A model generated the notes under the pieces. It searched no databases. It was not told where the DNA came from and saw only the letters and a program-made list of their open reading frames with translations. From positions 496,001 through 560,000 of the forward strand of contig NZ_JAKMCP010000001.1 in the NCBI RefSeq assembly GCF_022662105.1: DNA of 64,000 nt, written 5' to 3'. The stretch is from Aestuariivivens sediminis (GTDB lineage: Bacteria; Bacteroidota; Bacteroidia; Flavobacteriales; Flavobacteriaceae). Shown here in pieces: positions 1 through 64,000 of this stretch; within the stretch, counting starts at the first letter, position 1; every line of letters starts with the position of its first letter. The translations under genes were made by a program, and so were the position numbers.

Positions 1-2262
1 GGGATCGCTCCAATACTGGTTATCCCTGGAAGCAATAACTTTAAGGGTATACTTCCCGGGGGAAAGCCCGGCAAAATTAATTTCATTCCTATTCTGTAAA
101 TCTATCCATTCATCCTGATAGCCCTCCAATACATATTTGTACTTAATATTGAGCTTACCCAAAAAATCGTTGGAAACAAATCTGGTGGAGAAAAAATCTT
201 CCTTGTGTGTTAATTTTATATTCCTGGCATAATTAAAGTTTTTTTCCAAAATGGTATGACCCGGTTTATATTGAATGATCTCATTATTGACCCTCAAGGT
301 TGTAAAGATGATTTCCGGAACGGTAATAAAATCCTTGATGTTTCCGGGATTAAAAAACGTGACATTATCGATTCCGCCAAAGTAGATGATTTCATTTTTG
401 TAATTAAAAAAACTTTTATTGTTAAAGGACGTCGAACGCACACCATTGATGTCTCCATAACTTATAATGATCTTATCATAGGGATTATATCTTACAATCT
501 CTGTATGTGTACTCAACCATAAATTAGATTTCTCATCAAAAGTCAGTGAACAAATAAAATCACTATTCAGACCCTCATTTTTGGTAATGACATCCTCAAT
601 AATAAGATTGTTCCCGTTGTAGTTCAGTTTGATCAATCCGTTAGGCGTAGCCAACCAAATGGTACTTCCCTTGATCTCTGTTGCATTAATAATGACACTG
701 GGTAATTTCCCATCTAAAATTTGGGATTGATGGATGAAGGTTTTTTTATTTCTATCGAACAAGTGTAAACCGTTATAGCTGCTTACCCAAACATTGCCAT
801 AATCGTCCTTTTTAATTGAGGTTATCCTGTCGCTTTCAATTTTGTTTTCATTCTGAAGTCTTTCAGAATATATCGTATAGTTGCCAACATCATCCAACTG
901 ATCTAAATCCACAATGGCCAGCCCTAATTGCTGTGAACCGATATAAAGCGTGTTCTCTTCAATTAAAAACGAAGTAACCTTGTTAAACCTGACCTTGGAT
1001 TTAAATAGGATTGTCCCGGATGCCAGATCGAAAATGTAAAACCCATCGGCAGTACCGATATATAACTTATTCTGGTGTTCATACAGGACATTGACCTTTA
1101 CCACTCCTATGTCCTCGATTAGGGACAAATCCGAGAAACTTTTTCCATAATAAAGTCCGTAAAAGGTTCCTACAAAAAGGGTACTTTCCGATTTATAAAT
1201 ACTCGTGCAGTTTAAATAGCTCTTTAAGTTTTTATCTTTTATGAATTTATCGGCGTTTTCAAACCCATTGCCTTCCATTAATTTCACCACACCTCCATTG
1301 GCCGTGGCCAACCAGGTCACGTTATTTTTATCGTGATGTATACTTAAAATGGTATTGTAATTGGCGCTTATTTTATCTGAACTACTGGAAATCAGATCTA
1401 TTTTACTGAATCTGGTCAAATTTTCATTACTCCTGTAAACGCCTTGACCCCAGGTACCTATCCATAATCTGTTGTATCGGTCCAAAGATAATTTCCTTGA
1501 GAAATTACTACTCACCTGTGTTTCCAACTCATCAATCGACCCTGTATTGTAATTATAACTGTAGAGTTTAGATTCGGCACCGGATACCCCAATCCAAACC
1601 TTATTACGACTTTTATCTGAAAGTAAATCGGTGACTTGCCTTCTTAAATTGTGGGATATGATATTTTGGCTCTCCCAGTCTAAAACATGTGCATTATTAC
1701 CACTACAAAACCACATATTATCGTTAAAGTCCCGTTCTATGCTATATATGGCCTGATAAAACTTATATTGCTTTATGAGAACCTCATGCTCAGGATCAAT
1801 GACAAAAACACCGTTTTGCCAGGTACCCACCCAAATGTGTCCATCTTTATCTTGTGAAATGGCCGTAATTCTCAAGTCACCCTCATTGGCCAGATCAATG
1901 ACATTATTATAATTCTTAATGTAGTTATTTTTAATATCCAGATAAGACAGCCCCCCGCTTTTGGTTCCTATCCATAAATTAGACGCCTTGTCCATAAACA
2001 ACACTTCAATATTTTCATTCAACAGGGCCTCATAGGGTTCACCTGGCTTTATATATTCATAATCATAGCCGTTAAATTTGGTGATGCCGTTTTCGGTACC
2101 CATCCACTTCATGTTCAAATCATCACTCACAATACTGGGTACATAATTATGGGAGAGTCCCTGCTTTGTTGTGATGAAATCAATAACGTAGTTGAGTTTA
2201 TTTTCCTGGGAGAAACTAGAAAAAGAAAATAATACAAAAATTAAAATAAATATGCGTTTCAT
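1..2262 (-). CDS. Hybrid two-component system sensor, periplasmic propeller part (partial)
   Basis: The frame is open from ATG at 2262-2260 to the window edge (754 codons), so the C-terminus is missing. A hydrophobic signal peptide (about residues 3-20) is followed by many Reg_prop repeats of the form LWIGT..GL (for example LWIGTKSGGLSYLD, IWVGTWQNGVFVID, LWIGTWGQGVYR). Near the edge is a Y_Y_Y domain (YVLEGYQDEWIDL, then INFAGLSPGKYTLKV). In known HTCS proteins this order continues into a membrane helix, histidine kinase, receiver and AraC domain, and the propeller senses oligosaccharides released from a polysaccharide. It diverges from the sulfatase/GH2 genes and is the likely regulator of that locus. 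The kinase half is inferred. Confidence 0.9.
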   Translation of the reverse strand, partial: MKRIFILIFVLFSFSSFSQENKLNYVIDFITTKQGLSHNYVPSIVSDDLNMKWMGTENGITKFNGYDYEYIKPGEPYEALLNENIEVLFMDKASNLWIGTKSGGLSYLDIKNNYIKNYNNVIDLANEGDLRITAISQDKDGHIWVGTWQNGVFVIDPEHEVLIKQYKFYQAIYSIERDFNDNMWFCSGNNAHVLDWESQNIISHNLRRQVTDLLSDKSRNKVWIGVSGAESKLYSYNYNTGSIDELETQVSSNFSRKLSLDRYNRLWIGTWGQGVYRSNENLTRFSKIDLISSSSDKISANYNTILSIHHDKNNVTWLATANGGVVKLMEGNGFENADKFIKDKNLKSYLNCTSIYKSESTLFVGTFYGLYYGKSFSDLSLIEDIGVVKVNVLYEHQNKLYIGTADGFYIFDLASGTILFKSKVRFNKVTSFLIEENTLYIGSQQLGLAIVDLDQLDDVGNYTIYSERLQNENKIESDRITSIKKDDYGNVWVSSYNGLHLFDRNKKTFIHQSQILDGKLPSVIINATEIKGSTIWLATPNGLIKLNYNGNNLIIEDVITKNEGLNSDFICSLTFDEKSNLWLSTHTEIVRYNPYDKIIISYGDINGVRSTSFNNKSFFNYKNEIIYFGGIDNVTFFNPGNIKDFITVPEIIFTTLRVNNEIIQYKPGHTILEKNFNYARNIKLTHKEDFFSTRFVSNDFLGKLNIKYKYVLEGYQDEWIDLQNRNEINFAGLSPGKYTLKVIASRDNQYWSDP

Positions 2263-2579
2263 TGGATACACCATCTTCGATAAAACTTAAAGCATCTCAA
2301 ATGATTATGGTTTACCTTACACCTTATGTAAATCACAATCTATTAAATTTAAGGAGATATTTTAAATTAGGGACCAAATTAGTCAAAATTAATGAGGGTA
2401 CGCGCATACCCCTATCATTGGATATCCATAAAACATTTTAAATCAATGATTTAAAAAATATATTGACCGCATTGTTACCCTAATTTGAGCACATTATCCC
2501 CTTCCATTTAACTTGAAAACTCTATATTTGAAGCACTTACTGATTTAATATAACCATTAATTCCAGGGTCGTTAAACAC
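2263..2579. other. Divergent intergenic region between HTCS and sulfatase genes
   Basis: This gene-free region of 317 bases is very AT-rich. It holds the -7 element at 2523-2530 for the rightward genes and a short inverted repeat GGGTA/TACCC at 2396-2411 around CGCGCA. Such a site between a sensor-regulator and its likely targets could be an operator, but one 5-bp repeat is weak evidence. I found no convincing promoter for the leftward gene. Confidence 0.5.
2523..2530 (+). promoter_or_regulatory. Bacteroidetes -7 promoter element for the sulfatase genes
   Basis: TATATTTG matches the Bacteroidetes -7 consensus TAnnTTTG exactly and lies 49 bases before the first sulfatase start. No clear -33 TTG stands at the usual 19-23 base distance, so only half of the promoter is visible. 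This is consistent with activator-dependent transcription. Confidence 0.5.
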
Positions 2580-3980
2580 ATGAAAAAAATAGTCCTATTC
2601 TTCAGTTTCATACTTTTTGGGTTGGTCTCTGTTAAAAGCCAAAATTCGCCGAACATTATCATTATTCTTGTTGATGATCTGGGTTATGCCGATGTTGGAT
2701 TTAACGGATGCAAGGATATCCCCACACCCAACATCGATAAAATTGCTGCAGAAGGGGTTACCTTTACCAATGCCTATGTGAGCTATGCCGTTTGTGGCCC
2801 CAGCAGGGCGGGCTTGATCACCGGGCGTTATCAGGACCGCTTTGGGTTTGGAAGAAATCCGTTGTTTGCACCAAACGATCCGAACATGGGTCTGCCCCTT
2901 TCTGAAGAAACTTTAGCTGAAGCTTTAAACAAAGCCCATTACAAATCTGTAGCCCTTGGAAAATGGCATTTGGGCGCCCATGAATCGTTACGCCCCTTGA
3001 AAAGAGGGTTCGATGACTTTTTTGGCTTTTTAACCGGAGGGCATCAGTATTTTCCTCATGAGTGGACCTTAAAAGACGAATATGAGGTTAAAAAACAGTT
3101 CGATGCCTATAAGACCAAATTGCTTCGCAATAATACCCGAATAGAAGAACAGGACTATTTAACGGATGCCTTATCGAGGGAAGCCGTTTCTTATATCAAA
3201 AAATACAAAAGTCAACCCTTTTTTATGTATCTCGCTTATAATGCACCACATACGCCATTACAAGCCACCGAACGCTATTTGAAACGGTTTGAGCACATAA
3301 AAGATAATAACAGAAAAACCTACGCCGCTATGGTAAGTGCCGTAGATGACGGTGTTGGAAACATACTGAACACCCTGGATACCCTTGGAATTGCTGAAAA
3401 TACGATGATTTTCTTTTTATCGGATAATGGGGGTCCCGAAAATGTAAATGCATCCAACAATGGTCCGCTTAGAGGGGGCAAAGGAAAACTCTTTGAGGGG
3501 GGTATCCGCGTTCCATTTGCTATGCGTTGGCCGGATAGAATAAAAGATGGCCTGGTTTATCATGCCCCTGTGATATCATTGGACATATTTGCCACAAGTA
3601 TTGCACACACCTCAACACCCATTAAGACCAGAAACCCCATAGACGGCGTTAATTTAATACCTTATGTAACCGGTGATGAACAAGGTGCCCCGCATGACTA
3701 TGTATTCTGGAGAAAATTTGATGCCAATGAACATGCCGTCAGGCAAAGTGAAGGCCCTAAAATGGTCTCTTTAAAGGGTAAAAACATGTTATTTAACCTT
3801 GCCAATGACTTATCTGAAGCGCATGCTGAAATACCTCCGAATAGTGTATCTTCCAAAACGATTGAAGCAAAGTATACCTCCTGGGAAAACAGTATGATGG
3901 ATCCCGTTTTCTTGGGGCTAGGTGAAGATAAGGCTTATAACACCATGCATCCTGATCGATTTGAAAGAAAAAAGAATTAG
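2580..3980 (+). CDS. Secreted S1-family sulfatase
   Basis: This 466-residue protein has a signal peptide (residues 1-20). The type I sulfatase signature is CGPSR at residues 72-76, where the Cys is converted to formylglycine. The early metal site is VDDLGY (Asp32, Asp33), and the FLSDNGGPE block supplies the second metal ligands. It should remove sulfate esters from a sulfated glycan in the periplasm, and needs a formylglycine-generating enzyme encoded elsewhere. It is 23 bases upstream of a second sulfatase and shares an orientation with the GH2 gene, so they probably act on one sulfated polysaccharide. The exact S1 subfamily and the sugar are not determined. Confidence 0.92.
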   Translation: MKKIVLFFSFILFGLVSVKSQNSPNIIIILVDDLGYADVGFNGCKDIPTPNIDKIAAEGVTFTNAYVSYAVCGPSRAGLITGRYQDRFGFGRNPLFAPNDPNMGLPLSEETLAEALNKAHYKSVALGKWHLGAHESLRPLKRGFDDFFGFLTGGHQYFPHEWTLKDEYEVKKQFDAYKTKLLRNNTRIEEQDYLTDALSREAVSYIKKYKSQPFFMYLAYNAPHTPLQATERYLKRFEHIKDNNRKTYAAMVSAVDDGVGNILNTLDTLGIAENTMIFFLSDNGGPENVNASNNGPLRGGKGKLFEGGIRVPFAMRWPDRIKDGLVYHAPVISLDIFATSIAHTSTPIKTRNPIDGVNLIPYVTGDEQGAPHDYVFWRKFDANEHAVRQSEGPKMVSLKGKNMLFNLANDLSEAHAEIPPNSVSSKTIEAKYTSWENSMMDPVFLGLGEDKAYNTMHPDRFERKKN

Positions 3981-4003
3981 AACACATCAAAAAAGCAAAC
4001 TAA

Positions 4004-5566
4004 ATGAAAACCATACTTTATCCGCTTATTGCCTTATTTGTAATAACTTATTCATGCAAAAAACATCCGTCTGGTGAAGATGAGCAGGTTTCCGAACAGA
4101 CGGCGGTCCAAAGGCCGAATATTATTTTTATCTACGCCGACGATCTGGGTTATGGTGATGTTAGTGCCTATGGCGCCACCGAGATCCACACGCCAAATAT
4201 GGACAAGTTGGCCAATGGAGGGGTTCTTTTCACCAATGGATATGCCTCTTCGGCGACCTGTACCCCAAGCAGATATGCCTTGTTAACCGGAACCTATCCG
4301 TGGCGGAATAAAGATGCTAAAATATTGCCGGGAACCGCACCTTTGCTTATAGATACCGCACAGACCACTATTCCGAAAATGCTAAAAACGAAAGGGTATC
4401 ATACGGGAATTGTTGGGAAATGGCATTTAGGGCTGGGATCCGGTAATGTCGATTGGAATGCCCGCATCGCCCCCGGACCCAATGAGGTGGGTTTCGATTA
4501 CAGTTATATTATGGCCGCCACTCAGGACAGAGTTCCTACGGTGTACATAAAGAATGGTAAGGTAGACCATTTGGATCCGAACGATCCCATTGCCGTGGAT
4601 TACCAGAATAATTTTGAAGGCCAGCCCACAGGCAAGGACAACCCTGAATTATTGAAAATGAAATGGCATCATGGTCATAACAATTCCATTGTAAATGGAA
4701 TCCCCAGAATCGGATTTATGAAAGGTGGCGCCTCTGCAAAGTGGGTCGATGAAGATATGGCCGATACCTTCCTTAAAGAAGCTCAAGATTATATTAAACG
4801 TCAAAAGGATCATCCCTTTTTCCTATACTATGCCATGCAGCAACCCCATGTTCCCCGAACACCCCATGAACGCTTTGTGGGCACCTCCGGAATGGGACCC
4901 CGGGGTGATGTGATTATTGAAGCCGATTGGTGTATTGGAGAACTGCTTAAAACCTTGGAAGAGGAACAATTATTGGAAAATACCCTTATTGTTTTTTCCA
5001 GTGACAATGGTCCGGTTTTAAATGACGGATACTATGACGATGCGGTTGAAAAATTAGGAAACCATACCCCTGCAGGAGTCCTGCGCGGCGGTAAATACAG
5101 TCTTTTTGAAGCGGGTACACGAGTCCCCTTTGCAGTATATTGGAAAGGCACCATAGAACCCAAAACATCGGATGCCCTGGTTTGTCAGGTCGATCTTATG
5201 ACCTCTTTGGCTACTCTGGTTAATAGTGACCTGGAAGGGCCTGACAGTAAAGATTTACTTAAGGCCTTTTTAGGAAAAAGCGATACGGGAAGAGAGGCCC
5301 TGGTTATAGAAGCTACCTCCAGGACCGCATTGAGAATGGGTAATTGGGTTATGATCCCACCCTATCAGGGTCCTGCTAAAATTGCTGAAGTCAATATTGA
5401 AATTGGAAATGCCAAAACCTTCCAATTGTATAACCTGAACGATGATTTAAGTCAGAGGGTCAATCTTGCTGACCGCCATCCCGAAAAACTGGCCGACATG
5501 CTAAAGACTTTTGAAACCATCAGGGGAAAAGGGTATTCGAATACCAAAATGCTGGAATTAAAATAA
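4004..5566 (+). CDS. S1-family sulfatase lipoprotein
   Basis: This 520-residue protein has an N-terminal hydrophobic stretch ending in Cys18 (ITYSC), followed by KKHPSGEDE, a Lys/acidic tract like those that send flavobacterial lipoproteins to the cell surface. The active-site signature is CTPSR at residues 86-90, the metal-binding block is ADDLGYGD at about residue 45, and the late metal block is FSSDNGPV. It differs from the preceding sulfatase by long insertions in the middle, so it is probably of another subfamily and removes a different sulfate group. It is probably co-transcribed with the genes on both sides. Confidence 0.92.
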   Translation: MKTILYPLIALFVITYSCKKHPSGEDEQVSEQTAVQRPNIIFIYADDLGYGDVSAYGATEIHTPNMDKLANGGVLFTNGYASSATCTPSRYALLTGTYPWRNKDAKILPGTAPLLIDTAQTTIPKMLKTKGYHTGIVGKWHLGLGSGNVDWNARIAPGPNEVGFDYSYIMAATQDRVPTVYIKNGKVDHLDPNDPIAVDYQNNFEGQPTGKDNPELLKMKWHHGHNNSIVNGIPRIGFMKGGASAKWVDEDMADTFLKEAQDYIKRQKDHPFFLYYAMQQPHVPRTPHERFVGTSGMGPRGDVIIEADWCIGELLKTLEEEQLLENTLIVFSSDNGPVLNDGYYDDAVEKLGNHTPAGVLRGGKYSLFEAGTRVPFAVYWKGTIEPKTSDALVCQVDLMTSLATLVNSDLEGPDSKDLLKAFLGKSDTGREALVIEATSRTALRMGNWVMIPPYQGPAKIAEVNIEIGNAKTFQLYNLNDDLSQRVNLADRHPEKLADMLKTFETIRGKGYSNTKMLELK

Positions 5567-5643
5567 ATAAAGATATTGTTCAGGGAATGGCGGGTTATCA
5601 AATACCCAAAACCTAGCACCTGGTCCAAACAACTAAACCATAA

Positions 5644-8829
<3,186 letters not shown>

Positions 8830-8858
8830 GCCTTAAAAAACGAGATACCAATTAAGGC
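8830..8858 (+). terminator. Inverted repeat after the GH2 gene
   Basis: GCCTTAA (8830-8836) and TTAAGGC (8852-8858) form a perfect 7-bp stem with a 15-base loop directly after the GH2 stop codon. There is no T-tract, so it may only stabilise the 3' end. Confidence 0.3.
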
Positions 8859-9042
8859 GGTGGCCTGTAGGGTCGCGTGTGTTCCGGTATGACCTGGTTA
8901 AATCATAAAAATCAGAAACATTTATAGCTTTTATAGTGGGATTATTTATCACTTAGATGGGGTTTTAGACCCTTATTTTGATAAAATTTTAGTAAAATTG
9001 TAGGCGTCTAAAACTCAATTAAACCCGACAACACTATAAGTA

Positions 9043-10971
9043 ATGAGTAATTATCACATAAAGCATTTAGAGGAGTACTATCAAGTTTACAGAAAATCCG
9101 TTAGAGAACCTGAAAATTTTTGGGAAGAAGTGGCCGAAGAACATTTTATGTGGCATAAAAAATGGGATAAGGTTCTGAGCTGGGATTTTTCAAAACCGGA
9201 AATAAAATGGTTTGAAGGGGCCCAATTAAACATCACAGAAAATTGTATCGACAGACACTTGCCTACACGAGGCCATAAAACTGCCATTCTATTTGAACCG
9301 AATGACCCCAACGCATCGGCAGAAGCCATTACGTACAACGAATTGAGTGCGCGCGTCAATAAATTTGCCAACGTCCTAAAAAGTCAAGGTGTAACGAAAG
9401 GCGATAGGGTATGCATTTATTTGCCCATGATACCGGAACTGGCCATATCGGTTTTGGCCTGTGCACGTATTGGAGCCATTCATTCCGTAGTTTTTGCCGG
9501 ATTTTCGTCTACGGCTTTATCGACCCGAATTAATGATTGTGATTGTAAGATGGTGATTACCAGTGATGGCTCTTATCGGGGGGCCAAAACCATCGACCTT
9601 AAAGGCATCGTAGATGAAGCTCTGGAAAGTTGTCCCAACGTGAAAACGGTATTAGTGGCGCAACGGATACAGGCCGACATTTCTATGAAAGCGGGTAGGG
9701 ACCAATGGCTTCAGCCGCTCTTGGACGAGGCTTCCGCGAATTGTAAAGCCGAGATCATGAATGCTGAAGATCCGCTCTTCATATTATATACCTCCGGATC
9801 AACCGGAAAACCAAAAGGCATGGTACACACTACTGCCGGTTATATGGTTTATGCGGCATACACCTTTAAAAATGTTTTTCAATACCGGGAAAATGATGTG
9901 TATTGGTGTACTGCCGATATTGGATGGATTACCGGACACAGTTACATTGTTTATGGCCCCTTGGCCAATGGTGCCACTACCATTATGTTCGAAGGCGTCC
10001 CCAGTTACCCTGATTTTGGTCGTTTCTGGGAAATAGTGGAAAAACATAAAGTCAATCAGTTTTATACCGCCCCCACGGCCATTCGAGCATTGGCAAAGCA
10101 AGGTGTGGAACTGGTGGAAAAATACGATTTAACCTCCTTAAAAGTGCTAGGTTCCGTAGGGGAACCCATTAACGAGGAAGCCTGGCATTGGTATAATGAC
10201 AATGTAGGGAAAAAACAAAGCCCTATTGTGGATACCTGGTGGCAGACTGAAACCGGGGGTATCATGATTAGCCCTATTCCTTTTGTAACCCCTACAAAAC
10301 CAACCTATGCCACCTTACCATTTATAGGCATTCAGCCGGCTTTAATGGATGAAAACGGAGAAGAGCTTAAGGGCAATCAAGTGAATGGCAGACTTTGTAT
10401 TAAATTCCCGTGGCCAAGTATAGCCAGAACCATTTGGGGCGATCACCAACGCTATAAGGATACCTATTTTTCGGCCTTTGAAAATAAATATTTTACGGGG
10501 GATGGTGCCTTGAGGGATGAGGTTGGGTATTACAGAATTACAGGACGTGTGGATGATGTGATTATCGTATCCGGACATAATTTAGGAACGGCTCCTATAG
10601 AAGATGCCATTAATGAGCATCCGGCAGTTGCAGAATCGGCTATTGTTGGCTTCCCTCATGACGTAAAGGGAAATGCCCTTTATGGCTATGTCATTTTAAA
10701 GGATGTCGGAGAAACACGGGATCACAACAACTTAAGGAAAGAGATCAATCAGATCATTACCGAACACATTGGTCCTATTGCCAAATTGGATAAAATTCAA
10801 TTTACTGAAGGCCTGCCGAAAACACGTTCCGGTAAAATTATGAGGCGTATTTTACGTAAAATTGCCCATAACGATACCAGCAATTTGGGGGATACCAGTA
10901 CCTTACTCAATCCGGAAGTGGTAGAAAGCATCATTGAAGGGGCTAAAAAGGCGCAAAATACGAATTGGTAA
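9043..10971 (+). CDS. acs: Acetyl-CoA synthetase
   Basis: This 642-residue protein has the usual length of Acs. It activates acetate to acetyl-AMP and then acetyl-CoA. Visible motifs are the adenylate-forming P-loop YTSGSTGKPKG (residues 249-259), the WWQTETGG block (from residue 399), the hinge region ITGRVDDVI and the C-terminal RSGKIMRR, whose Lys598 corresponds to the catalytic lysine that is reversibly acetylated in characterised Acs enzymes. It stands alone: a 213-base gap lies upstream and a terminator follows at 11005. Confidence 0.97.
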   Translation: MSNYHIKHLEEYYQVYRKSVREPENFWEEVAEEHFMWHKKWDKVLSWDFSKPEIKWFEGAQLNITENCIDRHLPTRGHKTAILFEPNDPNASAEAITYNELSARVNKFANVLKSQGVTKGDRVCIYLPMIPELAISVLACARIGAIHSVVFAGFSSTALSTRINDCDCKMVITSDGSYRGAKTIDLKGIVDEALESCPNVKTVLVAQRIQADISMKAGRDQWLQPLLDEASANCKAEIMNAEDPLFILYTSGSTGKPKGMVHTTAGYMVYAAYTFKNVFQYRENDVYWCTADIGWITGHSYIVYGPLANGATTIMFEGVPSYPDFGRFWEIVEKHKVNQFYTAPTAIRALAKQGVELVEKYDLTSLKVLGSVGEPINEEAWHWYNDNVGKKQSPIVDTWWQTETGGIMISPIPFVTPTKPTYATLPFIGIQPALMDENGEELKGNQVNGRLCIKFPWPSIARTIWGDHQRYKDTYFSAFENKYFTGDGALRDEVGYYRITGRVDDVIIVSGHNLGTAPIEDAINEHPAVAESAIVGFPHDVKGNALYGYVILKDVGETRDHNNLRKEINQIITEHIGPIAKLDKIQFTEGLPKTRSGKIMRRILRKIAHNDTSNLGDTSTLLNPEVVESIIEGAKKAQNTNW

Positions 10972-11004
10972 TTCCTTCTGGTTCCCCATTGTTAAAACCT
11001 GTCT

Positions 11005-11036
11005 TACCCTATTCAAAAAAAGTTTAGGGTATTTTT
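11005..11036 (+). terminator. Rho-independent terminator after acs
   Basis: TACCCTA (11005-11011) pairs with TAGGGTA (11025-11031) across a 13-base loop and is followed by TTTTT. It lies 34 bases after the acs stop codon. Confidence 0.65.
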
Positions 11037-11146
11037 CATATCAACGATTTAAGTCTTCCTGTGGTTTATAATCCCTATTATTGTTAAGTCGTCATTTTTA
11101 TTTCGACTACAAGTTTTAGATTTTTATCTTTAGACAAAATATTTTT

Positions 11147-11482
11147 ATGCAAAACACCTATTACGACCCGGCAGATTTAAAAAAATTTGGTGCCATAAGG
11201 GAATGGAACCAAGAATTAGGCGATAAATTTTTTGAGTACTACAATAGTGTATTTGAAGAAGGATCCCTTTCGGCACGAGAAAAATCTTTAATTGCGCTGG
11301 CCGTGTCCCATACGGTTCAATGTCCGTATTGCATTGATGCCTATACCCATGATGGGCTTCAGCGCGGTGTGACCAAAGAAGAAATGATGGAGGCCTTACA
11401 TGTAGCAGCGGCAATTCGTGGAGGAGCCTCTCTGGTGCATGGGGTACAAATGATGAATAAAATGAATAAGTTGGATGGATGA
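11147..11482 (+). CDS. Carboxymuconolactone decarboxylase/AhpD-like protein of arsenosugar cluster
   Basis: This 111-residue protein is one AhpD/CMD-like domain. The redox pair is C59-P-Y-C62, with His68 six residues on and a Glu at about position 45, the arrangement of AhpD-type peroxidase-related proteins. A member of this family recurs beside ArsM and ArsS in arsenosugar operons and is described as peroxidase-like. Its substrate is not established. It is the first gene of the cluster, and 207 non-coding bases separate it from arsS. A weak -7-like element TATCTTTA at 11125-11132 (one mismatch to TAnnTTTG) could be its promoter. Confidence 0.85.
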   Translation: MQNTYYDPADLKKFGAIREWNQELGDKFFEYYNSVFEEGSLSAREKSLIALAVSHTVQCPYCIDAYTHDGLQRGVTKEEMMEALHVAAAIRGGASLVHGVQMMNKMNKLDG

Positions 11483-11604
11483 GCCCTTCCTAACCTGCCT
11501 CCCCAAAAAGTGGAAGATGGTGCTTGCCCCTCTGGGATGTGGAAGGCTAAAAACCCACTACAGGTTTGGGAACACTATACCATTTCCGGGCTTGGAGGTC
11601 TTTT

Positions 11605-11631
11605 CCTGCCTACCTGCGGATGGCAGGCAGG
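11605..11631. repeat. CCTGCC palindromic repeat copy 1
   Basis: The stretch starts with CCTGCC, ends with GGCAGG, and has ACCTGCGG and GGCAGGCAGG inside. A shorter relative is at 29899-29914. Both lie in non-coding DNA and can fold, which suggests a small dispersed repeat of this genome. Confidence 0.5.
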
Positions 11632-11689
11632 TTTTAGTTCGTTTTTTGGACCGGCAAAAAAATAAACGAATAAAAAAATTGTTTTTTAT

Positions 11690-12745
11690 ATGATCAAAAA
11701 ATCCCTTCATAAACGCGAAAACGAATTAGCCAATAGCCATAGGCAATTGGAAATTTTATCCAATGGCATCTTCCAAAATGGGGGGTTGCCCACGTTTAAA
11801 ACTAAAATTTCCGAGACCGGTCAATTTCCCCTGAAAGCCAAGACGCTGGAAGTCCTCCAGATTAATTTAGGCTATATGTGCAATCAGGTCTGTTCACATT
11901 GTCATGTCGATGCGGGCCCCGACCGGAAAGAAGTCATGACCCGCGAAACCATGCAATACTGCCTGGAGGCTATTGAAGGCAGCGGAGCACACACCCTGGA
12001 TTTTACCGGTGGTGCCCCGGAAATGAATCCTAATTTCCGTTGGTTTGTGGAAGAGGCTTCCCAATTGGGAATAAACGATTTTATTGTTCGTTCGAATTTA
12101 ACCATTATTGAAGCCAATAAAACCTATTATGATTTGCCTGAATTCTTCAAAAGGCACAACATCCACATTGTAAGTTCATTGCCCCATTGGACTCGTGGCA
12201 AAACGGATAAGCAGCGCGGTGCTGGGGTGTTTGAAAAATCCATTAGTGCCTTAAAAAAATTAAACGCCATAGGATATGGCATGCCGGATAGCCCATTGCG
12301 ATTGGACCTGGTATACAATCCCTCAGGAGCTTTTCTGCCTGCCAACCAAAATGCCATGGAAAAAGACTTCAAAAAAATCCTTCTGGAGGAATTTGGAATT
12401 CATTTTCATCATTTGTTCGCGATCACTAATTTACCCATCAGCCGGTTTTTAGATTATCTGATTGCTTCAGAAAATTATGAAGATTATATGTATCAACTGG
12501 TCGAGTCCTTTAATCCGGAAGCCGTACGAAACGTCATGTGCACCAATACACTTTCGGTGAGTTGGGATGGGTATTTATTCGACTGTGATTTTAATCAAAT
12601 GCTGGAATTACCCGTCCGACATAAGATCAAACATATTTCAGAATACAATCAAGAGCTTCTTGAAGGCAGAGACATCGTTATTTCACAACACTGCTATGGT
12701 TGTACCGCAGGTGCAGGCAGTAGTTGTCAGGGCACCCTGGCTTGA
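11690..12745 (+). CDS. arsS: Arsenosugar biosynthesis radical SAM protein ArsS
   Basis: This 351-residue radical SAM enzyme has the cluster-binding motif C64-x3-C68-x2-C71 (CNQVCSHC) and the glycine-rich DFTGGAPE block. The tail carries several cysteines (HCYGCTAGAGSSC), as in SPASM-like or extended ArsS proteins. In characterised systems ArsS joins the 5'-deoxyadenosyl group to dimethylarsenic, giving the carbon-arsenic bond of arsenosugars. arsM, purine nucleoside phosphorylase and two glycosyltransferase-like genes downstream strongly support this role over other radical SAM functions. The start at 11690 follows an A-rich leader. Confidence 0.92.
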   Translation: MIKKSLHKRENELANSHRQLEILSNGIFQNGGLPTFKTKISETGQFPLKAKTLEVLQINLGYMCNQVCSHCHVDAGPDRKEVMTRETMQYCLEAIEGSGAHTLDFTGGAPEMNPNFRWFVEEASQLGINDFIVRSNLTIIEANKTYYDLPEFFKRHNIHIVSSLPHWTRGKTDKQRGAGVFEKSISALKKLNAIGYGMPDSPLRLDLVYNPSGAFLPANQNAMEKDFKKILLEEFGIHFHHLFAITNLPISRFLDYLIASENYEDYMYQLVESFNPEAVRNVMCTNTLSVSWDGYLFDCDFNQMLELPVRHKIKHISEYNQELLEGRDIVISQHCYGCTAGAGSSCQGTLA

Positions 12746-12752
12746 TTACTTT

Positions 12753-13304
12753 ATGATGATAACTACAGCGAATACTATCCACCATGACCAAAGGTCCTTT
12801 CCATCTCTAAGGAGAATGCTCATCCTTTCCGGGTTTTTAATGTGGGCGCTCCAATTGCATCCGCAAGACACGCTTTCAGGATTATTAAGCAGATATAATA
12901 CCAGGAGCATCCCTTATATTTCGGTACAAGAATTGGCCATGCCCAAAACAAAAGCAATGGTACTTGACGCCCGGGAAGAAAAAGAATTTAACGTTAGTCA
13001 TATAAAGCATGCCATCCATGTGGGCTATGAGTCGTTCAATCTCGATTCCGTTCAACGCCTATTGCCCGATAAAAATGCGGATATTGTGGTTTATTGCTCG
13101 ATTGGCATACGATCGGAAGCTATCGCGGAAGTCCTTAAAAAAGGCGGGTATACACATGTGAAAAACCTCTATGGTGGTATTTTTGAGTGGAAAAACCATA
13201 ATTTCCCGGTTTATAATCTTGAGCATAAAGAAACGGATAGCATCCATATTTATTCTAACGAATGGCGTTCATGGCTCAAAAAAGGTATAAAGGTATATGA
13301 CTAA
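12753..13304 (+). CDS. Rhodanese-like protein, exported
   Basis: This single rhodanese domain has 184 residues if it starts at 12753. The frame is open further upstream, but that part overlaps arsS and has no domain character. The start at 12753 gives a basic stretch, a hydrophobic segment (about residues 22-34) and a cleavage-like HPQ, so export is likely. A start at 12816 (163 residues), just after AAGGAG, is the alternative. The active-site loop is Cys115 in CSIGIR. Rhodaneses transfer sulfane sulfur or act as arsenate/phosphate-type domains. The gene overlaps the next one by 8 bases. Its exact job in arsenic metabolism is unknown. Confidence 0.85.
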   Translation: MMITTANTIHHDQRSFPSLRRMLILSGFLMWALQLHPQDTLSGLLSRYNTRSIPYISVQELAMPKTKAMVLDAREEKEFNVSHIKHAIHVGYESFNLDSVQRLLPDKNADIVVYCSIGIRSEAIAEVLKKGGYTHVKNLYGGIFEWKNHNFPVYNLEHKETDSIHIYSNEWRSWLKKGIKVYD

Positions 13305-13914
13305 GGATCTTCTTATTGTATTTGTTAAAAATATGGTCTACGGAAAGGTTAAAACCAGACTGGCCGATGCCATTGGCAACCGGGCTGCCTTTGAGGTGTA
13401 CCAGGCCCTGGTTGAACTTACCGAGAACGCCACCCGGACCCTCCATGCAGAGGTACATGTTTACTTTTCAGATGATGTGGTAGACGCTATATGGCCCAAT
13501 GCCCAAAAATTTGTCCAAAAAGGCAGAGATTTGGGAGAACGTATGAAACAGGCCTTTGACGAGGGCTTTGAACAGGGTTATGAAAAAATCGTTTTAATAG
13601 GCTCCGATCTCCCGGATATCAGTTCAGAACTCATAGCCTCGGGATTCAAAGCCTTAGACGAAACAACCGGTGTGTTCGGACCTGCGAAAGATGGTGGCTA
13701 TTACTTAATAGGCTTAAACCATAAGCAGGATTTTATTTTTGAAAACAAACCCTGGAGTCAACCCCATTTATGGGAAGAAACACAAGCGGCATTACACGCA
13801 AAGCATGTAAAATTTCAGACCCTGGATGTTCTGAATGATATCGATACCATTGAGGATTTACTCACGTCGAACTTCTATAAATCAAACTTAAAACTGCAAT
13901 CCGTAATACCTTGA
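13297..13914 (+). CDS. DUF2064 arsenosugar-type glycosyltransferase
   Basis: This 205-residue protein begins FVKNMVYGKVKTRLADAIG, the nucleotide-sugar-transferase-like N-terminus of DUF2064. It continues with LIGSDLPDIS (a DxD-like position) and FGPAKDGGYYLIGL. The family named TIGR04282, arsenosugar biosynthesis glycosyltransferase, has this form. It overlaps the rhodanese gene by 8 bases and runs into the phosphorylase gene, so all three are translated from one message. The likely role is to build the aglycone or transfer a group to arsenoribose. The substrate is inferred from context. Confidence 0.85.
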   Translation: MTKDLLIVFVKNMVYGKVKTRLADAIGNRAAFEVYQALVELTENATRTLHAEVHVYFSDDVVDAIWPNAQKFVQKGRDLGERMKQAFDEGFEQGYEKIVLIGSDLPDISSELIASGFKALDETTGVFGPAKDGGYYLIGLNHKQDFIFENKPWSQPHLWEETQAALHAKHVKFQTLDVLNDIDTIEDLLTSNFYKSNLKLQSVIP

Positions 13915-13919
13915 TCACC

Positions 13920-14732
13920 ATGATTAAATTAATTAATGAAACGGTAGATTATTTGAAGGCTAAAGGCTTTGAAGCCCCTGAAATTGGGATTATCCTGGGT
14001 ACCGGTCTTGGTCAGCTCATTCAGGACATACGCATTTTGAAAGAAGTGAGCTATAATCATATTCCAAACTTCCCAACGGCGACCGTTGAGTTTCACAAGG
14101 GTAAATTGGTTTATGGTGAATTGGAAGGCAAGAGGGTTGTTGTCATGGAAGGACGTTTTCATGTCTACGAAGGGTATACGTTGCAGGATGTTACCTTTCC
14201 GGTTCGTATTATGGAAAAACTGGGTATAAAAACCCTGTTGGTGTCCAATGCGGCAGGGGCTATAAATCTGGATTATAACAAAGGGGAACTGATGCTTATT
14301 GAAGATCACATCAACCTTCAAGGGAGCTCTCCCTTAGCCTTTACCGGAGTAGATCAGCTCGGTGAACGCTTTACCGACATGAGTGCCCCCTATGATCCTC
14401 AAATTAATGCCACGTTTAAAACTATTGCGCATCGTCATCATATGATCTTACACGTAGGGGTTTATGCCAGTGTCGTGGGGCCTCAATTGGAAACCCGAGC
14501 GGAATACAGAATGCTTAAAATTCTTGGAGCCGATGCCGTTGGCATGAGCACGGTTCCCGAAATCATTGTCGCCAATCATTTAAACTTAAAAGTGGCTGCC
14601 GTGTCTGTTTTAACGGATGAATGCGATCCGGATAACTTAGAACCCATAAGCATTCCTGACATTATTTCAGCGGCCACAAAAGCAGAGCCAAACATGATCA
14701 TTCTATTCAAAGAATTAATTAAAACCTTATAA
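13920..14732 (+). CDS. Purine nucleoside phosphorylase
   Basis: This 270-residue protein (ATG at 13920, 5 bases after the previous stop; a TTG three codons earlier also fits) is a trimeric-type purine nucleoside phosphorylase. It has GIILGTGLG at the phosphate site, MEGRFHVYEGY, SNAAGAIN and VGPQLETRAEYRML followed by GMSTVPE and the purine-contacting TDECDPD (Asn replaced in the usual T-N region). It splits nucleosides with phosphate. Inside this cluster it can remove adenine from the dimethylarsenic-deoxyadenosine made by ArsM and ArsS, leaving an arsenoribose 1-phosphate. A general purine-salvage role is also possible. Confidence 0.93.
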   Translation: MIKLINETVDYLKAKGFEAPEIGIILGTGLGQLIQDIRILKEVSYNHIPNFPTATVEFHKGKLVYGELEGKRVVVMEGRFHVYEGYTLQDVTFPVRIMEKLGIKTLLVSNAAGAINLDYNKGELMLIEDHINLQGSSPLAFTGVDQLGERFTDMSAPYDPQINATFKTIAHRHHMILHVGVYASVVGPQLETRAEYRMLKILGADAVGMSTVPEIIVANHLNLKVAAVSVLTDECDPDNLEPISIPDIISAATKAEPNMIILFKELIKTL

Positions 14733-14755
14733 AACCTGAGACTGAAAACAAAAAC

Positions 14756-15727
14756 ATGAGCAACTATCTGGACACCACACATGAACTATATAAAGAAGCT
14801 GCCTTATCCCCCAATGTAGGGTTATGCTGCACTACGAACCCTATTTGGGAATTGCCCGGTTTAAAAATTCCAAAAATAATGCAGGATATGAATTATGGCT
14901 GTGGTAGCACCGTGCATGCCCGCGATTTAACCCATCGGCCTAAAATCCTTTATGTTGGTGTTGGTGGCGGTATGGAACTGTTGCAGTTTGCTTATTTTTC
15001 AAGACAAAAGGATGGGGTTATTGGCGTGGATGTTGTCGATGAAATGCTGGAAGCCTGCAGATTGAATTTTATGGAGGCCGAAAGGCAAAACGACTGGTTT
15101 AAAAGGGAATTTGTGAATCTGCGTCAAGGCAATGCCCTTAATTTACCTGTTGAAAACAATAGCATTGATGTAGCGGCACAGAATTGCCTCTTCAATATTT
15201 TTAAGGAAGACGACCTCAAAAGGGCCATCGCTGAAATGTACCGTGTCTTAAAACCTCACGGTCGTTTGGTGATGAGCGACCCCATATGCGAGCAACCCAT
15301 GAATGCCACCTTGCGACAGGACGATCGCTTGCGCGCCCTGTGCCTTAGCGGTAGCCTCCCCCTAAAAGATTACATCAGCGCTTTGACGGATGCCGGTTTT
15401 GGAACCATTGAAATTAGAGCGCGAAAACCTTACCGCATTTTAGACCCGCAACATTATCCAACTTCGGAGCTGATCTATATAGAATCCATTGAAGTGGCCG
15501 CCATAAAGGATCCCATGCCAGTAGATGGTCCATGTGTGTTTACGGGTAAAGCTGCCATTTATTTCGGTAATAAAGCCTATTTCGACGATAAAAACGGCCA
15601 TGTCTTATTGAAGAATCAGCCATTGGCCATTTGTGATAAAACGGCCCATACCCTTACCCAATTGAACAGGGATGATATTTTTATCAGTGCATCCACATAC
15701 CATTATGATGGCGGGGGTTGTTGCTAA
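14756..15727 (+). CDS. arsM: Arsenosugar biosynthesis arsenite methyltransferase ArsM
   Basis: This 323-residue SAM-dependent methyltransferase has motif I VGVGGGMELLQFA followed by GVDVVDEML. Cys24-Cys25 (GLCCTTNP), Cys49 and the cysteine in AAQNCLF are candidate As(III) ligands, and the protein ends with GGGCC. ArsM adds methyl groups to arsenite. In arsenosugar operons it supplies dimethylarsenite to ArsS. It follows the phosphorylase gene after 23 bases. No ArsR-type repressor or arsenite efflux gene is nearby, so the cluster is built for synthesis and not for simple resistance. Confidence 0.93.
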   Translation: MSNYLDTTHELYKEAALSPNVGLCCTTNPIWELPGLKIPKIMQDMNYGCGSTVHARDLTHRPKILYVGVGGGMELLQFAYFSRQKDGVIGVDVVDEMLEACRLNFMEAERQNDWFKREFVNLRQGNALNLPVENNSIDVAAQNCLFNIFKEDDLKRAIAEMYRVLKPHGRLVMSDPICEQPMNATLRQDDRLRALCLSGSLPLKDYISALTDAGFGTIEIRARKPYRILDPQHYPTSELIYIESIEVAAIKDPMPVDGPCVFTGKAAIYFGNKAYFDDKNGHVLLKNQPLAICDKTAHTLTQLNRDDIFISASTYHYDGGGCC

Positions 15728-15825
15728 AAATTGGGTCTAAGGCCCTGCGTTATGGGTCATGGAAAAACAAGCGTTCATTAATGATTCGCTGATAAGGAAA
15801 TTTTGATATAAAGGAAAGTAATCAC

Positions 15826-16701
15826 ATGTTCTGTGTAATACGGATTTTACATATTATCTTACTCACCGGCTGCTGGAATGGGCCGGGCCATTGGGAACTC
15901 AGGTCAATAGATCCTCCAACGCCCCTAACCCTGCATGACCCCATTCTAAAAATAAATGAGGGTTACTTTATTCAGGAATCAAATAACGCTGCGAAGCCAA
16001 TGCCAATAGGGGTTAAAACTATAGGACCTGGAACGGATCAAAACCCACAGAAGCCCGTTGTAATGAGTCATAAATCCTGGGATACCCTTTTAAAGAAACA
16101 TGTATCCGAAGATGGTGCTGTGGACTACGAAGGTTTTAAAACCGATTGGAAAGCGCTTTCAGATTACCTTGAATATTTGGGTCAAAACGTTCCTCAAGAC
16201 TCCTGGTCAAAGGAGGAACAGCTGTCCTTTTGGATCAATGCCTATAACGCCATGACCGTTGATTTAATTCTTCGCCATTACCCGGTAAAAAGCATTAAGG
16301 ACATTAAGCAGCCGTGGAAGCAACGGTTATGGAAAGTGGGAACCCAATGGTATCATCTGAATGCGATTGAACATGAGGTGTTACGTAACATGAATGAACC
16401 CCGCATTCATTTTGCCTTGGTCTGTGCTTCACGATCCTGTCCCAGATTACGCAATGCCGCTTATACCGCTTCAACATTAGAGGATCAATTACAGAACGTA
16501 ACCCGGGAGTTTTTAACAGACCCCGAAAAAAACACCATATCTCAAAACCGTTTGGAACTTTCAAAACTATTTCAATGGTACACCAAAGATTTTAAAAAAC
16601 ATGGCGGTTTAATTGATTTTTTAAATCAATATGTAGATATTCCCATTTCAGACAAAGCAACGCTCACTTACAAAGACTACGACTGGGGTTTAAATAAATA
16701 A
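15826..16701 (+). CDS. DUF547 lipoprotein of arsenosugar cluster
   Basis: This 291-residue protein has a short hydrophobic N-terminus ending in LLTGC, which looks like a lipoprotein signal. The body is DUF547: FWINAYNAMTVDLIL, LNAIEHEVLR and HFALVCASRSCPRL, with the conserved Asn, His and Cys expected of a papain-like fold. The function of DUF547 is not established, but these proteins recur with ArsM/ArsS. It lies 98 bases after arsM and 34 bases before a GT2 gene. A start further downstream, near MSHKSWDTLL, would remove the signal, so the N-terminus is less certain than the domain. Confidence 0.85.
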   Translation: MFCVIRILHIILLTGCWNGPGHWELRSIDPPTPLTLHDPILKINEGYFIQESNNAAKPMPIGVKTIGPGTDQNPQKPVVMSHKSWDTLLKKHVSEDGAVDYEGFKTDWKALSDYLEYLGQNVPQDSWSKEEQLSFWINAYNAMTVDLILRHYPVKSIKDIKQPWKQRLWKVGTQWYHLNAIEHEVLRNMNEPRIHFALVCASRSCPRLRNAAYTASTLEDQLQNVTREFLTDPEKNTISQNRLELSKLFQWYTKDFKKHGGLIDFLNQYVDIPISDKATLTYKDYDWGLNK

Positions 16702-16735
16702 GTTACCGCGGTAGTCTGTTATCTTAAGAACACCA

Positions 16736-17440
16736 ATGATAAGTATTATTATACCTGTTTTAAATGAAGAAGACATTATCTGTCGGTTACTAAACTACAT
16801 CACCCGAAATTTTTCGTCCAAACATATTTTGGAGATTGTGGTCGTAGATGGTGGCAGTACGGATCATACAAGGGCCCTGGTTGAAAAATTCATAAGTACA
16901 GGCCATCGCAAGATCAAACTGCTGAAAACGGAAAAAGGTCGCGCCAGGCAAATGAATTTTGGGGCCAAAACCGCCTCGGGTTCCGTACTCTATTTTTTAC
17001 ATGCCGATTCTTTCCCCCCTCATGATTTTGATTCCTTAATTATGAATGAAATCGATCAGGGCAACGAAGCCGGATGTTTTAGGATGCAGTTTGACAGTTC
17101 CCATTGGTGGCTCAAACTGGCGGGTTGGTTTACCCAGTTTAACTGGAGGGCCTGTAGAGGTGGAGACCAAAGTTTGTTTATCACCCGGACTCTTTTTAAC
17201 CGTATTGGCGGTTATCAGGAGCATTATACGATTTATGAGGATCAGGTTTTAATCAAGGCGCTGTATTCCAGAAATCAATTTGTGGTGATTAACAAAAAAC
17301 TTAGAACCTCTGCCAGAATGTACAGAAAACATGGGATTTGGAAACTGCAATTGTTGTACTGGAGCATCTATGTGAAACGTTGGTTTGGAGCCGATGCCGG
17401 TGCCTTGTACAACTTTTACAGAAAACGGATTATCCAGTAG
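16736..17440 (+). CDS. Arsenosugar-type family 2 glycosyltransferase
   Basis: This 234-residue GT-A enzyme has the N-terminal ISIIIPVLNEEDII strand, VVDGGSTDHT and the metal-binding HADSFPP (DxD position). It closes with RGGDQSLFITR and YEDQVLIKAL. It is shorter than most GT2 enzymes and matches the form of TIGR04283, which is tied to arsenosugar operons. It would transfer a sugar or similar unit to, or from, the arsenoribose. It is the last gene of the rightward cluster and converges with the phosphatase gene, leaving 4 bases between stops. Confidence 0.88.
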   Translation: MISIIIPVLNEEDIICRLLNYITRNFSSKHILEIVVVDGGSTDHTRALVEKFISTGHRKIKLLKTEKGRARQMNFGAKTASGSVLYFLHADSFPPHDFDSLIMNEIDQGNEAGCFRMQFDSSHWWLKLAGWFTQFNWRACRGGDQSLFITRTLFNRIGGYQEHYTIYEDQVLIKALYSRNQFVVINKKLRTSARMYRKHGIWKLQLLYWSIYVKRWFGADAGALYNFYRKRIIQ

Positions 17441-17444
17441 ACCA

Positions 17445-18176
17445 TCAATCTCTGTTTCGCCCTTTTTCGTTGGGGTATAAATCCGGTAAAGGACTACTCT
17501 GAACTATGGCTTTGGTATCAATATCCATGGCCGAAAGTTTACCGGTAAAAGCAGCTCCGGTGTCGATATTCCACACGTTAACGGCATGCATAGGGACCGT
17601 TACCCCATAATTTAGGGTTGGGGTGTGACCAATATATATTTCATGATAATGCTTTAACCGGTTCGGGTATAATTTGGAGTCCTTTTCAATACCCTCATCC
17701 ATGGTCAGTGCCATTTCCCAAAGGGTTCTGTCGAAATACAAAACCGATTGAAACACTTCCTTTTCAACACCATGCATGGAGGTAAATCCCGCATGTAAAA
17801 ATAACCGGTTGGCCTCATCGATATGATATGGCTTCAAGTTTTCGAAAAAGGTTAAATGCTGTTGTTTCTGATCTTCAGTAAACAGGGCATAACTCTCCAT
17901 CGTTTCCTTACCACCATGCATATACCAAACGGGGCTAACTTCACCATCCCGCAACCACGCTTCACACCAAACATCATGATTTCCTTTGATAAAAATACAG
18001 TTCATCTTTTGAGACCGTTCCATTAAAAACTGAATCACTTGAGCCGATTCACTCCACCCATCCACATAATCCCCCACAAAAATGAGGGTATCCCCATGTT
18101 TTAATTCCAGGGCATTCAACACCTGAACCAGCGCCTTTAATCCCCCATGAATATCACCGACTACAAACGTTCGCAT
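17445..18176 (-). CDS. PPP-family serine/threonine-type metallophosphatase
   Basis: This 243-residue protein has the phosphoprotein phosphatase signature at its start: VGDIHGG, FVGDYVDGW and IKGNHDVW, all bimetal-site motifs, then FLHAGF and YIGHTP. Members hydrolyse phosphoproteins or diadenosine tetraphosphate (ApaH/PrpA group). It converges on the arsenosugar glycosyltransferase gene and is 25 bases downstream of a lipoprotein gene on the same strand. A role in arsenosugar metabolism, for example dephosphorylating an intermediate, is possible but only inferred from position. Confidence 0.88.
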   Translation of the reverse strand: MRTFVVGDIHGGLKALVQVLNALELKHGDTLIFVGDYVDGWSESAQVIQFLMERSQKMNCIFIKGNHDVWCEAWLRDGEVSPVWYMHGGKETMESYALFTEDQKQQHLTFFENLKPYHIDEANRLFLHAGFTSMHGVEKEVFQSVLYFDRTLWEMALTMDEGIEKDSKLYPNRLKHYHEIYIGHTPTLNYGVTVPMHAVNVWNIDTGAAFTGKLSAMDIDTKAIVQSSPLPDLYPNEKGRNRD

Positions 18177-18201
18177 AACTTAATTCTGTTTCATCCTATT
18201 T

Positions 18202-19203
18202 TTAATCATATTGTGTCTTCATTAAGGCCTCTACCGGTTTATTTTGCGGGGTAAACCTATTGTTATTCGAGCCTCCGCTCGCGTCATGGTTTACAAACCA
18301 TTTCCAGATAAAGCCCCCTGCAAACCAATACTCATCCCAAAAGGTGTTGTAAAGTGCCTGTGTTGTGTTGTGTTGTGCTTCCAGATTGACGGGCGCGAAC
18401 ACCTCATCACTCTTCCAGGGTTCCCTACCCGAATAGTCCATACTTCGGTACCCATACTCCGTGAATAAAATGGGTTTTCCCGTGGTGACAAAAACGGATT
18501 CAATAGCCGCCTTATGTGTTTCCCAACCTTCCATGCACTCCTGTACGGATGGGGTTTTGCTGGCACTTATGGGGAAATAGGCGTCAATTCCTATATAATC
18601 CAACACGCTCCAAAAGGGAGTTTGTCCAAACTCATTCCAATTGGCCGCATAGGTCAACTTACCGGTGTAGGCCTTTTTAATTTCCTGAATGAGTAAAAAC
18701 CAATAGGACGGCCGCATCTTGATGAAGTTTTCCAACTCGGTACCAATACAAAACAATTCGACCTTTAAGTGTTGGGCCAATTGGGCATAATCCAATATAA
18801 ATTTGGAATATGAGGCTTCCAATAATTGCCAATCCGATTCACTTTGCATATGGATATCTCCTGTAAATTTACCATGCCAAACCCAGATCTGCGGTTTAAG
18901 CATAATCTTTATCCGATTGGTTTTAAGCGTGTTAATATATTGAGTGACTCCTGTTTTAGTTTCACCATACCATTGGCGTTCTGTATTGTATACAATTTCG
19001 GGATGGTCTAGATCCCTTATAAATCCAAAAGGCATGACAGCTGCAAAATTGGCATTGACTTGCAGTACCGGTTCAATATGGTTGTTATGAAGCGCCATAT
19101 CAGCAGATACCAAACTTATGCCATTGATTTTATCCGCTGGGTTAGTGCAGTGTTGCAGCACCAAAAGACCGATGAGAAAAACGATATTAGCTTGAGGCAT
19201 CAT
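18202..19203 (-). CDS. GH113-like glycoside hydrolase lipoprotein
   Basis: This 333-residue protein has a lipoprotein signal with Cys19 (VLQHC). The TIM barrel shows IKIMLKPQIWVWHG, FCIGTELENF with candidate acid/base Glu156, and ILFTEYGYRS with candidate nucleophile Glu249, then GGFIWKWF. The positions match family GH113, known for beta-mannanases, and related TIM-barrel lipoproteins. Start ATG codons at 19203 and 19200 are adjacent, and either fits. It probably acts on a mannose-containing glycan at the cell envelope. The substrate is inferred. Confidence 0.8.
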   Translation of the reverse strand: MMPQANIVFLIGLLVLQHCTNPADKINGISLVSADMALHNNHIEPVLQVNANFAAVMPFGFIRDLDHPEIVYNTERQWYGETKTGVTQYINTLKTNRIKIMLKPQIWVWHGKFTGDIHMQSESDWQLLEASYSKFILDYAQLAQHLKVELFCIGTELENFIKMRPSYWFLLIQEIKKAYTGKLTYAANWNEFGQTPFWSVLDYIGIDAYFPISASKTPSVQECMEGWETHKAAIESVFVTTGKPILFTEYGYRSMDYSGREPWKSDEVFAPVNLEAQHNTTQALYNTFWDEYWFAGGFIWKWFVNHDASGGSNNNRFTPQNKPVEALMKTQYD

Positions 19204-19474
19204 TACAATTGGGGTTACGTTTTTATGGGAATGCTAGTGCCCTTAGGAGTAAATATAGATTAAATTAGGGAAATCCGCACCATACCCTTTCTGATGTTCC
19301 AATGCCTGCGGGATTATTAGACGCTAGGATTTAGAAAAATTTATCATTTTATGGCATACAGGTATTGCGGATAAAAACACGGATTATTGTTATTTATGGG
19401 TTAAAGTGTTGGGATAAAACCATATATTGTTTGCATATAACAAGTTGTGCTTCATTATCGCAAACAACTAACCA
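19204..19474. other. Left edge of the cassette array
   Basis: This gene-free stretch separates ordinary chromosome from the cassette block. No full palindrome is present. The first cassette boundary is GTTGTGC at 19444-19450, preceded by CATATAACAA, which resembles the right arm ATACACAAACAA of the site at 29938. It could be the remnant of an attC or the primary attI-like site. No integrase gene or promoter reading into the array is recognised here. Confidence 0.45.
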
Positions 19475-20263
19475 ATGATAAAATTCTTTAGAAAAATTCG
19501 CCAGCAATTACTCGCCGAAAATAAATTCAGTAAATATCTAATTTATGCTATTGGTGAGATTGTTCTTGTAGTTATAGGAATATTGATTGCATTATGGATT
19601 AATAACCTTAACCAACAAAGAAAAATAAAAACAGAGGAGCAAGTTGTTTTAAAGCAACTTAAAAATGAATTTACCATTAATCTAAAACAGTTAAACTCCA
19701 AGATAGATATACGAAATGATATGCTGAAAGACTTTGAAGATTGCTTAAACTATTTCGCAAATCAAAAAATAGAAAGCGATTCTTTATTCACAGCTAAATT
19801 AGGCTCACTACATCTACCACTAACCTTTGACCCCATCCAAAAAGATTTAGTTGGTTCGGGTAGCATTCAAATAATCTCAAATAAAGAGTTGAAAAGTCTT
19901 CTCACTAATTGGACATCTGATGTTCATCAATTGCGAGAAATGGAGCTGTTATATGTGAACTATTATACGGGTTCTATTATGCCCTTCATTGACAAAACCG
20001 GAATAGGAAGAGATATCCTTAAAAGATTTTGGGAAGATAGCAATAGAACAGTCTTTTTATTGGCAAATGAAAACGTTAATTACAGAAAAATAGAACAGTC
20101 TAATTTATCAATCAACTATAGAGAACTGCTGAAAAACTATGAACTAGAGAGTATTATTTCTCATGCCTACGGATTAAGCCTCACGAATAATTATGAATCA
20201 CAAGCTTTGAAAAAGCATATTAATAAAATATTAGAAATATTGGATTTGGAAATAAAAAAATAA
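19475..20263 (+). CDS. Cassette 1: DUF6090 membrane protein
   Basis: This 262-residue protein has an N-terminus typical of DUF6090: a basic amphipathic start (FFRKIRQQLLAENKFSKYL), then one membrane helix (about residues 27-43, IGEIVLVVIGILIALWI) and a helical domain rich in Lys, Asn and Leu. The function is not known. The family is common in Flavobacteriaceae as scattered single genes. The gene starts 24 bases after the boundary GTTGTGC, whose first nine bases are repeated in reverse complement just after its stop codon. Confidence 0.85.
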   Translation: MIKFFRKIRQQLLAENKFSKYLIYAIGEIVLVVIGILIALWINNLNQQRKIKTEEQVVLKQLKNEFTINLKQLNSKIDIRNDMLKDFEDCLNYFANQKIESDSLFTAKLGSLHLPLTFDPIQKDLVGSGSIQIISNKELKSLLTNWTSDVHQLREMELLYVNYYTGSIMPFIDKTGIGRDILKRFWEDSNRTVFLLANENVNYRKIEQSNLSINYRELLKNYELESIISHAYGLSLTNNYESQALKKHINKILEILDLEIKK

Positions 20264-20268
20264 CGAAA

Positions 20269-20401
20269 GCACAACACCATGTATAATTAATTGCTTGGTC
20301 ACTGTCGACTTACGAACATTCCTTCGGAATATTCTATCTGTGATTTATTTGCTAAATTACATGCTTAACCACGCAACTAACCATACACCGAACCGTTGTA
20401 G
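20269..20401 (+). repeat. attC-like site 1
   Basis: The left box is GCACAAC (20269-20275) and the right box GTTGTAG (20395-20401). The inner arms are ATGTATAATT and CATACAC. The centre holds a hairpin GAACATTCC/GGAATATTC around TTC. The left box matches the 5' edge of its own cassette (GTTGTGC at 19444) better than the right box, so the right box belongs to the next cassette. Confidence 0.75.
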
Positions 20402-20419
20402 GTAATTAAAAATGCAATC

Positions 20420-22135
20420 ATGAAATATTTTATTCTTTTAATCGGATGTATAACTGTGATGAGTTGTGTAGACAATACAAAAACTAACAAAAGTTATCCT
20501 TCAATAGCTAAATTGGCCGATTCCTATTATGAAAGGACTTTGGAAACATTCCCCGAAAACGCCTATGAAGCAGACATAAAACTTGAAAACCATAATGGTA
20601 TCACTTCAAATCAATTAGCAGACCTAGCAATATGGGAAAATTATGAAGACAGCCTGTATGTTGAATTGTTAAAATTGAAAGATAGGCAAATCCCTAAAAA
20701 AAAAGATAAAATTACCTATTGGCTTTTAAAAGAAGAATTAGAGTCAAGTATCGAGTTACGAGTTTGTAAAAGAAATCTTTGGGACGTAAATCATTTGAGT
20801 GGATGGAAATCCCGATGGATCTCATTAGCTGAATATCAACCAATAGGTTCAGAAGAATTAAGAGTGCAAGCCTTTGAACGTTGGAGTAAATTTCCAATAT
20901 TTGTAACAACCGAAATCAACAATCTTAAAAAAGGTCTGGCAGAAGGCTATTCCATGCCAAAAGAAATAGTGGATCTCGTAATCGAACAACTCCAAGTATT
21001 ACATGATTATTCCATTGAAAACTCTCCCTTTATGTCGCCTGCCAAAAGAGATGACAATCCTAAATTTAAAGAAAAATGGGAAGAATTGGTAATCAATAAG
21101 ATCCTACCTGCACTTTCAGAATATCAACAATATTTGGTATTAGAATATAGACCAAAGGCTAGAGATGAAGTTTCAGTTGTAGCCTTACCAAATGGAAGTG
21201 AGTGTTACCAAGCATTTATCAGATCAATGACAACAACTAATAAATCAGCTGAAGAGCTGTTTGAATTAGGGCAAAAAATCGTATCTGCCAATGAAACAAA
21301 AGTGTCAGAAATTGGTTTTGAGGTTTACAAAGAACGAGATTTTGCTAAAATCATTGATTTGATAAATAACGATCCATCTGACAAGTTTATAACAAGTGAA
21401 GATATTTTGGAGGTTAATTCAAAACTACTCGAAAAGGCTAAAAAAGAATCAGAAAAATGGTTCATTATGTTGCCATCTACAGAAGTGACAATTAAACCGT
21501 ACGAGGCTCATGAATCAGGAATTGGAAGTTATGAACCAGCAATGGGAGATAATCCAGCCTATTACCGTATCAACTTAAACAATCTTGAACAGCAAAAAAG
21601 AAGTTTTAACGAAATACTCACGTTTCATGAGGCTTACCCTGGTCATCATTTACAAATTGGGCTAGAAAAGGATATTAAAGGTCTACATTCAATTTCTAAA
21701 TTAATATACTTTGGGAGTTATGTAGAAGGATGGGGAAGATATAGTGAACAATTGGCAGAAGAAATGGGATTGTACGACAGCAAATTGGCACTTATGATAC
21801 GTCGTGCTTGGCCATCAAGAGGCCTAGTGGTAGATCCTGCAATTCATACAAAAGGATGGTCTAAAGAACAAGCCATTGATTTTATGACGGAGTCTGGATA
21901 TAGTGCTGATATAGCATTAAGTGCTTATTATAGAAGTATTGTTTGGCCAGCTCAATTGACGTCATATGATACTGGTGGTGAAGAAATAAAAGCACTTCGT
22001 AAAATGGCTGAAGAGAAGCTGGGAGATCAATTTGACATTAAAGAGTTTCACTCTAAAATATTGGAAAATGGTTCAATTCCATTAAGTTCTTTAAGACACA
22101 ATATAAATGAATGGGTTAGAAACAAGAAAAATTAA
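20420..22135 (+). CDS. Cassette 2: DUF885 peptidase-like lipoprotein
   Basis: This 571-residue protein has a lipoprotein signal (VMSC at about residue 16). The family mark is FHEAYPGHH with His403, Glu404, His409 and His410, a zinc-peptidase-like HExxx-GHH motif, followed by the SYVEGWGRYSEQLAEEMG block of DUF885. Such proteins resemble M3/M32-type metallopeptidases, but substrates are largely unknown. Length is normal and the reading frame intact. It starts 19 bases after the boundary box at 20395 and its own end box CCTACAAC complements the bases there, so the gene moves as one cassette. Confidence 0.88.
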   Translation: MKYFILLIGCITVMSCVDNTKTNKSYPSIAKLADSYYERTLETFPENAYEADIKLENHNGITSNQLADLAIWENYEDSLYVELLKLKDRQIPKKKDKITYWLLKEELESSIELRVCKRNLWDVNHLSGWKSRWISLAEYQPIGSEELRVQAFERWSKFPIFVTTEINNLKKGLAEGYSMPKEIVDLVIEQLQVLHDYSIENSPFMSPAKRDDNPKFKEKWEELVINKILPALSEYQQYLVLEYRPKARDEVSVVALPNGSECYQAFIRSMTTTNKSAEELFELGQKIVSANETKVSEIGFEVYKERDFAKIIDLINNDPSDKFITSEDILEVNSKLLEKAKKESEKWFIMLPSTEVTIKPYEAHESGIGSYEPAMGDNPAYYRINLNNLEQQKRSFNEILTFHEAYPGHHLQIGLEKDIKGLHSISKLIYFGSYVEGWGRYSEQLAEEMGLYDSKLALMIRRAWPSRGLVVDPAIHTKGWSKEQAIDFMTESGYSADIALSAYYRSIVWPAQLTSYDTGGEEIKALRKMAEEKLGDQFDIKEFHSKILENGSIPLSSLRHNINEWVRNKKN

Positions 22136-22137
22136 CT

Positions 22138-22274
22138 GCCTACAACACCGTGTATAATTCATTGCTAGTACTCGCCTACTTACGAAAGTCCTCGCGGATT
22201 TTCTATTCGGTTTGTATTTGCTAAATTATGTGATTAAACCACGCAACGAAATCATACACAAGACCGTTGTAGCC
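22138..22274 (+). repeat. attC-like site 2
   Basis: The left box is GCCTACAAC (22138-22146) and the right box GTTGTAGCC (22266-22274). Arms GTGTATAATTCATTGC and GCAACGAAATCATACAC pair with one unpaired base. The central hairpin is GAAAGTCC/GGATTTTC around TCGC. This is the cleanest example of the site type, about 137 bases long. Confidence 0.8.
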
Positions 22275-22307
22275 AATTAAACAAAAGAAACACAAATAAA
22301 ATAGTTT

Positions 22308-22442
22308 ATGAACAAAGACGTTTTTTTACTTTTCTTTAATGCTATTTTATCGGTTGTTCTAGCTGCCATAATTGTATATCGAATTTTAAAAAAGGAGTAT
22401 AAACCCAAGATTAAAGAATTAGAAAAAAAAGCTAAAGGATAA
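22308..22442 (+). CDS. Cassette 3: 44-residue single-span membrane protein
   Basis: ATG at 22308 opens a 44-codon frame that ends exactly one base before the symporter start at 22443. It begins MNKDVFLLFFNAILSVVLAA, a single membrane helix, and ends in a Lys/Glu-rich tail. Small one-helix proteins directly upstream of sodium:solute symporters occur in other systems as accessory subunits, and the tight junction suggests translational coupling. It has no recognised family. Confidence 0.6.
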   Translation: MNKDVFLLFFNAILSVVLAAIIVYRILKKEYKPKIKELEKKAKG

Positions 22443-24035
22443 ATGACTATCACCATTTTTATAATATCAATAGTTGTTTACGTTTTAGCAGGTATTTTCA
22501 TTGCTAGAAAAGTAAAGAATAGTGACGACTTTTTTGTTATGGGAGAAAGAGGTTCTACACTTTTAATAGTTGGCACACTAGCTGCAACATATTTAAGTGC
22601 TGTCACTCTTTTAGGTATATCGGGAATATCATATGCTGAAGGGCCACTTGTAATTGCAGCAACAGGTTCTTTTGGAGCGTGGATTGGCACTTTGTTGGCC
22701 ATTATATACGTAGGTAGAAATATGAAAGCTTTGGGCTGTAAGACGATGCCTGATTTTTTTAGAGAACGCTTTAGAAACAAAACCGTAACTAGTCTTGCCA
22801 CCATTATAATGATTATAGGGCTTTTGGGCTATGGTGTTATTCAACTTATTGGTGCAGGTCTTCTAATTGAAGAGTTAACAGGTATAAATTTTGCTTTAAT
22901 TATCATAATTTTTGTAATTGCCTTACTGGCTTTTTCACTATATGGAGGTATGTATGGAGTTGTGGTTACAGATACAATTATGTTCTTTATCATGATTGCA
23001 GTATCGGCCATTGTTGCTCCATGGTTGATACATAAAGCTGGATTTACAGAAATGAAGTCTTTGTCAAATACTTTAGAAGGATATTGGACTTTAGCGGGAA
23101 CACAAAATAGACCCTTAAGTTTTACCTTTTCACAATTCTTGGTTTGGATTGTCTTTTTTACTTGTACTCCTGCTCTTGTATCAAGAGTTTTTCCTGCCAA
23201 AAACGATTTTGTAATACTAAAATCTACACTTATTGGCGTTTTTTTAGCCGCATTTATGCAAATACCCATTTTTTTGGCTGCCAGTGGCATGCAGGTTATT
23301 CAACCTGGAATAGAACAAACAGACAGTGTTATGATTATTGCTTTTTTAGAGCACGTGCCTTCTGTATTAGGTGGTATTGGTCTAGCAGCTTTAATGGCAG
23401 CCATAATGTCAACCACATCTACACTTTTTGTAATTGCTGGATTTGGATTGTCACGAGATTTATATCAGAATTTGAAGAAAGAAACGATTAGTGAGAAAAA
23501 ACTAATGAAAGTAAATAGAATTGCACAATTAATAATTGGAGCAATAGTAGCTGGTATCGCAATTTCAAGACCGGCTGCGATCTATTGGATTTCAATATAT
23601 GCTGGAGCACTTTTTGGAGTTGGTTGGTTACCATCCGTAATTGCAGGTTTAGAATGGAAACGAATGAACCATAAAGCAGCAATAACCAGTATGGTACTAG
23701 GTGTTTTAAGTTTTATATGTATAACTGAATTGGAAAAAATAAACCTTATTACACTTCCAAATTTACTTGACCCATTAATGATGGCTTTTTTAATTTCCGT
23801 TGTGTCATTAATATTTGTCGCTTTAATTACAAAACCCAATAATAATGAAGTTCAATATTATTATATTATAAAAAACACCAAACCCTCTGGTTCTACTATC
23901 AAACATTTTTTAGCAAGAGAAAATGGACTCTCTGAATTAAAAAAAGAGTGCCTAAATGTAAAAACTTTAATTGCAGTCGTTGTTTTATTAGCATTTGCTC
24001 TTTGGGGATTTTTATTTTACAAACTTGGACTTTGA
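22443..24035 (+). CDS. Cassette 3: sodium:solute symporter family transporter
   Basis: This 530-residue protein has about 13 hydrophobic segments and the form of the SSS family: a first helix then KNSDDFFVMGERG, TYLSAVTLLGISG, a GAWIGTLLAI segment, MPDFFRERF and the central FTCTPALVSRVF. It should import a small solute with sodium. The substrate cannot be named from sequence. It forms a two-gene cassette with the 44-residue protein. Its cassette end GGCTACAAC complements GTTGTAGCC at the cassette start over ten bases. Confidence 0.9.
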   Translation: MTITIFIISIVVYVLAGIFIARKVKNSDDFFVMGERGSTLLIVGTLAATYLSAVTLLGISGISYAEGPLVIAATGSFGAWIGTLLAIIYVGRNMKALGCKTMPDFFRERFRNKTVTSLATIIMIIGLLGYGVIQLIGAGLLIEELTGINFALIIIIFVIALLAFSLYGGMYGVVVTDTIMFFIMIAVSAIVAPWLIHKAGFTEMKSLSNTLEGYWTLAGTQNRPLSFTFSQFLVWIVFFTCTPALVSRVFPAKNDFVILKSTLIGVFLAAFMQIPIFLAASGMQVIQPGIEQTDSVMIIAFLEHVPSVLGGIGLAALMAAIMSTTSTLFVIAGFGLSRDLYQNLKKETISEKKLMKVNRIAQLIIGAIVAGIAISRPAAIYWISIYAGALFGVGWLPSVIAGLEWKRMNHKAAITSMVLGVLSFICITELEKINLITLPNLLDPLMMAFLISVVSLIFVALITKPNNNEVQYYYIIKNTKPSGSTIKHFLARENGLSELKKECLNVKTLIAVVVLLAFALWGFLFYKLGL

Positions 24036-24050
24036 TTGCTTAAAATAACT

Positions 24051-24187
24051 GGCTACAACAACTTGTAAGCGCAATAACGGCTGAATTTCCTAATCGGAAA
24101 TTCAACTCGTTTTGCTAAATGAGGTGCGCCAGCGGAAAGTAATCACGCACTTTCCCGTTACTGACGCTTACACAAACCGTTGGGCAT
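24051..24187 (+). repeat. attC-like site 3
   Basis: The left box is GGCTACAAC (24051-24059) and the right box GTTGGGC (24179-24185), the latter close to the classical GTTRRRY. The arms are TTGTAAGCG and CGCTTACA, with further pairing of ATAACGG to CCGTTAC. The central hairpin GAATTTCC/GGAAATTC is perfect. Left and right boxes do not complement each other beyond GTTG. Confidence 0.75.
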
Positions 24188-24222
24188 ATTAGTGAATGAA
24201 TCACAAAACCAATATTTAAAAT

Positions 24223-24699
24223 ATGAATACTAAAAATTTACCACTCATTGCTTTACCAATTTTGTGTCTATTGTTTTCATGTACACCTAAGGTTGATTCA
24301 GGTACTGAAAAAACAAATGTAATAGAAGCTATTAACCGATTGTATCAGTCCTTTGAAGATAAGGATATCGACCTCATGTCAGAAGTAATGGCTCATGACG
24401 AAAGTATGTTAAGTTTTGGTACAAGTATTTCCGACCTCCACAATAGTTGGTCTGAATGGAGAAATAATCACATAGCTCAATTTGAAGCATTTGATAAGGC
24501 CAAAATCACCTCCAAAAAAATGAATGTCTATCTGAGTCAGAATAGCCATGTGGCATGGTTTGCGGATGTAAGTGATTGGATTTTAATCATTGACAATGAA
24601 AACATTCAAATGAATGATATTAGAATTACAGGTGTACTTGAGAAAAGAAATAACTCTTGGAAAATTGTTCAAATCCATGCTTCAGTTCCTCAGAACTAA
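24223..24699 (+). CDS. Cassette 4: NTF2/SnoaL-like lipoprotein
   Basis: This 158-residue protein has a lipoprotein signal (LCLLFSC, Cys at about 20) and an NTF2-like/DUF4440 alpha+beta barrel. It has an early helix (NRLYQSFEDKDIDLMSEVM), HVAWFADVSDW and a final RNNSWKIVQIHASVP strand, the usual end of SnoaL-like folds. These folds bind small ligands or act as enzymes, and no specific activity is evident. It is the only gene of its cassette. The cassette start GTTGGGCAT is the exact reverse complement of ATGCCCAAC at its end. Confidence 0.85.
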   Translation: MNTKNLPLIALPILCLLFSCTPKVDSGTEKTNVIEAINRLYQSFEDKDIDLMSEVMAHDESMLSFGTSISDLHNSWSEWRNNHIAQFEAFDKAKITSKKMNVYLSQNSHVAWFADVSDWILIIDNENIQMNDIRITGVLEKRNNSWKIVQIHASVPQN

Positions 24700-24718
24700 T
24701 CTGAATAAAAAACTACAA

Positions 24719-24855
24719 TGCCCAACAACGTGTATAATCCATAGCTCGGTTAGCACTTTAAGGGGAACTTTGTATATTTAGGTAGTTATAGGATTCCTAC
24801 TCTGAAAAATCTCTGATTTTTCCTCGCTACGGAATCATACACAATACCGTTGGCA
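24719..24855 (+). repeat. attC-like site 4
   Basis: The left box is TGCCCAAC (24719-24726), a perfect RYYYAAC box, and the right box is GTTGGCA (24849-24855). Arms are GTGTATAATCC and GGAATCATACAC with one extra base on the right. The central hairpin is GAAAAATC/GATTTTTC around TCT. Confidence 0.75.
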
Positions 24856-24867
24856 CTTATTTAAAAA

Positions 24868-25689
24868 ATGAATAGAAAAAAATTATTTGTGTTTTTAATA
24901 CTGACCTTTTTATGGTCTTGGATACTTTGGATTATTGGATTAAACTCCCTATCAGACGAAATTAATCCAGAGTCAATTGGTAAATTTTTGGTTTTCTTTT
25001 TTGTTGGGGTATATGGACCAACAATTTCCGGAATAATTACAACTCTATTCTTTGATGGACTCAAAGGTTTATTTGAATTAATCAAAAAGCTTTTTATATG
25101 GAAAGTCCCTTTTAAATATTATTTATACATAATTTTTTTACCTCTAATATTTGTCATTATTGGTATTGCACTTTACAGCCAATTTATAGGGGAAATTGGA
25201 GATTTTGATAAAATGGCATATCTATCGATACCAACAATATTATTAACGGGATTGTATGCTGGACCTTTGGGAGAAGAACTAGGGTGGAGAGGTTTTTTAT
25301 TGCCCGAATTTCAAAAAAAATATTCAAACTTGAAAAGTGCAATCATTATTGGATTTATATGGTTTGTTTGGCATATTCCACTATGGTGGGCACCATTCGG
25401 AACCTTGGTTAGTGGAGAACCAATATCTATAATTCCTGTAATTGCATATTTTACTATGCTAATCTGCCTATCCATAATAATTACTTGGTTAGTAATTAAT
25501 TCAAAGGGAAGTGTTCTTATTGCAATTTTATTTCACTTGTCAATTAATGCAGGAATCGCATTGCAGTTTTACCCTGAATTGAATATGGATTTCAAAAAAG
25601 TACATTTATTATCGAGCATCGGAATGTTAATATTTACTGGATTTTTAGTAGTAAAGAATAAATTAAAAACAATTACCAACACCGTGTAA
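24868..25689 (+). CDS. Cassette 5: CPBP-family intramembrane metalloprotease
   Basis: This 273-residue polytopic membrane protein has the CPBP (Abi/CAAX protease) motifs: EE-x3-R as Glu136, Glu137 and Arg141 (EELGWRGF), then FVWH with His169 and a third motif near HLSINAG. Family members cleave prenylated proteins or act in bacteriocin self-immunity, and the bacterial substrate is usually unknown. The coding region runs 16 bases into the following attC-like site, so its last residues (TNTV) come from the recombination site. It starts 13 bases after its cassette boundary box. Confidence 0.88.
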   Translation: MNRKKLFVFLILTFLWSWILWIIGLNSLSDEINPESIGKFLVFFFVGVYGPTISGIITTLFFDGLKGLFELIKKLFIWKVPFKYYLYIIFLPLIFVIIGIALYSQFIGEIGDFDKMAYLSIPTILLTGLYAGPLGEELGWRGFLLPEFQKKYSNLKSAIIIGFIWFVWHIPLWWAPFGTLVSGEPISIIPVIAYFTMLICLSIIITWLVINSKGSVLIAILFHLSINAGIALQFYPELNMDFKKVHLLSSIGMLIFTGFLVVKNKLKTITNTV

Positions 25690-25837
25690 AAATAATTGCT
25701 GGTTCAGGCCTACTTACGAAAATTTGCTAACGCACCGTTCGCACTTCGTGCTCGTGTCTCGCGGATTTTCTATTCGGTTTGTATTTGCTAAATTACGTGC
25801 TTACAAGAAGCAACAAACCTTAGCCGAATGGTTGTAC
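25674..25837 (+). repeat. attC-like site 5
   Basis: The left box is TACCAAC (25674-25680), inside the end of the CPBP gene, and the right box is GTTGTAC (25831-25837). The centre, 25718-25770, is enclosed by GAAAAT/ATTTTC and carries a nested GCAC/GTGC hairpin. It matches 29805-29857 in site 8 at 51 of 53 positions. The right arm CAACAAACCTTAGCCGA does not pair with the left arm and recurs in site 6. Confidence 0.65.
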
Positions 25838-25871
25838 TTCATTATTGACCAACCAATGAACAATAATGAAG
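25837..25871 (+). repeat. Perfect inverted repeat at the start of cassette 6
   Basis: CTTCATTATT (25837-25846) and AATAATGAAG (25862-25871) form a perfect 10-bp stem with a 15-base loop, beginning in the boundary box itself. A 13-codon frame MNNNEVLKRSLNK starts at 25856 inside it. It may be a leader or a relic of a lost cassette. Confidence 0.5.
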
Positions 25872-25946
25872 TTCTTAAAAGAAGCTTGAATAAATGATAT
25901 TATATATGATTTTGAAAGTCATTGCCACAATTACAAAATTATTAAA

Positions 25947-26414
25947 ATGAAAAACACGATTATTATTTTATTAGGGTTATTAGTATTAAGCTGTAGTTCA
26001 GAGGACAACAATCAAGATCAACAGTTAAACTTTTTAGAGCAATATGAGGGCTCTGTATTTTTCAGGGAAACAACCACCGGAATAACCTATATAAGGTTTT
26101 TTAATAATGAAAATGCACCTCTTGATTATCATCTTTTATTTAAGACCTTAACCCCTAATGACTGCTTTGTTAATTTACCTTTTGATGTCTCTGAACCAGA
26201 TGCGGTTGTAACTAAACTAGAATCTAATTTAATGGAGATAAGTCGACCAATGTGGGTTGATACAGTATTAGTAAGAACTTACACAGTATCTAATAATGTA
26301 TTGTCTACAGAAAATGAATGGTATGCTAATGGTGAGCTATTCTTAACAAATTATAATGACCCTTTATCAATCTCTTCGGTAAATGTCGATACGCTACCTT
26401 TATGTAGTAATTAA
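25947..26414 (+). CDS. Cassette 6: small lipoprotein of unknown function
   Basis: This 155-residue protein starts with a clear lipoprotein signal (LLVLSCSSEDNNQDQ). The acidic and Asn-rich stretch right after the Cys fits surface export in flavobacteria. The rest, including ITYIRFFNNENAPLDYH and paired strands later on, matches no family I recognise. Unlike other cassettes it lies 109 bases after the boundary, and the boundary box GTTGTAC does not complement the end box CCTCAAC. The unit may therefore be a fusion of two cassettes. Confidence 0.75.
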   Translation: MKNTIIILLGLLVLSCSSEDNNQDQQLNFLEQYEGSVFFRETTTGITYIRFFNNENAPLDYHLLFKTLTPNDCFVNLPFDVSEPDAVVTKLESNLMEISRPMWVDTVLVRTYTVSNNVLSTENEWYANGELFLTNYNDPLSISSVNVDTLPLCSN

Positions 26415-26440
26415 TCCATTCGATTCAGCCTTTAAAATAC

Positions 26441-26560
26441 CCTCAACTAATTCATTGCTTCTGACTTTCCATAGGAAAATCCTCGCCCTGAACTTTGTAT
26501 GGCTCTTTTTACTATCTTAGTTTCCAACCAACGCAACAAACCTTAGCCGAGCCGTTGTAG
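26441..26560 (+). repeat. attC-like site 6 (degenerate)
   Basis: The left box is CCTCAAC (26441-26447) and the right box GTTGTAG (26554-26560). The left inner sequence TAATTCATTGCT is conserved but the pairing arm is lost. A short hairpin TTTCC/GGAAA around ATA remains. The right arm CAACAAACCTTAGCCGA is shared with site 5. Confidence 0.55.
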
Positions 26561-26571
26561 CACATTAAAAA

Positions 26572-28092
26572 ATGAAAAATATAATAACCATCGTATTATT
26601 ATGGTTGGGAGCAAATCTTTTTGCTCAAAACTTAAGCTTAGAGTTTGAAATTATCCAAAGGCTTTGGGTTGGAGATTCTCACATGGAAAACGGGCGGCTT
26701 TTTATTATTTTCAGCAAAGAAGAGCCTAAGTCAATTTTTAATGGAATACAATATCCAGACTTAAGAATGAATCCTGTATTTGGAGTGGATATTTCTGATT
26801 GGAAAACTGATACTCCTTTACGCATAGAAGGAAATAATCTTTATGGATTCCCAATCAAAAATATCATTGAACTTCAAACAGGAAATTGGTATATCTATGC
26901 TCTTTTTAAGTCATTCGATTCCCATGGGAAAATAATGGAAGAAGAGCAAATTTATAGTGAGCCAGTGTTGATAAATATTGATTCATCCAATAAAACACAA
27001 CACTTTCAGTTGTCTTTGGATAAGACGGTAGGTAGTGCTACACTTCCTGATGACAAAAAACACTTTAAATACGAATCAATATCAAGTCGTTTACTCACCG
27101 ATTTTTGGAAAAAACCCATGTCCGTTAGATTTCAAGTGGCATTACCAAAATCTTATTATTCAGATTTAGAAAAAGAATATCCGCTTTTGGTTATGATAGG
27201 CGGATTTGGAGAAAGATTCTACAACAAAATAATTAGTGAGAAGGAATTATTAGACGAGAGCACTCCTGAAATGGTTATTATTCTTTTGGATTCAAAAGCA
27301 CCTTTTGGAGACTCCTACCAAATGAACTCTTCCAATAATGGTCCTTATGGTGATGCATTAGTTACAGAGGTCATTCCATACATTGAGTCAAAATACCGTT
27401 GTATAGGTAATTCCACATCAAGGTTTTTAACAGGGACATCAACAGGAGGATGGGCATCATTAGCATTACAAGTATTCTATCCTGAATTCTTCAATGGAGT
27501 TTGGTCAACCTGTTCTGACCCAGTTGATTTTAGGCAGATGGAACTTATGAATATCTATGAAGATAAAAACGCATTTATTAACAGGCATGGCTTGGAAAGA
27601 CCAGGAATGAGGGATATTAATGGAGAACCCAGATATACATTAAGAACAGAAATTTGGGCAGAAAACATTTTAGGGATTGAAAATTCATATCATAATAGTG
27701 GTGGACAGTGGGGAAGTTGGAATGCCGTATTTAGTCCTAAAGATACAATCACAGGTTTGCCAAGAATGATTTTTCATCCTGAAACAGGAGTATTAGACAA
27801 AAATGTAGCCGAAGCTTGGAAAAAATATGATTTAAGATTGTTCCTGTCTGAAAATTGGGATGAGTTAGGTTTTAAGTTGCAAGGAAAATTACATATTTGG
27901 ATGGGGACGGCAGACAGTTATTATTTAAACAATGCAATGGTATTATTTGATAGATTTTTGAAATCAACATCGAATCCTAAATCTGATGCTGAAATTAATT
28001 TCATTTGTGGGGAAGGTCATGCCTGTGATAGCGAAATACCATTAAAAATAATGATGCATCAAATGTTGGAAAGAATGGAGAAACCGAGATAA
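26572..28092 (+). CDS. Cassette 7: secreted esterase-like alpha/beta hydrolase
   Basis: This 506-residue protein has a signal peptide ending ANLFAQ. The N-terminal 180 residues form a beta-rich domain. The C-terminal part is a putative esterase (esterase D / enterochelin esterase type) with nucleophile Ser290 in GTSTGG, an acid in WMGTADS and the His in GEGHACDSE. The substrate is unknown. The cassette start shares its first 13 bases (from GTTGTAGCAC) in exact reverse complement with the cassette end, the longest such match in the array. The gene starts 11 bases after the 7-base boundary box. Confidence 0.85.
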   Translation: MKNIITIVLLWLGANLFAQNLSLEFEIIQRLWVGDSHMENGRLFIIFSKEEPKSIFNGIQYPDLRMNPVFGVDISDWKTDTPLRIEGNNLYGFPIKNIIELQTGNWYIYALFKSFDSHGKIMEEEQIYSEPVLINIDSSNKTQHFQLSLDKTVGSATLPDDKKHFKYESISSRLLTDFWKKPMSVRFQVALPKSYYSDLEKEYPLLVMIGGFGERFYNKIISEKELLDESTPEMVIILLDSKAPFGDSYQMNSSNNGPYGDALVTEVIPYIESKYRCIGNSTSRFLTGTSTGGWASLALQVFYPEFFNGVWSTCSDPVDFRQMELMNIYEDKNAFINRHGLERPGMRDINGEPRYTLRTEIWAENILGIENSYHNSGGQWGSWNAVFSPKDTITGLPRMIFHPETGVLDKNVAEAWKKYDLRLFLSENWDELGFKLQGKLHIWMGTADSYYLNNAMVLFDRFLKSTSNPKSDAEINFICGEGHACDSEIPLKIMMHQMLERMEKPR

Positions 28093-28103
28093 TAAATGAA
28101 AAT

Positions 28104-28174
28104 GTGCTACAACACCAGATATGAAGTAATACTCCGGATCGGTTGTACTATTCATTGCCAAACCGTTAGATGCC
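28104..28174 (+). repeat. attC-like site 7 (short)
   Basis: The left box is GTGCTACAAC (28104-28113) and the right box GTTAGATGCC (28165-28174), where GTTAGAT fits GTTRRRY fully. Only about 65 bases lie between the box ends, like the short attC sites of mobile integrons. A small CCG/CGG hairpin is in the middle. The two boxes belong to different cassettes and do not pair well. Confidence 0.65.
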
Positions 28175-28192
28175 AATAAAAGCCAGCACGAT

Positions 28193-29755
28193 ATGAAAAA
28201 ATTAATATTTACAAGTCTTCTTTTCTCTTTATTAATTAGTAATGTTTGCTACGCTCAATATTCCTCCCAACAAGTTGATTCTATTATGGGCGATGCAATG
28301 GACAAATTCAATGTTGCTGGAGTAGCAGTTGCAATAGTAAAAGATGGTAAGATAATCCATTCAAAAGGCTATGGTGTTAAATCATCTGTCACAAAAAGCC
28401 CTGTAAATAACCATACTAATTTTGCAATTGCATCAAATAGTAAAGCCTTTACTACAGCGGCACTTGCAATTTTAGTCGAGGAAGGTAAAATAACATGGCA
28501 AGACAAAGTTAAGGATCATATTCCTGAGTTTAAGATGTATAATCCTTATGTAACTGAAAACTTCAATATTCAAGACCTTCTTACGCACAGAAGCGGACTA
28601 GGTTTGGGTATTGGGGACTTAATGTTTTTTCCCGATGGCTCAAGTTTTACGATAGATGATTTATTATCTAGTTTTCAGTATTTTAAACCTGTATCTGCTT
28701 TCCGAACACAGTTTGATTACGATAACTTATTGTATTTAGTAGCTGGTGAAGTTATTAAACGAGTTTCGGGTATGTCATGGGAAGATTTTATATCAGAGCG
28801 AATTTTTAAACCTCTAAATATGGATAACTCATACCCGTCTTTAGATAGAATAACAGATAAAAAAAACTTAGCAAAACCTCATGATGCGAATTCAGGAACA
28901 TTAAAAGTCCTACCTGATTTTCAAGAAATGATAAATGGTGCTGCAGGTGGTATTTATTCAAATGTTGAAGATATTTCAATTTGGATGCTCATGCATTTGA
29001 ATAATGGAAAGTATGGAGATAATTTAGAAAATGAACTATTTACAAAAGAATCACAACGTGAAATGTGGAAAATACACACAGTAACTAATGTTAACAGAAA
29101 TCCACGTTACAATTCACATTTTGCTGGTTATGGATTAGGTTGGCAATTATCGGATATTAAAGGAAATATGAGCGTTTCACATACAGGAGGTCTGCCAGGA
29201 ATGTTATCAAAGACAATTATGATTCCAGATATTAATTTAGGCGTTGTTATCTTAACTAATACAAGTGATGATGGTGCTGGCATTTTTAATTCAGTTTCAA
29301 ACACCATTGTTGATAGTTATTTGGGTTTAAGTGATTTTGGGTGGATAGATAAATATGCAGCTTATTTAATAAGCAGAAAAGAAGATGGAGATGCCGTTTC
29401 TAAAAAAGTATGGGAAAGAGTTGAAAGTGTTGCGGATTCTCATATAAATTATGAAGACTATATGGGTATTTACAAGGATGCTTGGTTTGGCAAGGTGGAA
29501 GTTTTTTTAAAAGGGGATAAATTGTGGATGAAATCACATAAATCACCAAAACTTAATGGGGAAATGTTTTTTTATAGAGCAAATACATTTGCCGTTAAGT
29601 GGGAATATCAAGATATGAATGCTGATGCTTTTGCAATGTTTTCTTTGAATGAAGAAGGCAAAGCACAAAGTATAAAAATGAAAGGGATATCGCCTAACAT
29701 AGACTTTAGTTTTGATTTCCAAGATTTAGATTTAATAAGAGTTGATACTAATTAA
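28193..29755 (+). CDS. Cassette 8: class C beta-lactamase-like serine hydrolase
   Basis: This 520-residue protein has a signal peptide ending CYAQ. The penicillin-binding/class C fold shows Ser81-x-x-Lys84 (SNSK), Tyr176-x-Asn178 (YDN) and H330-T-G-G, the usual variant of KTG in the esterase/peptidase members. A C-terminal domain of about 110 residues (DYMGIYKDAWFGKVEVF) resembles DUF3471. Such proteins hydrolyse esters or D-amino-acid peptides, and true lactamase activity is less likely given the HTGG variant. Its cassette start GTTAGATGC pairs with end box GCACCTAAC at 8 of 9 positions. Confidence 0.88.
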   Translation: MKKLIFTSLLFSLLISNVCYAQYSSQQVDSIMGDAMDKFNVAGVAVAIVKDGKIIHSKGYGVKSSVTKSPVNNHTNFAIASNSKAFTTAALAILVEEGKITWQDKVKDHIPEFKMYNPYVTENFNIQDLLTHRSGLGLGIGDLMFFPDGSSFTIDDLLSSFQYFKPVSAFRTQFDYDNLLYLVAGEVIKRVSGMSWEDFISERIFKPLNMDNSYPSLDRITDKKNLAKPHDANSGTLKVLPDFQEMINGAAGGIYSNVEDISIWMLMHLNNGKYGDNLENELFTKESQREMWKIHTVTNVNRNPRYNSHFAGYGLGWQLSDIKGNMSVSHTGGLPGMLSKTIMIPDINLGVVILTNTSDDGAGIFNSVSNTIVDSYLGLSDFGWIDKYAAYLISRKEDGDAVSKKVWERVESVADSHINYEDYMGIYKDAWFGKVEVFLKGDKLWMKSHKSPKLNGEMFFYRANTFAVKWEYQDMNADAFAMFSLNEEGKAQSIKMKGISPNIDFSFDFQDLDLIRVDTN

Positions 29756-29758
29756 TTA

Positions 29759-29944
29759 GCACCTAACAATGGCTAAAAGTAATTGCTTGTTCTCCCCTAC
29801 TTCTGAAAATTTGCTAACGCCCCGTTCGCACTTCGTGCTCGTGTCTCTCGGATTTTCAGTTCGGTTTGTATGCGCTCAATGAGGTGCTTAAAACCCTTAC
29901 CTGCGGCAGGCAGGCGCAACTAATCATACACAAACAAGTTGGGC
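29759..29944 (+). repeat. attC-like site 8
   Basis: The left box is GCACCTAAC (29759-29767), with ACCTAAC a perfect RYYYAAC, and the right box is GTTGGGC (29938-29944). The central 53 bases at 29805-29857 are nearly identical to those of site 5. It contains a CCTGCC-type repeat at 29899-29914, inserted before the right arm ATCATACACA. It is the longest site of the array and fills the whole 285-base gap before the sigma factor. Confidence 0.7.
29899..29914. repeat. CCTGCC palindromic repeat copy 2
   Basis: ACCTGCGGCAGGCAGG resembles the repeat at 11612-11631, which has two more bases in the middle. It lies inside attC-like site 8, so this element can insert into the recombination sites. Confidence 0.5.
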
Positions 29945-30040
29945 ATAATATATCTCCAAAGCATATTCTTTTTATTATAATTATCTCATTTGCCTGTAAT
30001 AATTCCTACTTTATACCACTAACTAAAAAAAACAATATTA

Positions 30041-30532
30041 TTGAGTAGCGATTTTTATAAAACATCCATTTTACCGTTTGCTGGAATAATCATCAAATTA
30101 TGTCGAGCGTACACAAACTCGCAAGAAGATTTTGAAGATTATTATCAAGAAGTGTGTTTACAAATTTGGAGGAGTAAAGACAACTTTCGTGAAGAATCTC
30201 AATGGAGCACTTGGGTATATCGAATTTCATTAAATGTGTGCTTGACATTATTGAAAAAAAAGAAAAACAATGTGCAGCATTTTGTTTCTGATTCTATAAC
30301 ATCTGCAGAAACCGAAGACAACCACGCGTTTTCAGACGAATCTCTAAATTTATTATACGATGCTATTAGAAAACTATCAGAAATAGATAGAGCGGTTATT
30401 ATGCTGTATTTAGAAGAAAAATCGCAAAAGGAAATTGCTGAAATTACAGGAACAAACCCCAATAATATTGGTGTACGAGTTAAAAGAATTAAAATTAGAT
30501 TAAAAAAAATATTAGATGGAAAAATCTATTGA
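30041..30532 (+). CDS. Cassette 9: ECF-type RNA polymerase sigma factor
   Basis: This 163-residue protein starts at TTG 30041. No ATG fits the full region 2, whose first helix begins FYKTSILPFAGIIIKL. Region 2 continues with DFEDYYQEVCLQIWRS and STWVYRISLNVCLTLL. Region 4 is LSEIDRAVIMLYLEEKSQKE plus a helix-turn-helix. It would direct RNA polymerase to a small gene set, probably including its own cassette. It overlaps the next gene by 17 bases, and that gene is then its likely membrane-bound controller. A transcription factor travelling in a cassette array is unusual. Confidence 0.88.
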   Translation: MSSDFYKTSILPFAGIIIKLCRAYTNSQEDFEDYYQEVCLQIWRSKDNFREESQWSTWVYRISLNVCLTLLKKKKNNVQHFVSDSITSAETEDNHAFSDESLNLLYDAIRKLSEIDRAVIMLYLEEKSQKEIAEITGTNPNNIGVRVKRIKIRLKKILDGKIY

Positions 30533-31172
30533 AAATATATGGAAAGAAGGTTTTCTTAAGAGTGATGCATTAGTAGCACCCCAAATAAATGATCTATACA
30601 ACCAAAAATCAATTCATATCATTGATAAGTTTAAAAGAATGTTTCGCATTAATTTGATTGCAATTGTAGCATTCTCATTTACGTTTTTAGTGATCTCATT
30701 TTTTATAGGTATTCCCATAACAGGTATTATATTTTTTGTAACCCTTTCTGTATTGGTAATTATCAATAAGAAGTTATTAAATGATTTAAATAAAATAGAT
30801 TTTGGTGTTAGTAGTTACCAGTATTTAAAGGTATTTAACCAATGGATTAACAAACAGGTTTCCATCAATAAGAAAATTTCAAGATTTTTGTACCCTATTA
30901 TATTTATATCCATGATTTTGGGGTTTTGGTTTAAAGATGCAGAGGGTATGCCTTTAGGAGAAAGATTAGTAAATGAAGTTCTCAAAAGTTTCCCTGATAT
31001 TTATTTAATATATGGAATCCCACTAATAGGAATTGCAATCGTATTGCTAATCTTAGTTTTACTGGCGCTTTTTGGAGGTCGAATTTATAAATGGGATTTA
31101 AACATAGTTTATGGAAGAATATTCAAAAAACTAGAAGAATTAATGACAGACATAGAAAGTTTAAGAAGTTAA
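30516..31172 (+). CDS. Cassette 9: membrane protein, likely anti-sigma partner
   Basis: This 218-residue protein has four hydrophobic segments (about residues 45-65, 68-85, 125-140 and 163-190) and a soluble N-terminus of about 40 residues that could bind the sigma factor. It overlaps the sigma gene by 17 bases, so the two are translated together. I recognise no named domain and no zinc-binding anti-sigma motif, so the role is inferred from position alone. Confidence 0.75.
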   Translation: MEKSIENIWKEGFLKSDALVAPQINDLYNQKSIHIIDKFKRMFRINLIAIVAFSFTFLVISFFIGIPITGIIFFVTLSVLVIINKKLLNDLNKIDFGVSSYQYLKVFNQWINKQVSINKKISRFLYPIIFISMILGFWFKDAEGMPLGERLVNEVLKSFPDIYLIYGIPLIGIAIVLLILVLLALFGGRIYKWDLNIVYGRIFKKLEELMTDIESLRS

Positions 31173-31273
31173 AACCCATTAAATAAAGTGTTTTTATATA
31201 GATATTTGGAAAAAATAAATTTTAGGTGTAATAATTTTTGATTTGGACCACTAATCAAGAAAACAATAAAATT

Positions 31274-31726
31274 ATGACACTAAAAAACGCCATTAACTTT
31301 CTCGAAAGTTTAAAAACATCGGAAACCAAAAAATCTGAACTTAAGATATATAATCAATTTATTGAGATTCTTATCAAATTAGAAAAAAGAGAATTTAAGA
31401 CAGATGAAATTCAATCTATCGAATTAGAACTTGATAACTTAAATTTAAAATCAAATCCAGAAAACAGTAAAAAGTTCTTCAAAAATGCACTAAGTAAATT
31501 CAAGAGCTTTTTAAAGGATACATTTTCTTTGACTTCCAAGGATTACTATACAAACACAAGTGTAAGTTTAGGAATATTATTTGGCGTTGTAGTTGGAGTG
31601 CTTATAGGTGAACGTTTTGAAAGGTCTTTAGGAATTTCCTTTGGCATCTGCATGGGACTGTTTATTGGAACCTATATCGGTTGTCGTATGGATGCTCAAG
31701 CGAAAGCAGACGGAAATATGCTGTAG
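31274..31726 (+). CDS. Cassette 9: glycine-zipper membrane protein
   Basis: This is a 150-residue protein from ATG 31274. An upstream TTG in the same frame at 31238 would add 12 poor residues. The first 95 residues are charged helices (NFLESLKTSETKKSELK). The C-terminus carries two helices rich in spaced glycines (GILFGVVVGVLIGERF and GISFGICMGLFIGTYIG), a glycine-zipper pair. Function is unknown. It sits 101 bases after the anti-sigma-like gene with no attC-like site between them, so it appears to share the same cassette. Confidence 0.7.
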   Translation: MTLKNAINFLESLKTSETKKSELKIYNQFIEILIKLEKREFKTDEIQSIELELDNLNLKSNPENSKKFFKNALSKFKSFLKDTFSLTSKDYYTNTSVSLGILFGVVVGVLIGERFERSLGISFGICMGLFIGTYIGCRMDAQAKADGNML

Positions 31727-31825
31727 TTAACAGCTATTCAAAAATTTCTCTTACCAAATAACTCAATATTCTTTTTTTAAAATTTAATAGCCGAATACTT
31801 TTCGACCAGAAAAACACATCCTAAA

Positions 31826-33211
31826 ATGAAAACAATAGCATTTGCATTTCTATTATCGATTCTAAATGTTTACTCTCAAGATATCTCCGGAGATTGGAGC
31901 GGAACAGCCAAAAGAGGAGATAAATTAATCACATTCGTTTTTAATATCGAACTGGAAAACGCTACTTATTCGACCACAATGAGTGTCCCTAACTTTAGAA
32001 TTTCTGGTATAAAACCTTCAGCTACAACTTTTACAAACGGAGCGTTAATAATTGATGGATCAAATGTTGGGATGTCTTATGAGGCAGAATTCAATAATGA
32101 ATTACATCAATTTGAAGGGACTTACAAAGAAGGAGGTTTAGTAATGCCTCTAAATTTAAAAAAAGGTGCTGTAAAAATAGTAGACCAACGAAGACCTCAA
32201 GAACCTGTAAAGCCTTACCCTTATTATGAAGAAGAAGTAGTCTTTAAAAACAGTGAAGCAAATGTTTTATTGGCCGGAACATTAACCTTCCCAAATAAAA
32301 ACGGAAAATTTCCAGTTGTAATCTTAATCAGTGGAAGTGGTCCTCAAGACAGAGATGAAACGTTTATGGGGCACAAACCCTTTTTAGTATTGGCAGATCA
32401 TCTTACAAAGAAAGGCATTGGTGTATTGCGTTTTGATGACCGTGGTCAAGGCGAATCTACAGGTGATTTTGGAAGTGCAACAACAGAAGACTTTTCTAAA
32501 GATGTATTGCATGCAATTGCCTATTTAAAAACCAGAAAAGATGTAGACAAAAAGAATATTGGTTTAATTGGGCATAGTGAAGGTGGTATTATCGCACCTT
32601 TGGCAGCTAATAACTCTAAGGATGTTGCATTTATGGTGTTGCTTGCCTCTACTGGAATTTCAGGAGCAGAATTATCTGTAATGCAGTCTAAAACATTAAG
32701 AGAGTTTCCGGTTAAAGATGAAGAAGCTTATGAAAAAAACACAAGAAAAGCCATTGCAATTGTAACCTCGAATAAAAGTGAATCAGAAATTGAACAAGAA
32801 TTGACGACACATTATAATGATTTTTTAATACCAATTTTAGCTTCTTTAAATGTGCCAGAAGAAAAAATCAATTTATTTATAGAAAGACAAGTAAAATCAA
32901 GTATAAAGCCTTGGTCACGCTATTTTTTACAGTACAATCCGTCTGTCGAAATTGAAAAATTACAAATCCCCGTTTTGTCCTTAAATGGCAGTAAAGACAC
33001 CCAAGTTAATGCAAAAATAAATCAAAATGGAATACGTCAGGCTTTAATTAAAGGTGGAAATAAAGATTACAAAATAATAGAATTAAAAGGTTTAAATCAC
33101 TTTTTCCAAGAGTGTAAAATAGGAAAGATGGATGAATACAGAAAAATAGAGCAAACATTTTCTCCAATTGCTTTAAAAGAAATTTCTAATTGGATTCTTA
33201 AAAGGATTTGA
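31826..33211 (+). CDS. Cassette 9: secreted alpha/beta hydrolase
   Basis: This 461-residue protein has a signal peptide ending NVYSQ. A beta-rich N-terminal domain (DISGDWSGTAKRGDKLITFV) is followed by an alpha/beta hydrolase with the oxyanion segment ILISGSGPQDRDE, the GHSEGG elbow with Ser251, and LKGLNHFFQE with the catalytic His. Related bacterial proteins are esterases or peptidase-like hydrolases. The substrate is unknown. It is the last gene of the 3.4-kb cassette 9 and is followed by the attC-like site at 33248. Confidence 0.87.
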   Translation: MKTIAFAFLLSILNVYSQDISGDWSGTAKRGDKLITFVFNIELENATYSTTMSVPNFRISGIKPSATTFTNGALIIDGSNVGMSYEAEFNNELHQFEGTYKEGGLVMPLNLKKGAVKIVDQRRPQEPVKPYPYYEEEVVFKNSEANVLLAGTLTFPNKNGKFPVVILISGSGPQDRDETFMGHKPFLVLADHLTKKGIGVLRFDDRGQGESTGDFGSATTEDFSKDVLHAIAYLKTRKDVDKKNIGLIGHSEGGIIAPLAANNSKDVAFMVLLASTGISGAELSVMQSKTLREFPVKDEEAYEKNTRKAIAIVTSNKSESEIEQELTTHYNDFLIPILASLNVPEEKINLFIERQVKSSIKPWSRYFLQYNPSVEIEKLQIPVLSLNGSKDTQVNAKINQNGIRQALIKGGNKDYKIIELKGLNHFFQECKIGKMDEYRKIEQTFSPIALKEISNWILKRI

Positions 33212-33247
33212 ATAAATCCTAAGAATTTTGTAGAATCAAAATTCTAA

Positions 33248-33379
33248 GCACAACAACATGCACAAGTAATAGCGGTTTGAGTTAGCACCCAAACCGTTTT
33301 TTCGTTTAAATAAAGTATATTGCTATCCGAAAAATAGTCGAATTAAATCCGCTACTGCTCATACACAAACACCTTGGCA
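33248..33379 (+). repeat. attC-like site 9
   Basis: The left box is GCACAAC (33248-33254) and the right box CTTGGCA (33373-33379), where the first base is C and not the usual G, so this site may be inactive. The inner arms GTAATAGCGG and CCGCTACTGC pair, and a CGGTTTG/CAAACCG hairpin lies between them. Confidence 0.65.
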
Positions 33380-33381
33380 AC

Positions 33382-33858
33382 ATGCAAAAAAATGAACTGA
33401 AAATGAACTTTAGAAAAGCGTCAGAAATGGATATTTCAATAATTGTGGAAATGATTGCGGATGATGAGCTTGGAAAAAAAAGAGAAAACTTCCAGAACCC
33501 TTTACCAAAAGAATATTTGAATGCCTTTAAAAAAATTAACTCTGACGAAAATCAAGAATTAATTGTTGTAGAAAACGAAAAATCTGAAATTATTGGAACC
33601 TTACAGTTATCATTCATTCAATATCTGACTTATCGTGGCGGAATTAGAGCGCAAATTGAAGCGGTAAGAATTAGAAAAGATAAAAGAGGACTCGGAATTG
33701 GAAAAACAATGTTTAAGTGGGCTATAAATAGAGCCAAAGAAAGACATGCGCATTTGTTACAATTAACGACTGACAAAACGCGACCGACAGCGATTAAATT
33801 CTATGAAGATTTAGGATTTAAGGCCACTCACGAGGGAATGAAAATGCATTTAAAATAA
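33382..33858 (+). CDS. Cassette 10: GNAT-family N-acetyltransferase
   Basis: This 158-residue protein is one GNAT domain. It shows the start FRKASEMDISIIVEMI, strand 4 IEAVRIRKDKRG, the acetyl-CoA pyrophosphate loop RGLGIG, then AINRAKERHAHLLQL and the closing FYEDLGFKATHEGMKMHL. A second ATG at codon 8 could be the true start, although the first lies only 2 bases after the 7-base boundary box. The substrate is unknown. Such enzymes modify small molecules or proteins, and GNAT genes are frequent cargo in integrons. Confidence 0.88.
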   Translation: MQKNELKMNFRKASEMDISIIVEMIADDELGKKRENFQNPLPKEYLNAFKKINSDENQELIVVENEKSEIIGTLQLSFIQYLTYRGGIRAQIEAVRIRKDKRGLGIGKTMFKWAINRAKERHAHLLQLTTDKTRPTAIKFYEDLGFKATHEGMKMHLK

Positions 33859-33868
33859 AGAAAAGCCA

Positions 33869-34026
33869 GTTGCTAACAAGGTATAACTGCAATTACAGCG
33901 GATTCGACCACCCGTCGACTGCGCTCAGGGCTGGCTGAATCCTTGGAATTGCTAAGGCCAGTGTTTAATCTGAAAATAATCGCTAATTTAATCCGTAACT
34001 GACGGTTATACGAGGCCGTAAGCCAC
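33869..34026 (+). repeat. attC-like site 10
   Basis: The left box is TTGCTAAC (33870-33877) and the right box GTAAGCCAC (34018-34026), where GTA replaces GTT. The arms GTATAACTGCAATTAC and GTAACTGACGGTTATAC pair over most of their length, then GCGGATTC and GAATCC enclose the centre. The long stem is well kept although the right box is altered. Confidence 0.7.
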
Positions 34027-34038
34027 AAACTGAAAACA

Positions 34039-34533
34039 ATGAAATTTAAATTATTGCTTATACCAATATTTGCGCTTTTCGTGTCATGTTCAAACCAAAC
34101 AGGATTTGACAGAGATAAAGAAACAAAAGCGATTTTAGAGTTGCATAACTTGCAGCGAGATTATCATTTTAACAAAGATTCCATTTCCTTTGCTAATCTG
34201 CTTTCCAAAAACTTTATTTCAGTCAACAAAGGAATCATTTCAAGGCCAAAAAAAAGCGAAATTATTTCAAGATACAATAATTACTTTTCATCGGTTGAAT
34301 TTGTGAAATGGGACGATATTTCAGAACCTGTAATCAAATTTTCTGACGATGGAACCCTTGCCTATACCATAGTGAATAAAATTGTGAAAATCACTTATAA
34401 TAACGAGAAAGGAGAAACAATTGAAGGAGAAACTCATTTTGCATGGACAGCCATTTATAGGAAATATGGTAATGAATGGAAAATTGACTGCTTAACATCA
34501 ACTGAAGAACATCAGAGCATAGAAAAGAATTAA
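34039..34533 (+). CDS. Cassette 11: NTF2-like lipoprotein
   Basis: This 164-residue protein has a lipoprotein signal (ALFVSCSNQ). The body has the NTF2/DUF4440 pattern: a first helix AILELHNLQRDYHFN, a strand with LSKNFISVNKG, and the closing WTAIYRKYGNEWKIDCLTS. It is related in fold, not closely in sequence, to the cassette 4 protein, so two of eleven cassettes carry this fold. The ligand or substrate is unknown. It is the last gene before the array ends. Confidence 0.82.
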   Translation: MKFKLLLIPIFALFVSCSNQTGFDRDKETKAILELHNLQRDYHFNKDSISFANLLSKNFISVNKGIISRPKKSEIISRYNNYFSSVEFVKWDDISEPVIKFSDDGTLAYTIVNKIVKITYNNEKGETIEGETHFAWTAIYRKYGNEWKIDCLTSTEEHQSIEKN

Positions 34534-34535
34534 AA

Positions 34536-34600
34536 GCCAGTGTTAGCCACTGGCTCTAATCCATGCATTGCCGGCAAAATGCTAAATGTCATTCAACAAT
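34536..34600 (+). repeat. Right-edge remnant of an attC-like site
   Basis: GCCAGTG (34536-34542) and CACTGGC (34548-34554) form a hairpin around TTAGC. GTTAGCCAC at 34542-34550 nearly repeats the cassette 11 boundary GTAAGCCAC in direct orientation. TAATCCATGCATTGC and TGCTAAATG then resemble the left half of the other sites, but no right half follows. The array appears to break off here. Confidence 0.5.
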
Positions 34601-34691
34601 TAATTATAGTATTCACCCCCCACATGTAATTCGATTACAGATATTAAGTTTTTATCCTTAACTTCGACTTAATTGAGCACAACCAAAAATC

Positions 34692-35996
34692 ATGGAACAT
34701 ATCGTTATCATCGGAAATGGCATCTCGGGGGTTACCGCAGCGCGTCATATAAGAAAACTTTCCGATAAACAGATCACCCTTATCTCGGCCGAGTCCGATT
34801 ATTTTTTTTCAAGAACGGCTCTGATGTATGTCTATATGGGGCATATGACCTTTGAACACACACAACCTTATGAACATTGGTTTTGGAAGAAAAATAATAT
34901 CACCCTTAAAAAGGGCTATGTCAAGTCGGTTGACGTGAACAGCAAAACGCTACATTTTTCCAATGGCGATCTCATGACCTACGATAAACTGATTATTGCA
35001 ACGGGCAGTAAACCAAATAAATTTGGATGGCCCGGACAAGATTTGAAAGGTGTTATGGGCATGTACCATAAGCAAGATTTAGAATCCCTTGAAAACTATG
35101 CCCCTGATAACAAGGTATGCAAAAGGGCTGTTATTGTTGGCGGTGGTCTCATTGGGATTGAACTTGCCGAAATGCTTCACTCCAGAAATATCCCAGTGAG
35201 CTTTTTAGTTAGGGAATCCAGTTTTTGGAATGGTGTACTCCCTGAAGGCGAGAGTGCTATGATTAACCGACACATAAGAAACCACCATATCGATTTGCGA
35301 TTGCGTTCCAGTTTAAAAGCCATCAAGGCCGACAGGAACGGGAAGGTCAAATCTGTTATTATCGAGGAAACAGGCGAAGAAATTTTCTGCGATTTGGTAG
35401 GGCTAACGGCAGGGGTCTCGCCCAATATCGATTTTATTAAAGGCTCCGGCATTGAAACGCATCGAGGCGTTAAGGTCAATCGGTTTCTTGAAACCAATAT
35501 TCCCGATATCTATGCCATTGGGGACTGCGCCGAACAACGTGAAGCCATTGGGTTACGAAGACCTGTTGAAGCCGTTTGGTATACCGGAAGACTGATGGGT
35601 GAAACGGTAGCCCATACCATTTGTGGCCATCCTAAGCCTTACCAGCCCGGACATTGGTTTAATTCTGCTAAATTTTTTGATATTGAATATCAAACCTACG
35701 GTTGGGTTTTTGCCAATCCCGGAGAACATGAGGCTCATTTTCACTGGAAGCATGAGGATGACACGATATGCATAACCATGAGCTACGATAAACTATCCCG
35801 TAAATTTTTGGGCATAAATACCTTTGGTATTCGAATGCGCCATGAGGTATTTGACCAATGGCTTACCGAAAACAGAGATGTGGATTATGTGATTCAAAAC
35901 CTGAATGAAGCGAATTTCGATCCCGAATTTTACACCCGCTTTGAAAAGGATATTTTACATGCATACCACAGCCAACAGCAAATTGAATCCTTATGA
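34692..35996 (+). CDS. FAD/NAD(P)-dependent oxidoreductase
   Basis: This 434-residue flavoprotein is of the pyridine nucleotide-disulfide type. The N-terminal FAD-binding fold is IVIIGNGISGVTAARHI, ATGSKP follows at about residue 103, the second NAD(P)-binding fold is AVIVGGGLIGIELAEML, and the FAD ribityl site is IPDIYAIGDCAE. It lacks an obvious redox-active Cys pair, so it resembles NADH oxidases or ferredoxin/rubredoxin reductases more than dithiol reductases. It overlaps the membrane polyferredoxin gene by 4 bases (ATGA), so it probably passes electrons from NAD(P)H to that protein. It is the first gene after the cassette array. Confidence 0.88.
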   Translation: MEHIVIIGNGISGVTAARHIRKLSDKQITLISAESDYFFSRTALMYVYMGHMTFEHTQPYEHWFWKKNNITLKKGYVKSVDVNSKTLHFSNGDLMTYDKLIIATGSKPNKFGWPGQDLKGVMGMYHKQDLESLENYAPDNKVCKRAVIVGGGLIGIELAEMLHSRNIPVSFLVRESSFWNGVLPEGESAMINRHIRNHHIDLRLRSSLKAIKADRNGKVKSVIIEETGEEIFCDLVGLTAGVSPNIDFIKGSGIETHRGVKVNRFLETNIPDIYAIGDCAEQREAIGLRRPVEAVWYTGRLMGETVAHTICGHPKPYQPGHWFNSAKFFDIEYQTYGWVFANPGEHEAHFHWKHEDDTICITMSYDKLSRKFLGINTFGIRMRHEVFDQWLTENRDVDYVIQNLNEANFDPEFYTRFEKDILHAYHSQQQIESL

Positions 35997-37597
35997 GCCA
36001 TAAATTAAATTACAGCATGTCTATTGCCAATCCCGATGCTAACCGTTTATCATTGTCTCAAAAATTGGCGGTTCTGGCCGGTTTTGTCGGTCTTTTTATT
36101 TTGCTCCTGGCCTTATTCAATACAAACTTTCCTAATAAAGTCCTGTTTTTAACCTTGTCTTTAGGCTTAATAAGCCTGGCCACAGTTGTATTTTCCAGAA
36201 TGCGTTACGGATCCAAACTTAAAGGGATTAAGAACGACGGGGTTTGGTTTCGGTCCTTAACCTCCAGAGGCACCTTAGGTTGGATAACCGGCCTGGTCAT
36301 TACCGGATTTTACATCGTATTGTATTTTTACCCGGACTATTTAGGGCTTGGCACCAATGGATCGGAAAACAGCGGCCTCATCGCGTTATTTGACCCGCTA
36401 AGCCATCTCTTGAGTAACCGACCCGCCAGCCAATGGTTTGTTTATGGCACCCTCTACACTGTGGCTATTTTAATTTTCGGATATAAATTCATGTTAAAAT
36501 ACCGTCATAACCGCTATCAAAGACTTCGAACGGGTTCTGTCATGTTTTTTCAATTGGGTTTTGCCTTTTTAATTCCGGAATTTATGGCACGATTAAACGA
36601 AAATCCTAATTATAATCTGCCCTATTACGACTTAAAAAGCATCTGGCCATTGAATTATTATCTGTTTGATGGCTGGTCCATTAACGGGTTTTTATCCTCC
36701 GGTACACTGGGGTTGTCCCTTTTAATCTTTGGTGTACTGTCCATTTTTATCCTATCCCCCATTCTCACTTACAAATATGGCAAACGCTGGTATTGTTCGT
36801 GGGTCTGCGGTTGCGGTGCCCTGGCTGAAACTGCGGGTGATCCCTTTAGGCACTTATCCTCGAAAACATTGGGCGCCTGGAAAATAGAACGGTGGTTGAT
36901 TCATACCGTTTTGGTTTTTTCTGTAATTATGACTACCGCTTTGGTGTATACCTATTTGGGAAAGGACCCGGGAGCATTTTGGCTGACACAACAATCCTTT
37001 CTTCTGGGCGTTGGTCTTCTGCTCACTGCCGTGTTTATCTTAGTTATGGTTTTTAAACGTAACGAATTTGGTAAAGATGCACGGTATGGTGCTCTAGGCT
37101 ATTTTATAAGCATTGGTGCCTTATTTATCCTGTACTATACCGGAACAACCGATCAGGTGTTTTTAATAAAATCAAGCCATTTACGCTCCGCCTATGGATT
37201 GTATATCGGGTCTATTTTTTCCGGTGTCATCGGAACCGGATTTTATCCCATATTGGGCAATCGGGTATGGTGCCGTTTCGGGTGTCCGATGGCTGCCATT
37301 TTAGGCTTCCAACAACGCCTGTTTTCTAAATTTAGAATTACAACCAATGGGGGCCAATGTATTTCCTGTGGCAACTGTTCCGTCTACTGCGAAATGGGAA
37401 TCGATGTTCGTGCCTATGCCCAGAAAGGTGAAAACATTGTGCGCTCCAGCTGTGTGGGTTGTGGCATTTGTGCCGCCGTTTGTCCCAGGGGGGTTCTAAA
37501 ACTTGAAAACGGCAGTTTAAAAGGACGGATAAAAACCAATGACATGTTTCCGGGCAATGATGCCGTTAACTTAATGGATCTCACCCATAAGAACTAA
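35993..37597 (+). CDS. Membrane 4Fe-4S polyferredoxin of the NapH/NosR type
   Basis: This 534-residue protein has about nine membrane segments. Between them are the CxxxC pairs WVCGCGALAETAG (from about residue 270) and RFGCPMA, which mark NapH/NosR/CcoG-type proteins. At the C-terminus are two 4Fe-4S motifs, CISCGNCSVYC and CVGCGICAAVCP. Such proteins carry electrons between the quinone pool or a flavoprotein and periplasmic enzymes. The 4-base overlap with the FAD reductase gene supports a working pair. The final acceptor is not encoded nearby. Confidence 0.88.
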   Translation: MSHKLNYSMSIANPDANRLSLSQKLAVLAGFVGLFILLLALFNTNFPNKVLFLTLSLGLISLATVVFSRMRYGSKLKGIKNDGVWFRSLTSRGTLGWITGLVITGFYIVLYFYPDYLGLGTNGSENSGLIALFDPLSHLLSNRPASQWFVYGTLYTVAILIFGYKFMLKYRHNRYQRLRTGSVMFFQLGFAFLIPEFMARLNENPNYNLPYYDLKSIWPLNYYLFDGWSINGFLSSGTLGLSLLIFGVLSIFILSPILTYKYGKRWYCSWVCGCGALAETAGDPFRHLSSKTLGAWKIERWLIHTVLVFSVIMTTALVYTYLGKDPGAFWLTQQSFLLGVGLLLTAVFILVMVFKRNEFGKDARYGALGYFISIGALFILYYTGTTDQVFLIKSSHLRSAYGLYIGSIFSGVIGTGFYPILGNRVWCRFGCPMAAILGFQQRLFSKFRITTNGGQCISCGNCSVYCEMGIDVRAYAQKGENIVRSSCVGCGICAAVCPRGVLKLENGSLKGRIKTNDMFPGNDAVNLMDLTHKN

Positions 37598-37749
37598 TAG
37601 GTTAGCCGGTTTAAAACACCTGTTAGCAATAGCCTTTTGCGGTAAACCTATCCCGGAAAACGACCCACGACAGGCCCATCAAATATCTGATTATGAGATT
37701 AAATCCTTAAATTAGTATCCGTATTGAATCTTGTTCATATACACCAAAC

Positions 37750-39528
37750 ATGTTGCCCAAAAACAAAAATATAACCATTGCCGTTTTACCGTTTCACATA
37801 ACGAGTCATGACGAACGGGTCACGCAACTCTTTTTAGGATTTGTTGAAGATCTCATTACTCATTTTTCAAAATTCATTGGCCTTTCCGTTATTTCATCCT
37901 ATTCCACCCATAGGATAAAAGAAATAGCTAACCCGGAGGAAATTCTTAAACTTGGTGCCGATTTTTTAATTTATGGGTCCGTACGGTATCATAAGGATAA
38001 TCTTAGAATCTCTATTCAACTCGTAAAAACGGAAGATCACAGTTTAGTCTTTGGGAACCAATATCATGAGACCATTGATTCTTTGTTAGAAACCCAGGAC
38101 GATATTATACAACAAATCGTTGCGGTCCTTGAAGAAAAAATCAATTATAATTTGTTATCGCATTCCTATAAGAAGAGTTCCGTCGAACTTGCGGCCTATG
38201 AAAATTACCTGATGGGCATGCATACCTTACAAAAAGGGACCGGTGATCATGACCTTAAGGCCAGAGCCTATTTTAATGCTGCTTTGAAAATCGATCCTAA
38301 TTATTCATTAGCGTACACCGGACTATCCTTAAGTTACTTTAATTTCTGGTCCTGCCTCATTTGGAACCGTTGGGATGAAAGCATGCAAGGCGCCCATAAA
38401 TACGCCCTGAAGGCCATAGGGTTAGATCCCAACGATTACACAGCCCTGGGTGTTTTGGGCAGAACCTATGTGTATTTAGGTGAATATGAAAAAGCAGAGC
38501 ACTATTTGAGAAAATCGCTAAGAATGAATTCCAATGATTGTTCACATTTACTCAGGGTGGCCTTTTCCCTTATGTATCTCGGTTTTGCGGACGACGCCTT
38601 AAAATGGTATCTCAAGGCCCTGGACTTAAATCCCTTTCATAACGATCATTACTATGCTCATGGGTCCATTTATTATTTAGCCATTGGTGACTTTAAATCC
38701 TGTATAGCGCTAAGTAAAAAGACAAATTTTAATTCCTGGACCGACTTTCCGGCCTATATCGCCGCAGCCTATTTACAACTGAAGGAATATGACGATGTGT
38801 GGCGTTGTTGGAAGGTCTATTTGTCCCAATTTCAACAGGCTGTCTATTCCGGACAAAAGCCTATGGAAGAAGAGGCCTTAGCGTGGCTGGTGATGGTTAA
38901 CCCCTTTAAGGGATTTACGTATTTAACCCCATTGGTTGAATTTATACGGACTGAAAAACAACTGCATGAGCAAACCGATGACAGCCCGGTTGAAAGCACT
39001 ATCAACAATACCTTTCAATCCAAGGGCGACTATTGGGACATGTGTTATCAGGGCCACTGCATAACGCTAAAACATGCCAAAGGATTTAAAGACATCCATA
39101 AACTTTTAAATCATCCAAAACAAGAATTTCATTGTTTGGACCTCATGAATGCCGCCGTTGACGAAAGGAGTTCTGCAAAAACAATGGACCAAAAAGCGAA
39201 ATTAGCCTATCAAAGACGCATAAAGGAACTTCAAGAGGAAATAGATGAGGCCGAAGATTTAAATCAGATTGAAAAACTTGCCCCTTTAAAAGCGGAGTAT
39301 GATGCGATTCTCACACACTTGTCGCAGTCTTTAGGTCTATCAGGTAAAACCAGAACGTCCGGTTCAACCATCGAAAAAGCGCGTTCGGCTGTGACCTGGC
39401 GCATTCGTAGCAGTATAAAGAAAATTGCTAAAATACATCCGAGTCTCGGGAATCATCTTTCCAATGCCATAAAAACCGGTTCGTTTTGCTCCTACACCCC
39501 TGAGGTTGATGTGGATTGGACCCTCTAA
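37750..39528 (+). CDS. TolB-N-like and TPR protein with conserved C-terminal domain
   Basis: This 592-residue cytoplasmic protein has three parts. Residues 8-130 form the TolB-N/FlgO-like fold seen at the N-terminus of cyclase-associated regulators (IAVLPFHITSHDERVTQLFL). Residues 140-330 hold TPR repeats (SLAYTGLSLSYFNFW, YTALGVLGRTYVYLGEYEKA). The last 120 residues form a helical stretch RRIKELQEEIDEAEDL, then KTRTSGSTIEKARSAVTWRI and a close with GSFCSYTP. I have seen this tail in predicted signalling proteins of other phyla, but its function is not known. No catalytic cyclase domain is present. A scaffold or regulator is likely. Confidence 0.75.
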   Translation: MLPKNKNITIAVLPFHITSHDERVTQLFLGFVEDLITHFSKFIGLSVISSYSTHRIKEIANPEEILKLGADFLIYGSVRYHKDNLRISIQLVKTEDHSLVFGNQYHETIDSLLETQDDIIQQIVAVLEEKINYNLLSHSYKKSSVELAAYENYLMGMHTLQKGTGDHDLKARAYFNAALKIDPNYSLAYTGLSLSYFNFWSCLIWNRWDESMQGAHKYALKAIGLDPNDYTALGVLGRTYVYLGEYEKAEHYLRKSLRMNSNDCSHLLRVAFSLMYLGFADDALKWYLKALDLNPFHNDHYYAHGSIYYLAIGDFKSCIALSKKTNFNSWTDFPAYIAAAYLQLKEYDDVWRCWKVYLSQFQQAVYSGQKPMEEEALAWLVMVNPFKGFTYLTPLVEFIRTEKQLHEQTDDSPVESTINNTFQSKGDYWDMCYQGHCITLKHAKGFKDIHKLLNHPKQEFHCLDLMNAAVDERSSAKTMDQKAKLAYQRRIKELQEEIDEAEDLNQIEKLAPLKAEYDAILTHLSQSLGLSGKTRTSGSTIEKARSAVTWRIRSSIKKIAKIHPSLGNHLSNAIKTGSFCSYTPEVDVDWTL

Positions 39529-39624
39529 ATCCTAAAACTTACAATTTAATTTTAAAAACTTACAGGGTAAGGCCTAAACTTACGCCCATAATAGTGAACA
39601 CAGATATTAATTATTAAAACTATT

Positions 39625-40401
39625 ATGATGCCAACACCACTGGAAATTTTATTGGACCCCATCTCATTAGTGGCTTTAGCCATGTATTTACTTTTAATTG
39701 TGTGGGAAGGCCTTTTTCCGGCCAGACCCTTGCCAAAAGTTAAGAACTGGAAACTCAAAGGGCTTCTTTCCTTTGCCGTTTATTTTTATTTATCATCCTA
39801 TTTACCTTTGCTTACGGATCCCTTTCTGTCAAAATTCCAACTTTTTGACTTAACCGGTCTTGGACATGTTGGTGGGGGAATATTGGCCATCGTATTATAC
39901 GAGTTCGGTGTGTTTTTATGGCATAGGGCCATGCATAAGTCCGACACCTTATGGCGTGTATTCCACCAAATGCACCATAGTGCCGAGCGAATGGATACTT
40001 ACGGTGCTTTTTATTTTAGTCTGTTCGACATGATTGGTTTTACCTTCTTAGGGAGTATTTGTTTGGCCCTATTGATTGGTGTGACACCACAGGCGGTCAC
40101 CATAATGTTACTGGCCACCATGTTTTTAGGTATTTTCCAGCATACCAATATAAAAACACCGCAATGGCTGGGTTACCTCATTCAACGTCCGGAAAGCCAT
40201 ACCATACATCATGCAAAAGGCATACACAAACACAATTATTCGGACTTGCCCATTTTTGATATCCTCTTTGGATCCTTTAAAAATCCCAAAGGCTACGAGC
40301 ACGAAACAGGGTTTTACGATGGAGCGTCTTCAAAAATTATGGACATGCTAACTTTTAAAGACATCAATAAATCAAAATCCCGGGAGCATGAATATCATTG
40401 A
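39625..40401 (+). CDS. Sterol desaturase/fatty acid hydroxylase family protein
   Basis: This 258-residue membrane protein has the three histidine clusters of the di-iron hydroxylase family: HRAMH, HQMHHS and HTIHHAKGIHKH, with four or five membrane helices around them. Family members hydroxylate or desaturate lipids such as fatty acids, sterols and carotenoids using oxygen. The lipid substrate is unknown. Two ATG codons stand at 39625 and 39628. The gene overlaps the next by 14 bases, so the two are co-expressed. Confidence 0.88.
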   Translation: MMPTPLEILLDPISLVALAMYLLLIVWEGLFPARPLPKVKNWKLKGLLSFAVYFYLSSYLPLLTDPFLSKFQLFDLTGLGHVGGGILAIVLYEFGVFLWHRAMHKSDTLWRVFHQMHHSAERMDTYGAFYFSLFDMIGFTFLGSICLALLIGVTPQAVTIMLLATMFLGIFQHTNIKTPQWLGYLIQRPESHTIHHAKGIHKHNYSDLPIFDILFGSFKNPKGYEHETGFYDGASSKIMDMLTFKDINKSKSREHEYH

Positions 40402-41314
40402 AAAACTGAAGGCCCCCGTCTTTTTAACAGACGGAGGTCTTGAAACCGATTTTATCTTTAATAAAGGGATAGACCTGCCACATTTTGCAGCTTTTACCTT
40501 GTTGGATCACCCGGAACATCAAAATACTTTAGATCAATACTACAGGGATTACATAGCCATTGCCAAAAAATATAAAACCGGGTTTATCCTGGAAAGTGCC
40601 ACATGGCGTGCCAATCCGGACTGGGGATATAAATTAGGTTATACTATTCCCGATTTGATCACGGTTAACCAAAATGCCATACGGCAACTCATCCGTTTAA
40701 GAGATACCCATGCTCCGTCTGTTGGACCCATCATCATAAGTGGTTGCGTAGGTCCAAGGGGTGATGGGTACACCATAAAGGAATCCATGACCCCTAAAGA
40801 GGCTAAACACTATCACAGTCCTCAAATTGAGGCACTGAAGAAGGGGGGTGCCGATATCGTTTCTGCCATAACCATGACCTATAGTGACGAGGCTATTGGA
40901 ATTTCTCATGCGGCAAAATCGATCAATATCCCCGTAGTCATATCGTTTACGGTTGAAACTAATGGACAGCTTCCCAGCGGTGAACTTCTCAAAGACGCTA
41001 TATTAACAACAGATAAAGCTACGGCCCAATATCCCTTATACTATATGATAAACTGTGCTCACCCAACACATTTTATGGAACGTTTAGAAAAAGACGACAG
41101 CTGGAAGTTTAGAATTCAGGGTGTCAGGGCCAATGCTTCCTGTAAAAGTCATGAAGCGCTTGATCAGGCCACTGCGCTTGATGCCGGAGACCGGGAAGAA
41201 TTAGGACGGCTTTACGCAAGACTAAAAACACAACTGCCTCAATTAAAAGTAATTGGTGGGTGTTGCGGCACGGATGCGACCCATATAGAATCCATCTGTG
41301 CACATGCCTTATAA
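40388..41314 (+). CDS. Homocysteine S-methyltransferase family protein
   Basis: This 308-residue protein has the zinc-binding cysteines of the pfam02574 barrel: NCAHP near residue 220 and GGCCGTD near residue 300. The N-terminal FLTDGGLETDF loop is also present. The typical reaction transfers a methyl group to homocysteine from a donor such as S-methylmethionine. The protein lacks the cobalamin and folate domains of MetH, so it is the stand-alone type. It overlaps the hydroxylase gene by 14 bases, and a strong terminator lies 73 bases downstream. Confidence 0.87.
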   Translation: MNIIEKLKAPVFLTDGGLETDFIFNKGIDLPHFAAFTLLDHPEHQNTLDQYYRDYIAIAKKYKTGFILESATWRANPDWGYKLGYTIPDLITVNQNAIRQLIRLRDTHAPSVGPIIISGCVGPRGDGYTIKESMTPKEAKHYHSPQIEALKKGGADIVSAITMTYSDEAIGISHAAKSINIPVVISFTVETNGQLPSGELLKDAILTTDKATAQYPLYYMINCAHPTHFMERLEKDDSWKFRIQGVRANASCKSHEALDQATALDAGDREELGRLYARLKTQLPQLKVIGGCCGTDATHIESICAHAL

Positions 41315-41386
41315 ACCTGTGCAGGTTTTTAGCCTTCTTCGGAGCTTATTTAAATCCATACTCATGGTTCCTTCCTGAAACAGTTT

Positions 41387-41416
41387 AAGAACATGCCTGG
41401 CATGTTCTTCTTTTTT
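41387..41416 (+). terminator. Strong rho-independent terminator
   Basis: AAGAACATGC (41387-41396) and GCATGTTCTT (41400-41409) form a perfect 10-bp stem with loop CTG, followed by C and six T. It ends the hydroxylase/methyltransferase message. Confidence 0.9.
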
Positions 41417-41457
41417 ATCCTGTTAGAAAAAGACTTTTTGGTCGACTCAGGTTATTG

Positions 41458-41465
41458 TATTTTTG
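41458..41465 (+). promoter_or_regulatory. Promoter for the glycosyltransferase pair
   Basis: TATTTTTG matches the -7 consensus TAnnTTTG. A TTG at 41438-41440 lies 17 bases upstream, slightly closer than usual for a -33 element. The start codon at 41484 is 18 bases downstream. Confidence 0.6.
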
Positions 41466-41483
41466 CAATTCAAGCGTTGGCAT

Positions 41484-42176
41484 ATGGCTAAAATCGATGT
41501 TGTTATTCCTGCCTATAATGAGGCAGATTCCATTTCTCGGGTCATTAGTGATATCCCCAAAGACGTACGCGACATTATTGTGATCAATAATGATTCAACC
41601 GATAACACCGCTTTCAATGCTCAACAAGCGGGAGCTACGGTATTACATGAAAATCGCAGAGGGTATGGTTACGCCTGTTTGAAGGGTATGGAATACCTAT
41701 CCCATAAAAAACACAAACCGGATATTGTGGTATTTCTTGATGGTGATTACAGCGATTATCCTGAAGAGCTGACCAAAATCGTGGCTCCCATAATCGAAAA
41801 CAACATCGACTTTGTAATTGGCACACGGGTAAAACATTTACGGGAACGCGGTGCGATGACCTTTCCCCAAATATTCGGTAATTGGCTTGCCACGACTTTA
41901 ATGGCATTATTTTTTCGTGCCAAATTTACCGACTTGGGTCCCTTTAGAGCCATCAAATATGATAAGCTACTGGACCTGCAAATGGAAGACAAAACCTATG
42001 GATGGACCGTAGAAATGCAATTGAAGGTTTTAAGGCAAAATCTTACATATACCGAGATACCAGTCCATTATAGAAATAGAATTGGCCAATCAAAAGTATC
42101 AGGTACAATAAAAGGTGCTATATTTGCAGGCATAAAAATATTGGTATGGATTTTTAAATACAGTGTGAAAAAATGA
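41484..42176 (+). CDS. Family 2 glycosyltransferase, dolichyl-phosphate-mannose-synthase type
   Basis: This 230-residue GT-A enzyme starts at ATG 41484. A TTG seven codons upstream overlaps the promoter element and is less likely. It shows VVIPAYNEADSI, VINNDSTDNTA and the metal-binding FLDGDYSDYP, then TEIPVHYRNRIGQSKVSGTI at the end. It probably transfers a sugar from a nucleotide donor to a lipid carrier or glycan. It overlaps the next glycosyltransferase by 4 bases, so the two work in one envelope-glycan pathway. Confidence 0.88.
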   Translation: MAKIDVVIPAYNEADSISRVISDIPKDVRDIIVINNDSTDNTAFNAQQAGATVLHENRRGYGYACLKGMEYLSHKKHKPDIVVFLDGDYSDYPEELTKIVAPIIENNIDFVIGTRVKHLRERGAMTFPQIFGNWLATTLMALFFRAKFTDLGPFRAIKYDKLLDLQMEDKTYGWTVEMQLKVLRQNLTYTEIPVHYRNRIGQSKVSGTIKGAIFAGIKILVWIFKYSVKK

Positions 42177-43663
42177 TTTTAGAAACAACAGTTATAATTC
42201 TTTATTCTACAGCACTATTGCTGATCTTTTTCTATGCATTGGCACAATTAAATTTGTTATTTAATTATCTCGCTTCAAAAAAGAAACACGATACCTGTGA
42301 AACCTTCGATCTTTCCAACCTCGAAGAAGTCCCCTATGTCACCATACAATTACCGGTATACAATGAAATGTATGTGATGGAACGCCTTTTGGATAACATT
42401 GCTAAAATAGATTACCCGAAGGACAAACTCGAAATTCAGGTCTTGGATGATTCCACCGATGAAACGGTGATTAGCACACGGGCACATATTGAAAAGCTTC
42501 AAGCCACCGGATTGGACATACAGCATATTACGCGAAGCAACAGAAAAGGGTTTAAGGCCGGAGCATTAAAAGAGGGTCTTAAAATTGCAAAAGGGGAGTT
42601 TATTGCCATATTTGATTCTGATTTTTTACCGAAAAGAGACTGGTTAAGACGAACCATTCCGTATTTTAAGGATAAGCGCATTGGTGTGGTGCAAACCCGA
42701 TGGGGGCATCTTAATAGAAATTATTCCATCCTTACGAGAATTCAAGCTTTTGCCCTTGACGCCCATTTTACGCTGGAGCAAGTAGGTCGAAATAGCAAAG
42801 GCCATTTTATCAATTTTAATGGTACGGCCGGCGTTTGGAGAAAAACCTGTATTATCGATGCGGGGAATTGGGAAGGCGACACCCTGACCGAAGATCTGGA
42901 TTTAAGTTACCGCGCACAACTTAAAAACTGGAAGTTTAAATATCTTGAAGATGTTCAAACTCCTGCAGAATTACCGGTAGTAATCAGTGCGGCACGCTCC
43001 CAGCAGTTTCGGTGGAATAAAGGGGGTGCAGAAAATTTTAAAAAAATGCTCTGGAGAGTTTTAAAAAATCAAAACATTTCAGCAAAAACCAAGGCACATG
43101 GGCTGCTTCATCTCTTAAACAGTACCATGTTCTTGAACATTCTTATTGTTGGTGTATTAAGCATTCCCATGCTCTATATTAAAAATGAGTATGAGCACTT
43201 AAAACCTTATTTTTTTGCAATGAGTTTTTTTGTGATCAGTACCGTCATATTCTTTATATGCTATTGGTTTATGTATAAAAATATTTATGGTGGAGGTCTT
43301 AAAAACTTTATCCGTTACATCGCCATGTTTTTTGTATTTTTTTCTATAGCCATGGGATTTTCTTTACATAACTCCATTGCCGTATTAGAAGGCCATTTTG
43401 GAAAGAAAAGTGAATTTGTCCGAACGCCAAAATTTAACATCAGTAAGTTTAAGGATAACTGGAAAAACAATAAATACATCAAGAAAACGATCTCGGCACA
43501 TGTCGTTTTTGAAGGTCTGTTGATGCTTTATTTTGGATTTGGGATGTACAGTGCCTTTATTGTAGGCAACCAAGGCGGTGATTTTGGACTTTTTCCTTTC
43601 CACCTCATGTTATTTATAGGTTTTGGTTATGTGTTTTTTAAATCTATTGCTTCCAAGGTTTAA
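42173..43663 (+). CDS. Membrane family 2 glycosyltransferase, cellulose-synthase-like
   Basis: This 496-residue processive-type GT2 enzyme has an N-terminal membrane helix, then VQLPVYNEMYVMERLLDN-type start, IFDSDFLPKRDW (DxD), EDLDLSYR and QQFRWNKGG (the QxxRW motif), followed by four or five membrane helices. The QxxRW motif marks enzymes that extend and export a polysaccharide or glycolipid, such as glucomannan and ceramide glucosyltransferase types. Substrate is unknown. It overlaps the preceding GT2 gene by 4 bases and converges with the gamma-glutamyltransferase gene. Confidence 0.9.
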   Translation: MILETTVIILYSTALLLIFFYALAQLNLLFNYLASKKKHDTCETFDLSNLEEVPYVTIQLPVYNEMYVMERLLDNIAKIDYPKDKLEIQVLDDSTDETVISTRAHIEKLQATGLDIQHITRSNRKGFKAGALKEGLKIAKGEFIAIFDSDFLPKRDWLRRTIPYFKDKRIGVVQTRWGHLNRNYSILTRIQAFALDAHFTLEQVGRNSKGHFINFNGTAGVWRKTCIIDAGNWEGDTLTEDLDLSYRAQLKNWKFKYLEDVQTPAELPVVISAARSQQFRWNKGGAENFKKMLWRVLKNQNISAKTKAHGLLHLLNSTMFLNILIVGVLSIPMLYIKNEYEHLKPYFFAMSFFVISTVIFFICYWFMYKNIYGGGLKNFIRYIAMFFVFFSIAMGFSLHNSIAVLEGHFGKKSEFVRTPKFNISKFKDNWKNNKYIKKTISAHVVFEGLLMLYFGFGMYSAFIVGNQGGDFGLFPFHLMLFIGFGYVFFKSIASKV

Positions 43664-43672
43664 TAAATCCCA

Positions 43673-45367
43673 TTAATACCCGGCCACCTGACCGTCTTTC
43701 CTGCTCTCTGATGCGCCTCGGTAAACCTTATTTTTAGTGTCCCATAAAATGGCCTGGTATCCCCCATAAGCCCCCAGATCAAATCCTACTTTATGCCCTT
43801 TAAACATGAGTGCTCTAATGGTTTGGTAGGGTATCCGGGATTCGACATGAATTTCACCCTTACCGTCAGCGACATTCCCCGTAGGCGTGGATGAACCGCT
43901 ATGATTCCAACGCGGTGCATCGCCAGCTTCCTGCACATTCATTCCAAAATCTATAATATTCATAACTATTTGGGTATGACCCTGAGGTTGAAAATCGCCC
44001 CCCATAACACCGAAACTTAAAAAAGGTTCGCCATCTTTGGTAATAAACGCCGGTATAATGGTGTGAAATGGTCTTTTACCGGGGGCATAGGTGTTATTAT
44101 ATCCCCGCTTTAGGTTAAACAATTCTCCGCGGTTTTGAAGCATAAAACCTAATTTTGGAGGGGCCATTCCTGATCCCATACCGCGATAATTACTTTGGAT
44201 GAAAGAGACCATATTCCCTTCTTTATCGGCTGTGGTTAGATAGATGGTTTCACCTGCGCTTATCTCACCAGCATCATATTTTGAGGCTCTATCTGTAATA
44301 CGTTGTCGCCGTTTATCAGCATAATCATCCGAAATTAAGGTCTCTACCGGTACTTTGGCAAAATCCATATCCGCATAGTATTTTGCGCGATCCTCAAAGG
44401 CCAACTTTTTAGCCTCAGTAAATACATGTAAATGTTCAGCACTGCCAAATTCAATGGTTGAAAAATCGTAACCTTCCAAAATTTGTAGCATCTGTAAAGC
44501 GGCTATCCCCTGACCGTTAGGAGGCAATTCCCAGACGTCATATCCACGGTAATTAATGGAGACGGGTTCAATCCATTCCGATTGATGGTCGGATAGATCT
44601 TCCATGGTCAAAAACCCGCCTTGATCTTGTATAAAGTCGGTGATCACTTTTGCGATTTTACCTTTGTAAAATGCATCCCTTCCGTTTTTGGCTATTTCCC
44701 TGTACGTATTCGCTAAATATGTATTGTAGAACAGTTCTCCTATTTGAGGGATTTTTCCATTGGGCATGTAATTATCCTTAATATTGGGAAACCCCGCTTC
44801 AAGATATCTGGAAACCCCTAAATTGAAATAGAACCCTATAAGTTCCGTCATCGGAAACCCGTTTTCAGCATAATTGATTGCCGGCTGTAAAATGGCAGTC
44901 ATTGGTAAGGTACCAAATTTTTCATGCAATTCAAACCAACCGTCTACCGCACCCGGAACACTTACCGGTAAGGGCCCAGTCGATGGTATTTTAGACATTC
45001 CCCGGTCTTCAAAATATTGTAATGTTAACCCCTTGGGTGAACGTCCGCTCGCATTAAGCCCATATAATTTTTTTGTTTTGGCATCCCATAGGATTACAAA
45101 TAAGTCTCCACCGATCCCGCAACCTGTGGGCTCCATTAATCCCAAAGTTGCATTCGCTGCTATTGCGGCATCAATCGCATTACCCCCTTGCTTTAGAATG
45201 TCCAGGCCTACTTGAGTGGCCAAAGGATGGCTTGTGGCCACCATACCATTTTGAGCCATCACCTCGGAGCGCGTGGCAAAGAGTTTTCCGGTTAGGCGGT
45301 CTTGAGCAGTACAGAATACCGTGCATACAAAAAGGGCAAGAATTAGTGGCTTTTTCATAACTGACAT
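43673..45367 (-). CDS. ggt: Gamma-glutamyltransferase
   Basis: This 564-residue protein has a signal peptide (a start at the second ATG, codon 4, would also suit it). It is a self-cleaving N-terminal nucleophile hydrolase. The large subunit holds GGNAIDAAIAANATLGLMEP, and the predicted nucleophile is Thr374 in ETIYLTTADKEGN, aligned with the TTHYSVVD site of E. coli Ggt. NYRGMGSGM and GVMGGDFQPQGHTQ are the later donor-site loops. It transfers or hydrolyses the gamma-glutamyl group of glutathione in the periplasm. The Ile-Tyr after the nucleophile marks the wider Ggt-like subgroup, so acylase or other amide activity is possible. Confidence 0.9.
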   Translation of the reverse strand: MSVMKKPLILALFVCTVFCTAQDRLTGKLFATRSEVMAQNGMVATSHPLATQVGLDILKQGGNAIDAAIAANATLGLMEPTGCGIGGDLFVILWDAKTKKLYGLNASGRSPKGLTLQYFEDRGMSKIPSTGPLPVSVPGAVDGWFELHEKFGTLPMTAILQPAINYAENGFPMTELIGFYFNLGVSRYLEAGFPNIKDNYMPNGKIPQIGELFYNTYLANTYREIAKNGRDAFYKGKIAKVITDFIQDQGGFLTMEDLSDHQSEWIEPVSINYRGYDVWELPPNGQGIAALQMLQILEGYDFSTIEFGSAEHLHVFTEAKKLAFEDRAKYYADMDFAKVPVETLISDDYADKRRQRITDRASKYDAGEISAGETIYLTTADKEGNMVSFIQSNYRGMGSGMAPPKLGFMLQNRGELFNLKRGYNNTYAPGKRPFHTIIPAFITKDGEPFLSFGVMGGDFQPQGHTQIVMNIIDFGMNVQEAGDAPRWNHSGSSTPTGNVADGKGEIHVESRIPYQTIRALMFKGHKVGFDLGAYGGYQAILWDTKNKVYRGASESRKDGQVAGY

Positions 45368-45436
45368 ATTTTAATTGATGACAAGTTAAGTGTTTTATTT
45401 AAGATCATCAACTCATGGTCTACAAGCAAATAATAC

Positions 45437-45444
45437 TATATTTG
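45437..45444 (+). promoter_or_regulatory. Promoter element very close to a start codon
   Basis: TATATTTG fits TAnnTTTG exactly but ends only 4 bases before ATG 45449. Transcription would begin at or just inside the start codon, which suggests a leaderless message or a later true start. No -33 TTG is clear. Confidence 0.4.
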
Positions 45445-45448
45445 ACTC

Positions 45449-46873
45449 ATGCGCTTAAATCTGGGGTTTCATCATAATTATAAAACTTCTTTTGTCCTGG
45501 TACTTGCCAGCGCACTGTTTTATTTTGCCTTCGCCTATCATATGATGCGCACGGAATATGTGAAGCTGATCGTCCTTTATTCCGTATTATTTTTTTCGTT
45601 TTACCGCCTGGTAGCCCTCTTTAAGAACCACACCAAAATCTTAACTTATTTAGCTTTTGGCTTCAGGGCTATTTTTATTTTGGCTATTCCCAACCTATCT
45701 CAAGATTTTTATCGCTTTATTTGGGATGGCCGGATGATACTGGAAGGATTCAATCCCTATGTGCATACGGTGTTATCATTTATTGAAAAAGGAGAATTTC
45801 CGGTATTTCAGGCCCAAGAACTTTTCGCGGGTATGGGCCGTTTAAATGCCAGTCATTTTAGCAATTATCCACCGGTAAACCAATGGTGCTTTGTCCTTGC
45901 TGCAACACTGGCCAATAAAAGTATTATGGGCTCAGTAATGGTGATGCGCCTACTAATCATAGGAGCCGATTTTGGAACATTACATTTTGGAAAAAAACTT
46001 TTAGACAAATTGCAACGCCCTAATCATGTTATGTTTTGGTATATGTTAAACCCTTTTATCATTATAGAACTTACCGGAAATTTACATTTTGAGGGTCTCA
46101 TGATTTTCTTTCTGGTATGGAGTATGTATTTACTGCATCGTGGCAAATGGGCATGGGCAGCTGTTATTTTGGCCCTATCCATTTCCGTGAAGCTGATTCC
46201 CCTAATCTTTCTACCGCTATTCTTTCAATGGTTTGTATTTTCTAAAAACGACATTGACCTGTCGAAACAGGCACACCATGACAAAACATGGAATACGACG
46301 GCCCTGAATTGGACAAAATTAGTTTCATTCTACGCGATAGTCATCCTTACTACCCTGTTACTTTTTGTACCCTTTTATTCAACTCATCTCATAACTACCT
46401 ATCTGGATACGGTGGCTTTGTGGTTTAGTGACTTTGAATTTAATGCCAGTTTATATTACATTGCCAGGGCCATTGGGTATACCTTTCGAGGGTATAATGA
46501 AATTGCCGTAATCGGTCCATTTATTCCATTTGTAGTATTGACATTTACTTTGATTTTGACTTTTTTCAGAAGGAATTTAACATTGGTTCAGCTCATAACC
46601 TCCATGCTTTTCGTGTTATCCTTCTATTACTTTACGTCCACCACAGTACATCCCTGGTACATCGCATCCCTATTGATTTTATCGGTATTTACATCTTATA
46701 AATTCCCTTTGGTGTGGAGCTTCGTCATTATTCTTAGCTATTTGGCCTATTTAAACAGTAACAGCGATGATAAATCCGAAAACCTCTGGGTTATCGGCCT
46801 GGAGTATCTTATCGTATACAGCGTTTTTATTTGGGAAATCTTCATTAAGAAGGCCTCCAGATTGGAAGCCTAA
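45449..46873 (+). CDS. GT87/PIG-M-like membrane mannosyltransferase
   Basis: This 474-residue protein has about eleven membrane segments. The first periplasmic loop carries LSQDFYRFIWDGRMI with the Asp-Arg pair typical of GT-C mannosyltransferases, followed by EGFNPYVHTV. Enzymes of this type take mannose from polyprenyl-phosphate-mannose. The GT2 gene of the dolichyl-phosphate type at 41484 could make such a donor, so the two may work together on a cell-surface mannose-containing glycan. This link is inferred. Confidence 0.82.
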   Translation: MRLNLGFHHNYKTSFVLVLASALFYFAFAYHMMRTEYVKLIVLYSVLFFSFYRLVALFKNHTKILTYLAFGFRAIFILAIPNLSQDFYRFIWDGRMILEGFNPYVHTVLSFIEKGEFPVFQAQELFAGMGRLNASHFSNYPPVNQWCFVLAATLANKSIMGSVMVMRLLIIGADFGTLHFGKKLLDKLQRPNHVMFWYMLNPFIIIELTGNLHFEGLMIFFLVWSMYLLHRGKWAWAAVILALSISVKLIPLIFLPLFFQWFVFSKNDIDLSKQAHHDKTWNTTALNWTKLVSFYAIVILTTLLLFVPFYSTHLITTYLDTVALWFSDFEFNASLYYIARAIGYTFRGYNEIAVIGPFIPFVVLTFTLILTFFRRNLTLVQLITSMLFVLSFYYFTSTTVHPWYIASLLILSVFTSYKFPLVWSFVIILSYLAYLNSNSDDKSENLWVIGLEYLIVYSVFIWEIFIKKASRLEA

Positions 46874-46983
46874 ATACATCTATCACTAAAGATCCGTGTG
46901 AGTCACCTTCACCATGGCCGGCGTTAATTCCCGATCATAATTTGGGTCGTCATTAGTGCTTACCACAGGTTCCATGCCCCTAT

Positions 46984-47769
46984 TTAAATAAAATTTAAAA
47001 GTTTTGCAATAAACAAATCAATGACTTCAATTACAATAAGAATAATAATGGTCCATTCTAAAAGGCTGCTTTCCCTATGATCCATTATATCCTTAAAAAG
47101 TTCTAAATTCTCCTTAATGATTTCAATGCGATCATGAATTAACCGGTAACGGTCCTTTAAATCGAAAGACTGTTTTAAATCTTGATTGAGCTTGTTAAGC
47201 ACTTCATTTTCCCATGTTATTTCCGGGGAATCGAAAATGTATAAATTTTCTGAAATCTTATTTTTAATATTCAATATTTTTCCAATAAACCGTTTTAGCT
47301 TATTCCCCGAAATATCCAATTTCCCATTCTCCTCGAGATACAGGGTATGCTTATTCGTTTCTGTTAGCAGTTCTTCTGTTATTTCGGAATATCTGTTCAG
47401 GGCAACGGATTGCGAGGTATTTAACATTACCAATCGAATCATTTCTTCATCAAAATGGGGAAGCATGACCTGATCAAACTCCACTTTTAAGGTGTTCGGT
47501 TCGATGACGACCTGAACCGAGTCCGATAGTTTTTGTTTAATATAATTAATGGAAAACGGTTGTATGTGCTGCAAAGCGGTCTCTATTTCCCGCTTAGTCA
47601 TGTTGAAAAAGCATACCATGCCATATTGAAAAATGTAAATATACTTTTCGTTTGCATCTGTAAAATAGAGTTCGTCGCTATCTTGAAACAATAGTTGCCA
47701 GGGCAACTGCTGCCTACTTTGTTTTATGTTTATGGCACTTGCAACCTGATAGGCAACTACAGAATACAT
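46984..47769 (-). CDS. RMD1/YagE (DUF155) family protein
   Basis: This 261-residue protein has the DUF155 pattern: an N-terminal domain with YIYIFQYGMVCFFNMTK, a central RYSEITEELL segment, a helical region with LNIKNKISENLYIFDSPE, and one C-terminal membrane helix (about residues 236-256). Yeast Rmd1/Rmd8 and mitochondrial RMND1 share this fold. Function in bacteria is unknown. It starts one base before the end of the VOC gene's stop region, so the two are probably co-transcribed. Confidence 0.85.
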   Translation of the reverse strand: MYSVVAYQVASAINIKQSRQQLPWQLLFQDSDELYFTDANEKYIYIFQYGMVCFFNMTKREIETALQHIQPFSINYIKQKLSDSVQVVIEPNTLKVEFDQVMLPHFDEEMIRLVMLNTSQSVALNRYSEITEELLTETNKHTLYLEENGKLDISGNKLKRFIGKILNIKNKISENLYIFDSPEITWENEVLNKLNQDLKQSFDLKDRYRLIHDRIEIIKENLELFKDIMDHRESSLLEWTIIILIVIEVIDLFIAKLLNFI

Positions 47770-48180
47770 TTATGAACTGAATATGTCATTTGAATTTTTA
47801 AAACATTTAAATTCCAACATATAATCATTGGGATCTTTAACAAAAAAGGATTGATGTTCACCAACCTGATCTGTTAAAAAGGAGGTTTCGGTCACCAACT
47901 CCAGTTGCTGTTCAACCAATGTATTAAGAATGGTTTGCCAGGTTGTGCGATCCAAGATTATTCCAAAATGAAAAGCGGGCAAAATCTTGCCTTCAAACAC
48001 ATAGTTAGGACTACTGAAGTTAAATTTTTCAGCATGAATGAATGTGATTTGATGCCCATAAAAATTGACATCCACCCAACTTTCGGTACTTCTCCCGAAG
48101 GAGGCCCCCAAATTGGCATAAAAACGCCTTGTTTCCCTTACACTTAGGCAAGGTAAAGACATATGAAATGCTATTTCCAT
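47770..48180 (-). CDS. VOC (glyoxalase-fold) family protein
   Basis: This 136-residue protein is a single vicinal-oxygen-chelate domain: MEIAFHMSLPCLSVRETRRF, then PAFHFGIILD in the middle and FFVKDPNDYMLEFKCF at the end. His and Glu positions typical of the metal site are present. Family members act on glutathione adducts, dioxygenase substrates or antibiotics, and none can be assigned. It lies 9 bases downstream of the small 73-residue gene and abuts the DUF155 gene. Confidence 0.85.
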   Translation of the reverse strand: MEIAFHMSLPCLSVRETRRFYANLGASFGRSTESWVDVNFYGHQITFIHAEKFNFSSPNYVFEGKILPAFHFGIILDRTTWQTILNTLVEQQLELVTETSFLTDQVGEHQSFFVKDPNDYMLEFKCFKNSNDIFSS

Positions 48181-48189
48181 AAACTAAAA

Positions 48190-48411
48190 TTATAATGGTT
48201 TCAAACTCTCTACCCGGTAAATAACATCATCGTCATCGCCATCTTCAACAAAAGTTATTCTAAAGTTTTTATCAATTAAGCTTTTATCGTTTTTTAAATC
48301 GAATTGCTTCAATACGCGAGGGTGGACTTCTTCAAAAGCCAACTCGTCTCCGTTGTCAAACCAAAATTTGTAATAACCGTTTTTGTAAGACTTAAAAACA
48401 GCAGTTCTCAT
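48190..48411 (-). CDS. Small conserved protein of unknown function
   Basis: This 73-residue protein begins MRTAVFKSYKNGYYKFWFDN, contains a run of Asp (EDGDDDD) and ends ESLKPL. The strand-rich pattern suggests a small beta-barrel. No family is recognised. It lies 14 bases after the next acidic gene on the same strand, within a run of closely spaced minus-strand genes. Confidence 0.7.
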   Translation of the reverse strand: MRTAVFKSYKNGYYKFWFDNGDELAFEEVHPRVLKQFDLKNDKSLIDKNFRITFVEDGDDDDVIYRVESLKPL

Positions 48412-48425
48412 AGCTATATAAGGTA

Positions 48426-48752
48426 TTAATCGTTGTCATCTTCTGGATCTTCATCTATAATATCTGGCTCTTGGACAGCTTCGGGATCATCCTGGTCAAA
48501 ATCTTCATAATCGTCCTCATCATAATTCTCCATGGTTATGGAAAGTTTTGTACTGACCTTAACCAGATACTTGGTGTCTGAGGTAGTTACTTCAACGGCT
48601 TCTATGATTTCATTATGCTGATTTCGGAAGGATATGATTTGGTCGTCATCATAGCCATCCGGGTATTTTTCAACCAAAAGGGCCAGTATTTCTGGGGTTA
48701 ATTTTTTAAAATCTACGATAACACGTTTTAAATTATCATTTCTATTTTTCAT
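48426..48752 (-). CDS. Small acidic protein of unknown function
   Basis: This 108-residue protein has a folded-looking N-terminus of about 75 residues (VDFKKLTPEILALLVEKYPD, with a YDDDQ segment) and a tail of more than 30 residues made mostly of Asp and Glu. Similar flavobacterial proteins are sometimes labelled DNA primase, but no primase motif is visible and I do not support that label. The acidic tail suggests a DNA mimic, chaperone or metal-binding function, all unproven. Confidence 0.7.
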   Translation of the reverse strand: MKNRNDNLKRVIVDFKKLTPEILALLVEKYPDGYDDDQIISFRNQHNEIIEAVEVTTSDTKYLVKVSTKLSITMENYDEDDYEDFDQDDPEAVQEPDIIDEDPEDDND

Positions 48753-48792
48753 CTAAATAGCAATTTAATGTTTAGGTTTTAGAGGGTTATGT

Positions 48793-49776
48793 TTAGAGGT
48801 CTAAAAGATAGGCAAAAATTAAAGGCGCAACAATAGTAGCATCACTTTCTATAATAAATTTAGGGGTTTTGATATCTAACTTACCCCATGTAATTTTTTC
48901 ATTGGGCACTGCTCCGGAATAGGAACCATAACTTGTTGTGGAATCACTAATCTGACAAAAATAACTCCAAAACGGGGTGTCTGTGCGTTCTAAATCCTGA
49001 TATAACATAGGGACCACACAAATGGGGAAATCACCTGCTATACCTCCTCCAATTTGAAAGAAACCGATCCCATTTTTAGAATTATCGGTGTACCAATCGG
49101 CCAAAAAGGTCATATACTCTATCCCTGATTTCATAGTGGTGGCTTTCAATTCACCCTTAACCACATAACTTGCAAAAATATTTCCCATAGTACTATCTTC
49201 CCAGCCGGGACATACTATAGGTAAATTTTTTTCGGCTGCCGCATACATCCAGGAATCTTTTAAGTCAATTTCATAGTACTGCTCTAAAACACCGGATAAT
49301 AACATTTTATACATATACTCGTGTGGTAAATAACGTTCTCCTTTGGTTTCTGCTTCCTTCCAGATTTTAAATATATGTTCTTGTAATCGTCTGAATGCTT
49401 CTTCTTCGGGAATGCAGGTGTCGGTTACCCGATTTAATCCTTTTTCAAGCAGATCCCATTCCTCCTGTGGGGTTAAATCCCGATAGTGAGGCACGCGCTT
49501 GTAGTGCGAGTGCGCCACTAAATTCATAATATCTTCTTCCAGATTGGCTCCGGTACAGGATATAATTTGGACTTTATCCCGACGTATCATTTCGGCCAGG
49601 CTCTTTCCCAATTCGGCAGTACTCATAGCTCCTGCCAATGAAATAAGCATTTTAGCCCCTTGTTCCAACTGGTTTTCATAACCTTTAGCGGCATCAACCA
49701 AAGCGGCAGCATTAAAATGCAAATAGTGTTTTTCAATAAACTGTGATATGGGTCCTTTACTCGTCATCGTTATCAT
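48793..49776 (-). CDS. Deoxyhypusine-synthase-like enzyme, possibly homospermidine synthase
   Basis: This 327-residue protein has the deoxyhypusine synthase fold: the glycine-rich FFQIGGGIAGDFPI, SGAVPNEKITWGKLD whose Lys299 matches the catalytic lysine of the eukaryotic enzyme, and a final APLIFAYLL. Bacteria lack the eIF5A that deoxyhypusine synthase modifies. Bacterial homologues are reported to make homospermidine or related polyamines by moving an aminobutyl group from spermidine or putrescine. Its neighbour arginine decarboxylase, 151 bases upstream on the same strand, fits a polyamine role. The exact product is inferred. Confidence 0.85.
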   Translation of the reverse strand: MITMTSKGPISQFIEKHYLHFNAAALVDAAKGYENQLEQGAKMLISLAGAMSTAELGKSLAEMIRRDKVQIISCTGANLEEDIMNLVAHSHYKRVPHYRDLTPQEEWDLLEKGLNRVTDTCIPEEEAFRRLQEHIFKIWKEAETKGERYLPHEYMYKMLLSGVLEQYYEIDLKDSWMYAAAEKNLPIVCPGWEDSTMGNIFASYVVKGELKATTMKSGIEYMTFLADWYTDNSKNGIGFFQIGGGIAGDFPICVVPMLYQDLERTDTPFWSYFCQISDSTTSYGSYSGAVPNEKITWGKLDIKTPKFIIESDATIVAPLIFAYLLDL

Positions 49777-49927
49777 TAAATTTAGTTACCTATAGGTTGG
49801 TTTAAACACCATGTTAGCGCTGCAATACCCCCTTACTTCTTCGTTTATAAATGTATAACTTAACAGCTTATAATACAATTTTGACGTGTTCAAATTTTGA
49901 AATTCCTTAACATTTTGGGCAGGAGCA

Positions 49928-51325
49928 TTAGTTGTCATACCCTAAAATTTTAAGCAAGTCTTCACTTTTTTGTTGTTCACTGAACAATGTCGTTGTTAAA
50001 TTTCCATTCGCATCCCGATCTATTAAAATATGTTTTGGTGAGGGGATTAAACAGTGTTGTAATCCTCCAAAGCCACCAATGGTCTCCTGATAGGCCCCTG
50101 TATTAAAAAATCCGATGTACAACGGCTTTTCTTTATTATATTTTGGTAAGTAAATGGCATTCATATGCTGCTCACTATTGTAATAATCGTCGCTATCGCA
50201 AGTCAAACCTCCTAACAGGACCCGTTCGTACGTATCATGCCACCGGTTAATGGGCAGCATGATAAAGCGCTTATTTATCGCCCAGGTATCGGGCAGGGTA
50301 GTTATAAACGACGAGTTGATCATGTTCCACTTTTCACGGTCATTTTGTTGCTTTTGGTAAAGCACTTCATAAATGGCACCTCCACTTTCCCCCACGGTAA
50401 AACTACCGAATTCCGTAAAAATATGAGGGACCTTTACCTCTTCTTCCTCGCAGGCCAATTTAATCTGGTTAATGATCTCATCTACCATATAATCATAGTC
50501 AAATTCAAATGCCAGTGAGTTTTTTATTGGAAATCCTCCCCCAATGTTAAGACTGTCTAAAGAGGGACAAATCTTTTTTAAGCTTGTATATACCTTTAAA
50601 CACTTGGAAAGTTCATTCCAGTAATAGGCGTTGTCCCTTATACCTGTATTAATGAAAAAGTGAAGCATTTTTAGCTTTACTTTTTTATTGTTCTTAATTT
50701 GATTTTTGTAAAACGGAACAATGTTTTTATATCCAATTCCTAAACGCGATGTATAAAATTCGAATTTGGGTTCTTCCTCGGATGCAATTCGAATCCCAAT
50801 ATTAAATTGACCTTCTATTTCTTTAGAAAGCAAATCTATTTCTTCATAATTATCTATAATAGGGATGCAATTTTTATGACCATTATTAATTAATCGTGCA
50901 ATGTTAGTGACATATTGGGCCCGTTTAAATCCATTACTCAGGACAAAAGTTTCATTGCTTAACTTACCTTCCTTTTTCAAATTTTCAACAATATCTATGT
51001 CAAACGCCGATGAGGTTTCAATATGGATGTCATTTTTTAAGGCTTCATTTAAAACATGTTTAAAATGGGAACTTTTGGTACAATAGCAGTAACTGTATTT
51101 GCCACGATAATTATTGCGTTCCATAGCTTTGGCAAACCAGCCTTTGGCCCTTTGGATGTTGGCCGATATTTGAGGTAAATAAGTAAACTTTAAAGGCGCC
51201 CCATAGGTTTCTACCAGAGTCATTAAATCCACATCGTGAAATTGAAGTGTTTTGTCTTCGAGCGTAAATTCCTCCTGGGGAAAATCAAAAGTTTGATTGA
51301 TTAAATCAATATACTTTGTATTCAT
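49928..51325 (-). CDS. speA: Arginine decarboxylase (short, fold III)
   Basis: This 465-residue protein is of the alanine-racemase/diaminopimelate-decarboxylase fold. Lys84 in CYCTKSSHFK is the predicted pyridoxal-phosphate lysine. LNIGGGFP and FTEFGSFTVGESG form the phosphate site, and Cys376 in GLTCDSDD is the cross-subunit active-site residue. The reaction gives agmatine, the first step to putrescine. It is much shorter than E. coli SpeA, as usual in Bacteroidetes. An agmatinase is not in view, and the next gene is the deoxyhypusine-synthase-like enzyme. Confidence 0.9.
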   Translation of the reverse strand: MNTKYIDLINQTFDFPQEEFTLEDKTLQFHDVDLMTLVETYGAPLKFTYLPQISANIQRAKGWFAKAMERNNYRGKYSYCYCTKSSHFKHVLNEALKNDIHIETSSAFDIDIVENLKKEGKLSNETFVLSNGFKRAQYVTNIARLINNGHKNCIPIIDNYEEIDLLSKEIEGQFNIGIRIASEEEPKFEFYTSRLGIGYKNIVPFYKNQIKNNKKVKLKMLHFFINTGIRDNAYYWNELSKCLKVYTSLKKICPSLDSLNIGGGFPIKNSLAFEFDYDYMVDEIINQIKLACEEEEVKVPHIFTEFGSFTVGESGGAIYEVLYQKQQNDREKWNMINSSFITTLPDTWAINKRFIMLPINRWHDTYERVLLGGLTCDSDDYYNSEQHMNAIYLPKYNKEKPLYIGFFNTGAYQETIGGFGGLQHCLIPSPKHILIDRDANGNLTTTLFSEQQKSEDLLKILGYDN

Positions 51326-51648
51326 TTATCTATATTAAAAAATTTAAAAATGGAAAATGCGTATTAAATATACGTTAACTTAATAAAAAATAAATGATAT
51401 CAAATACGAATTTGATTTTGTGTTGTGGGCACAAAATCATAATGATGCTGGGAAGCACCAATTGCAGTCACGGAAGTTAGCTTTAAAATCCAGTTGCTTA
51501 ATCTATAAGCCGCTTTTGAAAATGACTTCCTAATGTTCAAAAGCCCGAAAGTAAAAACAGATATCAAATTGTTCAGCTAAAAACAGTGCAAATGAACTAC
51601 AAATTATTTAAAAAATTTGTTTTTTTTTTGATTTTTTTTCAGATGGAT
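51326..51648. other. Intergenic region upstream of speA
   Basis: This 323-base region holds the perfect inverted repeat at 51414-51438 and, near 51600, an AT stem ACAAATT/AATTTGT followed by a long T run on the + strand. That looks like a terminator without a + strand gene before it. A weak -7-like TATATTTA precedes speA on the minus strand. No coding frame is convincing. Confidence 0.4.
51414..51438. promoter_or_regulatory. Perfect inverted repeat upstream of speA
   Basis: GATTTTGTG (51414-51422) and CACAAAATC (51430-51438) enclose TTGTGGG. It lies 89 bases before the speA start. No T-tract follows on either strand, so an operator or RNA structure is more likely than a terminator. Confidence 0.45.
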
Positions 51649-52488
51649 TTACAACATTTTAAGGTTGTTCAATTCCTGCTGGGTTAAGTGTTTCCAATGC
51701 CCTCTGGGAATATCTTTTTTAGTAAGCTGTGCAATGGCAACACAATCGATACTTAAAATATCGTAATTAAAGTGCTCAAAAATGGTTCGTATTATGGAGT
51801 TTCCGGTATTTTTAATTTTTAATCCGATTTCTTTTTTGCTGGCCCCTTCTATATAGCTAATTTCTTCTACAGTAATTAATTTGCCATCGATTTTAAATCC
51901 ATTTTGGATCTTTTTAAAATCCTCAAGTTTTAAGTTTTTATCCAACTCAATATGGAATAGGCGCGGTACGCCATGGTTGGAATTCGTAAATTTATTTGCA
52001 ATGGTCTCATCGTTAGTAAACAACAATAATCCTTTAGAATTTCTACCTAAACGCCCTATGGGTTTAATTCGTGAGCTTGTGGCATTGGCCACCAAATCCA
52101 TAACCGTTCTTCCTTTTCCTTCACTGGTGGTAGTTGCAAAACCCTTTGGCTTGTTAAGCAACACATAAGCCTTTTTTTCCGGGTTGATTCGGGATCCGTC
52201 ATAGCGTACCTCATCAGAAGGCTTAACTTTAAACCCCATTTCGGTAATAACCTTGCCATTTACGGTTACCAAACCTGTAGCTATATGGATGTCTGCCTCC
52301 CTGCGCGAACAAATACCTGAGTTCGCCAGGTACTTATTTAAACGTATTTCATTTGGGTCTGAAGAATCACTGGTATGATCCTTCTTTTTTATAGGGGCAT
52401 TTCCTCTGGCATAACTCGTTTTTCGATACGTATTATGTCCTCTTCCTGAAGGTTTCCCTTTTCCCTTACTCCCTTGATGCCTATTCAT
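51649..52488 (-). CDS. RluB-like rRNA pseudouridine synthase with altered catalytic motif
   Basis: This 279-residue protein has a basic, Gly/Lys-rich N-terminal tail (about 45 residues), an S4 RNA-binding domain (IRLNKYLANSGICSRREAD) and a TruA/RluB/RluE-type domain. The motif that normally reads GRLDxxTxGLLLLT reads GRLGRNSKGLLLFTND here: residue 148, the usual catalytic Asp, is Gly (codon GGT). The protein binds rRNA by inference from the S4 domain. Whether it still makes pseudouridine is doubtful unless another residue serves. Length is normal for the family. Confidence 0.85.
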   Translation of the reverse strand: MNRHQGSKGKGKPSGRGHNTYRKTSYARGNAPIKKKDHTSDSSDPNEIRLNKYLANSGICSRREADIHIATGLVTVNGKVITEMGFKVKPSDEVRYDGSRINPEKKAYVLLNKPKGFATTTSEGKGRTVMDLVANATSSRIKPIGRLGRNSKGLLLFTNDETIANKFTNSNHGVPRLFHIELDKNLKLEDFKKIQNGFKIDGKLITVEEISYIEGASKKEIGLKIKNTGNSIIRTIFEHFNYDILSIDCVAIAQLTKKDIPRGHWKHLTQQELNNLKML

Positions 52489-52680
52489 ATCATATAAAAT
52501 TTATGCAAAAGTACATGAATTTTTTCATTGTAAATCAACAATAGTCAAATGAAAATATTAGAGGAACTACCAATAGGGTTAGCTCAGGGCATTTTTGGGG
52601 TTTGGAATGGTCACCCTAATTTCCATGAGTCATTCGATATTAATGGTAAGGCATTCTGAGATTTAAAATAAACGGAGCAA

Positions 52681-53583
52681 CTAAATCCGATTCAAGACCA
52701 CATCTACATTAATAAGAACAATACTAAACACCCCGAGCACAATAATAAATTTCAGGATATTATGCAGAATAAGGTAATGGGTTTTGGTCTTTGACTTCCA
52801 AAGCAGTACCAAAAACAAGAACAGCATCACTAAACTTAGGTAAAAGAAGAGGTACATATATCCTACCTCGAAGGTGAACAATAGGAAATAGGCGGGTATT
52901 AATGCCAAAATAATCAATACGGTAAGCATCATTTTAGAGACCTTGGCCCCATAAACCACCGGAATGGTCTTATAGTCCAGGGCCAAATCCCCCTTTATAT
53001 TTTCTAAATCTTTGGTGAGTTCCCGCATAGAAATCATTAAAAACAAAAAGATAGCATGTACAAAAATGACCGTTTCAAAATTTTTGTAATACATGAATAT
53101 GGCAAAAAATGGCGCTATGGTCAATACAGCTGATGTCAAATTCCCGAGAAAAGGCAACTTTTTTAACTTGTGTGAATAAAACCAAATGCAGAAAATATAT
53201 ACCGAAAAGAATATTACCGCACGAAATGACACGTAGCTGGCCATAATGGCGGCCAAAAAGTTCAGTACAAAATAGAAGGACAACTTGGTGTTTTGGCTCA
53301 CCAATCGGTCCAATCGAGATTTTATGGGTTTATTAATGAGATCTTTTTCCGAGTCGTAAAAGTTATTAATGATATATCCTCCGGCTATGGTGGCGGACGA
53401 TGCCAATACAAGCATTAATAAATTGAGGTCAAATACGACCTGTTTCAAAGGTTTGTCGTGCGCTAAAATGTAGATGGAGGTTAAATATTGGGCAATAACG
53501 ACAATGAGTATATTATAGCCACGAACTACTGAAAACATACTAAAAAACTTGATTAAAATATGTTTCTGTTTTCGGGATAACAT
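52681..53583 (-). CDS. UbiA-family prenyltransferase, probably GGGP synthase type
   Basis: This 300-residue membrane protein has nine hydrophobic segments. The first prenyl-diphosphate site is NNFYDSEKDLIN (N-x2-x-D-x3-D form) at about residue 68, and the second is DLENIKGDLALDYKTIP. UbiA enzymes attach a prenyl chain to an acceptor. Related flavobacterial proteins next to mevalonate genes are annotated as geranylgeranylglycerol-phosphate geranylgeranyltransferases. Menaquinone or other acceptors remain possible. It lies 57 bases downstream of the GHMP kinase gene, which suggests isoprenoid supply in the same operon. Confidence 0.85.
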   Translation of the reverse strand: MLSRKQKHILIKFFSMFSVVRGYNILIVVIAQYLTSIYILAHDKPLKQVVFDLNLLMLVLASSATIAGGYIINNFYDSEKDLINKPIKSRLDRLVSQNTKLSFYFVLNFLAAIMASYVSFRAVIFFSVYIFCIWFYSHKLKKLPFLGNLTSAVLTIAPFFAIFMYYKNFETVIFVHAIFLFLMISMRELTKDLENIKGDLALDYKTIPVVYGAKVSKMMLTVLIILALIPAYFLLFTFEVGYMYLFFYLSLVMLFLFLVLLWKSKTKTHYLILHNILKFIIVLGVFSIVLINVDVVLNRI

Positions 53584-53640
53584 CTAAAAAAATATTGATA
53601 ACACCCTATAATCGCGTTCAGGGTGACAAAGCTATGGCAC

Positions 53641-54570
53641 TTAGAAATTATACACCACCTCCAACTTATATCCTGAAAGGGCTAATTTTGCTTTTTCGAT
53701 ATCCTGGGTAAACCCAAGTATATAACCGCCACCACCGGAACCACAAAGCTTTAAATAATAATCGTTGGTTTCGATTCCCATTTTCCAAAGCTTATGGAAT
53801 TGCTGAGGAATCATGGGTTTAAAATGATTCAATACCACTTTAGATAGTTTCTTGGTGTTATGGAACAATGATTTAATGTCGCCTTTCAAAAAATCCTCAA
53901 CACAGGCATCAGTGTGTTTAATAAATTGGTTTTTCAGCATATTTCGGAATCCTTCCTGTTTCATACTTTCCATAAATATACTCACCATAGGAGCCGTCTC
54001 ACCTACGGACCCCGAATCCAATAAAAAGACCGCACCCTTGCCCTCGATTTGTTGTGCCGGAATGCCCGTTGCTTCAATATTATCTTTGGAATTGATGAGA
54101 ATCGGAATACTTAAGTAACTGTTTAAGGGATCCAAACCTGAGGATTTCCCATGAAAAAAGGACTCCATGGCCGAAAAAATGGCCTTTAATTTTAATAGTT
54201 TTTCTCGTGTTAAATTCTCTAAGACCGTTATTTTTTGGAAGGCATATTTATCGTAAATTGCTGCTACCAGGGCCCCACTACTGCCTACGCCATATCCTTG
54301 GGGTATAGAAGAATCGAAATACATACCAGCCTCAACATGAGCTTTCATGGCTGGAATATCAAAAGCAACCAAATTTTCATCTATGGTTTCAAGGTATGCT
54401 ATAAAACGCCTGAGGTTATCATTAGATTTTTTGGCCTCTTCGGAAAGGTTCTTTTCCGTTTTTAAAGCACCGTTATAGAAGTTGTAAGGTATGGATAAAC
54501 CCTTGGAATCTTTAATAATTCCATACTCACCAAAGAGCAATATTTTAGAATAAAACAGAGGACCCCTCAT
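53641..54570 (-). CDS. Mevalonate kinase-like GHMP kinase
   Basis: This 309-residue GHMP kinase opens with the substrate loop KILLFGEYGIIKDSKG, has the phosphate loop PQGYGVGSSGAL at about residue 90, and the third motif CGSGGGGYILGF near the C-terminus. Its position between UbiA and diphosphomevalonate decarboxylase makes mevalonate kinase the best reading, although phosphomevalonate kinase also belongs to the superfamily. It phosphorylates mevalonate with ATP. The 61-base gap to the decarboxylase gene supports one operon. Confidence 0.85.
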   Translation of the reverse strand: MRGPLFYSKILLFGEYGIIKDSKGLSIPYNFYNGALKTEKNLSEEAKKSNDNLRRFIAYLETIDENLVAFDIPAMKAHVEAGMYFDSSIPQGYGVGSSGALVAAIYDKYAFQKITVLENLTREKLLKLKAIFSAMESFFHGKSSGLDPLNSYLSIPILINSKDNIEATGIPAQQIEGKGAVFLLDSGSVGETAPMVSIFMESMKQEGFRNMLKNQFIKHTDACVEDFLKGDIKSLFHNTKKLSKVVLNHFKPMIPQQFHKLWKMGIETNDYYLKLCGSGGGGYILGFTQDIEKAKLALSGYKLEVVYNF

Positions 54571-54631
54571 ATCATATTATTTAATTTTGTTTAACAAAAT
54601 ACAAAATTTTCTAAACAAAACAACTATCGAT

Positions 54632-55741
54632 TCAGAGTTTTTTTGCTCCATAACCAATTTGGTCACAAATATAGTTTCCATTTTCGCAATATGCAACTAA
54701 TTCATTGTTAATGAATTCGAGAACTTGCTTTGTTTCATTTTCCGGGAACAACACATGCACATTGGCACCGGCATCCAGGGTAAAACACACTTTCAGCCCT
54801 GTTTTTGCCCTGAAGGACCATATGGCATTAATGATTTTTAATGTATTGGGCTTCATCAAGATGAAATAGGGCATACTGGTCATCATCATGGCATGCAAAG
54901 TTAAGGCCTCACGTTCCACGATACCGATAAAAGCTTCTAAATTTCCTTCTTTAAAAATCTTCTTTAAAGCCGTTAAGTGATAATGTGCCTGATGAAATCG
55001 CTCTTGGGCAAACGGATGATCGCGCATTAAATTATGCCCCACCGAACTACTCACTTGTTTTTCACCCTTATCGACCAGCAAAATAACATCTTGATAATTG
55101 CTAAAATTAGGGTGGACTTCAAAGGGGTATGTTACACCAAACAAATCGGAGCTTCCAACTATCTTATCATGCGTTCCCCAAACCACTAACGGCCCCTCCA
55201 CACTTCTGCAGGCACTACCCGAACCCAAACGTGCCAGAAAGGAAGCCTTTTTGAAAAAATAGGATTCATCATAGGCCCCCTGACCTCCACCCGGGGTGTC
55301 ATGCGGTGCGACTAACGTCTGTTCAATGTTCATTAAACACAGGGCCAAGGCACTCATTCCCGATGCTGATGAGGCAATCCCGGAGCTATGAGGAAATGTG
55401 TTTTGGGTTTCAATTTTAAAATGATAGTCCTTTAAGAATGGTAGATAGGCCTCTACACGATTAAAAAAGGTTTCTATTTTTGGTTTAAAGGCATCTTTTT
55501 TTTCTCCATCCAAAACCACTTCAAAAGAAAATTTACCGTCATTTTCCCTTTTTGAATATCCTAAGGTCGTTATGGTTTTACAATTACTGAGGGTAAAGCT
55601 AATGGATGGATTTTCAGGAAGTTGAGGCTCCCTTTTTCCCCAGTATTTCACCAAAGCAATATTACTAGGGGAAGACCAGGTAACCTTCCCCTCAATTTTG
55701 GCGTTTTGATAAGGTTTTGGAATGAAATCTTTAGCTCTCAT
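54632..55741 (-). CDS. mvaD: Diphosphomevalonate decarboxylase
   Basis: This 369-residue protein carries the family blocks WSSPSNIALVKYWGKR near the N-terminus, FPHSSGIASSASGMSA (phosphate loop), ARLGSGSACRSVEGP and LDAGANVHVLFPE with the catalytic Asp region. It turns diphosphomevalonate into isopentenyl diphosphate with ATP, the last step of the mevalonate pathway. Its presence with the kinase shows a mevalonate route, which is common in flavobacteria. An upstream DUF1697 gene on the same strand ends 4 bases before its start. Confidence 0.93.
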   Translation of the reverse strand: MRAKDFIPKPYQNAKIEGKVTWSSPSNIALVKYWGKREPQLPENPSISFTLSNCKTITTLGYSKRENDGKFSFEVVLDGEKKDAFKPKIETFFNRVEAYLPFLKDYHFKIETQNTFPHSSGIASSASGMSALALCLMNIEQTLVAPHDTPGGGQGAYDESYFFKKASFLARLGSGSACRSVEGPLVVWGTHDKIVGSSDLFGVTYPFEVHPNFSNYQDVILLVDKGEKQVSSSVGHNLMRDHPFAQERFHQAHYHLTALKKIFKEGNLEAFIGIVEREALTLHAMMMTSMPYFILMKPNTLKIINAIWSFRAKTGLKVCFTLDAGANVHVLFPENETKQVLEFINNELVAYCENGNYICDQIGYGAKKL

Positions 55742-55744
55742 GAC

Positions 55745-56281
55745 TTAGTTTTCTGCGGACAAAGATAATAACTTTAGCATTGTTTTATAGTTTCTAGCGG
55801 TAGCAGTAACATTTAATTTTCGTTCGAAAAAATTAGTGTTGAATTTTGACTTACCGTAGCCCAGGCTGCTGTAGAAATAAATACATTGTTCTGTAATGAC
55901 AAATCGTTCTTCAGCACTGGAAAACCTGAGCAGTTCATCCACCAAAATTTGGTCAGGTTTGTGATACAGTAATATGAAATAACTATTCGTTTTCTCATTG
56001 TCAACAAAGGGACAGGCATTAAAAATCTGATCAAGTGCCTGGGGTGTTTTGAGGAGCACAGGAACTTCAAAATGAAATTCACTTTTAATGGCGTCCTGAA
56101 TTTTAATTTTCAGTGCCTCGCTATCGTCTTCCATACATTGGAAACATACATTGCCACTTTGAATATAGGTCCTGACCTTTTGAAAACCCAGTGAAGACCA
56201 TAGTTCTCGTAAGACTGACATGGGAATTTTTTTCTGTCCGCTTACATTTATACCCCGAAGCAATGCGATGTACGTATTCAT
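55745..56281 (-). CDS. DUF1697 protein
   Basis: This 178-residue protein starts at ATG 56281, because the family begins with MNTYIALLRGINVSGQKKIP. The frame stays open 19 codons upstream, but that part has no family character. RTYIQSGNVCFQ follows as usual. The fold is a pair of alpha+beta barrels and no function is established. The stop lies 4 bases before mvaD, so the genes are co-transcribed, but a link to isoprenoids is not shown. Confidence 0.85.
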   Translation of the reverse strand: MNTYIALLRGINVSGQKKIPMSVLRELWSSLGFQKVRTYIQSGNVCFQCMEDDSEALKIKIQDAIKSEFHFEVPVLLKTPQALDQIFNACPFVDNEKTNSYFILLYHKPDQILVDELLRFSSAEERFVITEQCIYFYSSLGYGKSKFNTNFFERKLNVTATARNYKTMLKLLSLSAEN

Positions 56282-56289
56282 TAGATATG

Positions 56290-57507
56290 TTATTCTGTAT
56301 TCGAAATATGTCGTGCCGCAATATAAGCTCCGGTCCATGCGTTTTGAAAGTTGAATCCCCCCGTAACCGCATCTATATTGAGTACCTCCCCGGCAAAATA
56401 GAGGTTCTTATGCACTTTACTTTCAAACGTTTTGAAATTGATTTCCTTTAAATCAACACCCCCTGCAGTAACAAATTCCTCCTTAAAGGTACTCTTACCC
56501 TTAACCTGAAAAACGGCTTTGGTTAACTGCGCGGATAACCGTTCCAGTTGCGGTTTACTAGCATCGGCCCATATAACATGCGCCTTAATACCCGAAGCCA
56601 AAACCAACTGTTGCCATAAGCGTTTGGGAAGCCCGAACTGCGTAAATTTAATTACTTTTTTCTTTGCCATAGGGTACTTCAGTTCTTTTAAAACTTCCAA
56701 ACAATCACCATAAGGGATTTTAATAAAATTTATTTGTATTTGAAATCTATAACCCCTTTCAGCCAACTCCAGCGCTCCAAATGCGGACAACTTTAAAATA
56801 GCAGGTGCACTGAATCCTTCATGGGTAATCAGTAATGGCCCCTGGGACTCCAAATGCGTACCTAAAACCTTTATGTCTACCTCTTTGGCCACTACTCCGG
56901 GGATATCCTTAATACGTTTGTCCGTAACATTAAACGTAAACAACGATGGCACAGGTGTAACGATGGCATGTCCCAGACCCTCCAATAGGTTCCAAACTTT
57001 AATACTACTCCCGGTAGCAATGAGAATCTTATTCGCATAAAAGCTACCGTTATTGGTATCCAAACACCAGATGTTATCCCTCTTTTTTATGGATTTAAGG
57101 ACATGTTCATACTTAATGGTAATGCCGCATTTTTTTGCTTCATTTTTAAAGCAGTCGATAATGGTTTGGGAGGTATTGCTTGTTGGAAACATTCTGCCAT
57201 CGTCTTCAATCTTTAAAGTAACCCCTCTTTCCTCAAACCAGGCCACGGTATCGCCGGTCATAAATTGATGAAAAGGTCCCAATAGCTCCTTCTCACCCCT
57301 TGGATAGTTTAAAACCAATTCTTGTGGAATGAATTCTGCATGCGTCACATTACATCGCCCACCTCCTGAAATCCTCACTTTTTTCAATCCCTCTTTAGTT
57401 CGCTCCAGGATTATTACCTTTAGTTCCGGATTAAATGTTGCTATATTTATGGCAGCAAAAAAGCCAGACGCTCCTCCTCCAACAATGACCACATCAGCTT
57501 GAATCAT
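56290..57507 (-). CDS. HI0933/BaiN-family flavoprotein
   Basis: This 405-residue protein has an FAD-binding Rossmann start (ADVVIVGGGASGFFAAINIA) and the family mark RISGGGRCNVTHAEF. The C-terminal segment AGGVDLKEINFKTFESK and GEVLNIDAVTGGFNFQ closes the FAD site. The family is widespread and includes enoate-type reductases such as BaiN, but most members are uncharacterised. It overlaps the GDPD gene by 4 bases, so three minus-strand genes (TesB, GDPD and this one) form a tightly linked run. Confidence 0.9.
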   Translation of the reverse strand: MIQADVVIVGGGASGFFAAINIATFNPELKVIILERTKEGLKKVRISGGGRCNVTHAEFIPQELVLNYPRGEKELLGPFHQFMTGDTVAWFEERGVTLKIEDDGRMFPTSNTSQTIIDCFKNEAKKCGITIKYEHVLKSIKKRDNIWCLDTNNGSFYANKILIATGSSIKVWNLLEGLGHAIVTPVPSLFTFNVTDKRIKDIPGVVAKEVDIKVLGTHLESQGPLLITHEGFSAPAILKLSAFGALELAERGYRFQIQINFIKIPYGDCLEVLKELKYPMAKKKVIKFTQFGLPKRLWQQLVLASGIKAHVIWADASKPQLERLSAQLTKAVFQVKGKSTFKEEFVTAGGVDLKEINFKTFESKVHKNLYFAGEVLNIDAVTGGFNFQNAWTGAYIAARHISNTE

Positions 57508-58193
57508 AATTGATCCGGATTATCTGAAATAATACCATCCACACCATAATTTATCATCCGTTCTATAGTCTCTTTATCATTCACGGTCCACGTAATGACC
57601 TTATAGCACAAAGCCTGGGCATACTTTACATTTTCGTAGGTTAGAAGTGCAAAATTAGGATGAATGGCCACAGCATGTATGGTTTCTGCAAACTCAATAG
57701 CTTCAACAACATTGGCTTTGGTAAGTACGCCTAACGGAATAGTCTTATCCCTTTTATAAAGGTCTTCCAACTCGTGGTGTTGAAAACTGGAGACTAAAAA
57801 ATTGCTGTACTTCCACCCCTTTGTTTTTATGTAATATTGGATCGTCTCACAGGTTTTGGACGCCGTATTTTTCCCTTTCAATTCAATATTTACGACATGA
57901 TTTTTTCCAACCAGGTCTAAAACCTCATCCAATGTCGGTATGCTATACTTACCATTGACCTTCAAAAGCTTCAATTCCTTTAAAGATCGTTTACTTATTG
58001 CCCCATGACCATCCGTCATCCTGTCCAAGGTAAAATCATGAAATACCACCAATTCTCCCGATTTGCATAAATGCACATCCACTTCCACACCATCGATACC
58101 AAACCTTAAGGCCTTTTCAATGGATTCTAATGTATTTTCTGCCACATAAGCCATGGCACCGCGATGTCCCATCTTTAAAAATGCTTTATTCAT
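57504..58193 (-). CDS. Glycerophosphodiester phosphodiesterase
   Basis: This 229-residue protein is a GDPD TIM barrel. It begins with GHRGAMAYVAENT, which gives the catalytic His-Arg and Glu, and follows with GVEVDVHLCKSGELVVFHD for the metal site and second His. NIELKG is the last metal-binding block. It splits glycerophosphodiesters, the breakdown products of phospholipids, into glycerol 3-phosphate and an alcohol. No signal peptide is seen, so it acts in the cytoplasm. Its ends overlap TesB and the flavoprotein gene by 4 bases each. Confidence 0.93.
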   Translation of the reverse strand: MNKAFLKMGHRGAMAYVAENTLESIEKALRFGIDGVEVDVHLCKSGELVVFHDFTLDRMTDGHGAISKRSLKELKLLKVNGKYSIPTLDEVLDLVGKNHVVNIELKGKNTASKTCETIQYYIKTKGWKYSNFLVSSFQHHELEDLYKRDKTIPLGVLTKANVVEAIEFAETIHAVAIHPNFALLTYENVKYAQALCYKVITWTVNDKETIERMINYGVDGIISDNPDQL

Positions 58194-59059
58194 GTATTTG
58201 TTTTAGGCCGCATTAATCCTTCCTGAGCCACTGAAGCCACCAACTTACCCTCCCTTGAGAAAATATGCCCTCTTGCAAATCCTCGTGCGCCATGGGTGTT
58301 AGGTGATTCCATGGAAAACAACAGCCAATCTTCAAAATCGAAATCTCTAAAAAACCACATGGAATGGTCTAAACTCGCTGTTTGGGTGTTTCCCCAATGT
58401 GCGGTACTGGCATGCGGATTAAACGCTGAAACCAGAATATTATAATCCGAAATATACGTCAAAATCTGCTGTTTCGTTGGCAAATCCAGATGTTTTACAT
58501 CGCCTTTTAATCGGAACCAAACATCATTAAACGGAGGTAAATCCTCCCGCTTCATGGGGTTTGCAATAACCGTAGGCTTAAAATCTATCGGACGTTTAAT
58601 TTCAAAAAACGTCTTAATATTTTCGGGTAAAAAATTCTTGTATTTACGAAGAATATCGGTCCAGCTTAACAAATCTTCAGGTTGTTTTAAACCCGATTTC
58701 ATTTCTATTTGATGGCTATATCCTTCTTCGCTCTTATGAAAGGAGGCTGCTAAAATAAATATAACCTTATCTTGTTGACTGGCCGTAACACGACGTACGG
58801 AGAAACTTCCGCCATCCCTTAAAACCGTAACTTTGTAATGAATTGGGATTTCCAAATCGCCACGTTCCAGGAAATAGGCATGTAGCGAATGTAACACTCT
58901 ATTACGGGTCATGGTTCTGCAGGCAGCATTAACGGCCTGTGCCAATACCTGACCCCCAAAAACGTTAGGACTTCCAATCGTTTTACTGAACCCTACAAAT
59001 TCATTTTCGGAAGTAGGATCTAAAACCAAAAGACTAAGTAAATCGTCAACCGATGTCAT
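58190..59059 (-). CDS. tesB: Acyl-CoA thioesterase II
   Basis: This 289-residue protein has the double hot-dog fold of TesB. Visible blocks are NVFGGQVLAQAVNAAC, LHSLHAYFLERGD, the RDGGSFSVRRVTASQ segment, and the second-domain STAHWGNTQTASLDHSMWFF with the active-site Asp and Thr. It hydrolyses medium- and long-chain acyl-CoA to free acid and CoA. The gene leads the TesB-GDPD-flavoprotein run with 4-base overlaps. The 120-base gap to the divergent gene at 59180 should hold its promoter. Confidence 0.92.
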   Translation of the reverse strand: MTSVDDLLSLLVLDPTSENEFVGFSKTIGSPNVFGGQVLAQAVNAACRTMTRNRVLHSLHAYFLERGDLEIPIHYKVTVLRDGGSFSVRRVTASQQDKVIFILAASFHKSEEGYSHQIEMKSGLKQPEDLLSWTDILRKYKNFLPENIKTFFEIKRPIDFKPTVIANPMKREDLPPFNDVWFRLKGDVKHLDLPTKQQILTYISDYNILVSAFNPHASTAHWGNTQTASLDHSMWFFRDFDFEDWLLFSMESPNTHGARGFARGHIFSREGKLVASVAQEGLMRPKTNT

Positions 59060-59179
59060 ATTAGTGTTACTTTTAAACCCTAAAGCTATAAAAAACCCAT
59101 ATGGTATAGGTATATTTTGATAAATAGTTTTAAATTTTATATTAGCAACATTAAGCGCTGCATTTTATATTCTTGAGGT

Positions 59180-59989
59180 ATGTCATTTCCATCTAAATAT
59201 GTTCTTTTCATTATCCTAATGTTGTTATCATGCGATACTGGAAAATTAACCCTCATTGCTCGTTTAGACCATGCCCTGGACGAAGCTTCTGCCATAGAAA
59301 CCGTTATTGGTTCCCCCTTGCTTTGGACCATTGAAGATGCCGGCAATAAAAACCATATCTACGGTATTGATTTAAAAGGGAACATTATTAAAAATATTGA
59401 TGTACGCAATGCCAAAAATGAAGATTGGGAAGATTTAACCTCCGATCCTTTAGGCAATTTATATATTGGCGACTTTGGCAACAACAACAGGAAACGAAAG
59501 CACTTCACCATTTACAAGATATCCCATGTTAAGGACCTGGCACAAGAAACCCATGCCGAAACCATCCATTTTAAATTACCCAAAGGGATTGCATCTGAAG
59601 ATTTTGAAGCGTTTTTTCTTTTGAACCAGAACTTTTACATTTTTAGCAAGGAAAACGAAAAGAGTCTTCTTTTAAAAGTTCCCAATACCCTTGGAACGCA
59701 TATTGCCCAACTGGTAACCGATTTTAATTTAAAAGGCAAACATCATAAAATAACCTCCGCCGCAGTAAGTAGAAATGGCAAGACCATTGTGTTACTTAAT
59801 CATGATAAACTTTGGCGGCTGACCGACTTTAACACCGACAATTTTTTTGATGGAACCATTGAAGTGCTTCCCTTTGATCATAGTTCTCAAAAAGAAGGCA
59901 TTTGCTTTAAGGATGACCGCACCGTCTATATTACCGATGAATTAAATCACAGTGAAGGCGGCCGCCTTTATACTTTTGAATTACATTAA
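59180..59989 (+). CDS. Propeller-like lipoprotein of unknown function
   Basis: This 269-residue protein has a lipoprotein signal (ILMLLSC, Cys at about 18). The body has repeated strands of the form LLWTIEDAGNKNHIYGID, LGNLYIGDFGNNNR and TVYITDELNHSEGGRLYTF, which suggests a beta-propeller such as in SdiA-regulated or NHL-type proteins. No catalytic motif stands out. Its stop overlaps the stop of the large minus-strand gene by four bases, so the two genes converge. Confidence 0.8.
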   Translation: MSFPSKYVLFIILMLLSCDTGKLTLIARLDHALDEASAIETVIGSPLLWTIEDAGNKNHIYGIDLKGNIIKNIDVRNAKNEDWEDLTSDPLGNLYIGDFGNNNRKRKHFTIYKISHVKDLAQETHAETIHFKLPKGIASEDFEAFFLLNQNFYIFSKENEKSLLLKVPNTLGTHIAQLVTDFNLKGKHHKITSAAVSRNGKTIVLLNHDKLWRLTDFNTDNFFDGTIEVLPFDHSSQKEGICFKDDRTVYITDELNHSEGGRLYTFELH

Positions 59990-62900
59990 AAACTCAAACC
60001 TAACCCAAAGGAAAAGCGTAAACCTTCAACACTATTAAAGAAGTTAAACGTACCGGCCAAGGTTTCGGCAGCAGTGACCCAAAATCCACCTCCGTAATCG
60101 TTATGCCATTTATCGGAAAAATCATCCTTTAACCACACTCTACCAACATCAAATCCGCCAAAAACACCTATCTGTAATGGCAATATATTTGTTTTAAAGG
60201 ACGGGAAACTATATCTTAAATCAGCACTTCCCACGAATGCGTTTTTACCGGTAAAACGTTCGGTCCTATATCCGCGCAAACCTGTCCTTCCCCCAATATT
60301 CGCCGCTTGATAAAAAATTAAATCGTCTCCCACTCGTATTTGGGTCCTGGCATCTGTTTTTAAAACTAACTTCCCATTCTTGGTTAATGCATTATAGAAC
60401 CCCAAATTAGAATTTAAATATCCAAAGGTGGCTTTTGTATCCTTAAATTCTGTTTTTGCTCCCAGGTTTAGGGAAAAGGTCATGCCGCGCGTCGGGTTGA
60501 TGTCATTATCAAAACTCGCATACTTATATTCGGCCTCAAGGCCTCCAAAAAAACGCCGTTTATAGAAATCAGAATTACTGACAGGCATAAAATCAGTGAT
60601 GAATCGATTATCGGTATTTTCAATTTCAATGCCTTCCACAATGGTATTAAATCCAAAATTGCTTCCAAAACTTCCCTTTTTAAGGATCCCAACTTTCAGG
60701 GCATATATCCCCAACCTAACACGATTGTAGTCCAAATCCAAATCGTCATCATAATTTATGGTTTCATTGCCGTAGCCAAAGAAATTATTGGTGAAATTTT
60801 CAGAGGTAAAGGTGCCTCCAACAGTTAAATTCCAGGTATTGAAAATATTGGCAAACTCACCATTGTAGTTCAGGGAAAACCCCTTGGTTGCAAAAAAATA
60901 CCCCCCTTTGATACGATGTTGTTGCGTGAAAGGATTACGCTGAAAACCGCTTATGGTTCTAACAAATGACATTCCCAGTAAAAACCCGTCATCCGGGTTA
61001 AACCCGATGGTTGGCGCAATCACATTGGCGCGAACAATATGTTTATTAAAATCGAATAAATTAAGATTGTACACATCGGTTAACTTTATATGCGCTCCTT
61101 TGTTTTCTTTAACTGTATTGGTTTTACTTTTATGGTCGTAAATCTTTATTCGTCTTCCATTGTTCATGATATAGGTATCATTGCCTTGTCCGCCAATAAG
61201 GCGTGTAAAGATTAAATTACTTCCTTTTCCGGAAGCCTCAAAAACATCTTTATCATCCAATCCATAAATCCAGATTTCTTTGGTCTCATCTCTATTAAAC
61301 AAGCGATCTACCATGATTTCCCCTTTTTCGCCTCCAATAATTCTTGATATAATAATCCTTGTTTTATTATCGCCTTCCCTTAAAACCTCTATATAGTCAT
61401 CCTTATCCGTTCCGGTTAAAATGACCAACTCACTTAAATACTTGTAATACCGCTTGGCGATATCCAATAAATTGGTCCTACGCCCTTTTAACTTTTTCAT
61501 TATATCGGCCAGGGTTGCATCCTGTACTTCCTTAGGCACTTTTTGAAACGCCATTTCAATAACCTCATCGGTAATCTTGTCCTGCAGAAATTTTGCTTGT
61601 TCTATCCACATCTCCTCACCGGCTTGCTGTGCGAGTATCCGATCTAAACGGATCCCGGCTGCATTCATCCATTCCAGGTGATCCAATGTCTCATCATATA
61701 CTTGCAATTGTTGTGTTGCGCCAGACATATTCCGTAACACGTCAAGTAGGGCGCCATCAAAATTCGAAAATACCTGGTCACGGTCCCGGGGTATGGGACG
61801 ATAATATTGGTCTCCATTATCCTGATTGAACTGTGCCCACCGCCATTGGTCTTGATGCCTATCCCAATCGCCTAGAAGCATATCAAAAAGGCGGGCCCTG
61901 ACAAAAGCCTTTTCATCAATTTTATACTTTTCATCTTTACGGATTTTAGCAATAATATCGTGTGTGCTCTCAATATCATCGGCATAACCAAAATGACCTT
62001 CATCGGTATAATGATCTTCAGGGCGCTCTTCAATCATATATAATTCCCCTCCATATTCATCATTATATTTACCCAAATGTTTATGCTTTGGAATGTAGTA
62101 GATATGCGGGTTGGTGTGGTATATTTCGGCTGCATCAGACAAATCGGGAACAACAGTAAACGCATAGGGATGTGCTGCTGTATAAAAATCCAGAATGAGA
62201 TTTTCAACCGCGGTCTTTTCAAATTCATCCTGAATATATTTATCCTGAAACAAGACGGTTTGCAGGTATTGTGTGGCACTTTTGCGAAGTGCTCGCATAT
62301 TCAATTCTTTTCCGTCTTTTGTCTTTAATCTCAGGGATCTGGTTTGATGCCCACCGCCTTTTCGAACGACTTCCAATCCCCCGTATAAGGTATCCAAAGT
62401 AGCGACTTTAGCTTTTATTTTCGTACTGTAAACATCACGGTAATGATTCCCCCAAACCGACTCAAAAAAACCGGAGACATCGGTTTCTTCCTTCGCGTAT
62501 ATCGACACCTCTACCTCCTGTGGAAAGGTTTCCGGAAGATGGGACACATCAAACGTGTCCTCCGGGGGAAATATCTCCTTTGAAAACAATAATTGTGGTG
62601 TACCTGCCATGGCATCATAAAATCTTACCCAGCTACTGCCATCCTTAAAAATGCTAAGCTCAGCAAATCCTTGCTTTCCGGAAGCAAAATACCCATTCTT
62701 ACCCAGAGCTACTTCAGATTCTTTGGATCCCGCCCCTGAAACAATTTGTTTAACCTTTTCATTTTCTATATACTGCAAGGTATGCTCATGTCCGGAAACA
62801 AATACGACATTGTTGGCATCGTGGGTTATGGTTTCCAAACGACTCATCAGTTCGTTATAACGTTCATTATACCGATCTTGAATAGAAACGCCACCCTGTG

Positions 62901-63693
62901 TTCTTAATTGGGTTACCAATGACGCCAGACCCGGCAAAGGAATTTTTTTTTGGGTAGGATACAGTTGCTTGGATAAGGGGTATTTTCCACCATGTATGCC
63001 ATTCGTATACATGGGATGGTGCATGGCAAAAACCGTAGTTTTATTCTGAGCCTTCTTAATTTCTCCCTCTATCTCCTCAAAAAAACGCTCCCTTGTTTTT
63101 ATTTCGCAGTCATCATTAATGGTAGGGTTATGATTCCAATTTTCCAAATACCACTGGGTGTCGATAATAATAAGCTGAATGGTCTCGCTAACATCGATAC
63201 TCTCCAGGGGACAACCATTTTCCGGTAAAAACGTATTCTTGCCCAAGGCATTCTCAATATATTTTTCTTGGCGCTTTAACCCCTTTAATCCATTAGCATA
63301 CCAGTCGTGGTTTCCCGGTATAAAAATGACTTTACCTTTAAAAGGGCTTATTGATTTTATTTGGGCGTTTAAACTGTTTTCGGCATCCCCCCTGTTTTTA
63401 TGTTCCTTATTTGGTAATCCTGCAGGATAGATATTATCTCCTAAAAAAAGAACATAGTCCTTATTGGAGGCCTTATTCTTTACATGACTATTAAAGGCCT
63501 TTAATGCCAGGGACATGTTACCCCCGGAAGACAAACCGGCATCACCTATAAGATAAAAGGTTTTATCGATAGCCTTGGCGGGGAAATCATCTTTTTGGAA
63601 ATTGGGATTCGCATACTTTGGTTTGTAAGTGGCACATGCACTTAAAAACAATGCAAGCAATACTATCCCTTTATAGTTCACACTATTCATCAA
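59986..63693 (-). CDS. Metallophosphoesterase, kinase-like segment and outer-membrane barrel in one protein
   Basis: This 1235-residue lipoprotein-like protein starts with a signal (FLSACATYK). Residues 45-330 are a calcineurin-type phosphoesterase: GDAGLSSGGN, LGDNIYPAG, PGNHDWYANG, HHPMYTNG and SGHEHTL. Residues 530-700 hold a segment with MLLGDWDRHQDQWRW (Asp611-Arg-His) and PIPRDRDQVF (Asp637, Asp639), which look like the catalytic and metal sites of FAM20/HipA-type atypical kinases. From about 880 to the end is an Omp85-like barrel (GGRTGLRGYRTERF and FGGFDVGRVW), ending in Phe. It should sit in the outer membrane with the phosphoesterase on one side. The kinase reading is inferred. Confidence 0.8.
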   Translation of the reverse strand: MMNSVNYKGIVLLALFLSACATYKPKYANPNFQKDDFPAKAIDKTFYLIGDAGLSSGGNMSLALKAFNSHVKNKASNKDYVLFLGDNIYPAGLPNKEHKNRGDAENSLNAQIKSISPFKGKVIFIPGNHDWYANGLKGLKRQEKYIENALGKNTFLPENGCPLESIDVSETIQLIIIDTQWYLENWNHNPTINDDCEIKTRERFFEEIEGEIKKAQNKTTVFAMHHPMYTNGIHGGKYPLSKQLYPTQKKIPLPGLASLVTQLRTQGGVSIQDRYNERYNELMSRLETITHDANNVVFVSGHEHTLQYIENEKVKQIVSGAGSKESEVALGKNGYFASGKQGFAELSIFKDGSSWVRFYDAMAGTPQLLFSKEIFPPEDTFDVSHLPETFPQEVEVSIYAKEETDVSGFFESVWGNHYRDVYSTKIKAKVATLDTLYGGLEVVRKGGGHQTRSLRLKTKDGKELNMRALRKSATQYLQTVLFQDKYIQDEFEKTAVENLILDFYTAAHPYAFTVVPDLSDAAEIYHTNPHIYYIPKHKHLGKYNDEYGGELYMIEERPEDHYTDEGHFGYADDIESTHDIIAKIRKDEKYKIDEKAFVRARLFDMLLGDWDRHQDQWRWAQFNQDNGDQYYRPIPRDRDQVFSNFDGALLDVLRNMSGATQQLQVYDETLDHLEWMNAAGIRLDRILAQQAGEEMWIEQAKFLQDKITDEVIEMAFQKVPKEVQDATLADIMKKLKGRRTNLLDIAKRYYKYLSELVILTGTDKDDYIEVLREGDNKTRIIISRIIGGEKGEIMVDRLFNRDETKEIWIYGLDDKDVFEASGKGSNLIFTRLIGGQGNDTYIMNNGRRIKIYDHKSKTNTVKENKGAHIKLTDVYNLNLFDFNKHIVRANVIAPTIGFNPDDGFLLGMSFVRTISGFQRNPFTQQHRIKGGYFFATKGFSLNYNGEFANIFNTWNLTVGGTFTSENFTNNFFGYGNETINYDDDLDLDYNRVRLGIYALKVGILKKGSFGSNFGFNTIVEGIEIENTDNRFITDFMPVSNSDFYKRRFFGGLEAEYKYASFDNDINPTRGMTFSLNLGAKTEFKDTKATFGYLNSNLGFYNALTKNGKLVLKTDARTQIRVGDDLIFYQAANIGGRTGLRGYRTERFTGKNAFVGSADLRYSFPSFKTNILPLQIGVFGGFDVGRVWLKDDFSDKWHNDYGGGFWVTAAETLAGTFNFFNSVEGLRFSFGLGLSF

Positions 63694-63764
63694 GTTGGCT
63701 AATTGGTATTATAAATATAAGGTTAATATTTTATATGATGACCAATATTGATTTCCAAAATTCG

Positions 63765-64000
63765 TTATACAGCCGGTTTTCCTAAAGATGCATTTTCCGA
63801 AAACCTATTGAGCACTATTAATAATTTGGGATGAATGTATCTTTCACAAAAGGGTTTATTCGGATTTTGATAATAGTAATCTAATACCGATGCTCTGGAA
63901 GATTTAAAGCGTTTAAATGTCAGCACCTTAGTTACCAACGGCTTATCAAAATCGCTTTGTATTTGATGGATTACGTTTTCAGCCTTGGAAGCTTGTTCCA
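63765..64000 (-). CDS. MsrA-like peptide methionine sulfoxide reductase, C-terminal part (partial)
   Basis: A 78-codon frame is open from the window edge to a TAA at 63767-63765. The segment DFDKPLVTKVLTFKRFKSS and QNPNKPFCERYIHPKL follows the C-terminal pattern of MsrA proteins (FDKPxVT..., YYxxNPxxPYCxxxIxPK). The AEDYHQ block expected before it is replaced here (RASVLD), so this may be a divergent relative. The catalytic N-terminus is outside the window. Confidence 0.5.
   Translation of the reverse strand, partial: EQASKAENVIHQIQSDFDKPLVTKVLTFKRFKSSRASVLDYYYQNPNKPFCERYIHPKLLIVLNRFSENASLGKPAV

Follow-up and report, generated by a model that had tools for sequence, protein, structure and literature searches.

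Cassettes whose two ends complement each other point to an integron-like system in the Flavobacteriaceae

The stretch of Aestuariivivens sediminis DNA analysed here (the window, 64,000 nucleotides in full) very probably carries a row of cassettes belonging to an integron-like system found in the Flavobacteriaceae, whose units would be mobile as circles by means of a dedicated tyrosine recombinase. The preliminary description had attributed the row to excision and integration of circular units, and our analysis supports this as the best fit to the pairing of each cassette with its own end, to homology between genomes that starts precisely at a cassette GTT, and to the order of recombinase, attI and cassettes in relatives.

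An attI-like site (GGATAAAACCATATATTGTTTGCATATAACAA-GTT, 19412–19446, forward strand) lies immediately 5′ of cassette 1, and all the units that follow are on the same strand. Cassette 1 with its site (19444–20394) encodes a DUF6090 protein (19475–20263) and has arms at 19444–19457 and 20262–20275; cassette 2 (20395–22265) encodes a DUF885 protein (20420–22135; arms 20395–20408 and 22133–22146) and cassette 3 (22266–24178) a sodium:solute symporter (22443–24035; arms 22266–22279 and 24046–24059), all three assigned by Pfam. Cassette 4 (24179–24848) carries a SnoaL-like protein (24223–24699; arms 24179–24192 and 24713–24726), cassette 5 (24849–25830) a CAAX protease-like protein (24868–25689), and cassette 6 (25831–26553) a 155-aa open reading frame (ORF; 25947–26414) with no match in Pfam. 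These are followed by cassette 7 (26554–28164), with an esterase-family protein (26572–28092; Pfam) and arms at 26554–26567 and 28100–28113, and by cassette 8 (28165–29937), with a PF00144 serine hydrolase family protein (28193–29755). The ninth unit (29938–33371) is one cassette or several fused, comprising a sigma factor (30041–30532), a hydrolase (31826–33211) and two ORFs without a Pfam match. Two decayed modules whose edges lack GTT (33372–34570) contain a GNAT acetyltransferase (33382–33858) and a DUF4440-like ORF (34039–34533). The span first described, 19444–28174, thus holds cassettes 1–7 and the junction to cassette 8, but the array continues to about 34,570.

Counted from GTT, the 5′ edges of cassettes 1–9 matched the reverse complement of their own 3′ ends over 9, 8, 10, 9, 5, 4, 13, 5 and 4 bases, the first match being longer with one bulged base, the third being followed by A/G at position 11 and three further pairs, and the seventh being an exception to that A/G. 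The lengths previously quoted for cassettes 1, 2, 3, 4 and 7 were all correct on recount; the four left unquoted (5, 6, 8 and 9) are the short ones. The mean own-pair match was 7.44 bases, compared to 4.80 across all re-pairings, and only 16 of 362,880 permutations reached or exceeded the observed mean, so the claim that each 5′ edge complements its own 3′ end held under the shuffling proposed with it, own pairs being longer than those of nearly all permutations. A gapped score gave a similar result (24 of 362,880). This test covered cassettes 1–9, with the modules starting at 33372 and about 34018 left out because their edge GTT is lost; module 10 had an own match of 0. The two boxes sharing a site agreed over 5, 7, 4, 5, 4, 4, 3, 3 and 0 bases (neighbour matches of 7 for cassette 2 and 4 for cassette 6), such that the earlier range of 3–7 applies to eight of nine sites and fails at one. 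Recurrence in a second array of the same genome (contig C6, locus L018, seven cassettes, decayed) was evident by gapped alignment (2 of 5,040) but not by exact prefix (616 of 5,040, not significant).

The same pattern was strong in 49 arrays at other loci. Among 195 unique cassettes of relatives, own ends matched over at least 8 bases in 120 and neighbours in 8, and none of 5,000 within-array shuffles was as high as the observed mean in either set. Own matches were shorter than 8 bases in 75 of the 195 cassettes, and the neighbour matched better than the own end in 31; part of these is finder noise, the finder returning 124 sites in real DNA and 21 in shuffled DNA at the same threshold. Sites in relatives were located with this constrained finder, whereas the window and L018 arrays were read by eye because it misses degraded sites (at the threshold applied, 4 found in the window stretch, 0 in L018). 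The arm comprises 14 nt, in which 10 pairs are followed by an almost invariant A facing C (T·G on the bottom strand) and then by about 3 pairs: position 11 was A in all 120 cassettes with an own match of at least 8, and A/G in 77 of 77 matching over at least 10. Array sites read nearly alike on both strands.

These arms bear on two other readings. Immobile intergenic hairpins, terminators or similar, whose ends co-varied in place and which spread by duplication, would account for sites that are conserved, intergenic and hairpin-forming, but hairpins maintained in place should show complementarity between the arms within a site, and the match instead joins the two ends of a gene. Moreover, among cassettes picked for a good own match, the arm pair within a site was predicted to be no more stable than one with a random partner (−20.9 versus −20.9 kcal/mol), and we find this explanation scarcely credible. 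Alternatively, each gene could be a small transposon-like unit moved by a transposase, given that own-pair arms resemble 14-nt terminal inverted repeats flanking the gene, ahead of the site. Yet the repeats vary from cassette to cassette except for GTT and the A at position 11, which suits a sequence-reading transposase poorly, and the units stand head to tail in a single orientation behind an integrase and an attI-like site, making this origin highly improbable.

In relatives, the cassettes came after an attI-like site, itself preceded by an intact integrase some 390 aa long. The attI-like sequence (ATATAACN[AC]GTT) occurred 12–189 nt 3′ of the integrase stop codon in 65 of 79 loci, and no such site was found within 200 nt in the other 14; in those 65 loci of intact relatives the attI-like site adjoins the integrase gene where the cassettes start, as in an integron. 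When the 79 loci that have an integrase ORF were scanned, the integrase strand had 150 sites in 320 kb downstream and 21 in 712 kb upstream, compared to 10 downstream and 14 upstream on the opposite strand. Cassettes were small and uniformly oriented, mostly with one ORF, again as in integrons: the median length was 695.5 nt, and of 120 cassettes, 97 had their longest ORF in the direction of the array and 2 against it, with no ORF of 50 aa in 21. The integrase C-terminus was matched at E 1e-17 or better in 40 of 149 sampled genomes of the window's family, its own included. Relatives of the integrase on viral contigs were partial or distant (best identity 48%), and the 7 scanned of 80 such loci had no cassette row.

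Individual cassettes are shared between genomes with homology that begins exactly at their GTT. Cassette 4 recurs in a congener (G219) at 99.1% identity over 687 nt from 24179, placed directly behind an attI-like site that no intact integrase adjoins, and cassette 8 recurs in G246 at 87% identity over 1,646 nt from 28165. Copies of cassette 5 in three further genomes (G189, G261 and G038) were 95–96% identical with different flanks.

On the reading we favour, each cassette would have moved as a circle that brings its two 14-nt end arms opposite one another, so that they form an R″-L″-loop-L′-R′ hairpin, probably from the bottom strand. The dedicated tyrosine recombinase, for which this integrase family is the candidate, would join the hairpin site to the attI beside its own gene, and insertion would split the R stem, leaving one arm as the 5′ edge of the cassette and the other at its 3′ end, facing the next cassette. 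The predicted folds follow the R″-L″-L′-R′ plan of attC sites with unpaired spacers (3 nt in 115 and 6 nt in 105 of 124 sites), and in 111 of 112 cases the bottom strand gave the better fold. Cassette boundaries sit at GTT, within which the cut would presumably fall; integron core sites are cut after the G (PMC8876359), and by analogy the same position may apply here, although it is not readable from the sequence because the triplet is common to both recombination partners and nearly all sites.

The window has an attI-like site, located by pattern at C5:515435, but lacks an integrase: no gene or remnant was found upstream of the site, and 19 integrases used as tblastn queries had no meaningful match in the window. 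On contig C6, a degraded tyrosine recombinase precedes an attI-like site of the same sequence type and the second array. This fragment is the sole recombinase of the flavobacterial family found in the genome, with no intact member detected. Four other attI-like matches (C5:702707, C7:272631, C8:14825 and C8:273960) had no cassette row, and genome-wide the pattern was no commoner than the reversed pattern that served as control (6 and 0 versus 7 and 1). Given that the genome's own integrase is reduced to a fragment, the window array may now be immobile; it is probably a relic, or moved only by an outside enzyme.

We also considered whether the row is an ordinary CALIN, that is, classical cassettes introduced into the Flavobacteriaceae, with a classical IntI moving them in trans now or in the past. 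In its favour, the sites follow the attC plan. Integrons and CALINs share with the present arrays a one-way cassette row, an attI-like site by the integrase gene, the GTT junction, hairpin sites of R and L boxes with unpaired spacers, and a predicted bottom-strand preference. A row of such sites also occurs in Polaribacter phage P12002L (L195:31118–40946), where 5 of the 7 usable pairs had an own match longer than that with the neighbour; PMC9892861 describes the row as classical attC sites (CALIN) with no integrase noted, and reports that one of two attC sites assayed from the phage, which may or may not be among those seen here, recombined with IntI1, on the bottom strand only. In addition, the NCBI name of the profile NF040815, 'site-specific tyrosine recombinase/integron integrase', includes the integron, and 2 of 5 integrases barely reached its cut-off of 220. 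Against this, the genome has no IntI above cut-off; a strong IntI match was present in 106 Bacteroidota genomes, of which one belongs to the same class and none to the same order or family; and the arrays sit behind the other, flavobacterial integrase. Furthermore, the arms depart from the R-box consensus RYYYAAC/GTTRRRY (T or C at position 5 in 64 of 120 cassettes and at position 6 in 55), being instead 14 nt long, cassette-specific and fixed for A at position 11. GTTRRRY showed no enrichment in the window, with 115 occurrences against 138 expected. We regard the CALIN explanation as quite unlikely. Rfam returned no match. Twelve stretches beside IntI genes (11 of usable length), taken to look for 14-nt own arms in classical attC arrays, yielded one site with one finder and sites at L300 only with another, and the viral locus L201 yielded none.

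The enzyme itself also differs from IntI, having an extra N-terminal domain, lying on the same strand as its cassettes, and lacking in alignment the IntI-specific insertion of about 42 residues. Accordingly, the gap between two motifs was 57–59 residues in 71 of 73 integrases (2 unmeasured) and 100 in 10 of 11 IntI (1 unmeasured), and five integrases scored 192–213 bits against TIGR02249, below its cut-off of 265. In both sequence and structure, the core was best matched by Xer recombinases, XerA above all (5hxy, 4a8e), and its motif gap equals that of relatives without arrays. In contrast to Xer, the enzyme has the N-terminal domain, a SPLD motif close to its C-terminus, like IntI, and an attI-like site with a cassette row in place of a dif site. 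The N-terminal domain faintly resembles the HARP domain of SMARCAL1: this (4o66) was the top Foldseek match (E 0.034, probability 0.93, none at or below 0.001), with YciH second, yet superposed poorly (TM 0.45, rmsd 7.3). HARP 4o66 was also the second PDB profile match (E 0.16); the HARP Pfam family was matched by 6 of 53 members (best E 0.0011; L069 reached 15.4 bits against PF07443, cut-off 25), whereas DUF5710 was matched by more, 13 of 53 (best 0.0034). None of these matches attained an accepted cut-off.

In phylogenies, 38 flavobacterial integrases and 10 IntI formed separate clades (SH-aLRT 100 each). A free search grouped the former with other Bacteroidota recombinases (89), but a constraint placing them with IntI was not rejected (p-AU 0.642) and gave a tree 8.26 log units better. 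When a larger tree was built, IntI1, whose branch was very long, was placed beside the flavobacterial clade (85). It is conceivable, though on balance doubtful, that this is another type of integron, with an origin separate from that of IntI, in which a Xer-type Bacteroidota recombinase with a HARP-like N-terminus and without the IntI insertion reads a cassette-specific 14-bp stem with a T·G wobble, present in the circle alone. Excised circles would then be armed for capture and in-array sites disarmed, and capture would therefore be favoured over loss.

Among the open-licence papers (preprints not included) listed by our literature searches, none described this integrase and array in its title or the beginning of its abstract. 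Should our reading be true, the Flavobacteriaceae commonly possess a parallel system for cassette capture (40 of 149 sampled genomes), which may have gone unnoticed because its enzyme lacks the IntI insertion and its sites fall outside the R-box rule. With such a system, nature would provide a way to test which components of the integron machinery are indispensable, and how a stem formed in the circle sets the balance between capture and loss.

In the Aestuariivivens sediminis genome (3.93 Mb, 13 contigs), the window lies at positions 496001-560000 of contig C5 and carries a plus-strand row of genes, from 19444 to about 34570, parted by recurring sites of the form ..CAAC-ACC-GTGTATAATTCATTGC ... 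GCAACTAATCATACAC-NNNACC-GTTG... The sequence GGATAAAACCATATATTGTTTGCATATAACAAGTT stands immediately ahead of cassette 1. By Pfam, the cassette genes are mutually unrelated, running on the plus strand in the order DUF6090, DUF885, sodium:solute symporter, SnoaL-like, CAAX protease-like, unknown, esterase and PF00144 serine hydrolase. The next plus-strand module, after the PF00144 gene, comprises four ORFs (29938-33371; 3.4 kb), namely a sigma factor, two ORFs without a Pfam match and a hydrolase; it is far above the median cassette size and may represent several cassettes that have lost their internal sites. An Rfam search gave zero matches, and the classical GTTRRRY core was found in the window without enrichment (115 versus 138 expected).

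The preliminary description had claimed that the 5′ edge of each cassette complements its own 3′ end rather than that of its neighbor, and comparison of the bases from GTT at the cassette start with the reverse complement of the cassette's own 3′ end confirmed this for the window. Exact own matches in cassettes 1-9 were 9, 8, 10, 9, 5, 4, 13, 5 and 4 bases, two decayed modules without GTT being excluded; their mean of 7.44 compares with 4.80 over all re-pairings, only 16 of 362,880 of which reached at least that value. In the second array of this genome (contig C6, seven cassettes), the claim stood on a gapped score (2 of 5,040 re-pairings) and failed on the exact prefix (616 of 5,040). The own-end match holds and extends far past the window. 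Across 49 arrays with 207 cassettes (195 unique, identical cassettes counted once), drawn from two locus sets partly sharing genomes, own means of 7.17 and 7.42 contrasted with neighbor means of 4.05 and 4.04. Within-array shuffles of 76 and 103 cassettes, with 5,000 trials each, attained at most 5.2 and 5.4, compared with the observed 7.33 and 7.66. Matches of at least 8 bases were seen for 120 of the 195 unique cassettes with their own end and for 8 with the neighbor's; the own match was longer in 131, shorter in 31 and tied in 33. Because the site finder at the threshold used reports 21 sites even in shuffled DNA, compared to 124 in real DNA, part of the misfit is noise.

The cassette arm is of set size. 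Every one of the 120 cassettes with an own match of at least 8 has A at position 11 of its 5′ edge, and A faces G in 77 of 77 cassettes matching at least 10 bases, a mismatch that reads A.C on the top strand and T.G on the bottom; cassette 7 of the window departs from this rule. In cassettes matching exactly 10 bases, positions 12-14 pair again (1.00, 0.96 and 0.87) before position 15 falls to 0.13, and A at +11 is also present in 98% of first cassettes after attI (65 loci). DNA folding of 112 of the 113 sites with an own match of at least 9 (one was left out for length) predicted -27.4 kcal/mol for the bottom strand and -23.0 for the top with the own arms, the bottom being better in 111 of 112. 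This strand difference is free of selection, and the A/G rule contributes to it. With the neighbor's arm, the bottom strand was predicted at -20.9 kcal/mol, equal to a random partner, although this own-versus-neighbor gap is partly built in by selection for a good own match.

A search with 19444-29937 hit 255 of 397 family genomes at a threshold of 1e-20; of the matches listed, many cover nothing but the sites. Cassette 4 recurs at 99.1% identity over 687 nt in a congener, right after ATATAACTA and ahead of another cassette; no integrase was among the ORFs listed upstream of this copy. Cassette 8 recurs in another family genome (87%, 1,646 nt), the match starting exactly at the GTT at 28165, after another site, and copies of cassette 5 at 95-96% occur in three genomes with different flanks. 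In one array (L058:3788-7017, in the orientation analyzed), edges starting GTTATGTACAAG repeat several times, as though a single cassette had gone in more than once.

Recombinase searches of the A. sediminis genome led to C6:359941-360254, an integrase of which N-terminal and C-terminal pieces remain, followed by GGATAAAACCATATATTTATTGGCATATAACAAGTT and a cassette row. In locus coordinates (L018:9912-10327), this tyrosine recombinase, which has lost its middle, precedes an attI-like site and the second array. Of 149 family genomes, 89 matched the C-terminal piece at 1e-10 and 40 (this one included) at 1e-17 or better; 19 of 20 such loci held a motif-bearing ORF, 18 of these of 385-409 aa. The best 80 of 577 relatives in a collection-wide scan included Polaribacter, Lutibacter, Winogradskyella, Hanstruepera, Tenacibaculum, Maribacter, Christiangramia and two Bacteroidales assemblies, among others. 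In the 79 of these 80 loci with an ORF, the integrase strand carried 150 sites within 320 kb of downstream sequence and 21 within 712 kb of upstream sequence, and the opposite strand 10 and 14, respectively. The motif ATATAACN[AC]GTT followed the integrase stop by 12-189 nt (median 33) in 65 of the 79, and TAnnTT[TA]G started 22-25 nt ahead of this GTT in 34 of 65 loci versus 6 of 65 shuffled; within attI it would suit a Bacteroidota -7 promoter box. A TTATCC motif, sometimes with a nearby GGATAA, recurs at the integrase ORF end before attI (e.g., L053, L056 and L059) and might serve as an additional site for the integrase or a regulator. Some contigs stop tens to hundreds of bases past the integrase (e.g., L027, L031, L071, L093 and L119), as if repeated sites had broken the assemblies, and the array sizes are accordingly underestimates.

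Five flavobacterial proteins scored 192-213 bits, in two separate stretches, against the NCBIfam integron integrase TIGR02249 (cut-off 265), and 206-221 bits against NF040815 ('site-specific tyrosine recombinase/integron integrase'; cut-off 220), which two of the five passed. Aligned with flavobacterial integrases, IntI1 alone has a 43-column insertion; the inter-motif gap is 57-59 residues in 71 of 73 flavobacterial integrases (two unmeasured), whereas it is 100 residues in 10 of 11 IntI proteins (one unmeasured). The two groups form separate clades in the tree, which may be sisters. An AlphaFold2 model of the L069 integrase (pLDDT 87.9) best matched XerA, with IntI4 seventh. For the N-terminal domain modeled alone (pLDDT 92.6), Foldseek ranked the SMARCAL1 HARP domain first (E 0.034) and YciH second, with XPB chains near; it gave zero matches at 0.001 or better, and sequence searches also stayed under cut-offs. 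The HARP likeness is a lead rather than an assignment.

Among 395 GTDB Bacteroidota genomes, the flavobacterial-enzyme profile matched 110, relatives without the full N-terminus included. Classical IntI matched strongly in 106 (105 exceeding the cut-off), of which one belongs to the window's class and none to its order or family, the other 105 lying outside Bacteroidia; 11 stretches beside IntI genes in this phylum held hardly any recognizable attC sites. In the published text as excerpted, IntegronFinder 2.0 names Salinibacter ruber for Bacteroidetes (PMC9024848), a review counts Bacteroidota among integron-bearing phyla (PMC8618304), and the main text of an attC-by-taxon study is without 'Bacteroid' (PMC8352920). 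The lytic Polaribacter phage P12002L has a run of window-type sites, with the own match exceeding the neighbor match in five of seven usable pairs (an eighth, a finder artefact, is omitted). These sites lie between small genes (L195:31118-40946), on the strand opposite the annotated genes, and the phage is a possible vehicle for cassettes. According to the excerpted report, two P12002L attC sites were assayed with IntI1, of which one recombined, on the bottom strand only, and the other failed (PMC9892861). From outside, this hints at bottom-strand use of window-type sites; it also helps the alternative that IntI can use some of them.

Collectively, the sequence comparisons suggest that the flavobacterial system works like an integron. 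Measured against the classical definition, the system falls short in the IntI insertion and in the R box, and would therefore represent a new integron variant.
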